From the NCBI GenBank assembly GCA_016866995.1, contig VGKQ01000007.1, forward strand, positions 1-47,982: a stretch of 47,982 bases of DNA, in the 5' to 3' direction. The position numbers and the translations under genes were made by a program. Under the pieces are notes generated by a model. That model ran no database searches. It was not told where the DNA came from and worked only from the letters and a program-made list of their open reading frames with translations. Below, piece by piece: positions 1 to 47,982 of this stretch (the first letter of the stretch is position 1; every line of letters begins with the position of its first letter). Origin of the DNA: Candidatus Pacearchaeota archaeon. Lineage in GTDB: Archaea; Nanobdellota; Nanobdellia; Pacearchaeales; GW2011-AR1.

Positions 1-2
1 AT

Positions 3-401
3 ACTCTTGACTGGAGCCACGGCTTTGAATTCAATCAGACAGAAGGAATAGTTATTGATGAAAATGCTAATTTTAAAAATTTGCTTGGATATTTGAAAGA
101 ATTTGCGAAAAAAATGGGATATGAGAAAATACGCTTCAGGCCGCATTTCTTCCCGTACACAGAGCCGAGCCTGGAAGGAGATGTCTGGAATGAAGAGAGA
201 AAAGAGTGGATTGAAGTATTTGCAGCAGGGATTTTCCGCCCAGAAGTAACAGCCCCCCTTTTAGGAAAGCCAATACCTGTGTTAGCATGGGGTCCTGGAT
301 TTGACAGAATGATGATGATGCTTTATAATATAAAAGATTTCAGGGAAATTTACAAAAATAACCTTGAACAGCTGAGAAAAATAAAGTTTTTTAAAAAATG
401 A
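3..401 (+). CDS. pheS: Phenylalanyl-tRNA synthetase alpha subunit, 3' part
   Basis: Catalytic subunit that charges tRNA-Phe as an alpha2beta2 enzyme with PheT. The gene enters from the left edge already open, so only the C-terminal part is visible (about 132 residues). The first codons read into a WSHGFEFNQTEG stretch, the class II motif of PheS (usually FHQxEG). Near the end comes a PVLAWGPGFDRMMMML segment, the class II motif 3 with its Arg. The stop TGA overlaps the ATG of the next gene (ATGA), so it is the first visible member of a tight operon. pheT lies about 1.5 kb downstream instead of adjacent. Family assignment is secure; the true start is outside the window. Confidence 0.95.
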   Translation, partial: TLDWSHGFEFNQTEGIVIDENANFKNLLGYLKEFAKKMGYEKIRFRPHFFPYTEPSLEGDVWNEERKEWIEVFAAGIFRPEVTAPLLGKPIPVLAWGPGFDRMMMMLYNIKDFREIYKNNLEQLRKIKFFKK

Positions 402-670
402 CAGAAATAAAAAAGAAAACCTGGCCTGAATTGTTCCAGAAAGTTCTTGAAGGAAAGAAAAATGCAGATGTAAGGCTGGCAGATTTTAACTTAAAAGAGG
501 GCGATATATTAATCTTGGAAGAATATAATCCAAAAACAAAAAAATATACAGGCAGAACAATAAAAAAGAAAGTTAAAAATTTAACCAAGTTAAGACTTGC
601 TGATTATAATAATATTGATGAAATTAAAAAATTTGGGCACTGGCTCATTGAATTTGAAAATGCAAAATAA
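398..670 (+). CDS. DUF3850/ASCH-like small RNA-binding-fold protein
   Basis: A 90-residue protein with the PUA-like ASCH fold signature. An N-terminal WPELFQKVLEGKKNADVRLAD segment (the usual xxYFxxVLxGKKxxEIR pattern) is followed by LKEGDILILEEYNPKTKKYTGR, as in DUF3850 proteins. The family is thought to bind RNA or nucleotides; no specific role is known for this member. It overlaps the pheS stop codon by 4 nt and is therefore translationally coupled to it. The fold assignment comes from motif pattern only. Confidence 0.7.
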   Translation: MTEIKKKTWPELFQKVLEGKKNADVRLADFNLKEGDILILEEYNPKTKKYTGRTIKKKVKNLTKLRLADYNNIDEIKKFGHWLIEFENAK

Positions 671-702
671 ATATCTGCAGAAATTTATATCTGCAAAATA
701 AA

Positions 703-1065
703 ATGGAAACTCGCGAGTTGCAGAATAAAATAAAAAAATTTAATATAGAAAGAGATTGGGGGAAAACAGGGGAGATAAAAGATTTAATGTTAAATATGAA
801 CGAGGAAATTGGAGAAATGTGGCATTTAATAAAGTGGATAAATGAAGACAAGCAAAAAGAAATGATAGAAAAAAACAATAAAGAAGTCGGGAATTTTATA
901 GGAGACATGTCATACTTATTGTTCAAGATAGCATTCATCTGCAACATTGATTTGGAAGAAGAAACTTGCAAGGTTCTTGAAGAATACGAAAAAAGAATGC
1001 CAATTGACAAGATAAAGCAGTTCAAGCACGGAAATAAACTGGCTGGAGGATATGATAACAAATAA
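703..1065 (+). CDS. MazG-like nucleotide pyrophosphohydrolase
   Basis: A 120-residue all-alpha NTP pyrophosphohydrolase of the MazG/dCTPase superfamily, which hydrolyses (d)NTPs to NMP and pyrophosphate. The metal-binding pattern is visible: NEEIGEMWHLIKW (ExxE) and further on EVGNFIGDMSYLLF (ExxxD). The length suits the single-domain house-cleaning forms. It sits 32 nt after the ASCH-like gene and 2 nt before the metallo-beta-lactamase gene. The substrate cannot be told from sequence. Confidence 0.8.
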   Translation: METRELQNKIKKFNIERDWGKTGEIKDLMLNMNEEIGEMWHLIKWINEDKQKEMIEKNNKEVGNFIGDMSYLLFKIAFICNIDLEEETCKVLEEYEKRMPIDKIKQFKHGNKLAGGYDNK

Positions 1066-1067
1066 AA

Positions 1068-1616
1068 ATGGCAGTAGTAAAAATTTTAGTGAAGGGATAC
1101 ACATCAGCAGATGCCAAGTCTGAAGAAAGCCAGGAAGAAAGGACATGCGCAACAATATCTTTAATTACAGATGAAAATATAAAAATGGTTGTAGACCCAG
1201 GACTATTAAAAAGTAAAGATATTCTAATAAATGCATTAAAAAAAGAAAATTTAAATCCAGAAGACATAAATTATGTTGCATTAACTCACTCTCATGCAGA
1301 CCATTTTAGAAACATTGGCTTGTTTCCAAATGCGAGATTATTAGAATATTTTGGAATATGGCATGAAGACACAGTCGAAGATTGGAAAGAAGATTTCTCA
1401 AAAAATATTAAGATAATAAAAACACCAGGGCATTCTAATACTGGAATTAGTTTTGTAGTCAACACTAATAAAGGAAAAATTGCAATTGTAGGAGATGTTT
1501 TCTGGAAAGAAAATGAGCCTGTTGAAGATTCTTATGCAGATAATATAAAACAATTAAAAGAAAGCAGGAAAAAAATGTTAAAAATAGCAGATTACATTAT
1601 TCCAGGACATGGATAA
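1068..1616 (+). CDS. Metallo-beta-lactamase fold hydrolase
   Basis: A 182-residue MBL-fold enzyme. It shows the metal site THSHADH (HxHxDH), the PGHSNTG third histidine, the VGDVFW aspartate and a terminal IIPGHG histidine exactly at the C-terminus. The arrangement and small size resemble MBLAC1-type hydrolases. The substrate is unknown. It starts 2 nt after the MazG-like gene, so it belongs to the pheS operon, and ends before the antisense tRNA-Phe. Confidence 0.85.
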   Translation: MAVVKILVKGYTSADAKSEESQEERTCATISLITDENIKMVVDPGLLKSKDILINALKKENLNPEDINYVALTHSHADHFRNIGLFPNARLLEYFGIWHEDTVEDWKEDFSKNIKIIKTPGHSNTGISFVVNTNKGKIAIVGDVFWKENEPVEDSYADNIKQLKESRKKMLKIADYIIPGHG

Positions 1617-1668
1617 ATGTTCAAGGTGAAAATTTGAAAATGATAAAAAATAAGAAAAAAGCTCCGAG

Positions 1669-1699
1669 CTCGGTTAGCTTAATGGTTTGTCTGAAACAC
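1669..1699 (+). other. Partial inverted copy of the tRNA-Phe 5' half
   Basis: The plus strand here reads TTAGCTTAATGG then TTTGTCTGAAACAC. This matches the D-arm and anticodon arm of the tRNA-Phe encoded on the opposite strand about 100 bp away (there ATAGTTTAATGG and the same 14-mer). It follows a CCGAGCTCGG palindrome that resembles a T-stem. There is no acceptor stem, so it is not a working tRNA by itself. It may be a tRNA relic. A box C/D-type RNA is a weaker option (ATGATAA at 1640, CTGA at 1691). Confidence 0.5.
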
Positions 1700-1758
1700 T
1701 TTAATAATAATGCCTTTTCATATTTAAACCTTTCTATTAAACCAAAAATTAAAGGTTG

Positions 1759-1829
1759 TGGACCAACCGAGAATCGAACTCGGGACTTTTGTGTTTCAGA
1801 CAAATGTTTTACCATTAAACTATTGGCCC
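1759..1829 (-). tRNA. tRNA-Phe (GAA)
   Basis: A complete 71-nt cloverleaf without intron. The acceptor is GGGCCAA/TTGGTCC with discriminator A, the D-stem GTTT/AAAC, the anticodon stem TTTGT/ACAAA with loop CTGAAAC (anticodon GAA), and the T-arm CCGAG-TTCGATT-CTCGG. No CCA is encoded. It lies antisense between the pheS operon and pheT, so its own synthetase genes flank it. Confidence 0.93.
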
Positions 1830-1877
1830 ACAACAATAATAATATGAAATTAAATTATTTAAAGCTATCAGCATAAA

Positions 1878-3503
1878 ATGGCAGTAGTTAATTTAGATAA
1901 AAATCAAGTAAAAAAAATAATAGGAAATTTATCTGATGATAAATTAAATAATTATCTCAGCTTGTTTGGATTGGGTGTTGAAAATATTTCTGAAAAAAGC
2001 ATTGATGTTGAAGTAACCCCTAACCGCCCAGATATGCTTTCCCAAAGCGGAATTTTGCGCGCCTTAGAATCATATACAGGAAAGAAAACAGGATTAAGAA
2101 AATATAAAATTAATAAGCCAGAGAAAAATTTCCAGGTGAAAATTGATTCAAGCGTGAAAAATGTCAGGCCTTTTACAGCCTGTGCAATTGTAAAAAATCT
2201 CAAGTTTAATGATGAAAAAATCAAAGAGATAATAGATATACAAGAGAAAATTCACTCGACACTTGGAAGAAACAGAAAAAAAATAGCAATAGGCATCTAT
2301 CCTCTTGAAAAAATCACTCTTCCAATAAAGTTTGAAGCAAGAAAGCCGGAAGATATCAATTTTATTCCTCTTGAAGCAAGTGAGGAGATGAATGGATTGC
2401 AGATTTTGCAGAGGCATCCAACAGGCAGGGAATATGCTTTTTTGCTTGAAGGAATGAAAAAGTTTCCAGTATTTGTTGATGCAAAAAATGAGATTTTAAG
2501 TCTACCTCCAATCATAAACTCGCATAAAACAGGAAAAATTACAGAAAAAACTAAAGATATTTTTATTGAATGCTCTGGCTTTGATTTCTCTGTATTAAGC
2601 AAAACTCTTAATATCCTTGTAACAATGCTGTCAGATATGCATGGAAACATTTATCAAATGAAACTGAATTACGAAAAGCCGGTTTTAACTCCAAATCTTA
2701 AGCCAGAAAAAATGAAATTAAATATGGAAAATGTGAACAAGCTTCTTGGCATCAAGTTAAATGAAAAAGAAATAAAAAAATATCTTGAGAGAATGGGTTA
2801 TAATTACAAGAACAAAAATGTTGAAATTCCTTCTTATCGCGTTGATATTATGCATCCTGTAGACTTAATTGAAGATATAGCAATTGCCTATGGCTATGAC
2901 AAATTTATTCCAGAAATCCCGCAGATTTCCACAATAGGAGAAGAAAGCGAAAAAGAAAGCAGTAAGAGAAAAATTTCAGAAATTTTTGCAGGACTGGGAA
3001 TGTTAGAGTGTTCAAGTTTGCATCTTATAACTCAGGAAGATGCAAAGAAAGCTGGCATGAAAGATTTTATTGAAGTTGAAGAAAGCAAGAGTGATTACAA
3101 AATTTTGCGAGGAAAATTGTTGATAAACTCTCTGAAAATTTTGAGAGACAATACAGATGCAGAATATCCCCAAAAAATATTTGAGACAGGAGTAGTATTC
3201 AGCAAAGATGAGAAAGAGGAAACAGGAATAAAAGAAAAAAATAATCTTGCTTGTTCAATTTCTCCTGGAAATTTCACAGAAATAAAGCAAATTCTTGAAT
3301 ATTTAGGAAGAATGCTTGACAGAAAATTTGAAATTCAAGAAACTCGGGATGAGAGATTTATAGACGGAAGATGCGGAAAAATTATTTATTCAGGAAAAGA
3401 TGTAGGCATAATTGGAGAAATTTCACCTCAAATGCTGAAAAGCTGGCATCTGAAGATGCCTGTTTCAAGTTTTGAAATTTGTGTTGATGATATTCTTAAT
3501 TAG
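1878..3503 (+). CDS. pheT: Phenylalanyl-tRNA synthetase beta subunit
   Basis: A 541-residue archaeal-length beta subunit of PheRS. Visible parts are the N-terminal DVEVTPNRPDMLSQSG motif (B1 domain), a B3/B4 editing-type region in the middle, the B5 domain with SYRVDIMHPVDLIEDIAIAYGYD, and a C-terminal catalytic-like core ending EISPQMLKSWHLKMPVSSFEI. A TATA-like ATTTAAAG stretch at about 1856-1863 lies 15-20 nt before the ATG, so it has its own near-leaderless promoter. It is separated from pheS by three small genes and an antisense tRNA-Phe. Confidence 0.95.
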   Translation: MAVVNLDKNQVKKIIGNLSDDKLNNYLSLFGLGVENISEKSIDVEVTPNRPDMLSQSGILRALESYTGKKTGLRKYKINKPEKNFQVKIDSSVKNVRPFTACAIVKNLKFNDEKIKEIIDIQEKIHSTLGRNRKKIAIGIYPLEKITLPIKFEARKPEDINFIPLEASEEMNGLQILQRHPTGREYAFLLEGMKKFPVFVDAKNEILSLPPIINSHKTGKITEKTKDIFIECSGFDFSVLSKTLNILVTMLSDMHGNIYQMKLNYEKPVLTPNLKPEKMKLNMENVNKLLGIKLNEKEIKKYLERMGYNYKNKNVEIPSYRVDIMHPVDLIEDIAIAYGYDKFIPEIPQISTIGEESEKESSKRKISEIFAGLGMLECSSLHLITQEDAKKAGMKDFIEVEESKSDYKILRGKLLINSLKILRDNTDAEYPQKIFETGVVFSKDEKEETGIKEKNNLACSISPGNFTEIKQILEYLGRMLDRKFEIQETRDERFIDGRCGKIIYSGKDVGIIGEISPQMLKSWHLKMPVSSFEICVDDILN

Positions 3504-3715
3504 TGCGATTTAACTCAAATATTAATGTGATTTACACTTTATTTAATCATTTAATTTGTTCTTTTAATTGCTTCAATATTATTATCTTCTACTCCTCCTT
3601 ATTAATAATATTCACAAAAAATAATTGCTTAGCATATTTCTGTTAATTTATGATAGGTTAATTATTTAATTCATAATATTAAGGTTAAGTTAAGCTAATA
3701 ACAGAAAAAACAGAA
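3504..3715. other. AT-rich spacer without recognisable gene
   Basis: About 210 bp between convergent genes. I see only AT-rich sequence with scattered TTAATTA and AAGCTAAT motifs and no reading frame or hairpin of note. Confidence 0.6.
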
Positions 3716-4195
3716 TTACCCCAAATAGCTCTTATCTTTTCTCTCTGATTTCTTGTCCCAGCTTTTTTGAAGAGATTTTGCTATTTTCTTCATATCTTCC
3801 TTAATTTCCCTCCACTCGTTGAAAACGTGTATAATAAACTCTGCCTCATTTTTCTCAGAATAATCATTGTCAATTTCAACTACTTCAATTTTCAACCTTC
3901 CAAGTTTAGAGTATAAATCTTCAAGTATTTTTTTGTCCCCATTATCCAAGCCTTTTAATAATGCAAAAAAGAACATCGGCGCATTGCTCGGATTTAACAG
4001 CATTTCAATAAATCTCAGATAAGCTATAACCTTATCCATAATAACTTTTCTTATCTCTCTTAATAATGTGTCTGTCTCAAGCTCCTGGGCTTTCTCAATA
4101 TCAAATTCTTCATTTAACTCTTTGTAGCTTGGAAGTTTGTATTTTTTCTCAAGTTCTGAATAATTTTTTTTTAGTTTTGCAAGTTTGCTTTCCAT
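3716..4195 (-). CDS. Hypothetical coiled-coil protein
   Basis: A 159-residue charged protein. The first 35 residues look coiled-coil (MESKLAKLKKNYSELEKKYK) and the middle is helical and hydrophobic (LNPSNAPMFFFALLKGLDNGD). A Lys/Ser-rich tail follows. I recognise no enzyme motif. It is the gene immediately left of the transposon insertion and is transcribed away from it. Confidence 0.7.
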   Translation of the reverse strand: MESKLAKLKKNYSELEKKYKLPSYKELNEEFDIEKAQELETDTLLREIRKVIMDKVIAYLRFIEMLLNPSNAPMFFFALLKGLDNGDKKILEDLYSKLGRLKIEVVEIDNDYSEKNEAEFIIHVFNEWREIKEDMKKIAKSLQKSWDKKSERKDKSYLG

Positions 4196-4228
4196 CTTTC
4201 TAGTTTGTCAAGTAAATTTATAAATCTA

Positions 4229-4239
4229 TGCAAAATTGT
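4229..4239. repeat. Left copy of 11-bp target-site duplication
   Basis: TGCAAAATTGT directly abuts the left inverted repeat. An identical copy abuts the right inverted repeat at 11162-11172 in the same orientation. This is the signature of a transposition event. Joining the flanks through one copy rebuilds a plausible empty intergenic site. Confidence 0.85.
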
Positions 4240-4263
4240 GCATTGTTAAGTTAAAGGGACTTC
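4240..4263 (+). repeat. Left terminal inverted repeat of the transposon
   Basis: Reads GCATTGTTAAGTTAA, then A, then GGGACTTC. The right end (11138-11161, read on the minus strand) is identical except that the sixteenth base is C. Confidence 0.88.
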
Positions 4264-4292
4264 ATAAGTTGTAACTCGAAAGTTTATAGAAA

Positions 4293-4326
4293 TATTTAAA
4301 TAGTAGTAATACTTACTAATAAGTAT
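4293..4326 (+). promoter_or_regulatory. Promoter and palindromic operator of the RHH gene
   Basis: A TATA-like TATTTAAAT at 4293-4301 is centred about 28 nt before the ATG at 4325, so the transcript should be leaderless. Overlapping the start is a perfect palindrome, ATACTTA-ctaa-TAAGTAT (4309-4326). A ribbon-helix-helix protein bound there would block the transcription start, which suggests autorepression. The palindrome is seen; the binding is inferred. Confidence 0.65.
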
Positions 4327-4480
4327 GGATAAGAAATACCAGAAACTTACTATAACACTACCAGAAAATCTATTAAAAGAGTTTAAAGAGTTTTGTGAAA
4401 AGAACGGTATTAATCTTAGCAGCAGAATTGCTATCCTAATCAAAGAGGATTTAGAAAAGAAAAATCCTTTAAAGAAATAA
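4325..4480 (+). CDS. Ribbon-helix-helix (CopG-like) regulator
   Basis: A 51-residue protein with the ribbon-helix-helix layout: a beta-strand YQKLTITLPENLLKEFKEFC, then a helix-turn-helix pair NGINLSSRIAILIKEDLEKK. RHH proteins are dimeric DNA-binding repressors. It lies 35 nt upstream of the transposase, inside the left transposon end. A 7-bp inverted repeat overlaps its own start codon. It probably controls expression of itself and perhaps the transposase. Confidence 0.8.
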   Translation: MDKKYQKLTITLPENLLKEFKEFCEKNGINLSSRIAILIKEDLEKKNPLKK

Positions 4481-4515
4481 ATTGAACGAAGCCCCGAAGG
4501 GCTTCGGGAATCAAA

Positions 4516-5469
4516 ATGTACGGTCAAGCACAATTCAATTCCAAATATAGAAATAAGAACAGATATAAAAACCTTTCTTGTCCTAATTGTAATTCTGAAT
4601 ATATAAAAAAAAGAGGTTTTAGACAAACACAAAATAGAGGAAAGATTCAGAGATACTCTTGTAAGAATTGTAAATATAGATTTACCTATGATGATGGATT
4701 TTTTAGGATGAGAAACGATCCTCAAAAGATAACTCTCTGTCTCGATCTATTCTATAGAGGGATAAGTACAAGAAAAATCCAAGAACATCTACAAGCCTTT
4801 TATCCTGAAAATACAAGTTGGGTTTCTATATACTCTTGGGTTATTAAATATCCAAGGATAATAAGCAAGTTTACAGATAGATTAGAAGTTAAAACTGGCT
4901 CTGAAATCCAAGTAGATGAGCTAGAATATCATAGGAGAAAAAGCCATAAAAGAAAATTAGGTGTAGATAAAAACTGGTTTATAGATAGTATAGATACAGA
5001 AACAAGATTTATGGTGGCTTCTGAATATGTAAAAGCAAGAGAACGAAGAGAAATAAGAGGTATTTTAAAAAAGATTAAAGAAAAATCAGAAAATCAAGCT
5101 AAAGTAGTTACAACTGATGCCCATCCTATTTATGAGAATGTCGTAAAGAAAGTTTTTGGATATGATAAGCATAATAGAAAATATAATATTATTCATAATG
5201 TAGTTAATGCTTTTCAAGGAGAAGGTTTTAATCATCCTATTGAAAGACTACATAATTCAGTAAGGCATAGAACCAAAACATTTAGAGGTTTTCATGGTAG
5301 TATTGATAGTGCGAAAGCAATTATGAAAGGAATAGAGATTTACTATAACTTCATAACAAAACATCAAGCTATAAATTGCTGTCCTTATGAATTAGCTGTT
5401 CCAGAATTAAAACTGGGTGTAAATAAATGGTTGGAGTTAATTAGACTATCAAAAACTTTTAATTGTTAA
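4516..5469 (+). CDS. IS6-like DDE transposase with N-terminal zinc ribbon
   Basis: A 317-residue transposase. It has a zinc ribbon (C22, C25, C49, C52), a helical DNA-binding region (RGISTRKIQEHL), and a DDE domain with candidate catalytic residues D134 (QVDEL), D201 (TTDAHP) and E243 (PIERLHN). The C-terminal FRGFHGSIDSAKAIMKGIE matches the IS6/IS240 pattern. It appears intact and is the only transposase in the element. It would act on the 24-bp ends at 4240 and 11161. Confidence 0.88.
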   Translation: MYGQAQFNSKYRNKNRYKNLSCPNCNSEYIKKRGFRQTQNRGKIQRYSCKNCKYRFTYDDGFFRMRNDPQKITLCLDLFYRGISTRKIQEHLQAFYPENTSWVSIYSWVIKYPRIISKFTDRLEVKTGSEIQVDELEYHRRKSHKRKLGVDKNWFIDSIDTETRFMVASEYVKARERREIRGILKKIKEKSENQAKVVTTDAHPIYENVVKKVFGYDKHNRKYNIIHNVVNAFQGEGFNHPIERLHNSVRHRTKTFRGFHGSIDSAKAIMKGIEIYYNFITKHQAINCCPYELAVPELKLGVNKWLELIRLSKTFNC

Positions 5470-5599
5470 AAAGCAGCTTATTAGATGTTCAATTGAACTT
5501 TATACCTTTAAACCCCCTCTTTCTTCTTTAGTCTTATCTTATTTAGAGAAATCCTTACTAAATTTATAAAAACAATATAGGATGTACCGAAGAATCATA

Positions 5600-6049
5600 T
5601 CATTTATTTCTAAAATCATCAATTTTTTCTTTTTTGAAAAGGATTTCTCCTTTAAGAGCTTTTTCTAATACCTTCTTTAACACATTTTTATCCGAATCCC
5701 AGTTTATTTTTTCTATAAAATCATTTAATTTTAACCACATAAAATCTACGTGCTCTTGGCTAAGCTTTATTTTTCCCTTTTTTACAAACGCCAAGAAATT
5801 CTTTTCTTTATGATCTCTTCCGTCCCAAGAATAAATGGAAGCCCAATTCAAATCAATTATTTCTTTAACATCTAAGTTAGTTTCTTCCTTTATCTCTCTT
5901 TTAACTGCCTCTTTTTCATTTTCATCTTTTTCTATACTGCCTGTTACAGTAAACCAATGATCTCCTCCATGTGAAAGGTCTTCAGAATTATTTCTAAGCA
6001 GCAAGAATCTTTCTTTGTCATAAACAAAAGCGAGTATTTTTTTATTCAT
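5600..6049 (-). CDS. Nudix hydrolase (transposon cargo)
   Basis: A 149-residue Nudix protein. The Nudix box is at residues 37-59: G37, E43, then REIKEET with R51, E52, E55 and E56. It departs from the consensus only at the Gly before the last hydrophobic residue (Asn here). Nudix enzymes cleave nucleoside diphosphates linked to another group. It is the last gene of the cargo operon, 34 nt after the SPOUT gene. It could clear a nucleotide product or activate a precursor; no substrate is readable. Confidence 0.88.
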   Translation of the reverse strand: MNKKILAFVYDKERFLLLRNNSEDLSHGGDHWFTVTGSIEKDENEKEAVKREIKEETNLDVKEIIDLNWASIYSWDGRDHKEKNFLAFVKKGKIKLSQEHVDFMWLKLNDFIEKINWDSDKNVLKKVLEKALKGEILFKKEKIDDFRNK

Positions 6050-6083
6050 ATTATCTTTATCTATTTTAAGTTTATATTTCTTT

Positions 6084-6599
6084 CTAGATAAACTTATAAT
6101 CTCTTATTTTTCTCTCTGGTAATATAGCATTTTTCCTGATCCAATCATATATTGCAATAGCCAAAGAAGTTGCTACATTTAAACATTCGACGTCCCCATA
6201 CTGAGGTAGTTTTATTAATTCAGATCTTTCTAATAATTTTTCTGGCATACCTCTTCCTTCATTACCCACAACTAGTACTGGATTTTCTGGATATTTAAAA
6301 TCAAATATATTTGTAGCATTTGGAGAGATCTCTAAAGCACATAAATTGTAACTCTTTTGGTCTACATACTCTAAAAATTCATCAAGTGTCCTTAAACGCG
6401 TAACTGGTGTTTTTCCTTTTGCAGATGTTATACCAGTCCAATCAAACTTTCTTCTTCCAACAATAATAACTTCTTTTACTGCAGCAGCATTTGCTGTTCT
6501 TATGATCCCTCCTATATTTACATCCTTCTCTAAATACATTGTTGCAATAGCTAAGTTATGCAATCTTCTACGCTCTTGCAATGAATATTGGTGTTCCAT
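6084..6599 (-). CDS. SPOUT (TrmH/SpoU-type) RNA 2'-O-methyltransferase
   Basis: A 171-residue SPOUT methyltransferase using S-adenosylmethionine on RNA ribose. All three motifs are present: VNIGGIIRTANA with the catalytic Arg, VLVVGNEGRGMP, and LNVATSLAIAIYDWIR with the Asn. The start at 6599 is chosen because GGAAGGAG lies just upstream of that ATG; a longer frame to 6623 is open but less likely. It overlaps the upstream methyltransferase by 32 nt. The target RNA is unknown. It is one of two SPOUT proteins in this operon. Confidence 0.88.
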   Translation of the reverse strand: MEHQYSLQERRRLHNLAIATMYLEKDVNIGGIIRTANAAAVKEVIIVGRRKFDWTGITSAKGKTPVTRLRTLDEFLEYVDQKSYNLCALEISPNATNIFDFKYPENPVLVVGNEGRGMPEKLLERSELIKLPQYGDVECLNVATSLAIAIYDWIRKNAILPERKIRDYKFI

Positions 6600-7287
6600 T
6601 TTCTTCTCCTTCCTCAAATCCATATTTAAGCCTAAATCTTAGACCTGCTCTCTTTAAAATTTTTTTCATTTCATCAATTCCATATATTCTTATTCTGTGC
6701 TGGTCTACATACATATCTATTTTTCCAGTAGAATTATTCTTTATTAAATATAAAGGATTCCATAAAGAAATTGCATCTTTTGAATGTGAAGTGAAGAGTT
6801 CTACTACATCATATTTACCATTACTATTCGCAGTTATATTAGTATATCCCTCTTTCCATCTTTCTTTACAATAAGCTAAGTCGAATATTATTTTTCCTTG
6901 AGGACAATGTCTTCTAAAGTTACTCAAGGTTCCTATCAAATCATCTTCTGTTAAGTTATACTGAATTGAACTGGATAAACAAAAAAGAAGATCAAATTCT
7001 TCATTAATTCTAAAATTTCTCATATCACCCCATACCAATCTGGCTTCAAGATTTTTCTTTCTGGCGACCCTTAACATTTCTTTGTTTATATCAACTCCGA
7101 AAAGTATTAAAGAATGTCTCATTCTTCTTATTGCTGTTAGATGGCTTCCAGTGCCACAAGCAACATCAAGAATTCTTGCACCTTCTTTTTCTCCCAATTC
7201 TCTTAGAAGAAATCTTGCTTCGCTATCATAATCTCTATAAGAATAAAGTAAATCATAAAATTTTGCTATGTCTTGATAAAGTTTCAT
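6568..7287 (-). CDS. Class I SAM methyltransferase, sugar N-methyltransferase-like
   Basis: A 239-residue Rossmann methyltransferase. Motif I is ILDVACGTGSHL, followed by GVDINKEML (acidic ribose-binding residue) and WGDMRNFR. The DVACGTGxHL form and overall length recall DesVI/TylM1-type nucleotide-sugar N-methyltransferases, though small-molecule methyltransferases in general cannot be separated this way. It overlaps the SLOG gene by 4 nt and the SPOUT gene by 32 nt, so it is part of the cargo operon. Confidence 0.82.
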   Translation of the reverse strand: MKLYQDIAKFYDLLYSYRDYDSEARFLLRELGEKEGARILDVACGTGSHLTAIRRMRHSLILFGVDINKEMLRVARKKNLEARLVWGDMRNFRINEEFDLLFCLSSSIQYNLTEDDLIGTLSNFRRHCPQGKIIFDLAYCKERWKEGYTNITANSNGKYDVVELFTSHSKDAISLWNPLYLIKNNSTGKIDMYVDQHRIRIYGIDEMKKILKRAGLRFRLKYGFEEGEENGTPIFIARA

Positions 7288-7847
7288 TTTCCTACCAGTC
7301 CTATTTTTTCTAATATAACATCTAATTCCGATGGTGTATTAAAATATCTTATATCTACTTCTTCTTCTAATTCTGGTTGTAATCTTGAACTTATTGCTTT
7401 TTCATATAAAAGTATGGGAATTCTTCTTTTTAAGTATCTGAAATGATATGCAGAATATGCTATTTCTGTTAATGTTCCTGGGGATAAACCAAACCCTATC
7501 ATTACATCTCCTTTTAAACTTAGACAAGTATTTAAAGTACTCCACCCCCCATCTATCTCCTCTAAAGAATCACAGTAGTTAAAATATCTCTTCAATTCTT
7601 CACATCCTCCTTTTGGTAAGTAACCTATTACTCTCAATCCTCCATTTTCTTTATAAGACTTTGCAATATCAAGAGGAATACCTTCATCTGGAATTATAAT
7701 TACTCTATGAATATGTTTAGCAAGAACTCTTCCAAATTCTTGTTTTAATGTTTCATATTCGTCTTCTTTAATTTTTCCGAATCTAAATATCTTAGTTTTA
7801 TCAGTAGGTCCAATTAGTAATGCTGATAGTTGATTTTTACCTGACAT
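7284..7847 (-). CDS. SLOG/LOG-type nucleotide-binding protein
   Basis: A 187-residue Rossmann-like protein. Its key motif is GFGLSPGTLTEIAYSAYHFRYLKRRIPILLY, the counterpart of the PGGxGTxxE motif of LOG proteins (here SPGTLTE). Family members either release bases from nucleoside monophosphates (LOG phosphoribohydrolases) or sense nucleotides. The first Gly pair of the classic motif is altered, so activity is uncertain. It overlaps the flavoprotein-aldolase gene by 11 nt and the methyltransferase by 4 nt. Confidence 0.68.
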   Translation of the reverse strand: MSGKNQLSALLIGPTDKTKIFRFGKIKEDEYETLKQEFGRVLAKHIHRVIIIPDEGIPLDIAKSYKENGGLRVIGYLPKGGCEELKRYFNYCDSLEEIDGGWSTLNTCLSLKGDVMIGFGLSPGTLTEIAYSAYHFRYLKRRIPILLYEKAISSRLQPELEEEVDIRYFNTPSELDVILEKIGLVGK

Positions 7848-8901
7848 TTTTTAATTTCTCCTCCAATTTTCTTTCAGCATCTCTCAAAGAGTCACCCAAA
7901 CTTAACTCCCCATGAAGTCTCATAATAGCAAAACCATTATTCATCTTTAGTAATTCTAAAATTTTAATCGCTTCTCCAAATTTACCATACCTTAAATATT
8001 CTGCGGAAGCATATTTTTGCATTAGAGGATTGTAAGTCAAAAGTTTAATGTGAGTATGTATTAGTGCTTTAGCAGTAGGAATTGATTGATATACTTCTGA
8101 TATCAATGGTGTTTCTGAAGAGGGATGTTTTACCCCTTGCCATTTAACTTTATCTGTATCTAAACTTATAACCAAAGACAAATCATCTTTAGTTAAACTT
8201 CCAACGTTTGATCCTGAAGCAGAAATTAATATCCCATTATCAACTTTTTCGCTTATAAAACCTGCAGAACCTTTGACCAGATCATTTTCAAGCAGGGATT
8301 CTCCAACAATCCTAAATTCAGAAAAATGTTCGTCCACAAGTCTAAAATATTTTTCGTCGGGTAGCAATCTCTCAGATTCATATCTTATTTTAGAAAAGCA
8401 TTGGTAAGTAGTATCTGCTATTTTTTCTAAAGGAGCCATTGTAACCTTTTCAGGAGTAATTTCTGGCCAAACAACTTGACATCCCCATTGTTGAAGAGTC
8501 TCTAAAGACCTTCCCATAATAGGATGTTCCCAAAGAGAGCGATTCATGGCTGGAGCGAAAATTACTTTTTTCTTCTTACCAATAGCACTAGCAACAACAG
8601 TTAAAGGATAACTGTCTGCTACTCCTTGAACAATTTTATTTAAAGTATTAAAAGTGCATGGGACAACTAAAACAATATCTTCTAAAGGCAATTCATTTCC
8701 ATTCTTTGAATAATCTAAAGAAACTATGTTCCCTTCTATTTCAAAATCTCTTAAATTTACTATTTGCCTAGCCATATCGGTCAAAAAAGTATAAATTCTT
8801 GCCCCCTCATTAACAAACTCTTTAATGAGATTAGGGATAATCGAACATTTTTTTGCTCCACTCATTACTAGATAAACAGTTTTATTTTCTAAAGTTTTCA
8901 T
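7837..8901 (-). CDS. Flavoprotein decarboxylase-like / class II aldolase fusion
   Basis: A 354-residue two-domain protein. Residues 1-180 look like the HFCD flavoprotein family (CoaC/Dfp, EpiD): YLVMSGAKKC at the start, VVPCTFNTLNKI, and PAMNRSLWEHP, the PxMNxxMW FMN-binding motif. Residues about 195-350 look like a class II aldolase/epimerase: GILISASGSNVGSL, then SSETPLISEVYQ, an HTH zinc pair (ALIHTHI) and a later RLHGELSLG His. I know of no standard enzyme with this fusion. It overlaps both operon neighbours by 4 and 11 nt. A coupled decarboxylation and retro-aldol step is an inference. Confidence 0.75.
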   Translation of the reverse strand: MKTLENKTVYLVMSGAKKCSIIPNLIKEFVNEGARIYTFLTDMARQIVNLRDFEIEGNIVSLDYSKNGNELPLEDIVLVVPCTFNTLNKIVQGVADSYPLTVVASAIGKKKKVIFAPAMNRSLWEHPIMGRSLETLQQWGCQVVWPEITPEKVTMAPLEKIADTTYQCFSKIRYESERLLPDEKYFRLVDEHFSEFRIVGESLLENDLVKGSAGFISEKVDNGILISASGSNVGSLTKDDLSLVISLDTDKVKWQGVKHPSSETPLISEVYQSIPTAKALIHTHIKLLTYNPLMQKYASAEYLRYGKFGEAIKILELLKMNNGFAIMRLHGELSLGDSLRDAERKLEEKLKNVR

Positions 8902-9374
8902 CTTTTTGCCTCCAATTGTCTATAATATTCATAAGCAATTATAGAAACTGCTACAGGCAGTGTTAAAAAAGGAACTTCCTTGCTAATTGGAATAGATACT
9001 ATTTCATCTAGTTTTGATATTTTTTCTCTGCTCAATCCTCCAGACTCTGATCCAAAAACAAAAATACTTTTTCCTTCTGACAGGTCTAATTCAAATACAG
9101 ACTTTTGAAAATGAGGAGAAGTTCCAATTAAATACCTTCCTCTTTCATGTAGCTCTCTAACAGCAAAGTCAAAAGTTTCAAATCTCTCAATGTACGGTAA
9201 AGAATTAATTTTCCATGATCGAACTTTTGAAGTTATTTTTCTATTCTGCATATCAACAGAATTTCCAGAAATATAGAGATCACAGTTTCTAACAGCCAAA
9301 GCTACTTGAATTATATGTGCGGCATCGTAAGGTGCTCTTAGACAATCAAATAAAAGACCTATTTTCTTTTCCAT
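8898..9374 (-). CDS. SPOUT-fold protein with altered active-site residues
   Basis: A 158-residue TrmH-like fold protein. The central IFVFGSESGGLSREKISKLDEIVSIPI is a good SPOUT motif 2. In motif 1 the Asn and catalytic Arg positions appear as Asp and Gln (APYDAAHIIQVALA). In motif 3 the Asn is Thr (LTLPVAVSIIAYEYYRQ). S-adenosylmethionine binding may be kept, but normal 2'-O-methylation is doubtful. It overlaps the FAD enzyme by 16 nt and the fusion gene by 4 nt. It may partner the second, canonical SPOUT protein of the operon. Confidence 0.75.
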   Translation of the reverse strand: MEKKIGLLFDCLRAPYDAAHIIQVALAVRNCDLYISGNSVDMQNRKITSKVRSWKINSLPYIERFETFDFAVRELHERGRYLIGTSPHFQKSVFELDLSEGKSIFVFGSESGGLSREKISKLDEIVSIPISKEVPFLTLPVAVSIIAYEYYRQLEAKR

Positions 9375-10288
9375 TTTTCTCTTAAAAATTTATTTGCGTT
9401 ATATTCTGCAATAGATCCTTGCGCAGCAGCAACTATTATTTGTTTTAAATTACCAGTGATGTCTCCTGCAGCATATATTCCGGGAATATTTGTAGCCATA
9501 TTTTGATCTACTTTTATATAACCATCTTCATTTAGGTTCAACCCTAATTTTTTAGCTAAGTCATTGTTGGGAACAAGACCAATACAAACAAATACACCAT
9601 CAGCAACTAATTTTTCTAATCCTTTTGGGCTTTTTACTGAGATTGTTGCTAAATGCTCTTCTCCCTCTAATGAGATTATTTGAGAGCTAGTTCGATACGG
9701 AATTCTAGCTTCAAAAATTTTTCTGAGATACTTTTCTTTACAATTTAACTGTGGATCTCTTTCGATAATTTCAACATCGCAGCCAAGATCTCTAAGATAA
9801 AGAGCAGTTACAGCTCCTGTATTTCTTCCTCCAACAACAAAAACCTTCTTCCCTATAAACCTCTTGCCGTCAGGAACACAATAATAAAAAACAGATTGTC
9901 CTGAAAATTTGTCTATTCCTTGAGCATTTAATTTCTTTTGTTTAGTTCCAGTACAAATTATAATAGAATCTGCTAATATACTACCATCATTAGAAAAAAT
10001 TCTAAACCCGTCATCCATTTTTATAATATCAATTACTTTTGATATTTTTGCAGAAACACTATTATTACATAAATGATCTTTAAATCTCAAAATTAAATCA
10101 GTCCCGCTAATTGAATTAAAGCCAAGATAATTATCAACTGTATAATGTGAATCAACTGAAACTCTTGGAAACCACCCCTCCCCTTGAGATTCATAAAGAA
10201 CAAAGTTTAGACTGTCATTTCTTGCATTTAAGGCTACAGACATTCCAGCAGGACCTGCACCAATTATAGCTAAGTCGTATCTTTCCAT
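9359..10288 (-). CDS. Thioredoxin-reductase-like FAD/NAD(P) oxidoreductase lacking CxxC
   Basis: A 309-residue two-dinucleotide-domain flavoprotein. The FAD site is IIGAGPAGMSVAL at the N-terminus, the NAD(P) site VVGGRNTGAVTALYL in the middle, and the FAD-closing motif GIYAAGDITGN near the end. Where thioredoxin reductases have CATCDG this protein has YCVPDG, so the redox cysteine pair is absent. It more likely acts as a ferredoxin/NAD(P) reductase-like or small-molecule oxidoreductase. It follows the first methyltransferase by 1 nt in the cargo operon. Confidence 0.85.
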   Translation of the reverse strand: MERYDLAIIGAGPAGMSVALNARNDSLNFVLYESQGEGWFPRVSVDSHYTVDNYLGFNSISGTDLILRFKDHLCNNSVSAKISKVIDIIKMDDGFRIFSNDGSILADSIIICTGTKQKKLNAQGIDKFSGQSVFYYCVPDGKRFIGKKVFVVGGRNTGAVTALYLRDLGCDVEIIERDPQLNCKEKYLRKIFEARIPYRTSSQIISLEGEEHLATISVKSPKGLEKLVADGVFVCIGLVPNNDLAKKLGLNLNEDGYIKVDQNMATNIPGIYAAGDITGNLKQIIVAAAQGSIAEYNANKFLREKWKRK

Positions 10289-10289
10289 G

Positions 10290-11012
10290 TTATTTTCTCC
10301 CAGTTATTATTATCGGATCGGAAGTAATATCTACTCTATCTCTACCTTTAAAATAATTTTTAATGGCATTCACATCTTCGTTTCTAACTTCATCTAAAAA
10401 AGGGAACATATTTATGATTTTTAAAATATCTTCGAGAGAATAACTTCTTTTAATAAATAGTTCCTTTAATAATAAATTTTTAAAACCAACTGCCTCTAAT
10501 CTATTAATATAAAAACTTGGCTCTCTAGCTCTTATTAGTCTTCCTCTAAAAAGATCTGCTATTTCAATTAAGCCCTTACCTTGCCCATACTCTCTGAAAA
10601 AGAACATACCGCCCTTTCTTAAAACACGATATACTTCTGACTCTGAGAAATTAGTAACATTTTTAGCAGTAACAGCATTGAAATAATTTGATTGAAATGG
10701 CAAATTAAAATTATCTCCTAAAACAACTGCTATGGGCAATCCTTTAACTCTTCCTCTTGCTTTTGATAACATTTCTTCTGAGTTATCTAAGCCACACAAT
10801 TCTGAGTACCTATTTGTATATCTTCTTGCTAATTGTTCTAAAACAAAGGCATCTCCAGTACCAATATCAAGTATTCTATCTCCTTCCTGTGTGTTTTCAA
10901 ATATCAATTTAAAGAAAAATTCATTAATATCATAAGAACCTTCTATTCTGCTTCTAAAAAATTCTTCTCTAGCTTCAGCTCTAGATGAATTATAAAATTT
11001 TGGGATGCTCAT
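10290..11012 (-). CDS. Class I SAM methyltransferase, first gene of cargo operon
   Basis: A 240-residue methyltransferase with motif I ILDIGTGDAFVLEQL, CGLDNSEEML, GDNFNLPF and a VLRKGGMFFFRE beta-strand 5. The ATG at 11012 is chosen over an upstream in-frame GTG at 11030 because a TATA-like ATTTAAAT is centred about 26 nt before it, giving a leaderless start. It heads an eight-gene unit whose members overlap or are 1-34 nt apart. The substrate is unknown. Confidence 0.83.
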   Translation of the reverse strand: MSIPKFYNSSRAEAREEFFRSRIEGSYDINEFFFKLIFENTQEGDRILDIGTGDAFVLEQLARRYTNRYSELCGLDNSEEMLSKARGRVKGLPIAVVLGDNFNLPFQSNYFNAVTAKNVTNFSESEVYRVLRKGGMFFFREYGQGKGLIEIADLFRGRLIRAREPSFYINRLEAVGFKNLLLKELFIKRSYSLEDILKIINMFPFLDEVRNEDVNAIKNYFKGRDRVDITSDPIIITGRK

Positions 11013-11034
11013 GTTATTATAATTTAACACAAGT

Positions 11035-11042
11035 ATTTAAAT
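11035..11042 (-). promoter_or_regulatory. TATA-like promoter of the cargo operon
   Basis: ATTTAAAT is centred about 26 nt upstream of the ATG at 11012, the expected archaeal TATA position for a leaderless message. It lies inside the right end of the transposon, so the element brings its own promoter for the cargo. Confidence 0.6.
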
Positions 11043-11137
11043 TTTACTACTTTAAAATTATGAATATTTTTATAATCAATGATTTTACTTACCTAAAGTT
11101 CAAATTAGAATTAAAAGTTAATTATTTTAAATAAGAA

Positions 11138-11161
11138 GAAGTCCCGTTAACTTAACAATGC
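11138..11161 (-). repeat. Right terminal inverted repeat of the transposon
   Basis: Read on the minus strand this is GCATTGTTAAGTTAA, then C, then GGGACTTC. It matches the left end at 23 of 24 positions. Confidence 0.88.
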
Positions 11162-11172
11162 TGCAAAATTGT
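11162..11172. repeat. Right copy of 11-bp target-site duplication
   Basis: TGCAAAATTGT, identical and in the same orientation to 4229-4239, begins at the base after the right inverted repeat. Confidence 0.85.
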
Positions 11173-11194
11173 AATATAATCAGAAAATAATTAT

Positions 11195-11380
11195 TTAACT
11201 TCCTATCCATTTCCAGAATATTCCAGCCATAATAATAAAACCTATTCCAACTAAGAGAATACCTAATATAATAACAACCCCTGCATTTATTCCCTGAAAT
11301 AATAAAGCAATTCCTAAAAAGAATAAAAAAATCCCTATTATAAATAAAATTAATCCAATTAATGCCTTTGAAACCATCAT
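11195..11380 (-). CDS. Small two-helix membrane protein
   Basis: A 61-residue, almost wholly hydrophobic protein with two predicted transmembrane helices (about residues 6-28 and 32-54) joined by a short QGINAG turn. It ends in FWKWIGS. No family is recognised. It is the first host gene to the right of the transposon. Confidence 0.6.
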   Translation of the reverse strand: MMVSKALIGLILFIIGIFLFFLGIALLFQGINAGVVIILGILLVGIGFIIMAGIFWKWIGS

Positions 11381-11462
11381 TAATTTAGTAGAATTAAAAA
11401 TTTAAATCTTTCTATTTAGCTATTCAAAACCCTTAAATATACCTTGAAATTAAGAAAATTAT

Positions 11463-11547
11463 GCCTCAGTAGCTCAGCAGGTTAGAGCGCGACATTGGTA
11501 TCAAAACAAAAATGTCGAGGTCGGGAGTTCGATTCTCCCCTGAGGCT
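11463..11547 (+). tRNA. tRNA-Thr (GGT) with 11-nt intron
   Basis: The acceptor is GCCTCAG/CTGAGGC with discriminator T, the D-arm GCTC/GAGC, the anticodon stem CGACA/TGTCG and the T-arm GGGAG-TTCGATT-CTCCC. The loop reads TTGGTA, then 11 extra nt (TCAAAACAAAA), then A, so the intron sits after position 37 as is usual in archaea. The anticodon is GGT. Confidence 0.9.
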
Positions 11548-11583
11548 TATCAGAAAAGTTTAAATTTAAATTTTGTATTAATT

Positions 11584-12150
11584 ATGGATAAAAAAGAAAG
11601 TAGAAGAAATGAAGCAATAGCCTTTATCGACGAAGAATTGGCTAAAATGGAAATAGAAAGCGAAGGATATATAGTTGTAAAAGTTACTGACAATATTTAT
11701 CACAATTTAAATTATAAATTAATAAAAGAGAATTTTAGTAGAGAATCAGATAATATCCTCTCTATTTTATCATCTCTCATTGATAGAAAATTACAAATGC
11801 CTGATTTTATTTGTAAACACCTAAAAACTAATCAAATAATCTTCGTAGAGTTTAAAGATTGGTACAAAACAAAATTTAAATTAAGCCAAGTAGAACAAAA
11901 GAAAACCCTTTCAGAAATAAGCAGATTGGGAGGGTATCTTGTAATGATTATAAACAAGCCCAGCTTATTTAAGATATATGAGGAATACTTTAAAGAGAGA
12001 TTGCCTTTGAATGAAGAGATAGTTGAAAAAATTTTATATCTAAAAAGAAAATTTGGAACTCTTACCAAAGATATAAAACAAATACTTAACAATGCAGTTC
12101 CAAAAGTTGAAACTAAAGGATATAAATTAATTGATGATATTAGAGAATAA
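11584..12150 (+). CDS. PD-(D/E)XK nuclease-like protein
   Basis: A 188-residue protein. The frame is open back into the tRNA, but the ATG at 11584 is the sensible start. It shows MPDFICK, then 14-16 residues on IIFVEFKDW (the D...ExK pattern), then SQVEQKKTLSEISRLGGYLVMII. The last part resembles the Q/G-containing helix-strand of VRR-NUC and Holliday-resolvase-like nucleases. It could be a restriction, repair or recombination nuclease. It lies 36 nt after tRNA-Thr and converges on purA. Confidence 0.6.
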   Translation: MDKKESRRNEAIAFIDEELAKMEIESEGYIVVKVTDNIYHNLNYKLIKENFSRESDNILSILSSLIDRKLQMPDFICKHLKTNQIIFVEFKDWYKTKFKLSQVEQKKTLSEISRLGGYLVMIINKPSLFKIYEEYFKERLPLNEEIVEKILYLKRKFGTLTKDIKQILNNAVPKVETKGYKLIDDIRE

Positions 12151-12153
12151 AAA

Positions 12154-13665
12154 TTAACTTCTTATAATAGTCTGATTTCTGTCAGGCCCCATTGATAAAA
12201 TTCTTGCTCTGACTCCTGCCTCTTTTTCAATAAACTCAACAACATCTCTCAATTTTTGAGGAAGAGCATCATAATCTTTTATATCAGCAGTGGGGGTTTT
12301 CCAGCCACGAAATTTTGTATATAATGGCTGGCAGTGTCTCAAAACTTCTGCATCAGGAATTGCAACCTCTAATAAATCTCCTCTTTTTAAAGTTCTTCTA
12401 CCAAGCTGATAGTTATCTCCCTGATAAATATAACCATGACAAATTTTAATTGTGTCTGCTGTATCAAACACTTGTAATTTTGTAAGCACAATATCACTTC
12501 CATTAACTTGAATTGCATATCTTAATAAAGGCAAGTCAAGCCATCCTGTTCTTCTCGGCCTTTTTGTTGTAGCCCCATACTCTCCCCCATCTCTCCTTAC
12601 TGCAACTCCTCTCCTAAACTCATCTGCATCATTCACGCTTGCATCTGCAAATTCTTTTTCTTCATCCTGTCTTGTATGAGACGAGCACCACTCTTCTGAT
12701 TTTTTTCCTCCAATTTCTGTTGGGAAAGGCCCTCCTCCAACTCTAGTCATATATGGAGCCTTTACAACTCCTAAAACTAAATCAACATCTTTCTCTGACA
12801 ATCCAACTCCTTTAGCTAATCCAGGAATTGAACATTCAGAACTTGTAACATACGGATAGCTTCCATAATCAATGCTTAATAATAAACCCTGAGCTCCCTC
12901 TAATAAGACTCTTTTTTCCTGTGTCCTTGCTTTTCTCACAATCTCATCAGTATCAGCAATAAAATCTTTTAATCTTTCTCCGTATTTTCTATAAGCTTCA
13001 ATAATAGCATCAATATCAAAGAAATTTTCTTGATGATAAAATGCCCCATTTTCTAGCCTAGAGTCATGCATAATCTCAAAAAAAGCCTGGCTTGTCGGGC
13101 TTATACCCATCCCTTTTAGAACAGCCACATGCATTTGCAAACTTTTCTCCAATCCGCTTCTTAAAACATCCGGATTAAGCATATCATTGACAAATAATCC
13201 TCTTCTTGCAACATGGTCTGAATAAACAGGCCCTATTCCTCTCATAGTGGTTCCTATTCTGGATTTTCCAGCAACAAGTTCTCCGAGAGCGTCTGCAACA
13301 ATATGTTGAGGAAGAACAAGTCTTCCATTATAAGCAATTCTTAGTCCATTGTAAGTTTTTCCTTTTTTCTCAAGTTTCTCAATCTCCTCAACAACTTCCC
13401 GGGGGTCAAAGGCAACGCCATTTCCTATAACATTTATTTTTCCTTCTGAATCATGCAGAATTCCTGATGGAATAATATGAAAAATAGTTTCCTCGCCTCC
13501 AATATTAATTGTATGTCCTGCATTTGCACCTCCTGTTCCCCTCACAATAAAATCAGCCCACTCAGAAGCAATCAAATCAACAATTTTTCCTTTTCCAGTA
13601 TCTCCCCACTGGTTGCATACAACTGCTACAACATTTTTTCCTGCTAAAAATTCTTCAAGTTTCAT
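12154..13665 (-). CDS. purA: Adenylosuccinate synthetase
   Basis: Converts IMP, Asp and GTP to adenylosuccinate. Residues 17-28 hold QWGDTGKGKIVD, the GDEGKGK phosphate loop with the catalytic Asp kept and Glu changed to Thr. GGANAGHTI carries the catalytic His, and SRIGTTMRGIGPVYSDHVAR and TSSECSIPGLAKGVG the IMP and GTP sites. At 503 residues it is clearly longer than most PurA proteins (about 340 in many archaea, about 430 in bacteria). It is the last gene of the seven-gene purine operon and overlaps guaB by 4 nt. Confidence 0.93.
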   Translation of the reverse strand: MKLEEFLAGKNVVAVVCNQWGDTGKGKIVDLIASEWADFIVRGTGGANAGHTINIGGEETIFHIIPSGILHDSEGKINVIGNGVAFDPREVVEEIEKLEKKGKTYNGLRIAYNGRLVLPQHIVADALGELVAGKSRIGTTMRGIGPVYSDHVARRGLFVNDMLNPDVLRSGLEKSLQMHVAVLKGMGISPTSQAFFEIMHDSRLENGAFYHQENFFDIDAIIEAYRKYGERLKDFIADTDEIVRKARTQEKRVLLEGAQGLLLSIDYGSYPYVTSSECSIPGLAKGVGLSEKDVDLVLGVVKAPYMTRVGGGPFPTEIGGKKSEEWCSSHTRQDEEKEFADASVNDADEFRRGVAVRRDGGEYGATTKRPRRTGWLDLPLLRYAIQVNGSDIVLTKLQVFDTADTIKICHGYIYQGDNYQLGRRTLKRGDLLEVAIPDAEVLRHCQPLYTKFRGWKTPTADIKDYDALPQKLRDVVEFIEKEAGVRARILSMGPDRNQTIIRS

Positions 13666-15161
13666 TTTTGAGTATAATTTGGTGCTTCTTTAGTCATTGT
13701 TATACCATGAGGATGGCCTTCTTTTACTGCTGCACTAGTTTGTCTTTTAAATCTTGCCCTTCTCCAAAGCTCTGGAATAGTTCTTGCCCCATGATAACCC
13801 ATTCCGGATTTTATCCCCCCAATAAACTGATAAACAACATCTTTCAAAGGTCCTTTTAATGGAACAGCTCCCTCAACTCCTTCTGGAACAAATTTATCTG
13901 GAGTGGATTGCTCCTGTGAATACCTTGAAGCAGTCTGATTATCAATCATTGCTCCAAGCGAACCCATCCCTCTGTAAACCTTAAATCTTGCTCCAGTCTT
14001 GTCAACAATTATGCCTCCAACAGATTCATCTGTAGCAGCAAAATTACTTCCCATCATTACACTTGAAGCGCCTGCAGCAAGAGCTTTTACAGCATCTCCT
14101 GAATGTTTTATTCCCCCATCAGCAATTGCTGTTTTTCCGTATCTTCTTGCAATTCTTGAGCAGTCATAAACAGCAGTAAGCTGAGGCACACCAACCCCTG
14201 AAACAACTCGCGTTGTACAGATTGTGCCCGGCCCTATTCCAACCTTGACAGCATTTACACCTGCTTTAATCAAATCAACAGCACCTTCACAAGTTGCAAC
14301 ATTTCCTGCAATTAATCCAAATTCATAACTTTTGAAATTTTTTCTCAATTCTCGAACAGTTCTTATAACATTTTCAGAATCTCCATGAGCAGTTCCGACA
14401 AGAAGCACATCGCACTTTGCTTCAAGTAATCTTTCAGCTCTTTCAAAGTCTAAAACTCCAACATTTGCCCCAACTCTTAATCTTCCTTCCTTGTCTCTAT
14501 TAAACATGGGAGTTCTTCCTTCAACTATTTCTTTGACATCTTTAAAACAATACAATCCTTTCAATTCTCCTGTTTTAGAAACAACAATTAACTTTGCTAC
14601 CTGGTGTTTTTTCATATAATCATATGCTTCATCAACACTCATTCTGCTTGTAGTCATGTGTGGATTTTGAACCATAAAATTTTTAACCAAATCTCTTTCA
14701 TCTGCAAACTGTGTTCTATCCTTAGTGAGTAATCCAGTAACTTTCCCTGCTTCATTTAAAACAACTAAGGTTGAAAATCTATCTTGATATTTAGCCAGAG
14801 TTTCTCTAACTTCTTTGAATGTCTGACTGTCTCGTATTGTTATTGGCTTGTCTATTAATGCATTAAAAGCATACTTTACAGCATTAACCCATGAAACTTG
14901 TTCATCTATGCTTAGAGATTTCCACAAAAATCCTAAGCCTCCTTCCATAGCAAGTTTAATTGCTAATTCTGCTTCTGTCACAGTATCCATATCTGCGCTC
15001 ACTAATGGAATTTTTAATGGAATTTCTGGAGTCAGGAGAGTATCAAGGCAGACATCTCTTGGAACAACAGAGCTTCTTCTTGGCTCAAGATAAACATCAT
15101 CAAAAGTAAATCCTTCATACTTAAAATACTGAAAAAATTTATCTGCTTGGGTTGTTCTCAT
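13662..15161 (-). CDS. guaB: IMP dehydrogenase
   Basis: Oxidises IMP to XMP, the first committed step to GMP. It is a 499-residue TIM barrel interrupted by two CBS domains (about residues 105-225). The catalytic Cys loop is [17 protein letters not shown], the phosphate site [10 protein letters not shown], and the flap region [13 protein letters not shown]. It is 1 nt downstream of purB and overlaps purA by 4 nt, so both IMP branch enzymes are co-transcribed. Confidence 0.95.
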
Positions 15162-15162
15162 C

Positions 15163-16605
15163 TCACACTTTCACATCAGATTTAGTTCCAAGAGAACCTT
15201 CCTCAGCTTCCAAAATCGGAAGGATTTCATGATAATAAAAACATTCAGCCTGTTGTGGAGCTCTTCCTGTGAATTTTTTTACATCAAGTGCCTCTCTTAT
15301 TTCTCCAGCAGTCAATCCAACTCTTGTATCTTTTCCAAGCATCTCAAGAAGATGATTGGGCTGTCCTTCCACTTTTATTAATCTTGCTGCTTCATGAGAA
15401 TACTGCCTTATTATCTCATGAACTTCCTGCCTGTTTCTTCCTTTTTTAACAGCAGCCATTAAAATATTTTCAGTTGCCATGAATGGCATTTCTAACTCCA
15501 GATTTGCCTGGATAACAGCAGGAAAAACAGCCGGAGCTTCCATGACATTCATTGCAAGATTTAAAACCTCATCTGCTGCAATAAATGCCTGTGCAACATA
15601 ATCTCTTCTTGGAGCAGAATCATCTAAAGTTCTTTCAAGCCACTGAACAGAAGCAGTCATTCTTGCCTCAAGTTCTCGTGCAAACAATCCTCTTGCCAAG
15701 CCGCACATTCTCTCTAATCTCATAGGATTTCTCTTGTAAGCCATTGCAGAGCTTCCAACCTGTTCTTTTTCAAACGGCTCTTCAAATTCCTTCCTGTTCT
15801 GCAAAATTCTTGCATCACTTCCAAATTTATGCGCAGACTCCCCTATTCCTGCAAGTGCGGAAAGAATCATGCTGTCATATTTTCTTGGATATGTCTGCCC
15901 TGTAACCATAAAAACAGCATCTGAAAATCCCAAGTTTCTTAAAAATAATCTCTCAAGTCCGCATACTTTTTTTTCATCACCATTTGCAAGCTCAAGAAAA
16001 CTTGCCTGTGTTCCTGTTGCTCCCTTTAATCCTCTTAATCTAAAATTATCATATAATGCTTTTACATGATGATAATCTAAAACAAAATTCTGCGCCCACA
16101 TCGCAGCCCTCTTTCCAAGAGTTGTAGGCTGTGCTGCCTGAAAATGAGTAAATCCAAGACAGGCTAAATCTTTATATGTCACTATAAATTCCCCAAATAC
16201 ATCCAAAGTTCCTGCTAATTTTGATTTCACTAATCCAAGAGCCTCGTGCATCTGCATTAATTCTGCATTATCTGTAATATCACATGAAGTTGCCCCTGCG
16301 TGTATAATTCCTGCTGCACCAGGGCACTGCTGCCCGAAAGCATAAACATGAGCCATAACATCATGCCTGATTTCTCTTTCTTTTGCATCTGCAACATCAT
16401 AATTAATCTTATTAGCATACTGCTTTAATTGCGCAACTTGTTCTCTTGTAACTCCTGCCAATCCCAACTCGCATTCTGCTTCTGCAAGAGCAATCCAGCA
16501 TTTTCTCCATGCCTGAAACTTATAATCATCAGAAAAAATCGGGCTCATTGATTTCCCATATCTTCTTCCCAGCAAGCTTGAATATTTTGTTCTGTCTTCT
16601 GTCAT
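15163..16605 (-). CDS. purB: Adenylosuccinate lyase
   Basis: Releases fumarate from SAICAR and from adenylosuccinate. A 480-residue fumarase-superfamily protein. The signature loop is GSSAMAYKRNPMRLERM; GATSCDITDNAEL and TLGKRAAMWAQ are the other conserved regions, with the catalytic His candidate in FTHFQAAQPTT. It sits between purH and guaB with gaps of 22 nt and 1 nt. It serves both the pathway to IMP and the AMP branch. Confidence 0.94.
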   Translation of the reverse strand: MTEDRTKYSSLLGRRYGKSMSPIFSDDYKFQAWRKCWIALAEAECELGLAGVTREQVAQLKQYANKINYDVADAKEREIRHDVMAHVYAFGQQCPGAAGIIHAGATSCDITDNAELMQMHEALGLVKSKLAGTLDVFGEFIVTYKDLACLGFTHFQAAQPTTLGKRAAMWAQNFVLDYHHVKALYDNFRLRGLKGATGTQASFLELANGDEKKVCGLERLFLRNLGFSDAVFMVTGQTYPRKYDSMILSALAGIGESAHKFGSDARILQNRKEFEEPFEKEQVGSSAMAYKRNPMRLERMCGLARGLFARELEARMTASVQWLERTLDDSAPRRDYVAQAFIAADEVLNLAMNVMEAPAVFPAVIQANLELEMPFMATENILMAAVKKGRNRQEVHEIIRQYSHEAARLIKVEGQPNHLLEMLGKDTRVGLTAGEIREALDVKKFTGRAPQQAECFYYHEILPILEAEEGSLGTKSDVKV

Positions 16606-16627
16606 GTTAAATTAAATTTTAAATTAA

Positions 16628-17935
16628 TTACATAATTATATGTCCAAAGAATCTTCTTCCTGTAATTCCCTTTTCTCCTGCCTGATATCTTTTATATTGT
16701 TCAGGAGTCATTGTATAAACCATTTTAACTCTGTATCTTTCAGCAATCGGATTGATAACCTTGTCTCCAAGGCTTCCACCAGGCTGGACAACAACAGCAG
16801 GAATTAAATTACCATCATATTCAGGATTTAGATTATTTCTCTTTGGTATAAAAGTTACTTCCTGCTCGACTACACCAATTTTATCCTGATATTTCACTCC
16901 TCTGCTTGAGAATGAAGGATACACTCTGTCTAATCCTGCTGTTTCAACAAACCCGTCTAATTTAGGATAAAATGCATCTGAAAATGCAGTAAGCCTCAAT
17001 GGCTTTTCTATGCCAGTAAAATCATCTCTTGTAAATGGAGTATCAAACAAAACTCTTTCCCATATTTCTTTTGTATCTTCACTAAGTGCTGCATATGCAG
17101 AAACTTCAAGCATTCTTCTTGCTTTTTCAGCAGCAACTGTTCTTGCCCCGCACCCGTCTCCTAATCCTGCAATCGCGCCATTATGAACAAAAAAAACAAG
17201 ATTAGAAGCAAGATAAATTGCAGCATTTCCAGCAAAATTAATATCATCAATTAATCTTTTGCTAAGAGATTCTATTCTCGAGTCTCCTCTATTTCCTGTA
17301 ACTACAACAGCCTCTTTTCGCGCATCAAATCTTGGCTCTAGTGTTTGTTTTAAATAATGTCCGCCCACAACAGGCTGCAGATTATATCCCAAAACATTCA
17401 ATCCTGCTGGGGGAATTATTCCTGTCCTGACAAGAAATCTATTTTTATGTTTATCTTTAAGCTTGTCAACTGTTCCTTCTTCATAATCAGGAGCCATCAT
17501 TCCCTCAAAAAACATATCAGGCCTGTTAAAAAAAGCAGCAGTCTCTCGTGTTAAAGGAGTATTAAATCCCCAGACGCCTCCAAAAGGCGAGTTCAAATCC
17601 CCTGCAATTGCCTTGATAACTGCTTCTAATTGAGTTCTTCCATTTGCAATTACTACAGGGCGCGTATGTTTTGCAGCAACAGCAATATGTGGAGTTTCAG
17701 ATTCTCTGTATACATCTCCCAATCCGACGCTTGTCCTGAGGCAGGCGCTCATGTCTCCAATATTTGTCCATCCAGGAACTCTTGCTCTTGCTCCTAAATC
17801 TTTTTCAGGTGAAAAAACATCAACTCCCAAGGGTTTGCCTAACTCATCAACTGCCTGAAGAAGTTCTGCCCTAAGATGGCTGTTTTCCCCTCCCTTTAAG
17901 TCAATAACTTTTTTTAAATTAAGTTTTATGTCCAT
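16628..17935 (-). CDS. purH: AICAR transformylase, PurH-type without cyclohydrolase domain
   Basis: Formylates AICAR to FAICAR. The 435-residue protein corresponds to the transformylase part of PurH. AAKHTRPVVIAN resembles the KHxNPCG motif, DLNSPFGGVWGFN the SAFGG motif, and LASNLVFFVHNGAIAGLGDGCGART the GxGxGQxxR region. FSDAFYPKLDG and VVQPGGSLGDKVI complete the fold. The N-terminal IMP cyclohydrolase domain of bifunctional PurH is absent. That job can be done by the PurO gene just upstream. Confidence 0.88.
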   Translation of the reverse strand: MDIKLNLKKVIDLKGGENSHLRAELLQAVDELGKPLGVDVFSPEKDLGARARVPGWTNIGDMSACLRTSVGLGDVYRESETPHIAVAAKHTRPVVIANGRTQLEAVIKAIAGDLNSPFGGVWGFNTPLTRETAAFFNRPDMFFEGMMAPDYEEGTVDKLKDKHKNRFLVRTGIIPPAGLNVLGYNLQPVVGGHYLKQTLEPRFDARKEAVVVTGNRGDSRIESLSKRLIDDINFAGNAAIYLASNLVFFVHNGAIAGLGDGCGARTVAAEKARRMLEVSAYAALSEDTKEIWERVLFDTPFTRDDFTGIEKPLRLTAFSDAFYPKLDGFVETAGLDRVYPSFSSRGVKYQDKIGVVEQEVTFIPKRNNLNPEYDGNLIPAVVVQPGGSLGDKVINPIAERYRVKMVYTMTPEQYKRYQAGEKGITGRRFFGHIIM

Positions 17936-17957
17936 TTTCTTATTATTTTTTGATTAT

Positions 17958-18815
17958 TTATCTAACAGGCTTTTCATGATAATTTTTTGTTGCCCTGTCA
18001 ATTACTGCCCTTGGAAATCTTCTTAATTGTATAGCACTTACTCCCACTCTAAAATCTTTTTCAGGACTGATAATTCCCTCACCCGGCTGCTTTGGTCCGA
18101 GAACATTGTAAATATCATCAACAGCTAATTGAGCACTATTAAATGTCCAGAGCTCAACATCCAGAGGCTCGCCTGTAAAACACGGAATAATCTGTCCATC
18201 AGGAACATTTTGCCCAGTATAAGTTGAAACATATTTTGCCCTTCCCTGAACAAGAGGAAATTCAAAATAATTTCGCTGAGGTAAATCATTGTTATTCTTG
18301 ACTATTGAAATAGCAGCTTTGTTTAGTGAAAGCACGCCTGAAATTCTTGGTGTAAAATTAGGAGCATCTGGTTCAAAGCTTGTTAAATCAATATACTCTC
18401 CAGTAAATTTTCCGTCCTTCATAGCCCTAACCCAAACAGGATTGGCATGAGCATCCATTAAAGCAGCAACAGGATGTTTCTCATAAGCTTCCCTGCCTCT
18501 TTTATCTGCTCCTTTAATTGTTTCTGCAATAATATCTGTCTGCGCTCCATTGCTCACAATAAAAAAATCTCCAGCCAATTGCATTGCATTATAAATCAGC
18601 AATTCAGGTGTTCCTTTTTTAATTGCTTCAGGATCAATGCAGGAAGTTCTAACTCTATCTTCACTTTCCCACTCATCCTCAAGCCTTCTCGCCCTGCTCG
18701 GCGGGCTTCTTCCTGTGACAAAATACGCAACAAAATCTTTTCCATCTAAAGTTCTTCCTATTAAAATTCCCCTTCCGGGATATTCCTGTTTTGCAATAAA
18801 TTCTAATCCAGTCAT
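17958..18815 (-). CDS. purO: IMP cyclohydrolase, PurO type
   Basis: Closes FAICAR to IMP, the last step of IMP synthesis. The N-terminus GRGILIGRTLDGKDFVAYFVTGRSPPSRARRL is the hallmark of the archaeal PurO family (YxGRxIxxGR...YFVTGRSxxSR). The N-terminal nucleophile-type fold fits its length, though 285 residues is longer than the typical 200. It overlaps the purC-like gene by 4 nt. Together with the transformylase-only PurH it replaces bifunctional PurH. Confidence 0.88.
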   Translation of the reverse strand: MTGLEFIAKQEYPGRGILIGRTLDGKDFVAYFVTGRSPPSRARRLEDEWESEDRVRTSCIDPEAIKKGTPELLIYNAMQLAGDFFIVSNGAQTDIIAETIKGADKRGREAYEKHPVAALMDAHANPVWVRAMKDGKFTGEYIDLTSFEPDAPNFTPRISGVLSLNKAAISIVKNNNDLPQRNYFEFPLVQGRAKYVSTYTGQNVPDGQIIPCFTGEPLDVELWTFNSAQLAVDDIYNVLGPKQPGEGIISPEKDFRVGVSAIQLRRFPRAVIDRATKNYHEKPVR

Positions 18816-20095
18816 GCTGCTTCCTCCTCAACCTTGCTTGCATACGGCAAAAATTCACGAGTCCATGTTTCAAGAGGTTTTGCATCAAAAACCCTTTTCC
18901 CAAGAGTTCTGTTTGCAACTTCTCCAATTGCATGCCCCATTAATTCACACGAATGTTCAGATACTGCTCTCAAATCAATTCTTCTATTTCTTAAAGCAGT
19001 TGGGACATAATCCCTCCATTTATTAGCATCACCATCACTTGCAGCCATTTCTTTTGCCTCTGAAATTGCAGCATAAACACCTGCCTGCCTAAAAACAGCT
19101 CTTTGAATTTCCTTGTTTGAAGGAATTGCCCATTTAACCCCCTCAATTTCTGTTTCAATCATTAATCTATTTTCATCAACAGTGCAGCAAAAATCAGTTA
19201 CAACAGGCATTCCATGATAAGCAACACACTCTGCCTTCCCGTCAATATTCAAAATTCCTCTTTCTCCACAGAATGCAATCTGGGCGCGTGCAAGTGCAGG
19301 AAACATTTTTTCAGCCCACTCTTGATAGCCTTTTACAGACAATCCAGATAATTTCTGAGCTTCTGTTTTATCTATTCTCCTGTCTCCCCCTGCTTCAAAT
19401 TTTGTTGTAGTATCATAAACAATATCAGAAAGAACATGTCCTGGATTTGGAATATTTTTCAAGCCAGATTTTTTTAGTAATTTTTCAAGTTCAGGAAATT
19501 TTCCAATTCCTTGTTGCTGAACTAATCTTCTGATTTCATCTAAAGCTTGAACAGTGTCATCATAAGTAGCAAGAGTCTCGTATCTTGCTTTCATTCCAAC
19601 TGCATCAAAAATTTTCTCAAATGTCGAAGAGCCAAGAGGAAACCCATGCCTGAAAATAGACTCAATATCTGCAACACCGCACCGCAATTCTCTTTTTTGA
19701 AGAGCAGTTCTATAATCTTTCAATTCTCCATCACAAAAAGTTTCTGGAACATGGGCAAGCCTCATGACAATAATATTGCTTGTCTCCCCTCTCTCTAAAA
19801 GTGTTTTTGTATCAGTCACTTTTCCATTCTTATCCATAACTCCCTCATAACATGTACGAATCCAAGAACTATATGCAAGCCATTCAAAAAAAGCAGCAGT
19901 TGACATTGTCAAAGCCTCTGCCTTATCCTTAATATTTGCATCTGGAATTAAATGTTTCAAGTCACCAACTGAAAATCTTCCTGAAACTCTCCATGCTCCA
20001 ATTCCAAAATCAGTTGCAGTTGGGGGAACATATAGCCTGCCTGCTAATGAGTCATCTCTTATTAAGTCTTTCACACTTCCCATGTTATTCTGCAT
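18812..20095 (-). CDS. Divergent PurC-like protein (SAICAR synthetase candidate)
   Basis: A 427-residue protein in the slot where the operon needs a SAICAR synthetase. Weak resemblance to PurC: SNIIVMRLAHVPETFCDGELKDYRTALQKREL, then FPLGSSTFEKIF, and near residue 300 VVTDFCCTVDENRLMIE, comparable to the LxDExxTPDxxR motif. It is nearly twice the usual 240 residues. No ATP-grasp-like N-terminal KxK signature is obvious. It lies 36 nt after purE and overlaps purO by 4 nt. The assignment leans on context. Confidence 0.5.
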   Translation of the reverse strand: MQNNMGSVKDLIRDDSLAGRLYVPPTATDFGIGAWRVSGRFSVGDLKHLIPDANIKDKAEALTMSTAAFFEWLAYSSWIRTCYEGVMDKNGKVTDTKTLLERGETSNIIVMRLAHVPETFCDGELKDYRTALQKRELRCGVADIESIFRHGFPLGSSTFEKIFDAVGMKARYETLATYDDTVQALDEIRRLVQQQGIGKFPELEKLLKKSGLKNIPNPGHVLSDIVYDTTTKFEAGGDRRIDKTEAQKLSGLSVKGYQEWAEKMFPALARAQIAFCGERGILNIDGKAECVAYHGMPVVTDFCCTVDENRLMIETEIEGVKWAIPSNKEIQRAVFRQAGVYAAISEAKEMAASDGDANKWRDYVPTALRNRRIDLRAVSEHSCELMGHAIGEVANRTLGKRVFDAKPLETWTREFLPYASKVEEEAA

Positions 20096-20131
20096 CTCCT
20101 TTTATTATTTTTAGAAAATATTTTTCCCATG

Positions 20132-20986
20132 TTATCTAATTACCTCTCCATTTTTTACAATTAATCCAGAATGAGCTGTTAAATCTGTTTGTTTTCTCTG
20201 TCTCTTTTCTTCAAATTTTAACAATGCACCAAGATTATTAGTCAATAAAGCAGCCATATAAACAGCATTCAAATATCCTTGTGAAGAAACAATTCCTGTT
20301 GCCCAAGTGTCATTTAAACAACCTAAATAGTCTTCTGGATTTTCATGAACAGGCGAACAACTCACCCCAACCTGTACTCCTCTTCCTCCTCTTAAAATTC
20401 TATCATAACGACTCAAGTCAGAATAATCAAAAGGAACTATAACAACCCCATGATAAAATTCTCCTGCATCTAAGTCAATAAATTCAATTCCAAAATCTCT
20501 AAGATGTTTTGCAATCTGTTCAAGCCCTTTTGTTAAACAATCATTTCTTCTAAAAGGTTGTTTTAATGCAACTCCTTTCAATCCATTAAAAAATCTCGAT
20601 GCGATATTGCACGCAGCATATGTATTATCAACACCAACACATAAAACAGGATTCATAGGAGGCTTTTCAGCAGTTGACAATAAAGCAGTCAATCCACAAG
20701 AACTTGAATCACTGATTGGAACTCCAATATGAATAGTGTGAGGATTTCTTTTTGATTTAATCGAGCCAGTTAAAACATTGCTCAACCCTGCGCCACTTAT
20801 TACAACAGGATGTCTTTCATCTTCTAATTGTCTTGCTATACCTTCAACTTTATCAGGGGTATTATCAGCAGAAGCATAGTAAATTCGAACTTCCAAACCA
20901 GCATGCTCTCTTGTAAATTCTAGAATTCCAGGAAGAATTTTTGCTTCATCGCTTGGTGAGCCAAAAACGGCATGAATTATCTGCAT
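20132..20986 (-). CDS. purE: PurE-like AIR carboxylase, divergent and extended
   Basis: The N-terminal 160 residues follow PurE: AVFGSPSDEAKILPGI, then ASADNTPDKVEGIA, VVISGAGLSNVLTGSI, IGVPISDSSSCGLTALLSTAEKPP and VDNTYAACNIASRF. The classic SAHRTP motif is SADNTP here, so the catalytic His and Arg are replaced. About 110 extra C-terminal residues follow (usual PurE is about 160). It heads the purine operon. PurE function is likely from context, but with altered chemistry or substrate. Confidence 0.75.
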   Translation of the reverse strand: MQIIHAVFGSPSDEAKILPGILEFTREHAGLEVRIYYASADNTPDKVEGIARQLEDERHPVVISGAGLSNVLTGSIKSKRNPHTIHIGVPISDSSSCGLTALLSTAEKPPMNPVLCVGVDNTYAACNIASRFFNGLKGVALKQPFRRNDCLTKGLEQIAKHLRDFGIEFIDLDAGEFYHGVVIVPFDYSDLSRYDRILRGGRGVQVGVSCSPVHENPEDYLGCLNDTWATGIVSSQGYLNAVYMAALLTNNLGALLKFEEKRQRKQTDLTAHSGLIVKNGEVIR

Positions 20987-21220
20987 AATTTTTTATGAAC
21001 TTGGGTATATTTAAGCATTTATATTCTTCAAATTACATAATTTTTCATCTGTTTCAAGTAATAAAAATTCTGAAATTTTTATTAATATTATAGTAATATA
21101 AATCAGCTAAAATTTGATAATACGGTTAAATCACGTAAAAAATATAAATAACATAAAAAAAATCTAACAGCTTTAATAATAATATTGTTTATAGAAGTTA
21201 ATTGTCACATTAATTATAAA
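20987..21220. other. AT-rich intergenic stretch upstream of the purine operon
   Basis: About 230 bp of AT-rich sequence holding the presumed purE promoter region. The ATTTAAG-type motif at 21009-21016 lies just before the gene. No reading frame or clear hairpin is seen. Confidence 0.5.
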
Positions 21221-21436
21221 TTATCCAGCAGAAGAACTCTCATTAGGAAGCCAGCTCATCTTGATAATATATCCAGCCAGATTTCTTGAATTGTCAAAAA
21301 TATGAGAGAGCCATAAAGAGTATAATCCTGCAAATTTTGAAAAGTTCCCGCTGTCAGATAATTTCAGATTATTCTCAGAAATTATAAAAAAAGCCCCTAC
21401 AAGAAAAAACATAACTATAATTATTATTGTTTTCAT
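21221..21436 (-). CDS. Small membrane protein, paralogue of 21732-22031
   Basis: A 71-residue protein with one N-terminal hydrophobic segment (IIIIVMFFLVGAFFII). Its second half, FAGLYSLWLSHIFDNSRNLAGYIIKMSWLPN, aligns well with the C-terminal half of the next minus-strand gene. No family name is known to me. Confidence 0.6.
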   Translation of the reverse strand: MKTIIIIVMFFLVGAFFIISENNLKLSDSGNFSKFAGLYSLWLSHIFDNSRNLAGYIIKMSWLPNESSSAG

Positions 21437-21731
21437 TTTTATTTAATTATCCTTTCAAAATTATCTGTTGCATTTATTTAATATTGTTAATTAATTTGTT
21501 TATATTATTGTGAGTATATTACCCCTCATTTATTACTGCCTTATTTATTAAATTTTAATTAACTCACGACTTTTAATTTAATTATCTCTCCTTAATCTTT
21601 TATGATAAGCTAATTTGAGTTTTTGTTTATTATTATGATTATATTTTTTAACCTTTATTTCCCAAATTAATTAAGTTATAATAAGCTAATTCAGTTATTT
21701 GTTTTTAATCTATTTGAAGTTAATTTATTAA
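21437..21731. other. AT-rich spacer between paralogous genes
   Basis: About 295 bp, very AT-rich, with repeated TTAATTA and ATAAGCTAATT motifs. I see no gene and no strong hairpin. Confidence 0.5.
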
Positions 21732-22031
21732 TTATTTTCCAGTTGAATTTCCAACCCAGTCCATTTTTATAGCATTTCCGGCTAAATCCTTGACATTCCC
21801 GCCAATATGGACAAGCCAGGAAAAATAAAGTTTTCCTGCTTTTATCCACCCGTCAAAACTCTTGAAATCAATATTCGCTCCGGAAAATATCTGTGATGCA
21901 GAAATATACAAGAAAAGAAGCAAAAATACAATAATAATTGCATAAGATTTGTGCTTGATATGCCTCGCTTTTGCCAAAAACAGAAGCAGGACTAAAAGCA
22001 ATGCAATAATTATCCAGCTTATTCCGAACAT
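21732..22031 (-). CDS. Small membrane protein, two hydrophobic segments
   Basis: A 99-residue protein with two transmembrane segments (about residues 4-20 and 30-48). A conserved tail, GKLYFSWLVHIGGNVKDLAGNAIKMDWVGN, is shared with the 71-residue protein at 21221-21436. The tail is predicted to lie outside the membrane. Function unknown. Confidence 0.62.
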   Translation of the reverse strand: MFGISWIIIALLLVLLLFLAKARHIKHKSYAIIIVFLLLFLYISASQIFSGANIDFKSFDGWIKAGKLYFSWLVHIGGNVKDLAGNAIKMDWVGNSTGK

Positions 22032-22099
22032 TTTTGTCTCCTTTTACTTCTAAATAAAAAGAACAAAGTATATAAATGTTTTTTCCCAAGTTTAATTAT

Positions 22100-22239
22100 A
22101 GCCCTGTAGTCTAGCGGTCAAGGATGCTGGCCTCTGGCGAGCGATTTCGCGAGACAAAACCCTAACTCGTATAACGAGCGAGGTCGCGAGTAGCTTCTGG
22201 AGCAAGCCGGCGACCCAGGTTCGAATCCTGGCGGGGCTA
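22100..22239 (+). tRNA. tRNA-Gln (CTG) with 67-nt intron
   Basis: The acceptor is AGCCCTG/CGGGGCT (one G-U) with discriminator A. The anticodon stem is CTGGC/GCCGG, the loop CTCTGG plus A, and the T-arm CCAGG-TTCGAAT-CCTGG. The intron (22138-22204) sits after position 37 and contains its own hairpins, for example CTCG-tataa-CGAG. An alternative split would give a Glu CTC anticodon, but the A-T first pair and the CTCTGGA loop favour Gln. Its last 25 nt recur 199 bp downstream. Confidence 0.82.
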
Positions 22240-22440
22240 TTTTCTTTGTATTAAAGATACAAATAAATTCTTCAGAATTTTGATTCGAACTGGTGGAGTG
22301 AATTCATCAGAAGAGAACCGAAGGTTTTGGCGGACAATTTCATTTCAGTATCTTAATTTTAAATTAGAAATGAAGTTGTTCGGAGCTGGAATAACTAGAA
22401 CCCGCTGGAGGTTCTAGGTTCGAATCCTGGCGGGGCTATT
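22217..22440 (+). repeat. 25-bp direct repeat of the tRNA-Gln 3' end, with structured spacer
   Basis: AGGTTCGAATCCTGGC followed by GGGGCTATT occurs at 22217-22241 (the tRNA end) and again, identically, at 22416-22440. The spacer holds a 16-bp imperfect stem (22331-22346 with 22367-22382) and the perfect hairpin CTAGAACC/GGTTCTAG just before the second copy. Duplication of a tRNA 3' end is typical of integration sites. A tRNA-derived ncRNA is the other option. Confidence 0.7.
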
Positions 22441-22507
22441 AGTAAAATAAAGTTTATAAATTTCTTATTTTAATTAAATTTATAAACTTGAAAATATTGG
22501 TAAAAAT

Positions 22508-22756
22508 ATGGCAGAAAAAGAAATTGGAGTTATAACAAACTTCTTTGAGCACGTGAATGCAGCAGCAATAAAGCTTTCAGGAGCCTTGAAAATAGGAGAC
22601 AAGATAAAAATTAAGGGCGGGGAGACAGAATTTGAGCAGGTAGTTGACAGCATGCAGATAAACCGCGTTCCTGTAAAAGCAGCAAAGAAAGGCGATGAAA
22701 TTGGAGTGCTTGTAAAAGAGAAAGTCAGGAAAGAATACAAAGTTTTCAAAGTCTGA
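22508..22756 (+). CDS. EF-Tu domain-2-like beta-barrel protein
   Basis: An 82-residue protein that looks like a free-standing translation-factor domain 2. It contains IGVITNFFEHVNAAAIKLSGALKIGDKIKIKG, then a QVVDSMQINRVPVKAAKKGDEIGVLVKEKV strand series, the pattern in which EF-Tu/IF2 barrels bind aminoacyl ends. Such short proteins are common in archaea and of unknown role. It starts 9-10 nt after a weak purine stretch. Confidence 0.72.
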   Translation: MAEKEIGVITNFFEHVNAAAIKLSGALKIGDKIKIKGGETEFEQVVDSMQINRVPVKAAKKGDEIGVLVKEKVRKEYKVFKV

Positions 22757-22918
22757 TAATAAATTTCGGCAATAGAAGAATGTTTGCTATTTGCAACAAT
22801 ATAGTATCTACGCAACCGGCAGGAAAGTCCTTATTTTTTATATTTAATTAAATTTTAGATAGATACTAGAATATTAATTAGTTTTATAAATATGCTTTCT
22901 TATTAAATAATAAAATCT

Positions 22919-23027
22919 GCCCCTGTAGTCTAGTAGCCAAGGACACGAGCCTCTCGATAAACCTTTTTAAAAAAGGTTTCAAAAGAAGAGAACGCTTGTA
23001 ACCCGGGTGCGAATCCCGGTGGGGGCA
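22919..23027 (+). tRNA. tRNA-Glu (CTC) with 36-nt intron
   Basis: The acceptor is GCCCCTG/TGGGGGC (two wobble pairs) with discriminator A. The D-stem is GTCT/GGAC, the anticodon stem CGAGC/GCTTG with loop CTCTCG plus C, and the T-arm CCGGG-TGCGAAT-CCCGG. The intron (22957-22992) follows position 37 and contains the hairpin AACCTTTTT/AAAAAGGTT. The anticodon is CTC. Confidence 0.85.
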
Positions 23028-23091
23028 TAAGAGCATTATGGTATAGTTGGGGGTTTTTGGCAAGTTTTTATAAATCAGGCATAAAACTTTT

Positions 23092-23157
23092 TGCGTTCCC
23101 ACCAGACATTTGTCCTACCCTAAAATAGCTTGTGGAACGCATTATAAACTAAAATCA
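23092..23157 (-). mobile_element. Relic of an IS481-type element end
   Basis: This stretch closely matches the terminus of the intact element at 31721. It shares TGCGTTCCC, GACATTTGTC and CCTAAAATAGCTT, and GGAACGCA. Read on the minus strand it encodes the last residues of that transposase (NAFHKLF, then stop). The rest of the element is gone. Confidence 0.75.
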
Positions 23158-23185
23158 AAAGGATTATAAAGCCTGTTTTCCCACT

Positions 23186-24160
23186 ATGGCTATGATATTT
23201 TTCAAGAAAAAGAAAGAAATCAAAATAAATGACTTAATTTTTAAGGAGCTTATCAAACGAGGATATTCTCTTGAAGGAAATACAAGAGTTTGGAATATTG
23301 CTGATTCTAAATTATGGTATATTACACCAGAGCAGGCGCAGGGATATCTTGATTTGGAAGAAAGCGAGGATTATAAGAAACTTACAAGCAATGAGGGAAT
23401 GAAGCTTGTTGAGGCTCATATAAAAGAGATTATGAATGAGGTTGGAAAGGGGGCTGTAAATATAATTGATTTGGGGTGCGGAGACGGGAAGAAGGCTGCA
23501 AATATAATGAAATATATGAAATTAAGAAATAAAATGATATACTGCCCTATTGATATTTCGGGATATATGGTGCAGAAGGCAATTGAGACAATATCAAAAA
23601 ACGGCTTTGGGGAAATTATAGAATCACACTGGAATATTTCTGATTTTGAAAATCTTGTCAACATAACTCCTTTGCTGAGAAATAATGAATTCAAAAAAAG
23701 CTTTTTTCTTCTTTTAGGAGACACGCTTGGCAATTTTGAGGTAAATGAATTATTATATGAGATAAGAAGCAGCATGATTGAGGGAGACTTGCTGTTGATT
23801 GATACTGGAATTGACAATGAAAAATGGAGAATGAGGGCAGAAACAGCAAAATATGACGAGAAAACAAACAAGTTTTTTATGCACATTCCTTTTCTTCTTG
23901 GCTTGGAAAAAGAAGAAATTGAATTTGGCGCGAGATTTGAAAACTCAAGAATAGAATTTTATTATATTATAAAAAATGACAAAGATATCAGGTTTCAGGA
24001 CAAAAAAGTGCAGTTAAAAAAAGGAGACCAGATTATTGTTGCAATTGCATACAAGCACAAGAAAGAGGATTTGCTGAGCTACTTGAACATGCACTTTGAT
24101 GAAGTTCATCTTTTTGTCTCAAAAGACAATTCAAAAGTTCTTGCCTTGTGCAAGAGATAA
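23186..24160 (+). CDS. EgtD-like SAM-dependent methyltransferase
   Basis: A 324-residue protein of the histidine-specific methyltransferase type. Motif I is VNIIDLGCGDGKKAANIM, then CPIDISGYMVQKA, and the family-typical FFLLLGDTLGNFEVNELLYEIRSSMIEGDLLLIDTGID (the GSTIGNF counterpart). EgtD trimethylates histidine in ergothioneine synthesis; no EgtB-like partner is nearby, so the substrate is open. A TATA-like ATTATAAAG at 23163-23171 suggests a leaderless start at 23186 or at the in-frame ATG 23192. Confidence 0.75.
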   Translation: MAMIFFKKKKEIKINDLIFKELIKRGYSLEGNTRVWNIADSKLWYITPEQAQGYLDLEESEDYKKLTSNEGMKLVEAHIKEIMNEVGKGAVNIIDLGCGDGKKAANIMKYMKLRNKMIYCPIDISGYMVQKAIETISKNGFGEIIESHWNISDFENLVNITPLLRNNEFKKSFFLLLGDTLGNFEVNELLYEIRSSMIEGDLLLIDTGIDNEKWRMRAETAKYDEKTNKFFMHIPFLLGLEKEEIEFGARFENSRIEFYYIIKNDKDIRFQDKKVQLKKGDQIIVAIAYKHKKEDLLSYLNMHFDEVHLFVSKDNSKVLALCKR

Positions 24161-24196
24161 TTTATATTAATTCTCTGTTAATTTGATATTTAGTTG

Positions 24197-24625
24197 TTAG
24201 GTAGCCTCTACTATTATAGGAGCATGCCAGAAACATGAAATTATTCTTTCAACTCCTCTTACTTGTTTAATTCTATCTGCTAATTCGAGAGCCTGTTGCC
24301 TTATTGATTGATTTTCAGGTGTAAATTGGTCATCCTCAACAGCAAAACCCCTACTAATAGAATGAGTAGGAATAATTTTTCTTATTTTTAATTCTCTGAC
24401 TGCTTCTTCACCAAAATTTGCGGGCCAGAAATATTCATTATCTGGCGCATGATACTCCATCATTAAAACAGAATCAAGATAATCTTCTCTGCCAAATCTT
24501 ACAAGAATATGCTGTCTGCAAAGAAATCCTCTTGGCAATTCATAAGGCTTGTCATTGAAAATTTCAAAACCAGATTCTCTTAAAAATCCTGCAATTGCAA
24601 TTGACAAATCAGGCAATTGCAACAC
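24197..24625 (-). CDS. Hypothetical protein, end of a four-gene operon
   Basis: A 142-residue soluble protein with no recognised motif. It is rich in aromatic and acidic residues (MMEYHAPDNEYFWPANFGEEAV). It follows the 126-residue gene by 32 nt and seems to be the last gene of a minus-strand set starting at 25855. Confidence 0.55.
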   Translation of the reverse strand: MLQLPDLSIAIAGFLRESGFEIFNDKPYELPRGFLCRQHILVRFGREDYLDSVLMMEYHAPDNEYFWPANFGEEAVRELKIRKIIPTHSISRGFAVEDDQFTPENQSIRQQALELADRIKQVRGVERIISCFWHAPIIVEAT

Positions 24626-24657
24626 TTTTTTATCTGCTTGTAAAATATATGATATTT

Positions 24658-25038
24658 TTATTTATATTTTCTCCTCATCATTCTTAATCCTTCTTCCAAT
24701 AAGCTTCTTGCCCTGGGGGAAAGCCTCCCTGCGATTTCTGCTCTTTCTTCTGGGCTTAATTTTATAAATTCATATCCAGAAGATGACAATTTAAGTCTTG
24801 GTTCCTGCAAACTGATTTTATCATTCCTGCTTTTAATGATGAGTGTAGCAGAGTTTTGATAAAGAAATTTTACCTCCAAAGTTTCTGTTGGAGTCTTATA
24901 ATGTCTTCCATGACTTATTAGAGTATGTCTATCATATTCTATAAAAAGATGAGGAATCACTTCACCTTTCAATGTGATTTCATAACTCTGTCTTAAATCG
25001 TTGAACTGCAAAATTTTAAATTTTTTTCTATTTGTCAT
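24658..25038 (-). CDS. Hypothetical protein
   Basis: A 126-residue, probably beta-rich protein with a basic C-terminal helix (SPRARSLLEEGLRMMRRKYK). Nothing is recognised. Its start overlaps the end of the receiver-like gene by 4 nt, so the two are coupled. Confidence 0.55.
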   Translation of the reverse strand: MTNRKKFKILQFNDLRQSYEITLKGEVIPHLFIEYDRHTLISHGRHYKTPTETLEVKFLYQNSATLIIKSRNDKISLQEPRLKLSSSGYEFIKLSPEERAEIAGRLSPRARSLLEEGLRMMRRKYK

Positions 25039-25448
25039 TTTTTATTTAATTTCAAAGCTTCTTTAATTGCTTTGTCATATATGCCTGGAATAGAAGAGGA
25101 CAGAGAAGTAGTAAGAAATCTAGCATTCTTACCTCTAAACTGATTCATCAAAGCGCTAAGGTCAAAGTCGTCGCCCTTATACATATCAATAATTATTGGA
25201 ACTGGAGGCATGCTGTCCGCTAAATTGTCAAAAAATTCTTTTGCTGTTTCAAAAACAACAGGTCCTTCTCTTCCAGGAAGAGCTGCAACAATAACATCAA
25301 GCCCCAATCTTGCTAATCCTGATTCTCTTTGCAACCTCTTGGCTTCACAAAAATCAACAGCAGTGACTTCATAGCCTCTGGACCTTAGCCCATCAGTTAC
25401 TGGGATTCTCACACAAGGAAAACTTTCAACATAAAGTACTTTTTTCAT
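25035..25448 (-). CDS. Degenerate receiver-like domain protein
   Basis: A 137-residue protein with the alternating strand/helix layout of a response-regulator receiver: KKVLYVES, GYEVTAVDF, LDVIVAALPGREGP and PVPIIIDMYKGDD. The acidic pair after strand 1 is ES, and the phosphorylated Asp after strand 3 is replaced (VAAL). It therefore should not be phosphorylated normally and may act as a protein-interaction domain. No histidine kinase is nearby. Confidence 0.55.
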   Translation of the reverse strand: MKKVLYVESFPCVRIPVTDGLRSRGYEVTAVDFCEAKRLQRESGLARLGLDVIVAALPGREGPVVFETAKEFFDNLADSMPPVPIIIDMYKGDDFDLSALMNQFRGKNARFLTTSLSSSIPGIYDKAIKEALKLNKK

Positions 25449-25492
25449 CTTTATCTCATCATCTCTTAACTTGCCTAGAATTTAAGGTTTTA

Positions 25493-25855
25493 TTATTTCT
25501 TCTCACTTTTTATTTCCTCATCTCTCAAATAATGCTGAACTAATCTCCCTAATTCTCCTAATTCCTCATCACTAATAACTGCTTCCTGAGTCATGGGCTT
25601 ACTACCCCCTTTGCCAAGAGAAACTCTTGGTCCTGCTGCTCTGAATCCTGGAATAAATTCAGCATCATCTATTCCTGGAAAAGTAGTCATCTCTCTGGCA
25701 AGTTCATCAATACTGGTATGTGGTTTTGTTACTCCTCTATCTGAATTTTTTATTTGAGTATAGTCTGCATTTACAGAAACCGCTTCATATTCCCATGAGC
25801 GCCACTGGCCATGATTGCCAAATCTTAATTTGTGAATTTTATATTTTGTGTGCAT
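25493..25855 (-). CDS. Hypothetical protein, first gene of a four-gene operon
   Basis: A 120-residue protein with a beta-rich N-terminus (KYKIHKLRFGNHGQWRSWEYEAV) and an acidic helical C-terminus (SDEELGELGRLVQHYLRDEE). No motif is recognised. It is 44 nt upstream of the receiver-like gene. Confidence 0.55.
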   Translation of the reverse strand: MHTKYKIHKLRFGNHGQWRSWEYEAVSVNADYTQIKNSDRGVTKPHTSIDELAREMTTFPGIDDAEFIPGFRAAGPRVSLGKGGSKPMTQEAVISDEELGELGRLVQHYLRDEEIKSEKK

Positions 25856-25942
25856 CTTAACTTAGAATTCTAAGGCGATTCTTTGCCATCACCCATAATT
25901 TTACTATTTTGTCTTATTTATATATCTTTCGATGAGGGTTTA

Positions 25943-26149
25943 TCAATAAGAAGCATCATGAGGCATTGCTCCTGGACTAAATGAATTTTGCACAAGATCA
26001 TGGTCTCCATCATAATAATGATCTATTCCGCTAATATGATAAAACATATGCAATACAAAGTCATATGCAACAAAAACCCCCAAACCTGCAAAACATGCTG
26101 CTATCCTTCCAGTATTTTTTAATCTTTGAATTAAATTTTTTCTTGTCAT
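25943..26149 (-). CDS. Small single-pass membrane protein
   Basis: A 68-residue protein with a basic N-terminus (MTRKNLIQRLKNTGR), one hydrophobic helix (IAACFAGLGVFVAYDFVLHMF) and a His/Asp/Tyr-rich tail (GIDHYYDGDHD) that could bind metal. It is unrecognised and lies 51 nt after aEF1A on the same strand. Confidence 0.5.
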   Translation of the reverse strand: MTRKNLIQRLKNTGRIAACFAGLGVFVAYDFVLHMFYHISGIDHYYDGDHDLVQNSFSPGAMPHDASY

Positions 26150-26200
26150 TTTTCTCCATCAGAACTCTTCCTGCCCACCATATAAAACTTAAGAAGAAAT

Positions 26201-27484
26201 TTATTTCTTCTCAGTCAGCTCAACACAAATTCCAGCAGCAACTGTTGCCCCTGCATCTCTGATTGCAAATCTTGCCATGTGCGGATTTACACTCTGTTTC
26301 TCGAGAACAAGATTTCCAATCGGCTTTATCTTAACTTTTGCAACATCTCCGTTCTTTAAAAAATCCGGAGTGCCTGGCATTGGCTGTCCTGTTTTAGGGT
26401 CTATCTTGCTTATTAATTCGATAAACTGGCACGGAACTTGTGCTGTATGAATATGAAATACCGGAGTGTAGCCTTTTGCAATAACAGTAGGATGATTAAT
26501 TACTGCTATCTGCCCGACAAATTCTGAAACCATTGTAGCAGGCTTTGCTGCATCGCAGATTACATCTCCTCTTGCAATATCTTTTTTTCCTACTCCTCGA
26601 ATATTAATTCCAACATTATCTCCTGCGAGTGCTTCCTGCATCTGTTCGTGATGCATTTCAATGCTTCTTACTTCTCCAGGAACGCCTTTTCCGCTTCTTC
26701 CAGGCAAAATAATTATTTTCTGCCCGACTTTCATAACTCCTGTCTCAATTTTTCCTACTGGAACTGTTCCTATTCCTGTAATCTCGTAAACATCCTGAAT
26801 AGGCATTCTTAATGGCAATTCAACAGGTTTTTTAGGAGGCTCAAATAAGTCAAGCTGCTCGAGGATTGTAGGCCCCTTATACCAAGGCATCTTGCTTGAT
26901 TTCTTGACAACATTTTCTCCAAATTGCGCTGAGATTGCAAGGAAAGTTACTTTTTCAGGCTTGTAACCAACTGCTTTTAACAGAGCAGTGACATCTGCCT
27001 TGACTTTATTGAATTTATCTTCAGAATAATCTACAGTATCCATTTGGTTTATTACAACTGCAACTTGTTCGACACCCATTGTTCTTAAAAGCCATAAGTG
27101 TTCTTTTGTCTGGGGCATAACTCCGTGCTGGCATGCAACTGTCAAAAAAGCCGCATCTGCCTGAGAGGCGCCTGTAATCATATTCTTGACAAAATCCTTG
27201 TGTCCTGGTGCATCAATAATTGTAACAGAATATTTTTGTGTTACAAGTTTCTTATACGCGAGATCGATTGTAACTCCCCTTTCTCTTTCTTCCTTAAACC
27301 TGTCCATAACAAAAGCAAATTCAAATCCTGCTTTCCCGTGCTTCTGTGCTTCTTCTTTTAATTTTGTCAGTTCCTGTTCAGGCAATAACCCAGAATCATA
27401 GACAAGCCTGCCTATTGTTGTAGATTTTCCGTGGTCTACATGCCCGACAAAAACAACATTAAAGTTTGGTTTTGCTTGTGCCAT
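26201..27484 (-). CDS. tuf: Translation elongation factor 1-alpha (aEF1A)
   Basis: The GTPase that delivers aminoacyl-tRNA to the ribosome. 427 residues, full length. G1 is [10 protein letters not shown]3 DAPGHKDF, G4 NQMD (NKMD in most), followed by domain 2 ([23 protein letters not shown]) and domain 3 ending [15 protein letters not shown]-like TTTTTAAAC near 27515-27523 lies about 35 nt upstream of the ATG. The archaeal/eukaryotic type of this factor supports an archaeal host. Confidence 0.97.
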
Positions 27485-27684
27485 TTTATTTTTATATGTT
27501 TAGTGTTAATTTTCTGGGTTTAAAAACCTTTTGGTTTTTTTAGTTTATCGAGGGAAAATTAAATATTATTATCAATAATGTAATTAGCATACAATAATTA
27601 ATTATTCTAACTTGTTATTAATTCTCCGAAGTTATTTTATTATTAATTTTATTTATATTGTCAATTTGTGCCAGAACAACTAAT

Positions 27685-28242
27685 TTATCTATTAAGCTGT
27701 CCTTGAAGAACTGTAAACTCGCGGATTTTTCCAAGACTTTTGTACAAGCCAAGAAGCTTCTGGCGTATTGCCATTTTCTCTGGCTCTGGAACTATTTCCA
27801 CAAGCTTCTCGTAAATTTTCAGGGCGTTTGAGTTTCTTTTTGCTTTTTCATACTCTTCTGCCTGCTTTTTATACAAGCCCAGAATTGCTTTTTTCATCTC
27901 TTCCTTGTCTCGTGCATTTCCAGAAGCCATTGCTTTTCTGAATGCCTCATCTGCCCTGTCATACTGTGCTGCTTTAACCCAAAGCTCTGTTTCTTTCATA
28001 TATGCCTGAATTTTTTCAGAGAATGTGGCTGCCATTTCTGCAACAGAAGACATATTTCTCGCTGCTTCTGAGAACATGCTTCTTCTTTCATACAACACTG
28101 CGAGCTGCTGGTTGCAGTATTTTCTCACATCCAAGCCAGTATTCTGCTTTATGCATGACTCAAGATACTCCATTTTCAGAAAATCTGACATCATCTTAAG
28201 CTTGGCTTCAACTTCTGCCCTCGTTTTTTCAAAAACTTTCAT
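27685..28242 (-). CDS. TPR-like helical repeat protein
   Basis: A 185-residue all-helical protein with tetratricopeptide-like repeats: ETELWVKAAQYDRADEAFRKAMASG and EEYEKAKRNSNALKIYEKLVEIVPEP. TPR proteins are scaffolds for protein contacts. It stands alone between aEF1A and dnaG on the same strand. Confidence 0.7.
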   Translation of the reverse strand: MKVFEKTRAEVEAKLKMMSDFLKMEYLESCIKQNTGLDVRKYCNQQLAVLYERRSMFSEAARNMSSVAEMAATFSEKIQAYMKETELWVKAAQYDRADEAFRKAMASGNARDKEEMKKAILGLYKKQAEEYEKAKRNSNALKIYEKLVEIVPEPEKMAIRQKLLGLYKSLGKIREFTVLQGQLNR

Positions 28243-28516
28243 AAAATTAGCATATATCTGTAGTTTTTAAATATTATTATAATGAAAAATAAATGTGAAA
28301 TAATATCAAAAAATAAAATCTTACAGCTAAAGCATAAAACTAAAAAATTCTGTTGTTAGTGTTGCAAGAAGGTTTGTATTGTATTTATTTTTAATTTAAC
28401 TGAATTACAACAGCCTATGATGTATGAACAGATAATAAAGAATTTATTTTTCTTTAGTTTCTTTTACAGCAAGACGCAGAGTATAACAATTAATTAAATA
28501 AACTAAAATAAAAAAA

Positions 28517-29650
28517 TTATAAACTTATCAGCCGGATTTTCGTGTCAGTATATGCGAAATTTCTCGCAGCAATTGTGCGTATCCCTGCATCTTCGGCAGA
28601 CTTGACTATGTTTGCAGTCACAAGTCCATCCATGACAATTGCAGAAACACCGCGAATTCTTTCCAAGACAATAGGAAGATTTTTTGAAGAAACTTCTTTT
28701 ATTATTTCCATACCTGAATTAAGAAGATAAGCAGACTTGCTTCCTTCAATCTTAGACATCATTTCTTTCAGTTTTTCCTTGTCAATTTCCTTTTCTTCAG
28801 CTCTTTCCTGGTTTTCTTCATGGCTTCTGTACCTGTTTCTTGAAAAAAATTCCTTGGCAGAAAATTTTTTTCTTAATGCCTGGAAAACTTCCTTGTCAAC
28901 AAGCTCCTCAACTTCCTTTCCGTCAGGAGCAGAAGCAATATAGTCAATTTTTGCATTGTCGCAGACATTCTTGGCGATTAATCTTCCCCCCCTGTCTCCA
29001 TCAACAAATAATGTAACCTGTTTCTCCTGGCTTAATTTTTTTATTGCTTCTGGAAGATTTGTTCCATTCATGCCTATGACATTATTAATTCCATTTTTTA
29101 ACAGATTAACAACATCTGCCCTTCCTTCAACAACAATAATTTCATTTCCAGAGATATCTCCTGCAGGAAGTTTTTCTTCGCCGTATTCCTGTATCTTGCT
29201 TATTCTTGACTGAACTCTCAAGTCATTTGTAATCTCTCTTGTTTCGCTTGTTCCTTGTATCTGCTCAAGAAGTTTCTTGGCTCTGTCAACAATATACTCT
29301 CTTTTGCCTCCCCTGACATCTTCTATTCTTTCAATTTCTATTTTCGCGTCAGTCGGGCCTATCTTGTCTATTGTTTCTATAGCTGCTCCTATTAATGCTG
29401 TCTCTGCCTTGTCAAGAGCAGAAGGAATTTGAATTTTTCCGATTGTCTTTCCGTCCTCGCTTTTCAAGTCAACTTCTATTCTTCCAATTTTGCCTTCTTT
29501 CTGCAATTCTCTCATCTCAAGCTCAGAGCCGAGCAAGCCTTCTGTCTGCCCAAATAAGGCTCCGATTACGTCGGGCTTTTCAACAGAGCCCTGCGCTATA
29601 AAATTAGCATACACTGTATATTTTATTGATACTGGGCTTATTTTTCCCAT
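28517..29650 (-). CDS. dnaG: Archaeal DnaG-type primase (Toprim)
   Basis: A 377-residue archaeal DnaG. The Toprim domain (about residues 165-250) shows IVVEGRADVVNLL with the catalytic Glu, VIGMNGTNLPEAI and TLFVDGDRGG with the DxD metal site. The N-terminus SPVSIKYTVYANFIAQGSVEKPDVIGALFGQTEGLLG is typical of the archaeal form, which associates with the exosome. AGGAGG precedes the ATG by 4-5 nt. Confidence 0.95.
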   Translation of the reverse strand: MGKISPVSIKYTVYANFIAQGSVEKPDVIGALFGQTEGLLGSELEMRELQKEGKIGRIEVDLKSEDGKTIGKIQIPSALDKAETALIGAAIETIDKIGPTDAKIEIERIEDVRGGKREYIVDRAKKLLEQIQGTSETREITNDLRVQSRISKIQEYGEEKLPAGDISGNEIIVVEGRADVVNLLKNGINNVIGMNGTNLPEAIKKLSQEKQVTLFVDGDRGGRLIAKNVCDNAKIDYIASAPDGKEVEELVDKEVFQALRKKFSAKEFFSRNRYRSHEENQERAEEKEIDKEKLKEMMSKIEGSKSAYLLNSGMEIIKEVSSKNLPIVLERIRGVSAIVMDGLVTANIVKSAEDAGIRTIAARNFAYTDTKIRLISL

Positions 29651-29900
29651 TTTTCCTCCTTGTATTTATTTAATAAGAAAAAGTAACATACTTCTATTGC
29701 TTTTACAAATTAGCCCAAATTGAGCGTGATTTGTGATATATAATGTGATAGTGAATAATCTTATTACTAATTTTCTTATTCTTATAATCAGCGGATTTTT
29801 GGGTTTTTAAACCTTATGCTGACAAAAAATTATTTTTTATGATTAAGCAAAATATTTATAAAGCCTGAAAAGATAAAAAAGCAGAAAAAGAGGAACAAAA

Positions 29901-29984
29901 ATGTCAGCATTTGATGAAGAAAGTGTTGAAGAAGAATTCGATCCTGACTCTGATTTTGAAGAGGAGGAATTTGAGGAGGAATAA
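29901..29984 (+). CDS. 27-residue highly acidic peptide
   Basis: A short frame, MSAFDEESVEEEFDPDSDFE then an EEEF/EEE tail. About 60% of its residues are Asp or Glu. Three features support it as a gene: a TATA-like ATATTTATAAAG at 29849-29860, an AGAGGAAC ribosome-site-like stretch 6 nt before the ATG, and a T-rich terminator right after the stop. Function unknown; it could be a disordered interaction peptide. Confidence 0.6.
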   Translation: MSAFDEESVEEEFDPDSDFEEEEFEEE

Positions 29985-30012
29985 TAACTTTTTCTTTTTT
30001 TTCTTTTTTTAA
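29985..30012 (+). terminator. Poly-T terminator after the acidic peptide
   Basis: Three T-runs (CTTTTTC, TTTTTTTC, TTTTTTTAA) directly follow the TAA. Oligo-T tracts terminate transcription in archaea. Confidence 0.6.
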
Positions 30013-30227
30013 TTAAAAAAGAAAAAATTATGCTGAATTAAAACCAGATAAATTTTAATTAACTCTAAGATTGATGTAGAGAAAGTTAAAGAAAACTCCA
30101 AAACTATTTACGATTAGAATTAACCTCAATATATTCTGACTACTAATTGAAAGTTAAAATATGAAATATTTAATTATATTTTAATTGATTTAAAATTGAC
30201 AAGATTTAAATATAATATTTTTCTTAT

Positions 30228-30710
30228 ATGAATATGAGGAAAAAAAGAGTGATAATTGCGGTAGTTTTGATATTAATTCTTATTATAGCTTTTTACATCT
30301 ATTTTTTTTATGTGAAAAAATGCGGCAATATTGAGTGCTTTAATTCTGCAATGTCAAATTGCGTGAAGGCAAGCTACTTGAATGAAGCAAATGATGGGAG
30401 CTGGCTTTTTTCTGTGAAAAAAGCTGAGGGGAGCTTTTGGTGCAAATTTTCCAGCAAGTATTGTGAAAAATGCATTGTAAATGTAAAATTGCTTCAAGCT
30501 AAGAAAGGGCCGACTGATTTGAGTGCTATTGAGGGAATGGATATGAACTGTGAATTGCCAATGTCATATGTTGGGCTGCCTCAGGCTGACTTGTCATTAT
30601 GCCATGGAGATTTGAAAGAGGGAATTCAGGATATTGTGATAAAAAAGATGCATTCTTACATTTTGACAAATGTGGGAAAAATAGGCGAAGAGCTTACAAA
30701 AGCTTTCTGA
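30228..30710 (+). CDS. Membrane-anchored extracytoplasmic protein with cysteines
   Basis: A 160-residue protein. It has a basic start (RKKRV), one transmembrane helix (about residues 8-28) and an outward domain with about eight cysteines (KKCGNIECF, MSNC, WCKFSSKYCEKC, MNCEL, LCHG) that may form disulphides. The ATG at 30234 may be the true leaderless start, since a TATA-like ATTTAAATA is centred near 30207. The family is not named. A structured repeat element follows its stop. Confidence 0.65.
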   Translation: MNMRKKRVIIAVVLILILIIAFYIYFFYVKKCGNIECFNSAMSNCVKASYLNEANDGSWLFSVKKAEGSFWCKFSSKYCEKCIVNVKLLQAKKGPTDLSAIEGMDMNCELPMSYVGLPQADLSLCHGDLKEGIQDIVIKKMHSYILTNVGKIGEELTKAF

Positions 30711-30733
30711 TTTGTTTCTGCTATTAATGCTTA

Positions 30734-30829
30734 TGTCAGAAAAGTAAACTGCACCCTTTAGGGTGCAGACAGTTTCTTTGAAACTGTCCTTTTCTGAGCA
30801 TCCTAAAAATTCTTTCTGAGAATTTTTTT
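30734..30829 (+). ncRNA. Structured RNA element, copy 1
   Basis: An outer 9-bp stem, TCAGAAAAG (30736-30744) with CTTTTCTGA (30789-30797), encloses two hairpins: CTGCACCC/GGGTGCAG and ACAGTTTC/GAAACTGT. Then comes the linker GCATCCT and a second stem, AAAATTCT/AGAATTTT, followed by T residues. The same architecture with different stem sequences recurs at 47463. Shared primary sequence is TTATGTCAG at the start and CTGAGCATCCTAAAA at the linker. It lies just after a plus-strand gene and may be a 3'-UTR or terminator RNA. Confidence 0.7.
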
Positions 30830-30973
30830 GATTCTATCAAAACAAGAATATTAAATTAATTCATCAAATTTAATCATAATGAAGCAGGTTAAATTATGGG
30901 CTAATAAAAGATAAACTTAAAGGTGATTGATACATTTTAGCATCAAAAATTATTTATATCTTGCAGAATATAT

Positions 30974-31681
30974 TTAGGCTGTTTTTCGCTCAGCCTGCCC
31001 ACAGCACTCTGACAATGTTGTAACAATAACAGGCCATAATTTTGAGGAATGGTATAGAGAATCTTGTCCTTGCTGAAGATGTTCTTCGTGGGACATAACA
31101 GTTGCTTCACGAACTCCAGCAATTTTGGCATACTTTTTTAATTCCCATTCTAATCCTTGAAGGCAACCAGAATTAGAATATTCGCCATTTGGGTCTTGAA
31201 CATGTACAATCATTGCTTTAAGCTGCCCCCCATACCTGTGTACGGACATTGCCATCTCTTGTGTCCACTGTCCGTAACTAATCTTATGTGCCATTACAAT
31301 AAAATTATTAAGCACATAATGCCAATTTATAGTGAGGGAAGTCCCATAATCGGAGTCGTATCCAGGAGGAGGGGAAAAAGTATCTCCCCATATAGAAAAC
31401 TGGACAGGTGAACCGACATCCCCCCAACCATTAAAAAGATTCCGTACAATCCTTTTGATTGGCTTATGCAAACTTGGATTCCATTCTAAAAATAATCTCA
31501 ATGCTGTATCATACTCAGCTCTTTCCTTTGCTTCCTTTCTTCCTTCCCCCAAACTATTTTTCTTTGCCTCTAAATCAGCTACATGCTGCTTGCAACGACC
31601 TACAATACCATCTACAATTCCCTTCAAATCTAATTCCTTTCTCCCTCCAATATTAAGAAGTCTCATATCAAAATGAGGCAA
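30974..31681 (-). CDS. Hypothetical protein
   Basis: A 235-residue soluble protein. A helical, charged first third (DLKGIVDGIVGRCKQHVADLEAKKNS) is followed by an aromatic-rich region (SIWGDTFSPPPGYDSDYGTSLTINWHYVLNNFIV) and a His/Glu-containing end. I recognise no family. It ends the block just left of the IS481-type element and is on the same strand as its transposase. Confidence 0.55.
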   Translation of the reverse strand: MPHFDMRLLNIGGRKELDLKGIVDGIVGRCKQHVADLEAKKNSLGEGRKEAKERAEYDTALRLFLEWNPSLHKPIKRIVRNLFNGWGDVGSPVQFSIWGDTFSPPPGYDSDYGTSLTINWHYVLNNFIVMAHKISYGQWTQEMAMSVHRYGGQLKAMIVHVQDPNGEYSNSGCLQGLEWELKKYAKIAGVREATVMSHEEHLQQGQDSLYHSSKLWPVIVTTLSECCGQAERKTA

Positions 31682-31720
31682 TAGCTTTTACTTTATAAAT
31701 TTAATTACACTCCATAGCAA

Positions 31721-32668
31721 TGCGTTCCCCACTGACATTTGTCACCCCCTAAAATAGCTTATGGAACGCATAATAAACCTCTGCTGGGGGTTTATTTTCT
31801 AAACTAATATGATGTCTAAAATGATTATATCTCATTCTAAAAAGCTCTAAATCTTTATCACAAAATACTAATTCCTTGCCTAATGTTTGAAATAACCTTT
31901 CAATCTTCCCAGTTGTAGTTGGAGAATGAATTGCTGTTCTGATATGCTTAATCTCTCTTCTTCTGCACCACCTATCAAACCTTGAATGCTTGCTTCTCAA
32001 CCCAAAAACATTTCCATTATCAGTTAATATTTCTCTCGGCTTTCCATTAACTGCAATTAATTTATCTAGAATATTTGTTATAATTGCAGTTGAGCTATTG
32101 TTCAAGGAAAATAATCCTAAACAGTATCTTGAACAATCATCAATAACAGCAAACAAATAGTTATCATCAATTTTCTGATCAGAAATATCCATTTGCCACA
32201 ATGAATTGGGGTGTTGCCTTTGCCAGCGAATATATTTTAATCTCTTTTTTCTATTTGGATTGGGCTCAATAAGATTATTTTTGTTAAGAATCTTATTGAT
32301 TGTTGTATGTCCTACATCAAAATAATTTATTAGTTTGTCTTCTCCAAATCCTGTTTTGTTTCTGAGATTTATGATTTTATTTTCTAATTCCGGAGTTAAT
32401 TTGTAGTGAATTGTTTTTGGCTTTGTAGATTTATCTCTTAAGTCCCATTCTTCAAAGTTTAATTTTTTATTCCATCTTTGAAGAGTTCTTTTAGTTGTGT
32501 TAAACTCAAACATTGCTTTAAGGATTTTTATGCATTGTTTATAAGAATGTCCCTTCATTCTTAACTTAAAAAATTCTTTTCGTATCTCTTCTTTTTTCAT
32601 AAGAAAATTAGAATTTCATAACAGAACTAATTTTCGGTTCCCTAGTGACATATGTCTCTAGGGTATAC
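31721..32668 (-). mobile_element. Intact IS481-type insertion sequence
   Basis: About 950 bp with one transposase. Near each end is a matching palindromic motif: TGACATTTGTCA at 31733-31744 and TGACATATGTCT at 32646-32657. The outer ends are approximate (TGCGTTCCC against TGTATACCC). I could not find a target duplication. A degraded copy of one end lies at 23092-23157. Confidence 0.72.
31749..32600 (-). CDS. IS481-like DDE transposase (rve integrase core)
   Basis: A 283-residue transposase. It has an N-terminal helix-turn-helix region (MKGHSYKQCIKILKAMFEFN), then an integrase core with the DDE residues in WQMDISD, ILTDNGNVF and TTTGKIERLFQTL. The C-terminal NHFRHHISLENKPPAEVYYAF is typical of rve transposases. 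It appears full length, and its last codons lie inside the terminal sequence of the element. Confidence 0.88.
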   Translation of the reverse strand: MKKEEIRKEFFKLRMKGHSYKQCIKILKAMFEFNTTKRTLQRWNKKLNFEEWDLRDKSTKPKTIHYKLTPELENKIINLRNKTGFGEDKLINYFDVGHTTINKILNKNNLIEPNPNRKKRLKYIRWQRQHPNSLWQMDISDQKIDDNYLFAVIDDCSRYCLGLFSLNNSSTAIITNILDKLIAVNGKPREILTDNGNVFGLRSKHSRFDRWCRRREIKHIRTAIHSPTTTGKIERLFQTLGKELVFCDKDLELFRMRYNHFRHHISLENKPPAEVYYAFHKLF

Positions 32669-32713
32669 ACTTCTTGTTTTTTTACTTTTGCTGATTGTAG
32701 CAATTCTGATACA

Positions 32714-32785
32714 CGCCCACACCGGGAATCGAACCCGGATCTTATCCGTGACAGGGATATGTACTAGCCGCTATACTATGTGGGC
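32714..32785 (-). tRNA. tRNA-Asp (GTC)
   Basis: A 72-nt intronless cloverleaf. The acceptor is GCCCACA/TGTGGGC (perfect) with discriminator G, the D-stem GTAT/GTAC, the anticodon stem TATCC/GGATA with loop CTGTCAC, and the T-arm CCGGG-TTCGATT-CCCGG. It lies about 45 bp from the IS481-type element. Confidence 0.94.
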
Positions 32786-32890
32786 TTTAATTTATTAGAT
32801 TTCAGAGTATATATAAATCTTGTTAAGTATCTGGGAATATATAGATTAAATCTCAATAATCTTTATATATTTATTTTGACTTGAAAAAAT

Positions 32891-33172
32891 ATGATAATGG
32901 ATTTTTTAAAAGAGAGTTTTGGCAGTTTTTTCGGCAAGATATTAAGCAGAGGAAAAGAGGAGATGATTTACAGGATGAAGCTTGAGATGTGGAAATTTCA
33001 GAGAAAAGTTATGAAAACTATTATTTCTGCCTGCATACTTCTGCTTTCTGTTGCAATGCTTGCTCTTGCTGCAATTTTTTACTTGATTGAATATGCTCAT
33101 TTAAGCAAGACTATTTCATTTCTTATTTTAGGAATAATCCTGCTTGTTGTGGGAATACTGCTAAAAATATAA
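32891..33172 (+). CDS. Small two-helix membrane protein
   Basis: A 93-residue protein. An amphipathic basic N-terminal half (RGKEEMIYRMKLEMWKFQRKVMK) is followed by two transmembrane helices. A TATA-like TTTATATATT near 32863 suggests a leaderless start at 32891 or 32897. It is 10 nt upstream of the DUF883-like gene, with an AGGAGG between them. It resembles envelope-stress membrane proteins only in layout. Confidence 0.65.
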   Translation: MIMDFLKESFGSFFGKILSRGKEEMIYRMKLEMWKFQRKVMKTIISACILLLSVAMLALAAIFYLIEYAHLSKTISFLILGIILLVVGILLKI

Positions 33173-33182
33173 AGGAGGGAAA

Positions 33183-33428
33183 ATGCCAGTCAGAAAAACT
33201 ATTTCAAATGCGAGAGAAAGATTAAGAGAGGGATATGAAGATGCAAGAGAAAAACTTGGCGAGATAGAGGACTCTTCTGTTAGATATATTAAGAAAAATC
33301 CTGTGAAATCTGTGTTAATAGCAGCAGGAATTGGGGCTGTAATAGGAGCAGGAATAGCTGTTGCAATATCTGCAATGAAACCAAGAAAAACCTTTTGGGA
33401 GAAACATAATCCCCTTGGTTGGTGGTAA
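33183..33428 (+). CDS. YqjD/ElaB (DUF883)-like tail-anchored protein
   Basis: An 81-residue protein. A charged helix (NARERLREGYEDAREKLGEIE) precedes the YIKKNPVKSVLIAAGIGAVIGAGIAVAIS segment, a glycine-zipper transmembrane helix typical of DUF883 proteins, which dock ribosomes or stress factors to membranes in bacteria. AAAGGAGGG lies 2-9 nt before the ATG. It is in an operon with the gene before it. Confidence 0.68.
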   Translation: MPVRKTISNARERLREGYEDAREKLGEIEDSSVRYIKKNPVKSVLIAAGIGAVIGAGIAVAISAMKPRKTFWEKHNPLGWW

Positions 33429-33733
33429 ATTTATAGTTTATTTATAACTAATTAATTGTATCAATTTATCCTTAATTAGCTCATCTCTAACTTTTATTGT
33501 TAAATTAATTGCTTGTTTAATTTATTTAATTACTGAACTTAATTTTAATAGAACCTTAATTAATTGTTTAGTTTTATTAATGAAAATCCTTAATTAACCT
33601 TTTACCTTATTGTTAATTGGTAAGATAATTTTGTTTATTAATAAGAGTTTATTGTGGCGAATTTGATTATTTATTTATAAAGTTTAAAAATCTGAATAAG
33701 TAGATTTTTAAACTTAATTTTTCTTCATGAATT
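33429..33733. other. AT-rich spacer without gene
   Basis: About 305 bp, extremely AT-rich, with repeated TTAATTAA-like words. I see no reading frame. Its last part (TTTAAACTT before 33734) probably carries the promoter of the zinc-ribbon gene. Confidence 0.55.
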
Positions 33734-34069
33734 ATGAGAAAAAAAGTAGTGAGAATTCCGAAAATTGCAACTTTAAAATGCCCTTCATGCAAGAAAAATC
33801 AGAGAGTTCCTGTGCCTGAACATGACTTGTTAAATTTTTTTGAGTGTAAGAAATGCAGGGAGAAAATTTCAACCCCTATTGCAGACTGTTGTGTAATCTG
33901 CGCTTTTTCAAATAAAAAATGCTCTCAGAGCTTGAAGATGGAAGCAAAAATGAAAAATCTTGAGATTAAGTATGAGGGAGAAAAAAGCAAACCTGAGAAC
34001 AATAAAAATCAAAACAATAAAACTGGAAAAACAATATTTTTGATTGATGAAAAAATTGTTAACAAGTAA
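33734..34069 (+). CDS. Zinc-ribbon protein
   Basis: A 111-residue protein with paired cysteines: CPSCKK near residue 16, FECKKCRE near residue 42, then CCVICAFSNKKCSQS. This fits one or two zinc knuckles. The basic C-terminus is low complexity (Asn/Lys). Role unknown; nucleic-acid binding is plausible. Its 3' end overlaps the convergent 191-residue gene by 11 nt. Confidence 0.65.
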   Translation: MRKKVVRIPKIATLKCPSCKKNQRVPVPEHDLLNFFECKKCREKISTPIADCCVICAFSNKKCSQSLKMEAKMKNLEIKYEGEKSKPENNKNQNNKTGKTIFLIDEKIVNK

Positions 34070-34634
34070 GGCATAAGGTTAGGGGAAGTTTCTTTGGATT
34101 TATTCTGCGAAGAGCATAGACTGAATTCACAAAACAATTTAGTGCTGTCTCAAGATTAGCCAAATCTCTTCTAAAACTTTCTACTGGGCCGTATGGCTTT
34201 GGAAGCGTGCCTCCATCTCCTATCCATATTTCATATCTTTTGTCTTCATCAACTCTTAAAATTGCAATATCTGGAGTTGCATTATTTGCAAAAAAGCGTA
34301 TATAACCTGTTCCGTGTTCAGATGTCTGAGTCCAGTGAGTTCCAATTCTCTCTCCTATTTTTTTTGACAGTCCCTTAAAACTTGTTCTCCTTGATGAAGG
34401 AACAACAACAGCACAAGCTGAATAATTATCCCCTTTTCTTTCCATTCCAAGTAAAGCAAATTTTAACGGGGGAAGAAGAGTTACAGGCACTCCTTCAATA
34501 GTAAACCTGTCAGAAGCTTCAAATCCAGTAATATCTCTAGCATCTTCCATCTCTCCCAGGCATCTTTCACTAAGGCGAGAGAACAAGTATAGCGGGCGGG
34601 TTATTCTTATTTGTGGCTGGTGTATCATTTTCAA
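34059..34634 (-). CDS. Hypothetical protein downstream of purM
   Basis: A 191-residue protein with no recognised motif, directly abutting purM (0 nt gap), so it is co-transcribed with the second purine cluster. It does not look like PurN, PurT or PurD. Its frame overlaps the convergent zinc-ribbon gene at the 3' ends. Confidence 0.55.
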   Translation of the reverse strand: MKMIHQPQIRITRPLYLFSRLSERCLGEMEDARDITGFEASDRFTIEGVPVTLLPPLKFALLGMERKGDNYSACAVVVPSSRRTSFKGLSKKIGERIGTHWTQTSEHGTGYIRFFANNATPDIAILRVDEDKRYEIWIGDGGTLPKPYGPVESFRRDLANLETALNCFVNSVYALRRINPKKLPLTLCLTC

Positions 34635-36095
34635 TCAAGCAGTTTTTACTCCTGAGAAATAAATTCTCTCTTCATTCCAGGCAACAAGCTCGACACCTGT
34701 TCCTTCAACTATTTTTCCTGCAATTTGTGCTTCTAATCCTTTTTCTTTTATTAAAGCAATTGTTTCATCTGGCTTTGGTGTTGTGACAAAGCCCTCATTT
34801 CCCATAGGGTATTTTCCATATGCTGCTCCTGCTGATGTTTTATCAATTCCGCAAAGAGCAACTTCTCTCCAGTCAGGAGCAAACAAATCTGTCAATTCTG
34901 CTTTTAGATTGTGTTTTGCAAGAGGTTTGGCAAATTTCCCGTCATAAGCTCCCCCGCTCATATGATAAACTGATGTTGCCAAGCCAGCATTGACAAGCTC
35001 GCTAAAAACAGGATAAAGAACAGTTGAAGGAGATGCAAGAAACTCGAGAAACATTTTTCCTACTTCTGTCTCGTGCCAGTTTTCTCCGAACATTCTTATC
35101 ATTACCTCTCTCTTGCTTGTAATTCCATTGCTTCTTGGATTTGGCTTTCCTCTGATTGCAATTACAAATTCTCCTGCTGCTGGCTTTAACGGATTATTCA
35201 AATCTTCTTCTGAAACTACACTTACTGCTGTTCCTCCAATATTATAAGCAACAACCCCCTCTCTATATGCATTTAAATTTCCTCTTTCAATCTGTAATGT
35301 TCCGTGAATTCCCATTTCAGTGCATCTTTCTCTCATGTATTTTTCAGTTGGCTTGATTTGCTCGCTTTTTCCTGAAACTTCAAAAACTCCTGATGCTGCT
35401 CTTACTCTTGCGCCTCTTATTTTTGCTCCATCATCTAAAATCATTGCAAGAAAATCATTTATTGAAGGAGCCCATACTCCTGCTCTTTGATAAAATCTTG
35501 TCTTAGTTCCTATTCCATCTGAATTTGCAACAACAAATTTTCCTTCTGGATTAAATGTTGCAAATACAGGAGCTCCGGACTCGTATCTTCTAAATGTTCC
35601 GGCTGCAGGAAGATTTCCTGTATAAACTCTTGCACCTCTTTCAAGAAGGCTTATCATTGTTCCTGAAACATTTGCATCTCCTCTTATAACATCTCCTAAA
35701 ATTGCATTCTCTCCATTGATTATTGCAATATGATACTTGTCTGCAACTGATTTCATTGCTTCTGCTATTTTTCTCAGCATTGCCAAGTCCCCTGTTCTCG
35801 AGTCAATAATATCTGTCATTGCAACTGGCTTTGCTTTAATTTCTGCTGCCTGCATCATTAAATTAGCTACTAAATCTTTGGCTGCTTCTTCTGGATTTCC
35901 TTTTCCTGCTGCAGAATGAGCTGTTACTTGACAACTTTGAGGAATTTCGAGTGCAACTCTTCTTTCTTCTCCTATTAGCTTAACTTGATTATTATTTCTC
36001 AGAGTTGGGACGAAAATTGCTCCCAGGAGGTCAGAACCTTCATCTCCTTTTTTTATACGAGTTTGGATATAAGCATCAGTAACTTCTTGTGCCAT
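34635..36095 (-). CDS. purM: AIR synthetase, divergent PurM
   Basis: Cyclises FGAM to AIR with ATP. A 486-residue protein against about 345 in standard PurM. Motifs: VVANSDGIGTKTRFYQRAGVWAPSINDFLAMILDDGAKIRGARV (the DGVGTK and VAMxVNDI regions), NPRSNGITSKREV (SNGYSLVR) and VYHMSGGAYDG (HITGGG). An N-terminal extension precedes the core. It is 28 nt after a 68-residue gene and is followed directly by an unknown gene. Confidence 0.85.
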   Translation of the reverse strand: MAQEVTDAYIQTRIKKGDEGSDLLGAIFVPTLRNNNQVKLIGEERRVALEIPQSCQVTAHSAAGKGNPEEAAKDLVANLMMQAAEIKAKPVAMTDIIDSRTGDLAMLRKIAEAMKSVADKYHIAIINGENAILGDVIRGDANVSGTMISLLERGARVYTGNLPAAGTFRRYESGAPVFATFNPEGKFVVANSDGIGTKTRFYQRAGVWAPSINDFLAMILDDGAKIRGARVRAASGVFEVSGKSEQIKPTEKYMRERCTEMGIHGTLQIERGNLNAYREGVVAYNIGGTAVSVVSEEDLNNPLKPAAGEFVIAIRGKPNPRSNGITSKREVMIRMFGENWHETEVGKMFLEFLASPSTVLYPVFSELVNAGLATSVYHMSGGAYDGKFAKPLAKHNLKAELTDLFAPDWREVALCGIDKTSAGAAYGKYPMGNEGFVTTPKPDETIALIKEKGLEAQIAGKIVEGTGVELVAWNEERIYFSGVKTA

Positions 36096-36123
36096 TTTAA
36101 CTTTTATTTTTATTATTTAAATA

Positions 36124-36330
36124 TTAACTGCTAATTTCAACAATTGTTTTTGCTTTTTTTAATCCGTGGCTTTTAAGCAATTCTTCAATGCTTCTTACAA
36201 GCTGTCTTTCTTTTTCACTTGTAGGTGCATTATATTTTACTTTTTGCCTTACTAATTCATATTCATATTCTGTTTTTACTTCATCACCTTCTCTTGTTGA
36301 AGTTATTTTATATCTATAAAATACAATCAT
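36124..36330 (-). CDS. Small hypothetical protein between purQ and purM
   Basis: A 68-residue charged protein with one strand-rich half (IVFYRYKITSTREGDEVKTEYEYELV) and one helix. Its position suggested PurS, but the PurS pattern is not visible, and a PurS-like domain seems to be fused to PurL. Unassigned. Confidence 0.5.
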   Translation of the reverse strand: MIVFYRYKITSTREGDEVKTEYEYELVRQKVKYNAPTSEKERQLVRSIEELLKSHGLKKAKTIVEISS

Positions 36331-36372
36331 TTTCTTATTATTTTAACTTTTATTTGTTTTACTTATATATTC

Positions 36373-36432
36373 TTAAATCACGCGAACCTCAACTGATGTT
36401 GAGGCGCAAATCATCAGATTTGCGGTGTGATT
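36373..36432. other. Three-way-junction inverted-repeat element
   Basis: A 9-bp outer stem (TTAAATCAC with GTGATTTAA) encloses two perfect hairpins: CCTCAAC-tgat-GTTGAGG and GCAAATC-atca-GATTTGC. It lies in the 180-bp gap between purQ and the 68-residue gene. It may be a regulatory RNA of the purine transcript or a palindromic repeat element. Confidence 0.6.
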
Positions 36433-36510
36433 TAACTATTATTATCTGTTATTGTTTATTTCTAGCCTGTTTACTTTTTAAGCATTTATGTTCTTGAATA
36501 TCTTATTTAA

Positions 36511-37335
36511 TTACCCAAAATATTTAACTCCATTTTCAAATATTTTTAATCCGAGCCCTCTTTCTGGCAATTCTCCCCGAGCTTTCTGCAACTGAGCAAG
36601 AGGGTGATTTAAAGGATGATTGTATCTTTCAGGATGAGGCATTAATCCAAAAATCAAGCCACTCGAGTCGCAAATCCCTGCAATGGCATACATAGAACCA
36701 TTAGGATTTTCTGGATGATTTTGAGTAGGATTTCCATCATTATCAACATACTGGAATACAACTTGAGATTCTAAAAATAATTTTTTGCATAAATCATCAG
36801 GAGCAACAAATTTCCCCTCCCCATGCGCAACTGGCAAATCAATTCTTTCTATTCCTTTTGTCCAGATGCATTTTTCTCCATCCTGCTTTGGCTTTGCAAG
36901 ATGAACCCATCTGCACTCAAATTTTCCGCTGTCGTTATATGTGAGGGTTGTGGTTTGTTTAGGAGGCTCGATTGTGTCAAATCTTGGGAGCAATCCATAT
37001 TTTACAAGAACCTGAAAGCCATTGCATATTCCTATAATTGGCTTTCCGCTGGCTACAAATTTATTAACTTGCTCGCCAAGAAAATGTTTTAAGTCTTCTG
37101 CATGAACTCTTCCTGAGGCAATATAATCTCCGTGAGAAAATCCCCCTGGTATTGCCCAGATATCATAATCAAGAAGGCTTACTTTTTTTGCTAAAACAGG
37201 GTCATATCCTTTAATCAGGCTTTTAATATGAACAATTTCTGCATCTGCTCCAACTAGCTGAAATGCATGCTTTGTTTCATTGTCACAATTTGTTCCGTCT
37301 GTACGCGAGACACAAACTTTAACTTTATGTTTCAT
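36511..37335 (-). CDS. purQ: FGAM synthase glutaminase subunit
   Basis: Supplies ammonia from Gln to PurL. A 274-residue class I glutamine amidotransferase with the catalytic Cys in IIGICNGFQVL, the His and Glu in LMPHPERYNHP, and the oxyanion region IPGGFSHGDYIASG. It lies 109 nt downstream of purSL on the same strand. Confidence 0.93.
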   Translation of the reverse strand: MKHKVKVCVSRTDGTNCDNETKHAFQLVGADAEIVHIKSLIKGYDPVLAKKVSLLDYDIWAIPGGFSHGDYIASGRVHAEDLKHFLGEQVNKFVASGKPIIGICNGFQVLVKYGLLPRFDTIEPPKQTTTLTYNDSGKFECRWVHLAKPKQDGEKCIWTKGIERIDLPVAHGEGKFVAPDDLCKKLFLESQVVFQYVDNDGNPTQNHPENPNGSMYAIAGICDSSGLIFGLMPHPERYNHPLNHPLAQLQKARGELPERGLGLKIFENGVKYFG

Positions 37336-37444
37336 AATAAATTAGGCAAGATATTTTTATCAAGTAAATTACCTTTCTCCAAATTTAATTCATTTTGTTT
37401 TAATATAATATTTTTCATTCTTAATGTCCTTGCGAAATATAATT

Positions 37445-40400
37445 TCATAGTTTAATTTCTCCTTTATTACTTTCTCTTAAATCATTAACTTGAGTTAATA
37501 CAACATTTTTTCCCTTGTATCTGACACAAACTTTACTCTCTCCTACTTCTCCGATTTTTGTGGCATATCCTTTCATATATTCTTCAAACTCTGCTTGTTT
37601 ATCCCTAGAAACAGAGACAACAAATCTTCCTGTTGTTTCTGAAAATAGTATTTTATCTGCTCTTCCAAGATTATTGTCAATAGAATTTATATTTATTACT
37701 GCGCCCAAATCTCCTGCAATCGCGCAGTTTGAAATTGCTGCTGCCAATCCTCCTTTTCCCAAATACTGGCACGAGTGAACAAATCCTGCTTTTATTGCAG
37801 AACTTAATGTCTGATATCTTTTCTTTATCTCGGGAAGATTTGCAGTCGGAACATTTCTTCCTGTCTGATTATGCAACAAGTAATATTCACTTGCTCCTAA
37901 TTCATCCCGGGTTTCTCCTACAATGTAAACTAAGTCTCCTGGCAGTTTAAAGTCAGGCGTTACAAGCGTTGAATCATCTTCAGCAACTGCAAGGGCGCTC
38001 ATAACTAATTCGGTTTTTCCCTGAACACTGACAATTTCTGAAGTCAGTGTGCTCTTATACTGCCTCTTCATTGATGTGCTGTCTTTTCCTGAGATTGTTG
38101 CATTTTCAAGAGCAAGCTGCGCATCTGCCCCGCCTTTCAGCATTCGAATTACTTTTGCAGCAATTTCTGGATTTTTTTCAGGAGGAGGGCAAAGAGTGTT
38201 TCCATTAAATACTATTTTTTCAAGATTTCCGCCTGCTGCAATCACTCTTCCAACAGCATCAATAACAGAGTTCTTGCCCATCTCATATGCATCAATATCA
38301 CCCTGCCACGGGTTGCTTCCCTGTGTTTCAATTACAACTTCTTTTTCTCCTAGAACAGGGCGGTAAGCAATTGCATCACTTTTTCCTCTTCCTTTTCCGA
38401 CAATTGGCTTAATTAAGCTTCCTCCTCGGACTTCATGGTCATATTTTGTGAAAATCCACTCGTAACTCTGCATATTCGGAGCTCCAAGAAGTTCAAGAAG
38501 AGTGCCTGTCAAATCATCTTGTTCTGGAAGTTCTGGCTCTTTATTCTGGCAAGGAGTATAGCGGGCTTGTATGGTCATTTGCGGAAGCCCTCTATGAAGA
38601 AAAGTCATTGGAAGAAATGTTATTGTTCTGTCTTGATCTTTTACTTCATAATATCCTGTATCATTGAATACTGCTATTGGAGTTGCTTCAACATTAAGAT
38701 GCTCGCAGATTTCTAGAACTTGAGGAAGATGTTCTGGTTTTATAACAATTATTTCTCTTTCCTGCGCTTCTGATACAAGTTTTTCCCAGCCAGCCAGCCC
38801 AGGATATTTTTCAGGAGCATGAGTCAAATCCATATCAACTCCGCCCTTGCCTGTTGATTCGTAATCAAAAATTTCTCCTGAATCTATTTCACATTTTAAT
38901 GTATCATAAAATGGAGAGGCTACTGGCATGTTTAATTGTTCTAATCCAGAAATTTGAGTTGCTGCAGCTAATTTTTCTTCAAGATTATTATTTTTAGTTA
39001 TTCCTCTTCTTGCAAATTCTGTTTTAATCTGATATCTCGCTTCTTCAAGCTCATTAAGAAGTGCTCCAAGCTCGCTTATTGCAGAATTCCAGCCGCCTGC
39101 CCCGCAGTCTTGAGTAGCCCTGATATATCCTTTCTGCAACAGAGCATACATTGCCTCAAAAACATTTTTTTCTGTAATTGGATTTCCTATCTGAACACTT
39201 TGATTCATTAATTGGCTTTTTTCTGCCTCTGCTGACAAGCTGCCTGATGAGCCTGTTGCACCATGAATTCCATCCTTGCCAACTCTCCCTCCTAAAGAGA
39301 TAGCAATATATCCTGGACGGATATCTTTAGTGTGAGTTAATTCTTCATTAACCTGAGCAGGAGCAACTGCAACACATCCAACTACAACCCCTGGTTTGAG
39401 CCAGCCACTTCCTTCTTTTTCTCTTCCTGGAACAGGGTCTATAAGAACACTTCCGCACATTGTTGGAATTCCAAACTTGTTTCCGTAATCTTCAACACCT
39501 TCAGTTACTGTCTGAAACATTCGTGCTGCTGATTGTATATCAAGAGGAAGATAAGGATAAGAGCAAGGATGAGGCTTTCTAAAGGAAAACTGGCTTGAAA
39601 CAGGAGTCATTCCTTTTCCAGTGCTTCCGGGGTCTCGTATTACTCCGCCTGTTCCTGTATCTGCTCCTCCAAAACCATCAAGTGCAGAAGGGTGATTGTG
39701 AGTTTCAACTTTATGCGCAATATTCCAATTATCATTGAGTTTTATAACTCCTGAATTATCCTCAAAGATAGAAACAAGCCAGTCAACTTTTCCAGCAAGA
39801 ACTCGCGCAGGAACCTGTATTACTGATTTTAGAACATTGTTTGTTATTTCTGGCAGCCCAGATTTATCATCTTTATCATCTGAAGTGTAAACCCATTTTC
39901 CAGTCAGCTTTTTATGAATGCAGTGTTCGCTCCATGTCTGCCCAAGAGCTTCAACTTCTGCATCTGTTGGCGTTGCTTCAAGCCCTTTTTCTTTTCTTTT
40001 TTCTATAAAATCAGGGTTTTCAAATAAGTGTTTTATTGTGAGCATTTCCTCAAGATTAAGAGCAAGAAGCCTATCATCACTTATTTTTAAAAGCTCGTCA
40101 TCAGTTGCTCTCTGATGCAAAGAAACTCCATCATCAGTCAGAATATATGTAAATGGCTCGGGTTTTGGAAGATTAACATCTGGAAAATGAAATCCTACTC
40201 CTCTTGTTGCATCCCACTCACTTGATTTAACTCTTCTAAATTCATTTATTAAAGGATTTCCAAGCTGTTTTGTTGCTCTTACATAATCATCTCCTTCTAA
40301 TTCTCCAATCCAAAGATACTGGCTTGATGATTGCACTGGTCCAATTTCTCTTCCCAGAGCTCTTGAAAGAATTTTTCTTGCCTCCACTCCTTCTGGGTCT

Positions 40401-40639
40401 GTAACTCCTGGTTTTGGAGACTGTTCAATAACAGAACTTTCTTCTGGTAAACTTGAAAGAATAGGTAAGTCAACAGAAGCAACATCTACTATTGGGTCTG
40501 CTAGGATTGCCTTAGCTCTTTCTGCCTCTTCACGGGAAAGAGTGTCTTTAATATTAAAAACTTTTATAGGGCGCTTGGATGCCGGTCCTTTTTTAGAAAA
40601 ATCAATGCTGTCATAAGCCATTACCTCTATTCTTGTCAT
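37445..40639 (-). CDS. purL: FGAM synthase large subunit, PurS-PurL fusion type
   Basis: Converts FGAR, Gln and ATP to FGAM. 1064 residues. Residues about 80-150 (EARKILSRALGREIGPVQSSSQYLWIG) look like the PurS-like N-domain. The PurL core follows: LGQTWSEHCIHKK, VETHNHPSALDGFGGADTGTGGVIRDPGSTGKG, then a second half with GKGRGKSDAIAYRP and SGKDSTSMKRQ. The glutaminase domain is missing and is provided by the separate purQ gene. No free PurS gene is recognised. Confidence 0.92.
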   Translation of the reverse strand: MTRIEVMAYDSIDFSKKGPASKRPIKVFNIKDTLSREEAERAKAILADPIVDVASVDLPILSSLPEESSVIEQSPKPGVTDPEGVEARKILSRALGREIGPVQSSSQYLWIGELEGDDYVRATKQLGNPLINEFRRVKSSEWDATRGVGFHFPDVNLPKPEPFTYILTDDGVSLHQRATDDELLKISDDRLLALNLEEMLTIKHLFENPDFIEKRKEKGLEATPTDAEVEALGQTWSEHCIHKKLTGKWVYTSDDKDDKSGLPEITNNVLKSVIQVPARVLAGKVDWLVSIFEDNSGVIKLNDNWNIAHKVETHNHPSALDGFGGADTGTGGVIRDPGSTGKGMTPVSSQFSFRKPHPCSYPYLPLDIQSAARMFQTVTEGVEDYGNKFGIPTMCGSVLIDPVPGREKEGSGWLKPGVVVGCVAVAPAQVNEELTHTKDIRPGYIAISLGGRVGKDGIHGATGSSGSLSAEAEKSQLMNQSVQIGNPITEKNVFEAMYALLQKGYIRATQDCGAGGWNSAISELGALLNELEEARYQIKTEFARRGITKNNNLEEKLAAATQISGLEQLNMPVASPFYDTLKCEIDSGEIFDYESTGKGGVDMDLTHAPEKYPGLAGWEKLVSEAQEREIIVIKPEHLPQVLEICEHLNVEATPIAVFNDTGYYEVKDQDRTITFLPMTFLHRGLPQMTIQARYTPCQNKEPELPEQDDLTGTLLELLGAPNMQSYEWIFTKYDHEVRGGSLIKPIVGKGRGKSDAIAYRPVLGEKEVVIETQGSNPWQGDIDAYEMGKNSVIDAVGRVIAAGGNLEKIVFNGNTLCPPPEKNPEIAAKVIRMLKGGADAQLALENATISGKDSTSMKRQYKSTLTSEIVSVQGKTELVMSALAVAEDDSTLVTPDFKLPGDLVYIVGETRDELGASEYYLLHNQTGRNVPTANLPEIKKRYQTLSSAIKAGFVHSCQYLGKGGLAAAISNCAIAGDLGAVININSIDNNLGRADKILFSETTGRFVVSVSRDKQAEFEEYMKGYATKIGEVGESKVCVRYKGKNVVLTQVNDLRESNKGEIKL

Positions 40640-40923
40640 GAGAGAGAATAAGAAATTTAATTTAAAAGTATTTACATACTGGAAAATATAGTTGTTTTGA
40701 GTATATATCTATAAATTAACTATATTTTAATTAATAATACCAATAAATTAGCTGCCTGAGTAATGTTAATTGTTAAAATTATTTTATTGTTTTGATTATT
40801 TCCTCATTTAAAAATTAAAAACGAAGAAACTGATTAACTATGTATTACTAAAAGGAATTATTTCTAATTAAATATATATTCAAATTGCATAAAGTTTATT
40901 ATCCTCTTGTTGCTAATAGGAGG
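40640..40923. other. AT-rich divergent promoter region
   Basis: About 280 bp between the divergent purSL and coiled-coil genes, without a gene. A TATA-like AAATATATAT at 40868-40877 serves the plus-strand gene. The run of A/T near 40660-40700 should hold the purSL promoter. Confidence 0.5.
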
Positions 40924-42054
40924 ATGGGATGGTTTGATATTTTCAAAAAGAAAGAGAAAGAAGAAAAAGAAACTATTAAATTTGAACAATTGAAGAAGAA
41001 GCTTGAACAAGAAATTTCGAAGATTGAAGAAAACAAGAAAGAAGCAAGAAAAAAAATAATTACAGAAATTTCTGATTTTAACTCACAAATAGAAGAAAAA
41101 ATCAGTAACCTGGAAAAAATTAACATAAACTCAAGAAAAGAGCAGGAAAAAATCAAGCTTGTTGTCAAAGAAAATCTTGTTTTATACATTAATTACTTGA
41201 AAAAACTTGTTTCTGACTTGAATTCTTCTGAAAATCTTGAAAATGAGGAATATATCAGGAGAATAAACCAGATTACATATAATTTTGAAAAAAATTCCAG
41301 AAATGCGTTTGAAAAAGCCACAATTTTAATAGGAAAAGAGCTTGGGGAAGCAAGATATATGACAAAAAATCTTTTTTCAGAAATAAATGATATATTAAAA
41401 AATAATTTTTCTGAGAAAGAAAAAGAATTGAGGAAAATTATAGGCTTGTTTGATAAAATTGATGAGAGCGAGAGAAACCTTGGAGAAATTAACATGCGCT
41501 TTGAACACTTAGAAGAAAAAAAAGAAAAAATAAGCCAGGAAAAAATAAAAAAAGAAAAAGAGCTTGGGGAATTCAAGAATACAGAAGAATACAAAAAAGA
41601 CGCAGGAGAAAAAGAGAAGAAAAAACAAGAGCAGGAAAAAATAAATAAAGATATTTTTGAACTGAAGCAGAAAATTGACTTGAGAAAGCTTGGAAAATTA
41701 TTTCACAATGACTTAAAAAAATCAGAAATAATAAAAATATATTCTGAGAATTTCAAACAGGCTCTGGAAAAAGATGAGAAACTTGAGATTTTGAATATTG
41801 CTCAATTTGATGAAGCTTATATTAAAAGTTTAAAAGATAGAATTCAGAAGATATTAATTATAGAATCAGAAATTGATAGAAAAATTGGAATTATTGAAGA
41901 AGAAATAAGAAAGCTTGCATCAGAATTTTCAGGAATTCAGAGAGAAATTATTGATGAAGAAAACAAGAAAGAAAAGCTTGGAACTAAGAAAAAGCAGATT
42001 AATCAAGAAATAATAAAAAATTCTGAAGCTGTCCTTGATATTATTGTTGACTAG
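40924..42054 (+). CDS. Long coiled-coil protein
   Basis: A 376-residue, very Lys/Glu-rich protein, coiled-coil over most of its length (for example KKLEQEISKIEENKKEARKK and EKKEKISQEKIKKEKELGEF). The start MGWFDIFKKKEK at 40924 directly follows AGGAGG with no spacer; an upstream in-frame TTG at 40885 is possible but less likely. No enzymatic domain is seen. Its 3' end overlaps the convergent receiver gene by 14 nt. Confidence 0.65.
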   Translation: MGWFDIFKKKEKEEKETIKFEQLKKKLEQEISKIEENKKEARKKIITEISDFNSQIEEKISNLEKININSRKEQEKIKLVVKENLVLYINYLKKLVSDLNSSENLENEEYIRRINQITYNFEKNSRNAFEKATILIGKELGEARYMTKNLFSEINDILKNNFSEKEKELRKIIGLFDKIDESERNLGEINMRFEHLEEKKEKISQEKIKKEKELGEFKNTEEYKKDAGEKEKKKQEQEKINKDIFELKQKIDLRKLGKLFHNDLKKSEIIKIYSENFKQALEKDEKLEILNIAQFDEAYIKSLKDRIQKILIIESEIDRKIGIIEEEIRKLASEFSGIQREIIDEENKKEKLGTKKKQINQEIIKNSEAVLDIIVD

Positions 42055-42418
42055 ATTTTCTTACTAAATCAAGAAAAGCGCCAAGATTTTTTATATCTCC
42101 TCCTTTGTCAAAATAAAAATCCGGCTTCATTTCTGCCTGGGCAATCAGCATTTTGGTGGTTTCGGGGTCTCCTATGGTTGCAAGACACACTAACAAGCCG
42201 GGCTTTAATCTTTTAATTTCAGCAGTTGCCTGCAATCCATCCATTCCAGGAGGCATTCTGTAATCTGTTATTGCAAAATCATAATTACCTTGACTAACTC
42301 TTTTTATTAAATCGCCGGCATTTTCAACAACATCTGCTTCAAATCCTTTTTCTCTTACATAATATTCAAGAAATTTTCTCATTCCTTTGTTGTCGTCTGC
42401 TATAATTCCTTTTTGCAT
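42041..42418 (-). CDS. Response-regulator receiver domain protein
   Basis: A stand-alone 125-residue CheY-like receiver. It has an acidic pair in IIADDNKG, the phosphorylated Asp in AITDYRMPPGMDG and a Lys in YFDKGGD; the conserved Thr/Ser position falls in LATIGDPE. All phosphotransfer residues seem present. No output domain or kinase is encoded nearby. Confidence 0.82.
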   Translation of the reverse strand: MQKGIIADDNKGMRKFLEYYVREKGFEADVVENAGDLIKRVSQGNYDFAITDYRMPPGMDGLQATAEIKRLKPGLLVCLATIGDPETTKMLIAQAEMKPDFYFDKGGDIKNLGAFLDLVRKSSQQ

Positions 42419-42479
42419 GTTTTTCCTTATTTTTTGAGAATTTAAGCATTTGTGTTATTGAAAATATAAATAGAAAAGA

Positions 42480-42532
42480 GGCTGGGAAACGCCGCGTGTC
42501 TCCCAGCCATCATCTCTGCCATGAGAGATGAT
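42480..42532 (-). other. Tandem hairpins in the leader of the receiver gene
   Basis: Two strong adjacent hairpins: GGCTGGGA with TCCCAGCC (42480-42508), and ATCATCTCT-gccatg-AGAGATGAT (42509-42532). On the minus strand they lie between the ZIP gene and the receiver gene. They could end the ZIP transcript or form the receiver leader. No T-run follows clearly. Confidence 0.55.
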
Positions 42533-42568
42533 TATAATCTTATTTGATAAATTTTTATATATAAAAAT

Positions 42569-43309
42569 TTATCCTAAGAACAATAAGACAAGCATAATCA
42601 TTATTCCGAGAAGAAATGCAAGTATTTGAATTACAGATTTGCTTATTTCTGTTTCTTTGTGCATTTCTGGAATCAAGTCGCTTGCTGCAATATAAATAAA
42701 GCCGCCAATTGCAACAGGAACAAGGATAGATTTTAAGTCAGCTAATTGAGTGAGCCAAAGAGTAAGAATTGCTCCTAAAAAAGCTGTTAAAGATGAGAAA
42801 AAATTGACAAGGAGAGCTTTTTTCTTTGAAAATCCGCCATAGAGAAGCAAGCCAAATTCCCCTATTTCCTGGGGAATCTCATGGAAAATTACAGCTGTTG
42901 TTGTTGCTATTCCAGCAGGAATGCTTATTAAGTAAGATGCAGCTATAATTATGCCGTCAAGAAAGTTATGAACACTGTCTCCAACTATGTTCATATAAGC
43001 AAAAGTATGAACATGATTCTTGCTGATTGGGATATGGCAGTGCTGCCAGTGAATTATTTTTTCGAGAATGAAAAAGACAATAATTCCAAGAATTACAGAA
43101 AGTGAAGCAATTAAACTAAATCCTGCTTTTATTGTCTCTGGCAGGAGATGAATAAATGCGTCTCCCAATAATGCGCCTGCTGAAAAGCTGACAAAATAAA
43201 TAAGAATTTTTTTCAGTTTCTCTGTTTTAATTCCAAGAGTGAAGATGCCTACAAGAGAAATTAAGCTTATAATTAAAATGCTTGATAATGTGTAAATCCA
43301 TACAATCAT
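42569..43309 (-). CDS. ZIP-family metal transporter
   Basis: A 246-residue polytopic protein with about eight hydrophobic helices. Helix IV carries SVHNFLDGIIIAASY (HNFxDG) and helix V FHEIPQEIGEFGLLLYGG (HEIPQE), the ZIP metal-site pair. A His-containing loop (HWQHCHIPISKNHVHTF) lies between earlier helices. It probably imports Zn2+ or another divalent metal. Confidence 0.9.
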   Translation of the reverse strand: MIVWIYTLSSILIISLISLVGIFTLGIKTEKLKKILIYFVSFSAGALLGDAFIHLLPETIKAGFSLIASLSVILGIIVFFILEKIIHWQHCHIPISKNHVHTFAYMNIVGDSVHNFLDGIIIAASYLISIPAGIATTTAVIFHEIPQEIGEFGLLLYGGFSKKKALLVNFFSSLTAFLGAILTLWLTQLADLKSILVPVAIGGFIYIAASDLIPEMHKETEISKSVIQILAFLLGIMIMLVLLFLG

Positions 43310-43423
43310 AAATAAAAAAATTTTTGCAAGTATTTAAAGTTAGCTGATTTAATAAAATATGTTTTTGAGATTAATAAAAATGATGTTAAATACAATATTT
43401 TAAAAAAGAAAAAAGAAAAAGAA

Positions 43424-43810
43424 TCAGGCAATTAAAAGTTCATATAAAGCCCACAATACAAGCAAAATCCAAATAACTAAAGGAAGCCAAGCCTTTTTTA
43501 GAATTGATTTGTCTTTCAAAAGTTTTTCACCTAAACCAAGCATTTCCTTTGAGTAAGAGGATATTGTCATGCAGGCTACTAAAGCAATAAAAGCCATAAC
43601 TGCAAAAATCTGGATAACAGTGATTTCCTCTAGCAGATAATATAAAACTATTCCTGCTAAAATTAGTGAAACAATGCTAGCTAATATATGGTTTTTATAG
43701 ACTGGCTTTACTATATTAATCCACCACACTTTTGGCTTTATCAGAACCACAATAATTTTAATCGCTGTTAATAAAACAACAATCAATGCTATTATTTCAA
43801 TTGGTGTCAT
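43424..43810 (-). CDS. Four-helix membrane protein, unknown
   Basis: A 128-residue hydrophobic protein with about four transmembrane helices and a short basic loop (KEMLGLGEKLLKDKSILKKAW). No motif is recognised. It is 44 nt downstream of uppP on the same strand, with AAAGGAGGTG before its ATG. Confidence 0.65.
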   Translation of the reverse strand: MTPIEIIALIVVLLTAIKIIVVLIKPKVWWINIVKPVYKNHILASIVSLILAGIVLYYLLEEITVIQIFAVMAFIALVACMTISSYSKEMLGLGEKLLKDKSILKKAWLPLVIWILLVLWALYELLIA

Positions 43811-43854
43811 ATTTTCACCTCCTTTTTATTATTAATATTTTGGTGTATAAAAAT

Positions 43855-44592
43855 TTATCTAAAATATAAAATTAATGAAATTATTCCAAGAATAAGACAG
43901 TAAAGCGAGAAAAGCCAAAAATAATTTTTTCTTATAATTAGAACTAGAAGATTAAGAAATATTAAACTGAGGATTAAGCATACAAAAAAAGAGATAAGAA
44001 GAGAAAAAGAAAAATAAAAATTTTTCAGCTCGAGAATAAAAGCCCCAAGAGAAAGAGGAATAAACAGAAGAAAGGAGAATTTTGCGGCTTTTTCCTTCTC
44101 TATCCCTGAAAACATGCTTGAGGATATTGTCATTCCGCTTCTTGAAACTCCCGGAAATACAGAAACTGCTTGAAACAAGCCGATAAACAGGGAGTTTTTC
44201 CAGTTTAATTTTGAATAAACTTTTGTGAATTTTGTTAAAAAAAGAACAACTCCTGTAAAGATAAAAGCAATTCCAAGAAATAAGAATGAAGATAAGCTTG
44301 ATTCTACAATATTCTCTAGGAAAAATCCAACAATTCCTGCAGGAATTGTTGCTATAATTAAGTATAACCAGATTTTTCTGTATTCTTTCTTGAAACTTAA
44401 TAAATTTGAGATTTCTTTTCTTGTGAAAATTAAAACTGCTATTAAGCTTGAGAGATGAAGAGCTGTAAAAAAGAACAAATCGGGCTTGGAAATTAAATTT
44501 GAGATTAGAGCAAGATGCCCGCTTGAAGAAATTGGAAAAAATTCTGTGACTGCCTGTATTATTGCAAGCAAAATTTCTGTTAGCATAATCAA
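43855..44592 (-). CDS. uppP: Undecaprenyl-diphosphatase-like protein (UppP/BacA)
   Basis: Dephosphorylates polyprenyl diphosphate for lipid-carrier recycling; in archaea the carrier is a dolichol-type lipid. 245 residues, polytopic. The signature regions are AVTEFFPISSSGHLAL and VFPGVSRSGMTI with the catalytic Glu, Ser, His and Arg. It is slightly shorter than bacterial UppP (about 270). Confidence 0.92.
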   Translation of the reverse strand: MIMLTEILLAIIQAVTEFFPISSSGHLALISNLISKPDLFFFTALHLSSLIAVLIFTRKEISNLLSFKKEYRKIWLYLIIATIPAGIVGFFLENIVESSLSSFLFLGIAFIFTGVVLFLTKFTKVYSKLNWKNSLFIGLFQAVSVFPGVSRSGMTISSSMFSGIEKEKAAKFSFLLFIPLSLGAFILELKNFYFSFSLLISFFVCLILSLIFLNLLVLIIRKNYFWLFSLYCLILGIISLILYFR

Positions 44593-44645
44593 AAGAGTAT
44601 ATTATAGTATAAAAAGATTTTTAAAATTGAAAAAAATGAGTTATT

Positions 44646-45566
44646 ATGGCCAGGCTGTCTAAAATTTTGAATTCTGGCAGAGTAGTCTTTGCTGATAAAA
44701 GCGCGCTTAGAAGAGAAAATCCCAGAAATCTTGGATGGATGATTTATGATGCTGTTGATTTCTGTGACTTGAGCTGTGATGAATTATTGCAGGAAATAGA
44801 TGAAATAGCAGAATTTATGCAAATTCTTGGGCATCCAAATATAATGACAACTCCTGGAATAACAGAACATACAAGAAGATTTGAAGAAATCCTTGATGCT
44901 AAAATTAGTTTTGCTTCTAAAAGGCAGGAAGCCAGAAATAAATATATGAGAATCAGAAAAAATGAAAAAGGAGCAAGGCAGAGAGATTTGGTTAAGAGAC
45001 TTCAGAATATTGTTTATCAAGCAAGATTAATGTGCAGAGACAAAGAATTTCAGAGGCATGTGAAAGTTGACGGGGAAATGTATGGGCGGCTGGCTCAAAT
45101 GGTTTCAATGATTAGTATAGTGGCTGGGCTGAAGAGAGATACTGCATTTATGCATGGACAGAGAAATGAGGATAGAAGCCAGCAGACAGATGCTCCTGAG
45201 AGGGTTGTTGCTGCGCTTTATTATTTATCAATGTTTTCTTCACATTCTCCTGCGTTGCTGACTGGAAATACAAATTATGTGAGAATAATAGGGGTTGTTC
45301 AGAGGCTTCTTTGCGCAGACGAGTTTTTTCCTGATAACCAAGAATTAAGAGAAGCACTTGAACATCAAAATCCTGTAAAATTATATGTAAGGAGAAAAAC
45401 TAGAGAGGGGTATACGCTTGCATTAGACACTGCAATGTTAAAGGAGCCTGTTCCTGAAATATTTCAAGTCAGAAATTTAACTGGGGAAGAAAATAGGCGA
45501 CTGAGAGATGATGTTGGAAGAATGATGAATTCTATGAGATTATCTGTACATTATCAGCCTGCTTAA
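44646..45566 (+). CDS. PIN-like domain protein, tentative
   Basis: A 306-residue soluble protein. GRVVFADKSAL near the start and SQQTDAPERVVAALYYLSMFSSHSPALLTGNTNYVRII in the second half resemble the first strand and the late D...TGD segment of PIN nucleases, with the last Asp changed to Asn. A basic region lies between them (RNKYMRIRKNEKGARQRDLVKR). RNA-related activity is a guess. Its 3' end overlaps the convergent transporter gene. Confidence 0.45.
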   Translation: MARLSKILNSGRVVFADKSALRRENPRNLGWMIYDAVDFCDLSCDELLQEIDEIAEFMQILGHPNIMTTPGITEHTRRFEEILDAKISFASKRQEARNKYMRIRKNEKGARQRDLVKRLQNIVYQARLMCRDKEFQRHVKVDGEMYGRLAQMVSMISIVAGLKRDTAFMHGQRNEDRSQQTDAPERVVAALYYLSMFSSHSPALLTGNTNYVRIIGVVQRLLCADEFFPDNQELREALEHQNPVKLYVRRKTREGYTLALDTAMLKEPVPEIFQVRNLTGEENRRLRDDVGRMMNSMRLSVHYQPA

Positions 45567-46220
45567 ATACATAAACGGAATATCAATTATTCCAACAATC
45601 CATTTTACAGCCAGAACTCCAATAATAAGAGGAAGCAGAGGCTGCAATCCAAAAAAAGCGATTGTTACAAATACTAATGTGTCCAGCGCCATTGCAGGAA
45701 TGCTCGAAAAAGCATTTCTCATCCATAAATGATTTCCTTTAGTTTTTTTCTTGAATCACGAGAAAATCAGGGCGTCAAGATTTTCGCTTATAATAAATGC
45801 TATCCATCCTGCAAGAGCTATTCTTGGTGTCAATCCCAAAATTTTTGAGAATGTTTCCTGCTCTTTCCAGAAATCAGCGGCAGGAAGAGAGATTGAAATC
45901 CAGATAAATAATATTGCAACTATCTGGGCGATAAATGCTATTATTATCATTTTGTAAGTTTCTTTTTTTCCAAATTTTTCATTGACAATATCTGTCATAA
46001 GAAATGTCACAGAAAAAATCAGAGTTGCTGCTGTTGCTGAAAATTTCACAAGCCCGATGTCAAAATTTACTATTTTTACTGCTACAATATTGCTGAGAAT
46101 AACAAAAGAAACATACAAGCCAATAAGCAAATCTGCTTTTTTATATTTCCCTGCATACCATGCTCCCAAAAGAGTTGTTGAAGAAATAATTATTATCCAT
46201 AATATTAACTCAAGCAGCAT
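45540..46220 (-). pseudogene. VUT/YhhQ-family queuosine-precursor transporter with in-frame TGA
   Basis: One continuous frame of 226 sense codons is interrupted by a single TGA at 45756-45758. Before the stop are about five helices (LLIGLYVSFVILSNIVAVKIV, IVNEKFGKKETYKMI, AFIISENLDALIFS). After it come FKKKTKGNHLWMRNAFSS and ALDTLVFVTIAFFG, the conserved YhhQ C-terminal motifs, in the same frame. TGA is a normal stop elsewhere here (pheS). It is therefore a point-mutated gene, a sequence error or a readthrough case. The family imports queuine/archaeosine-type precursors. Confidence 0.75.
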
Positions 46221-46302
46221 GATAATTAAATATTTATTGAGTTTAAAAAGGTGATGACAAACTGCAATAACAACTAAAATTAATGCGCTAATAATTTATT
46301 TT

Positions 46303-47016
46303 TTAGTATCTGTAAAATAAAATCAGGCCTTGCTCATCTCTCAAATAAAGAGAATCACCTTCATCATTCCAGACACATGAGAAGTTTTTTGTAAATATTC
46401 CTTTATCAAGCTGGATTTTTTCAATATGATTTGCATCATCCTTTAATATAACTTGTAAATTTTCACAATTATTTTGCAGAATCAGCTGTTCTTGATTTTT
46501 GCATCTTTCTTGTTCTTGATATTTCAACTCAGTTAGCTTAATACATCCATAATTTTCAGATTTTTTCCATAATCCAATTTCTTGTTCTCTTGCATATTTT
46601 TCTGCTTTCTCTAGCTCTTGATAATTCTCATCTTTATTATAAACATAAAGTGTTGCTAATCCAAATTTCAAAATTTCAGAATTAATTAACTTGTTTTGAT
46701 AATAAAGATATCCAAGTGTTCTTTGATATTTATCTTTTCCTCTATCCTCAAGTTCGATTTTCTTTCCTTCAAATTGCACAAGAAAATCTTTTGCCTCCTG
46801 ATATCCTGGATTTTTCTTTTCTGGCGTGTTTATCCCGAGTAATCTCACTTTTCCTATTTCTGTTTCAATAGTATCTCCATCTATTACTCTTGTTACATTG
46901 ATTGTTATTCGCTCGTATGTAACTTTCCCAGTAATTTTGACTTCTGAGACAAGAAAACCTAATAATATGAAGGTGTTAAAGATAAGCAGGAAAACTAGGA
47001 TGTTAAGAGTTTTCAT
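46303..47016 (-). CDS. Membrane-anchored thermonuclease (SNase-like)
   Basis: A 237-residue protein. An N-terminal transmembrane or signal helix (ILVFLLIFNTFILLGFLV) is followed by a staphylococcal-nuclease domain: VTRVIDGDTIETEIGKVRLLGINTPEK (the Asp, Arg and Glu of the active site) and GKDKYQRTLGYLYYQ (second Arg). A C-terminal domain of about 90 residues is unassigned. The ATG at 47016 is preferred over 47061 because a TATA-like ATTTAAAA lies about 25 nt before it. Confidence 0.87.
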   Translation of the reverse strand: MKTLNILVFLLIFNTFILLGFLVSEVKITGKVTYERITINVTRVIDGDTIETEIGKVRLLGINTPEKKNPGYQEAKDFLVQFEGKKIELEDRGKDKYQRTLGYLYYQNKLINSEILKFGLATLYVYNKDENYQELEKAEKYAREQEIGLWKKSENYGCIKLTELKYQEQERCKNQEQLILQNNCENLQVILKDDANHIEKIQLDKGIFTKNFSCVWNDEGDSLYLRDEQGLILFYRY

Positions 47017-47066
47017 GATTATAAAATAATAGTAAGATTTAAAAGTATATTCTTTATTCATAAATT

Positions 47067-47375
47067 ATGGCAAGAGTAAGAATAAAACTAAGCAGCGTGG
47101 ATATAGATGCACTTAATAATATCTGCAATAATATAAAAGAAATAGCGAGCAAGTCAGGAGTTGTCGTGGCTGGGCCTATTCCGCTTCCTACAAGAAAATT
47201 AAAAGTTACTACAAGAAAATCTCCGTGCGGGAACGGAACAGCAACATTTGACAGGTTTGAGATGAGAATTCACAAGAGAGTTATTGATTTGCCTTCAAAT
47301 GATAAAGTTTTACATAGTATAATGAGGGTTTCTATTCCAAGAACAGTCAATATTAAGATTGAGATGAAAGATTAA
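47067..47375 (+). CDS. rpsJ: Small-subunit ribosomal protein uS10
   Basis: 102 residues, full length. ARVRIKLSSVDIDALNNICNNI and VVVAGPIPLPTRKLKVTTRKSPCGNGTATFDRFEMRIHKRVIDL match archaeal uS10 closely. It binds the 3' major domain of 16S rRNA. It is divergent from the nuclease gene, sharing the short intergenic promoter region, and is followed by a structured repeat element. Confidence 0.96.
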   Translation: MARVRIKLSSVDIDALNNICNNIKEIASKSGVVVAGPIPLPTRKLKVTTRKSPCGNGTATFDRFEMRIHKRVIDLPSNDKVLHSIMRVSIPRTVNIKIEMKD

Positions 47376-47462
47376 TTTTTTATGCGAATTTACAAATTTA
47401 ATTGATAATTATAAATTAAAATAGTTCAAAACTGAACTCTGCTTAAAATTAATTATTATTTA

Positions 47463-47577
47463 TGTCAGGAATGCTATTGCGAAAACCGCAGACTTTAGTC
47501 TGCGGATGAGCATTCCTGAGCATCCTAAAATCGCACAAACTGCGGACTTTAGTCCGCAGAACACTCAGCGATTTTTT
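47463..47577 (+). ncRNA. Structured RNA element, copy 2
   Basis: An 11-bp outer stem, TCAGGAATGCT (47465-47475) with AGCATTCCTGA (47509-47519), encloses the hairpin CCGCAGACT-tt-AGTCTGCGG. Then comes GCATCCT and a stem AAAATCGC/GCGATTTT enclosing CTGCGGACT-tt-AGTCCGCAG, ending in T residues. TTATGTCAG and CTGAGCATCCTAAAA are identical to copy 1 at 30734, whereas the stem sequences differ but still pair. It lies in the gap after rpsJ and may end or stabilise that transcript. Confidence 0.72.
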
Positions 47578-47683
47578 GATATTTAATCATTAGTTTTTTA
47601 CATTAATTGAAGGATTGTGAAAAGTACTTAATGAAGGTTATTATAGATTAGTTTTATAAATTGCTTTTTCTAACTAATTTCAG

Positions 47684-47776
47684 GCCTGCATCGCGTAACG
47701 GTATCGCACAAGCCTGGAACAAATTCCTGAGAGCTTGACCCGCAAGGGTATCCAGGTTCGACTCCTGGTGCAGGCG
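47684..47776 (+). tRNA. tRNA-Ser (GGA) with 12-nt intron
   Basis: The acceptor is GCCTGCA/TGCAGGC with discriminator G. The anticodon stem is CAAGC/GCTTG and the loop CTGGAA plus A, interrupted after position 37 by CAAATTCCTGAG (47720-47731). A long variable arm (ACCC-GCAA-GGGT) marks a type II tRNA, as expected for Ser. The T-arm is CCAGG-TTCGACT-CCTGG. Confidence 0.88.
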
Positions 47777-47837
47777 TTCATGCAAGAAAGCTTTTAAACT
47801 GCTTTTTATTATATATAAAAAATAAAAAGGAGGGAAA

Positions 47838-47982
47838 ATGGCAGAATTAAACAAGAACCAGGTTGGCTTGGCTTTAGGTTTGTTTGCTGCAATATGCCAT
47901 CTTGTATGGACAATTGCTGTTGCAATTGGAATTCAGAAATTTGTTGACTGGATTTTATTGCTTCACTCAATCAAGCTTGACT
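47838..47982 (+). CDS. Membrane protein, 5' part
   Basis: The gene runs off the right edge; 48 residues are visible. NKNQVGLALGLFAAICHLVWTIAVAIGIQKFVDWILLLHSIKL is typical of short two-helix archaeal membrane proteins of the DUF5676 kind. AAGGAGGG lies 4 nt before the ATG. Confidence 0.7.
   Translation, partial: MAELNKNQVGLALGLFAAICHLVWTIAVAIGIQKFVDWILLLHSIKLD

Follow-up and report, generated by a model that had tools for sequence, protein, structure and literature searches.

The 47,982-nt stretch of pacearchaeal DNA analyzed here (the window) holds a transposase gene and an eight-gene operon between two short inverted repeats, raising the question of whether these genes form a single mobile unit and, if so, to which kind of transposon it belongs and how it came to lie where it does. 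The inverted repeats, at 4240-4263 and 11138-11161, are identical at 23 of 24 positions, in agreement with the preliminary description of the locus. Scanning of 48 kb with a 20-bp end profile, built from elements other than the window copy, returned these two ends at 28.5 and 24.0 bits and the next site at 10.0 bits. No site above 10 bits was found inside the element, which bears out the earlier statement that no inverted repeat separates the transposase from the cargo. Immediately outside, a literal 11/11 direct repeat, TGCAAAATTGT, abuts both inverted repeats (4229-4239 and 11162-11172).

A census recovered 58 further complete elements with transposases 44-75% identical to that of the window; because one transposase query was used, the census is biased toward its relatives, and most of the data come from draft assemblies of uncultured archaea. 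Nearly all hosts are Pace-, Woese- and Nanoarchaeota (DPANN), from many families. Target duplications among the 59 elements are exactly 9 bp in 50 cases, match at 8/9 positions in five and measure 8 bp in two, from an end search that gave a bonus to duplications of any length from 7 to 13; in shifted controls, a 9/9 repeat appeared in 1/590. A terminal T is present at 97% of the clade's element ends. Because the conserved ends lie one base further out in the window (4239 and 11162), we read the duplication as 9 bp, GCAAAATTG, with its left copy at 4230-4238 and its right copy at 11163-11171; given the clade-wide length, the 11-bp repeat is this sequence plus one base on each side. At 4239, the extra T is the terminal base, conserved in the family, of the left terminal inverted repeat (4239-4263, plus strand); at 11162, it represents the terminal base of the right repeat (11138-11162, minus strand), which has changed and reads A instead of T inward. 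Between these family-consensus ends, the element measures 6924 bp. The repeat highlighted in the preliminary description is, thus, literally present on both sides but is not supported as the duplication length, a one-off longer stagger in this copy having a low probability. A genuine 11-bp stagger in the lineage of the window copy, by a mechanism distinct from that of its 9-bp relatives, would account for the 11/11 repeat and for a right end lacking the family terminal base, but we consider it very unlikely: 11 bp occurs in no other element of the 59, the element with the 75% identical transposase (L044) has 9 bp, and the promoter register described below suits the 9-bp boundary better (score 7/8 versus 5/8).

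On the host side, the element lies between a conserved gene for a 159-aa protein (3716-4195, minus strand) and a tRNA-Thr(GGT) gene with an 11-nt intron (11463-11547, plus strand), which adjoin each other in relatives. Gene-order comparison revealed this locus without the element in relatives, so that the cargo is not fixed here in all of them, an outcome that the preliminary description had set against its mobile package; with one pair of ends and the whole block absent, that package is supported. At the nucleotide level, the empty site of the window element was not recovered in the other genomes searched, since these belong to different genera; the evidence here consists of gene order. When the flanks of two other elements were joined and searched in congeneric genomes, matches covered one flank only or were weak. 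The relatives recorded in ISfinder are short, single-gene sequences (PMC7986276), as would be expected if a short insertion sequence lay beside a resident operon unrelated to it and the far end had been left by a second insertion sequence. Such a composite or decayed structure is scarcely credible here: the window has no internal end, one duplication is common to both outer ends, relatives lack the whole block at the locus and all 59 elements have the same build. A composite transposon was likewise rejected, there being no internal or second end. What the window contains is one end pair with a duplication, enclosing non-transposition genes, as in a unit transposon or tIS. On these sequence comparisons, it is highly probable that the element is an intact unit transposon of a DPANN clade, consisting of ends, DDE transposase and partner, that moves cargo and selects promoters.

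Such an element has as its core two inverted ends of ~24 bp, a DDE transposase with a zinc ribbon and a small partner protein that binds DNA, in the window copy of the RHH type. The 317-aa transposase (4516-5469, plus strand) retains D134, D201 and E243 as well as four cysteines, and is preceded by the 51-aa RHH protein (4325-4480, plus strand); a putative TATA-like box for this unit, TTTAAATA (4295-4302, plus strand), is predicted by archaeal promoter rules 30 nt before the ATG. The RHH protein, transposase and eight-gene operon of the preliminary description are all present, but the RHH protein is not a separate regulator: next to the transposase, 44/59 elements encode a small DNA-binding protein (zinc ribbon, RHH or AbrB type), and that of the window therefore belongs to the transposition module, where it may regulate transposition or bind the element ends. 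Zinc ribbon genes number 30 in 247 kb inside elements versus one in 704 kb of flank.

This core would mobilize anything between the ends, in the window an operon of eight head-to-tail minus-strand genes from 5600 to about 11012. In transcription order, these encode a class I SAM methyltransferase (10290-11012), a thioredoxin-reductase-like FAD/NAD(P) oxidoreductase (9359-10288), a SpoU-type methyltransferase (8898-9374), a flavoprotein-class II aldolase fusion (7837-8901), a SLOG (LDcluster4) protein (7284-7847), a second class I SAM methyltransferase whose nearest solved relatives are amino-sugar N,N-dimethyltransferases (6568-7287), a SpoU/TrmH-type methyltransferase (6084-6623) and a Nudix hydrolase (5600-6049). 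The first gene probably starts at ATG 11012 rather than GTG 11030. A predicted leaderless-type TATA-like box (GTATTTAAA on the plus strand; 11033-11041, minus strand) lies 29 nt ahead of that ATG, consistent with the operon having its own promoter, as noted earlier. As to where the cargo came from, 140 relatives gave single-domain matches only for the flavoprotein-aldolase fusion, GTDB contigs and IMG/VR yielded no relative, and a plasmid search returned no place covering 80% of it. The cargo, a metabolic operon, may have a small-molecule-tailoring role. A defense function was rejected, PADLOC having given no convincing match. The two SpoU proteins and a weak AviRa match had also suggested an rRNA-resistance role; this reading was abandoned, as the second class I methyltransferase resembles amino-sugar N-methyltransferases far more closely.

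All 59 complete elements, which range from 1993 to 7820 bp (median about 4 kb), carry a cargo ORF of 100 aa or longer. DNA methyltransferase or restriction genes are present in roughly half of them; others carry ABC transporters, surface proteins or, as in the window, a metabolic cassette. Cargo turnover in the clade is, as judged from sequence, fast: among transposase pairs at least 80% identical, only 1/26 have a cargo protein in common at 50% identity or more. In the host genome of the window, further copies are limited to one element, L018, whose transposase is 59% identical, and a solitary end-like site on C33. L018 and an element from another family, L075, have transposases 94% identical and cargo 48-96% identical, with different duplications at different sites, which suggests that transposase and cargo travel together and lends indirect support to movement of such elements as a unit.

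As to site choice, a BRE-TATA box (AAnnTTTAWA) lies beside the duplication, in exact register, at 44/52 sites (score of at least 7/8, shift 0). The same threshold is reached at 0-6 of 52 sites for shifts of 1-40 nt, and the background of the motif outside ORFs is 1.6%. The window copy has the same spacing upstream of the leaderless 159-aa gene, with the host TATA box TTTATAAA (4217-4224, minus strand) at +6 to +13 from the duplication and the ATG at +35. Insertions interrupt an ORF of 120 aa or more at only 4/49 sites, compared with 698/860 random positions that fall in one; this depletion could stem partly from selection against gene insertions, but a single-base register is beyond the reach of such selection. 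The preliminary description of the window did not include promoter targeting. In the mechanism that we propose, the transposition complex would pick host promoters and join the element to the DNA immediately upstream of the BRE-TATA box, insertion would generate the 9-bp target duplication, and the promoter and leaderless gene behind it would stay intact. Targeting appears to reside in the transposase, as all partner types show the register, and may operate by docking on TBP/TFB. It is also possible, if not the reading that we favor, that the transposase prefers AAnnTTTAWA by reading DNA directly, with no transcription factor involved and in-gene insertions purged later. The motif alone would account for the register, and ORFs, from which insertions could have been purged, also contain it frequently; on the other hand, targeted motifs are more often true promoters: 21/44 have a start codon at a distance of 33-38 nt, compared with 255/1780 of the other intergenic matches (Fisher p 2e-7). 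We lean toward the view that the clade lands on basal transcription factors (TBP/TFB bound to BRE-TATA), inserts at a single fixed position upstream of host promoters and acts as a general delivery chassis with interchangeable cargo and partners across DPANN. Ty3 and Ty1 of budding yeast and Tf1 of fission yeast integrate at preferred promoter-adjacent positions, sparing genes in a compact genome. The clade resembles Ty3/Ty1 in its fixed promoter register, a comparison of how they work only, as the yeast systems are eukaryotic retrotransposon integrases whereas the clade is an archaeal DDE DNA transposon at BRE-TATA promoters.

Among known systems, IS6 is the best NCBIfam match of the window transposase, but its 68.4 bits fall below the curated cut-off of 125; all 29 alignment members match this profile (best E 1.6e-23). 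Pfam DDE_Tnp_IS240 is matched above its cut-off (32.6 versus 27 bits), indicating a catalytic domain homologous to that of the IS6 family. The likeness to IS6/IS26, the archaeal groups of ISfinder included, extends to short inverted ends. The D-to-E spacing, however, is 41 residues in the window and 40-45 in the close clade as opposed to DD(34)E in the IS6 family (PMC6807381), whose members are mostly single-ORF elements of 700-890 bp with 8-bp duplications, include one recorded passenger carrier, ISDsp3, and have a zinc-finger extension in some clostridial cases (PMC7986276). The clade further differs in its length of 2.0-7.8 kb, 9-bp duplications, cargo in all elements, a small partner gene, different ends and promoter targeting. 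By the tests applied, the window element is not an IS6 member, and the group is distinct from the IS6 family of ISfinder; the distinct family or mechanism suspected earlier is upheld in this respect, though not on the ground of an 11-bp duplication. The curated IS1 profile gave 42.4 bits (cut-off 100), and the N-terminal zinc-binding domain, with its four cysteines intact, matched IS1_IS1595_Zn weakly (24 bits, cut-off 28); the IS1595 profile was matched by only 5/29 alignment members. IS1 duplications are also about 9 bp, and the IS1595 family includes passenger-carrying members (tIS). Tn7-like transposons use several Tns proteins and attTn7 or RNA-guided targets, whereas the clade relies on one transposase with a tiny partner and targets promoters. 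Common to both is a fixed transposition module with highly diverse cargo, including many defense systems in the Tn7-like case (PMC8649781). Casposons are likewise multi-gene transposons of archaea that have inverted ends and produce target duplications (PMC6563490), but they use a Cas1 integrase; a casposon was ruled out, as no Cas1 is encoded among the element's genes.

A 2019 survey listed passenger-gene transposons among the element classes undetected in archaea (PMC6563490), and we found no earlier description of the clade in the open literature. Its end profile and promoter rule together offer a simple means of delimiting such elements in metagenome-assembled genomes. For gene-poor DPANN archaea, the clade represents a concrete vehicle for exchanging restriction systems, transporters and metabolic cassettes. 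With promoters targeted to the single base, insertions would leave the genes of compact genomes unharmed, and transposition would be tied to the archaeal pre-initiation complex.

The draft genome of the host comprises 1.06 Mb in 70 contigs, and its contig C7, studied here, carries an element with 24-bp inverted repeats (4240-4263 and 11138-11161; 23/24 identical), directly outside both of which lies TGCAAAATTGT. Genes for a 51-aa RHH protein and a 317-aa transposase (both forward strand) are followed by eight head-to-tail reverse-strand genes encoding, from left to right, Nudix, SpoU, SAM methyltransferase, SLOG, flavoprotein-aldolase II fusion, SpoU, thioredoxin-reductase-like and SAM methyltransferase proteins. 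Ends, abutting direct repeats and gene set, all listed in the preliminary description, were seen in the sequence. Both transcription units show TATA-like boxes 29-30 nt 5' of the first ATG, a spacing expected for leaderless archaeal genes and in line with the separate promoter proposed for the cargo operon. The transposase retains D134, D201, E243 and all four zinc-ribbon cysteines.

Relatives of this transposase (44-75% identity) occur in many genomes of its class; among 378 genomes sampled from the class and 279 from the phylum, no match at E 1e-60 or better fell outside the class. A GTDB contig scan yielded 80 transposase loci, almost all labelled Pace-, Woese-, Nanoarchaeota or plain 'archaeon', the exceptions by label being one Aenigmatarchaeota, one Parvarchaeota and one 'bacterium' MAG. 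Using an inverted-repeat scan followed by an end profile and allowing duplications of any length from 7 to 13 bp, we recovered 59 complete elements. The transposase had been called IS6-like, which holds for its IS6-related catalytic domain but, by the features tested, not for family membership: the profile score is 68 of 125 bits, and the duplication (9 bp), length, DDE spacing and ends all differ. IS1 membership was likewise rejected (42 of 100 bits). An AlphaFold model (pLDDT 82) resembles DDE transposases and retroviral integrases; its nearest match is ISCth4, a Mutator-family transposase. IS6 elements are described as 700-890 bp long, duplicate 8 bp and include a single passenger carrier (PMC7986276), whereas members of the clade span 1993-7820 bp, mostly duplicate 9 bp and carry cargo in 59/59 cases. 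The place of archaeal members in IS6 has been doubted (PMC6807381), and passenger-carrying transposons were listed among element classes not detected in archaea (PMC6563490). No account of the clade was found in the open-licence full-text literature searched.

The target duplication, first described as 11 bp, was exactly 9 bp in 50 of the 59 elements, an 8/9 match in five, exactly 8 bp in two and 11 bp in none; shifted controls gave one 9/9 match in 590. Clade ends start T[GA]CATTG, with the terminal T at 97%. The window element accordingly begins at 4239 (T) and ends at 11162 with a substituted terminal base (A for T, read inward). Because these are conserved end positions, the extra base on each side of GCAAAATTG is best read as an element base matching a flank base by chance. 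A one-off longer stagger made by the window copy alone is a remote possibility, and 9 bp appears to be the target duplication of this element as of the clade.

Flanks of 49 exact sites share a palindromic AT pattern, and only 4/49 sites lie inside an ORF of 120 aa or more, versus 698/860 random flank positions. Read from whichever side matches better, it is (9-bp duplication)-A-AA-nn-TTTAWAWA (T at +8, 98%; A at +3, 96%), the arrangement of an archaeal BRE-TATA box. When matches of 7/8 or better to AAnnTTTAWA were counted, 44/52 sites scored in exact register, against 0-6 at each of the remaining shifts between -40 and +40 (background outside ORFs 1.6%; binomial 8e-71); most flank motif matches lie inside ORFs. 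The motif is one-sided in 42/44 sites and occurs with either transposase orientation (26 opposite, 18 same), so it belongs to the host DNA rather than to the element. A start codon follows 33-38 nt from targeted motifs in 21/44 cases, versus 255/1780 other intergenic matches (p 2e-7). For the window element, counting from the duplication, TTTATAAA (4217-4224) covers +6 to +13; the adjacent 159-aa gene begins at +35, the distance seen most often. The promoter register was absent in the two canonical IS6 copies tested. A comparable promoter tendency, at a slightly different offset, is seen in a related group (L051-L056). These more distant elements (transposase 33-35% identical, 8-bp duplications, TGAGCTGT or GGTTCTGT ends) also carry cargo, including methyltransferase genes.

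No more than 700 bp from the 5' side of the transposase, 44/59 elements encode a small DNA-binding-type protein, of zinc-ribbon (30, divergent), RHH or AbrB type. Matches concentrate inside elements (247 kb: zinc ribbon 30, AbrB 13, RHH 11) over flanks (704 kb: 1, 0 and 1). Close homologues of the window RHH protein, which may act in repression or end binding, occupy the equivalent position in two further elements (L031, L044). Since targeting is seen with all partner types, we assign it to the transposase.

Left of the window element, the 159-aa gene (3716-4195, reverse strand) is present in 73/111 relatives. In relatives it adjoins tRNA-Thr(GGT) with no transposase in between; by our reading, the two lie within ~200 bp in roughly ten of 19 loci. 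At the level of gene order, then, the locus exists in relatives without the element. In locus L109 of genome G018 the spacing is ~60 bp (similar in L111, L117 and L119), and that tRNA has an 11-nt intron, as does the window's (11463-11547; Rfam 59 bits), which lies beyond the element. The latter was overlooked by ARAGORN at default settings. G018 has its own element nearby, with one of the two transposases closest to the window's (74-75%). On contig C9 (L230, 3477-3537) it terminates close to the surroundings of the 159-aa gene, and a second end-like sequence lies just past its end; one neighbourhood seems to have been used repeatedly. Between element and tRNA, the window encodes a 61-aa membrane protein (11195-11380), with no homologue detected in the 19 relative loci. 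A gene run read as purine biosynthesis (12154-20986; PurA-, IMPDH-like; 35-39% GC) separates the tRNA from gene 21732-22031, whose homologue in relatives lies close to the 159-aa gene; it is possibly a second insertion or rearrangement. Elsewhere in the window's own genome, contig C33 holds a solitary end-like sequence (L229, 6729-6748; 18.7 bits) that lacks a partner and a transposase and is perhaps a relic of another element.

As to cargo function, the nearest solved relatives are amino-sugar N,N-dimethyltransferases for cargo 6 and PPC/EpiD-type decarboxylases for the flavoprotein half of the fusion; a small-molecule tailoring cassette is our low-confidence guess. The fusion gene as such was not found in the relatives and collections searched, suggesting a recent or rare arrival. 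A possible vehicle is indicated by an IMG/VR sequence (L207, IMGVR_UViG_3300001335_000237), where an element with restriction-modification-type cargo (5904-9968) adjoins tailed-virus genes for portal, head protease and major head protein. It has no target duplication, so chimerism or adjacent deletion is possible. Viruses may carry such elements between hosts.

All 59 elements contain at least one non-transposase ORF of at least 100 aa. A canonical IS6-type element from G115, a genome of the same class (941 bp, GGCACTGTTACC ends, 8-bp duplication; nine transposase copies, ends resolved in two), was recovered cargo-free, showing that the method can detect such elements. Pfam scans of 149 cargo proteins gave N6_N4_Mtase (16), D12 (4) and C5 (4) methylases, N6_Mtase/Eco57I proteins and MjaI, HinP1I and MvaI/BcnI restriction endonucleases; by our count, concordant with PADLOC, DNA methyltransferase genes are present in ~27/59 elements. 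The cargo of others comprises ABC-transporter operons in L024, L085, L097 and L103, surface proteins in L018 and L075, a subtilase in L019, and metabolic cassettes in L040, L091, L092 and the window element. Among 26 transposase pairs at least 80% identical, only L018/L075 pass a 50% threshold for a shared cargo protein (transposase 94%, cargo 48-96% identical). The two come from different families, L018 from the window's own genome (contig C26), and have different duplications (TATAAATCA, GTAATGTAG); they offer the strongest evidence for joint movement of module and cargo, as had been proposed for the window's mobile package. Some restriction modules appear on more than one chassis (L023/L035/L026, L032/L072, L067/L128), and the transposase tree intermixes host families, with near-identical proteins in families f1, f29 and f35. 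Judged from these comparisons, transposition chassis and cargo appear to evolve separately.
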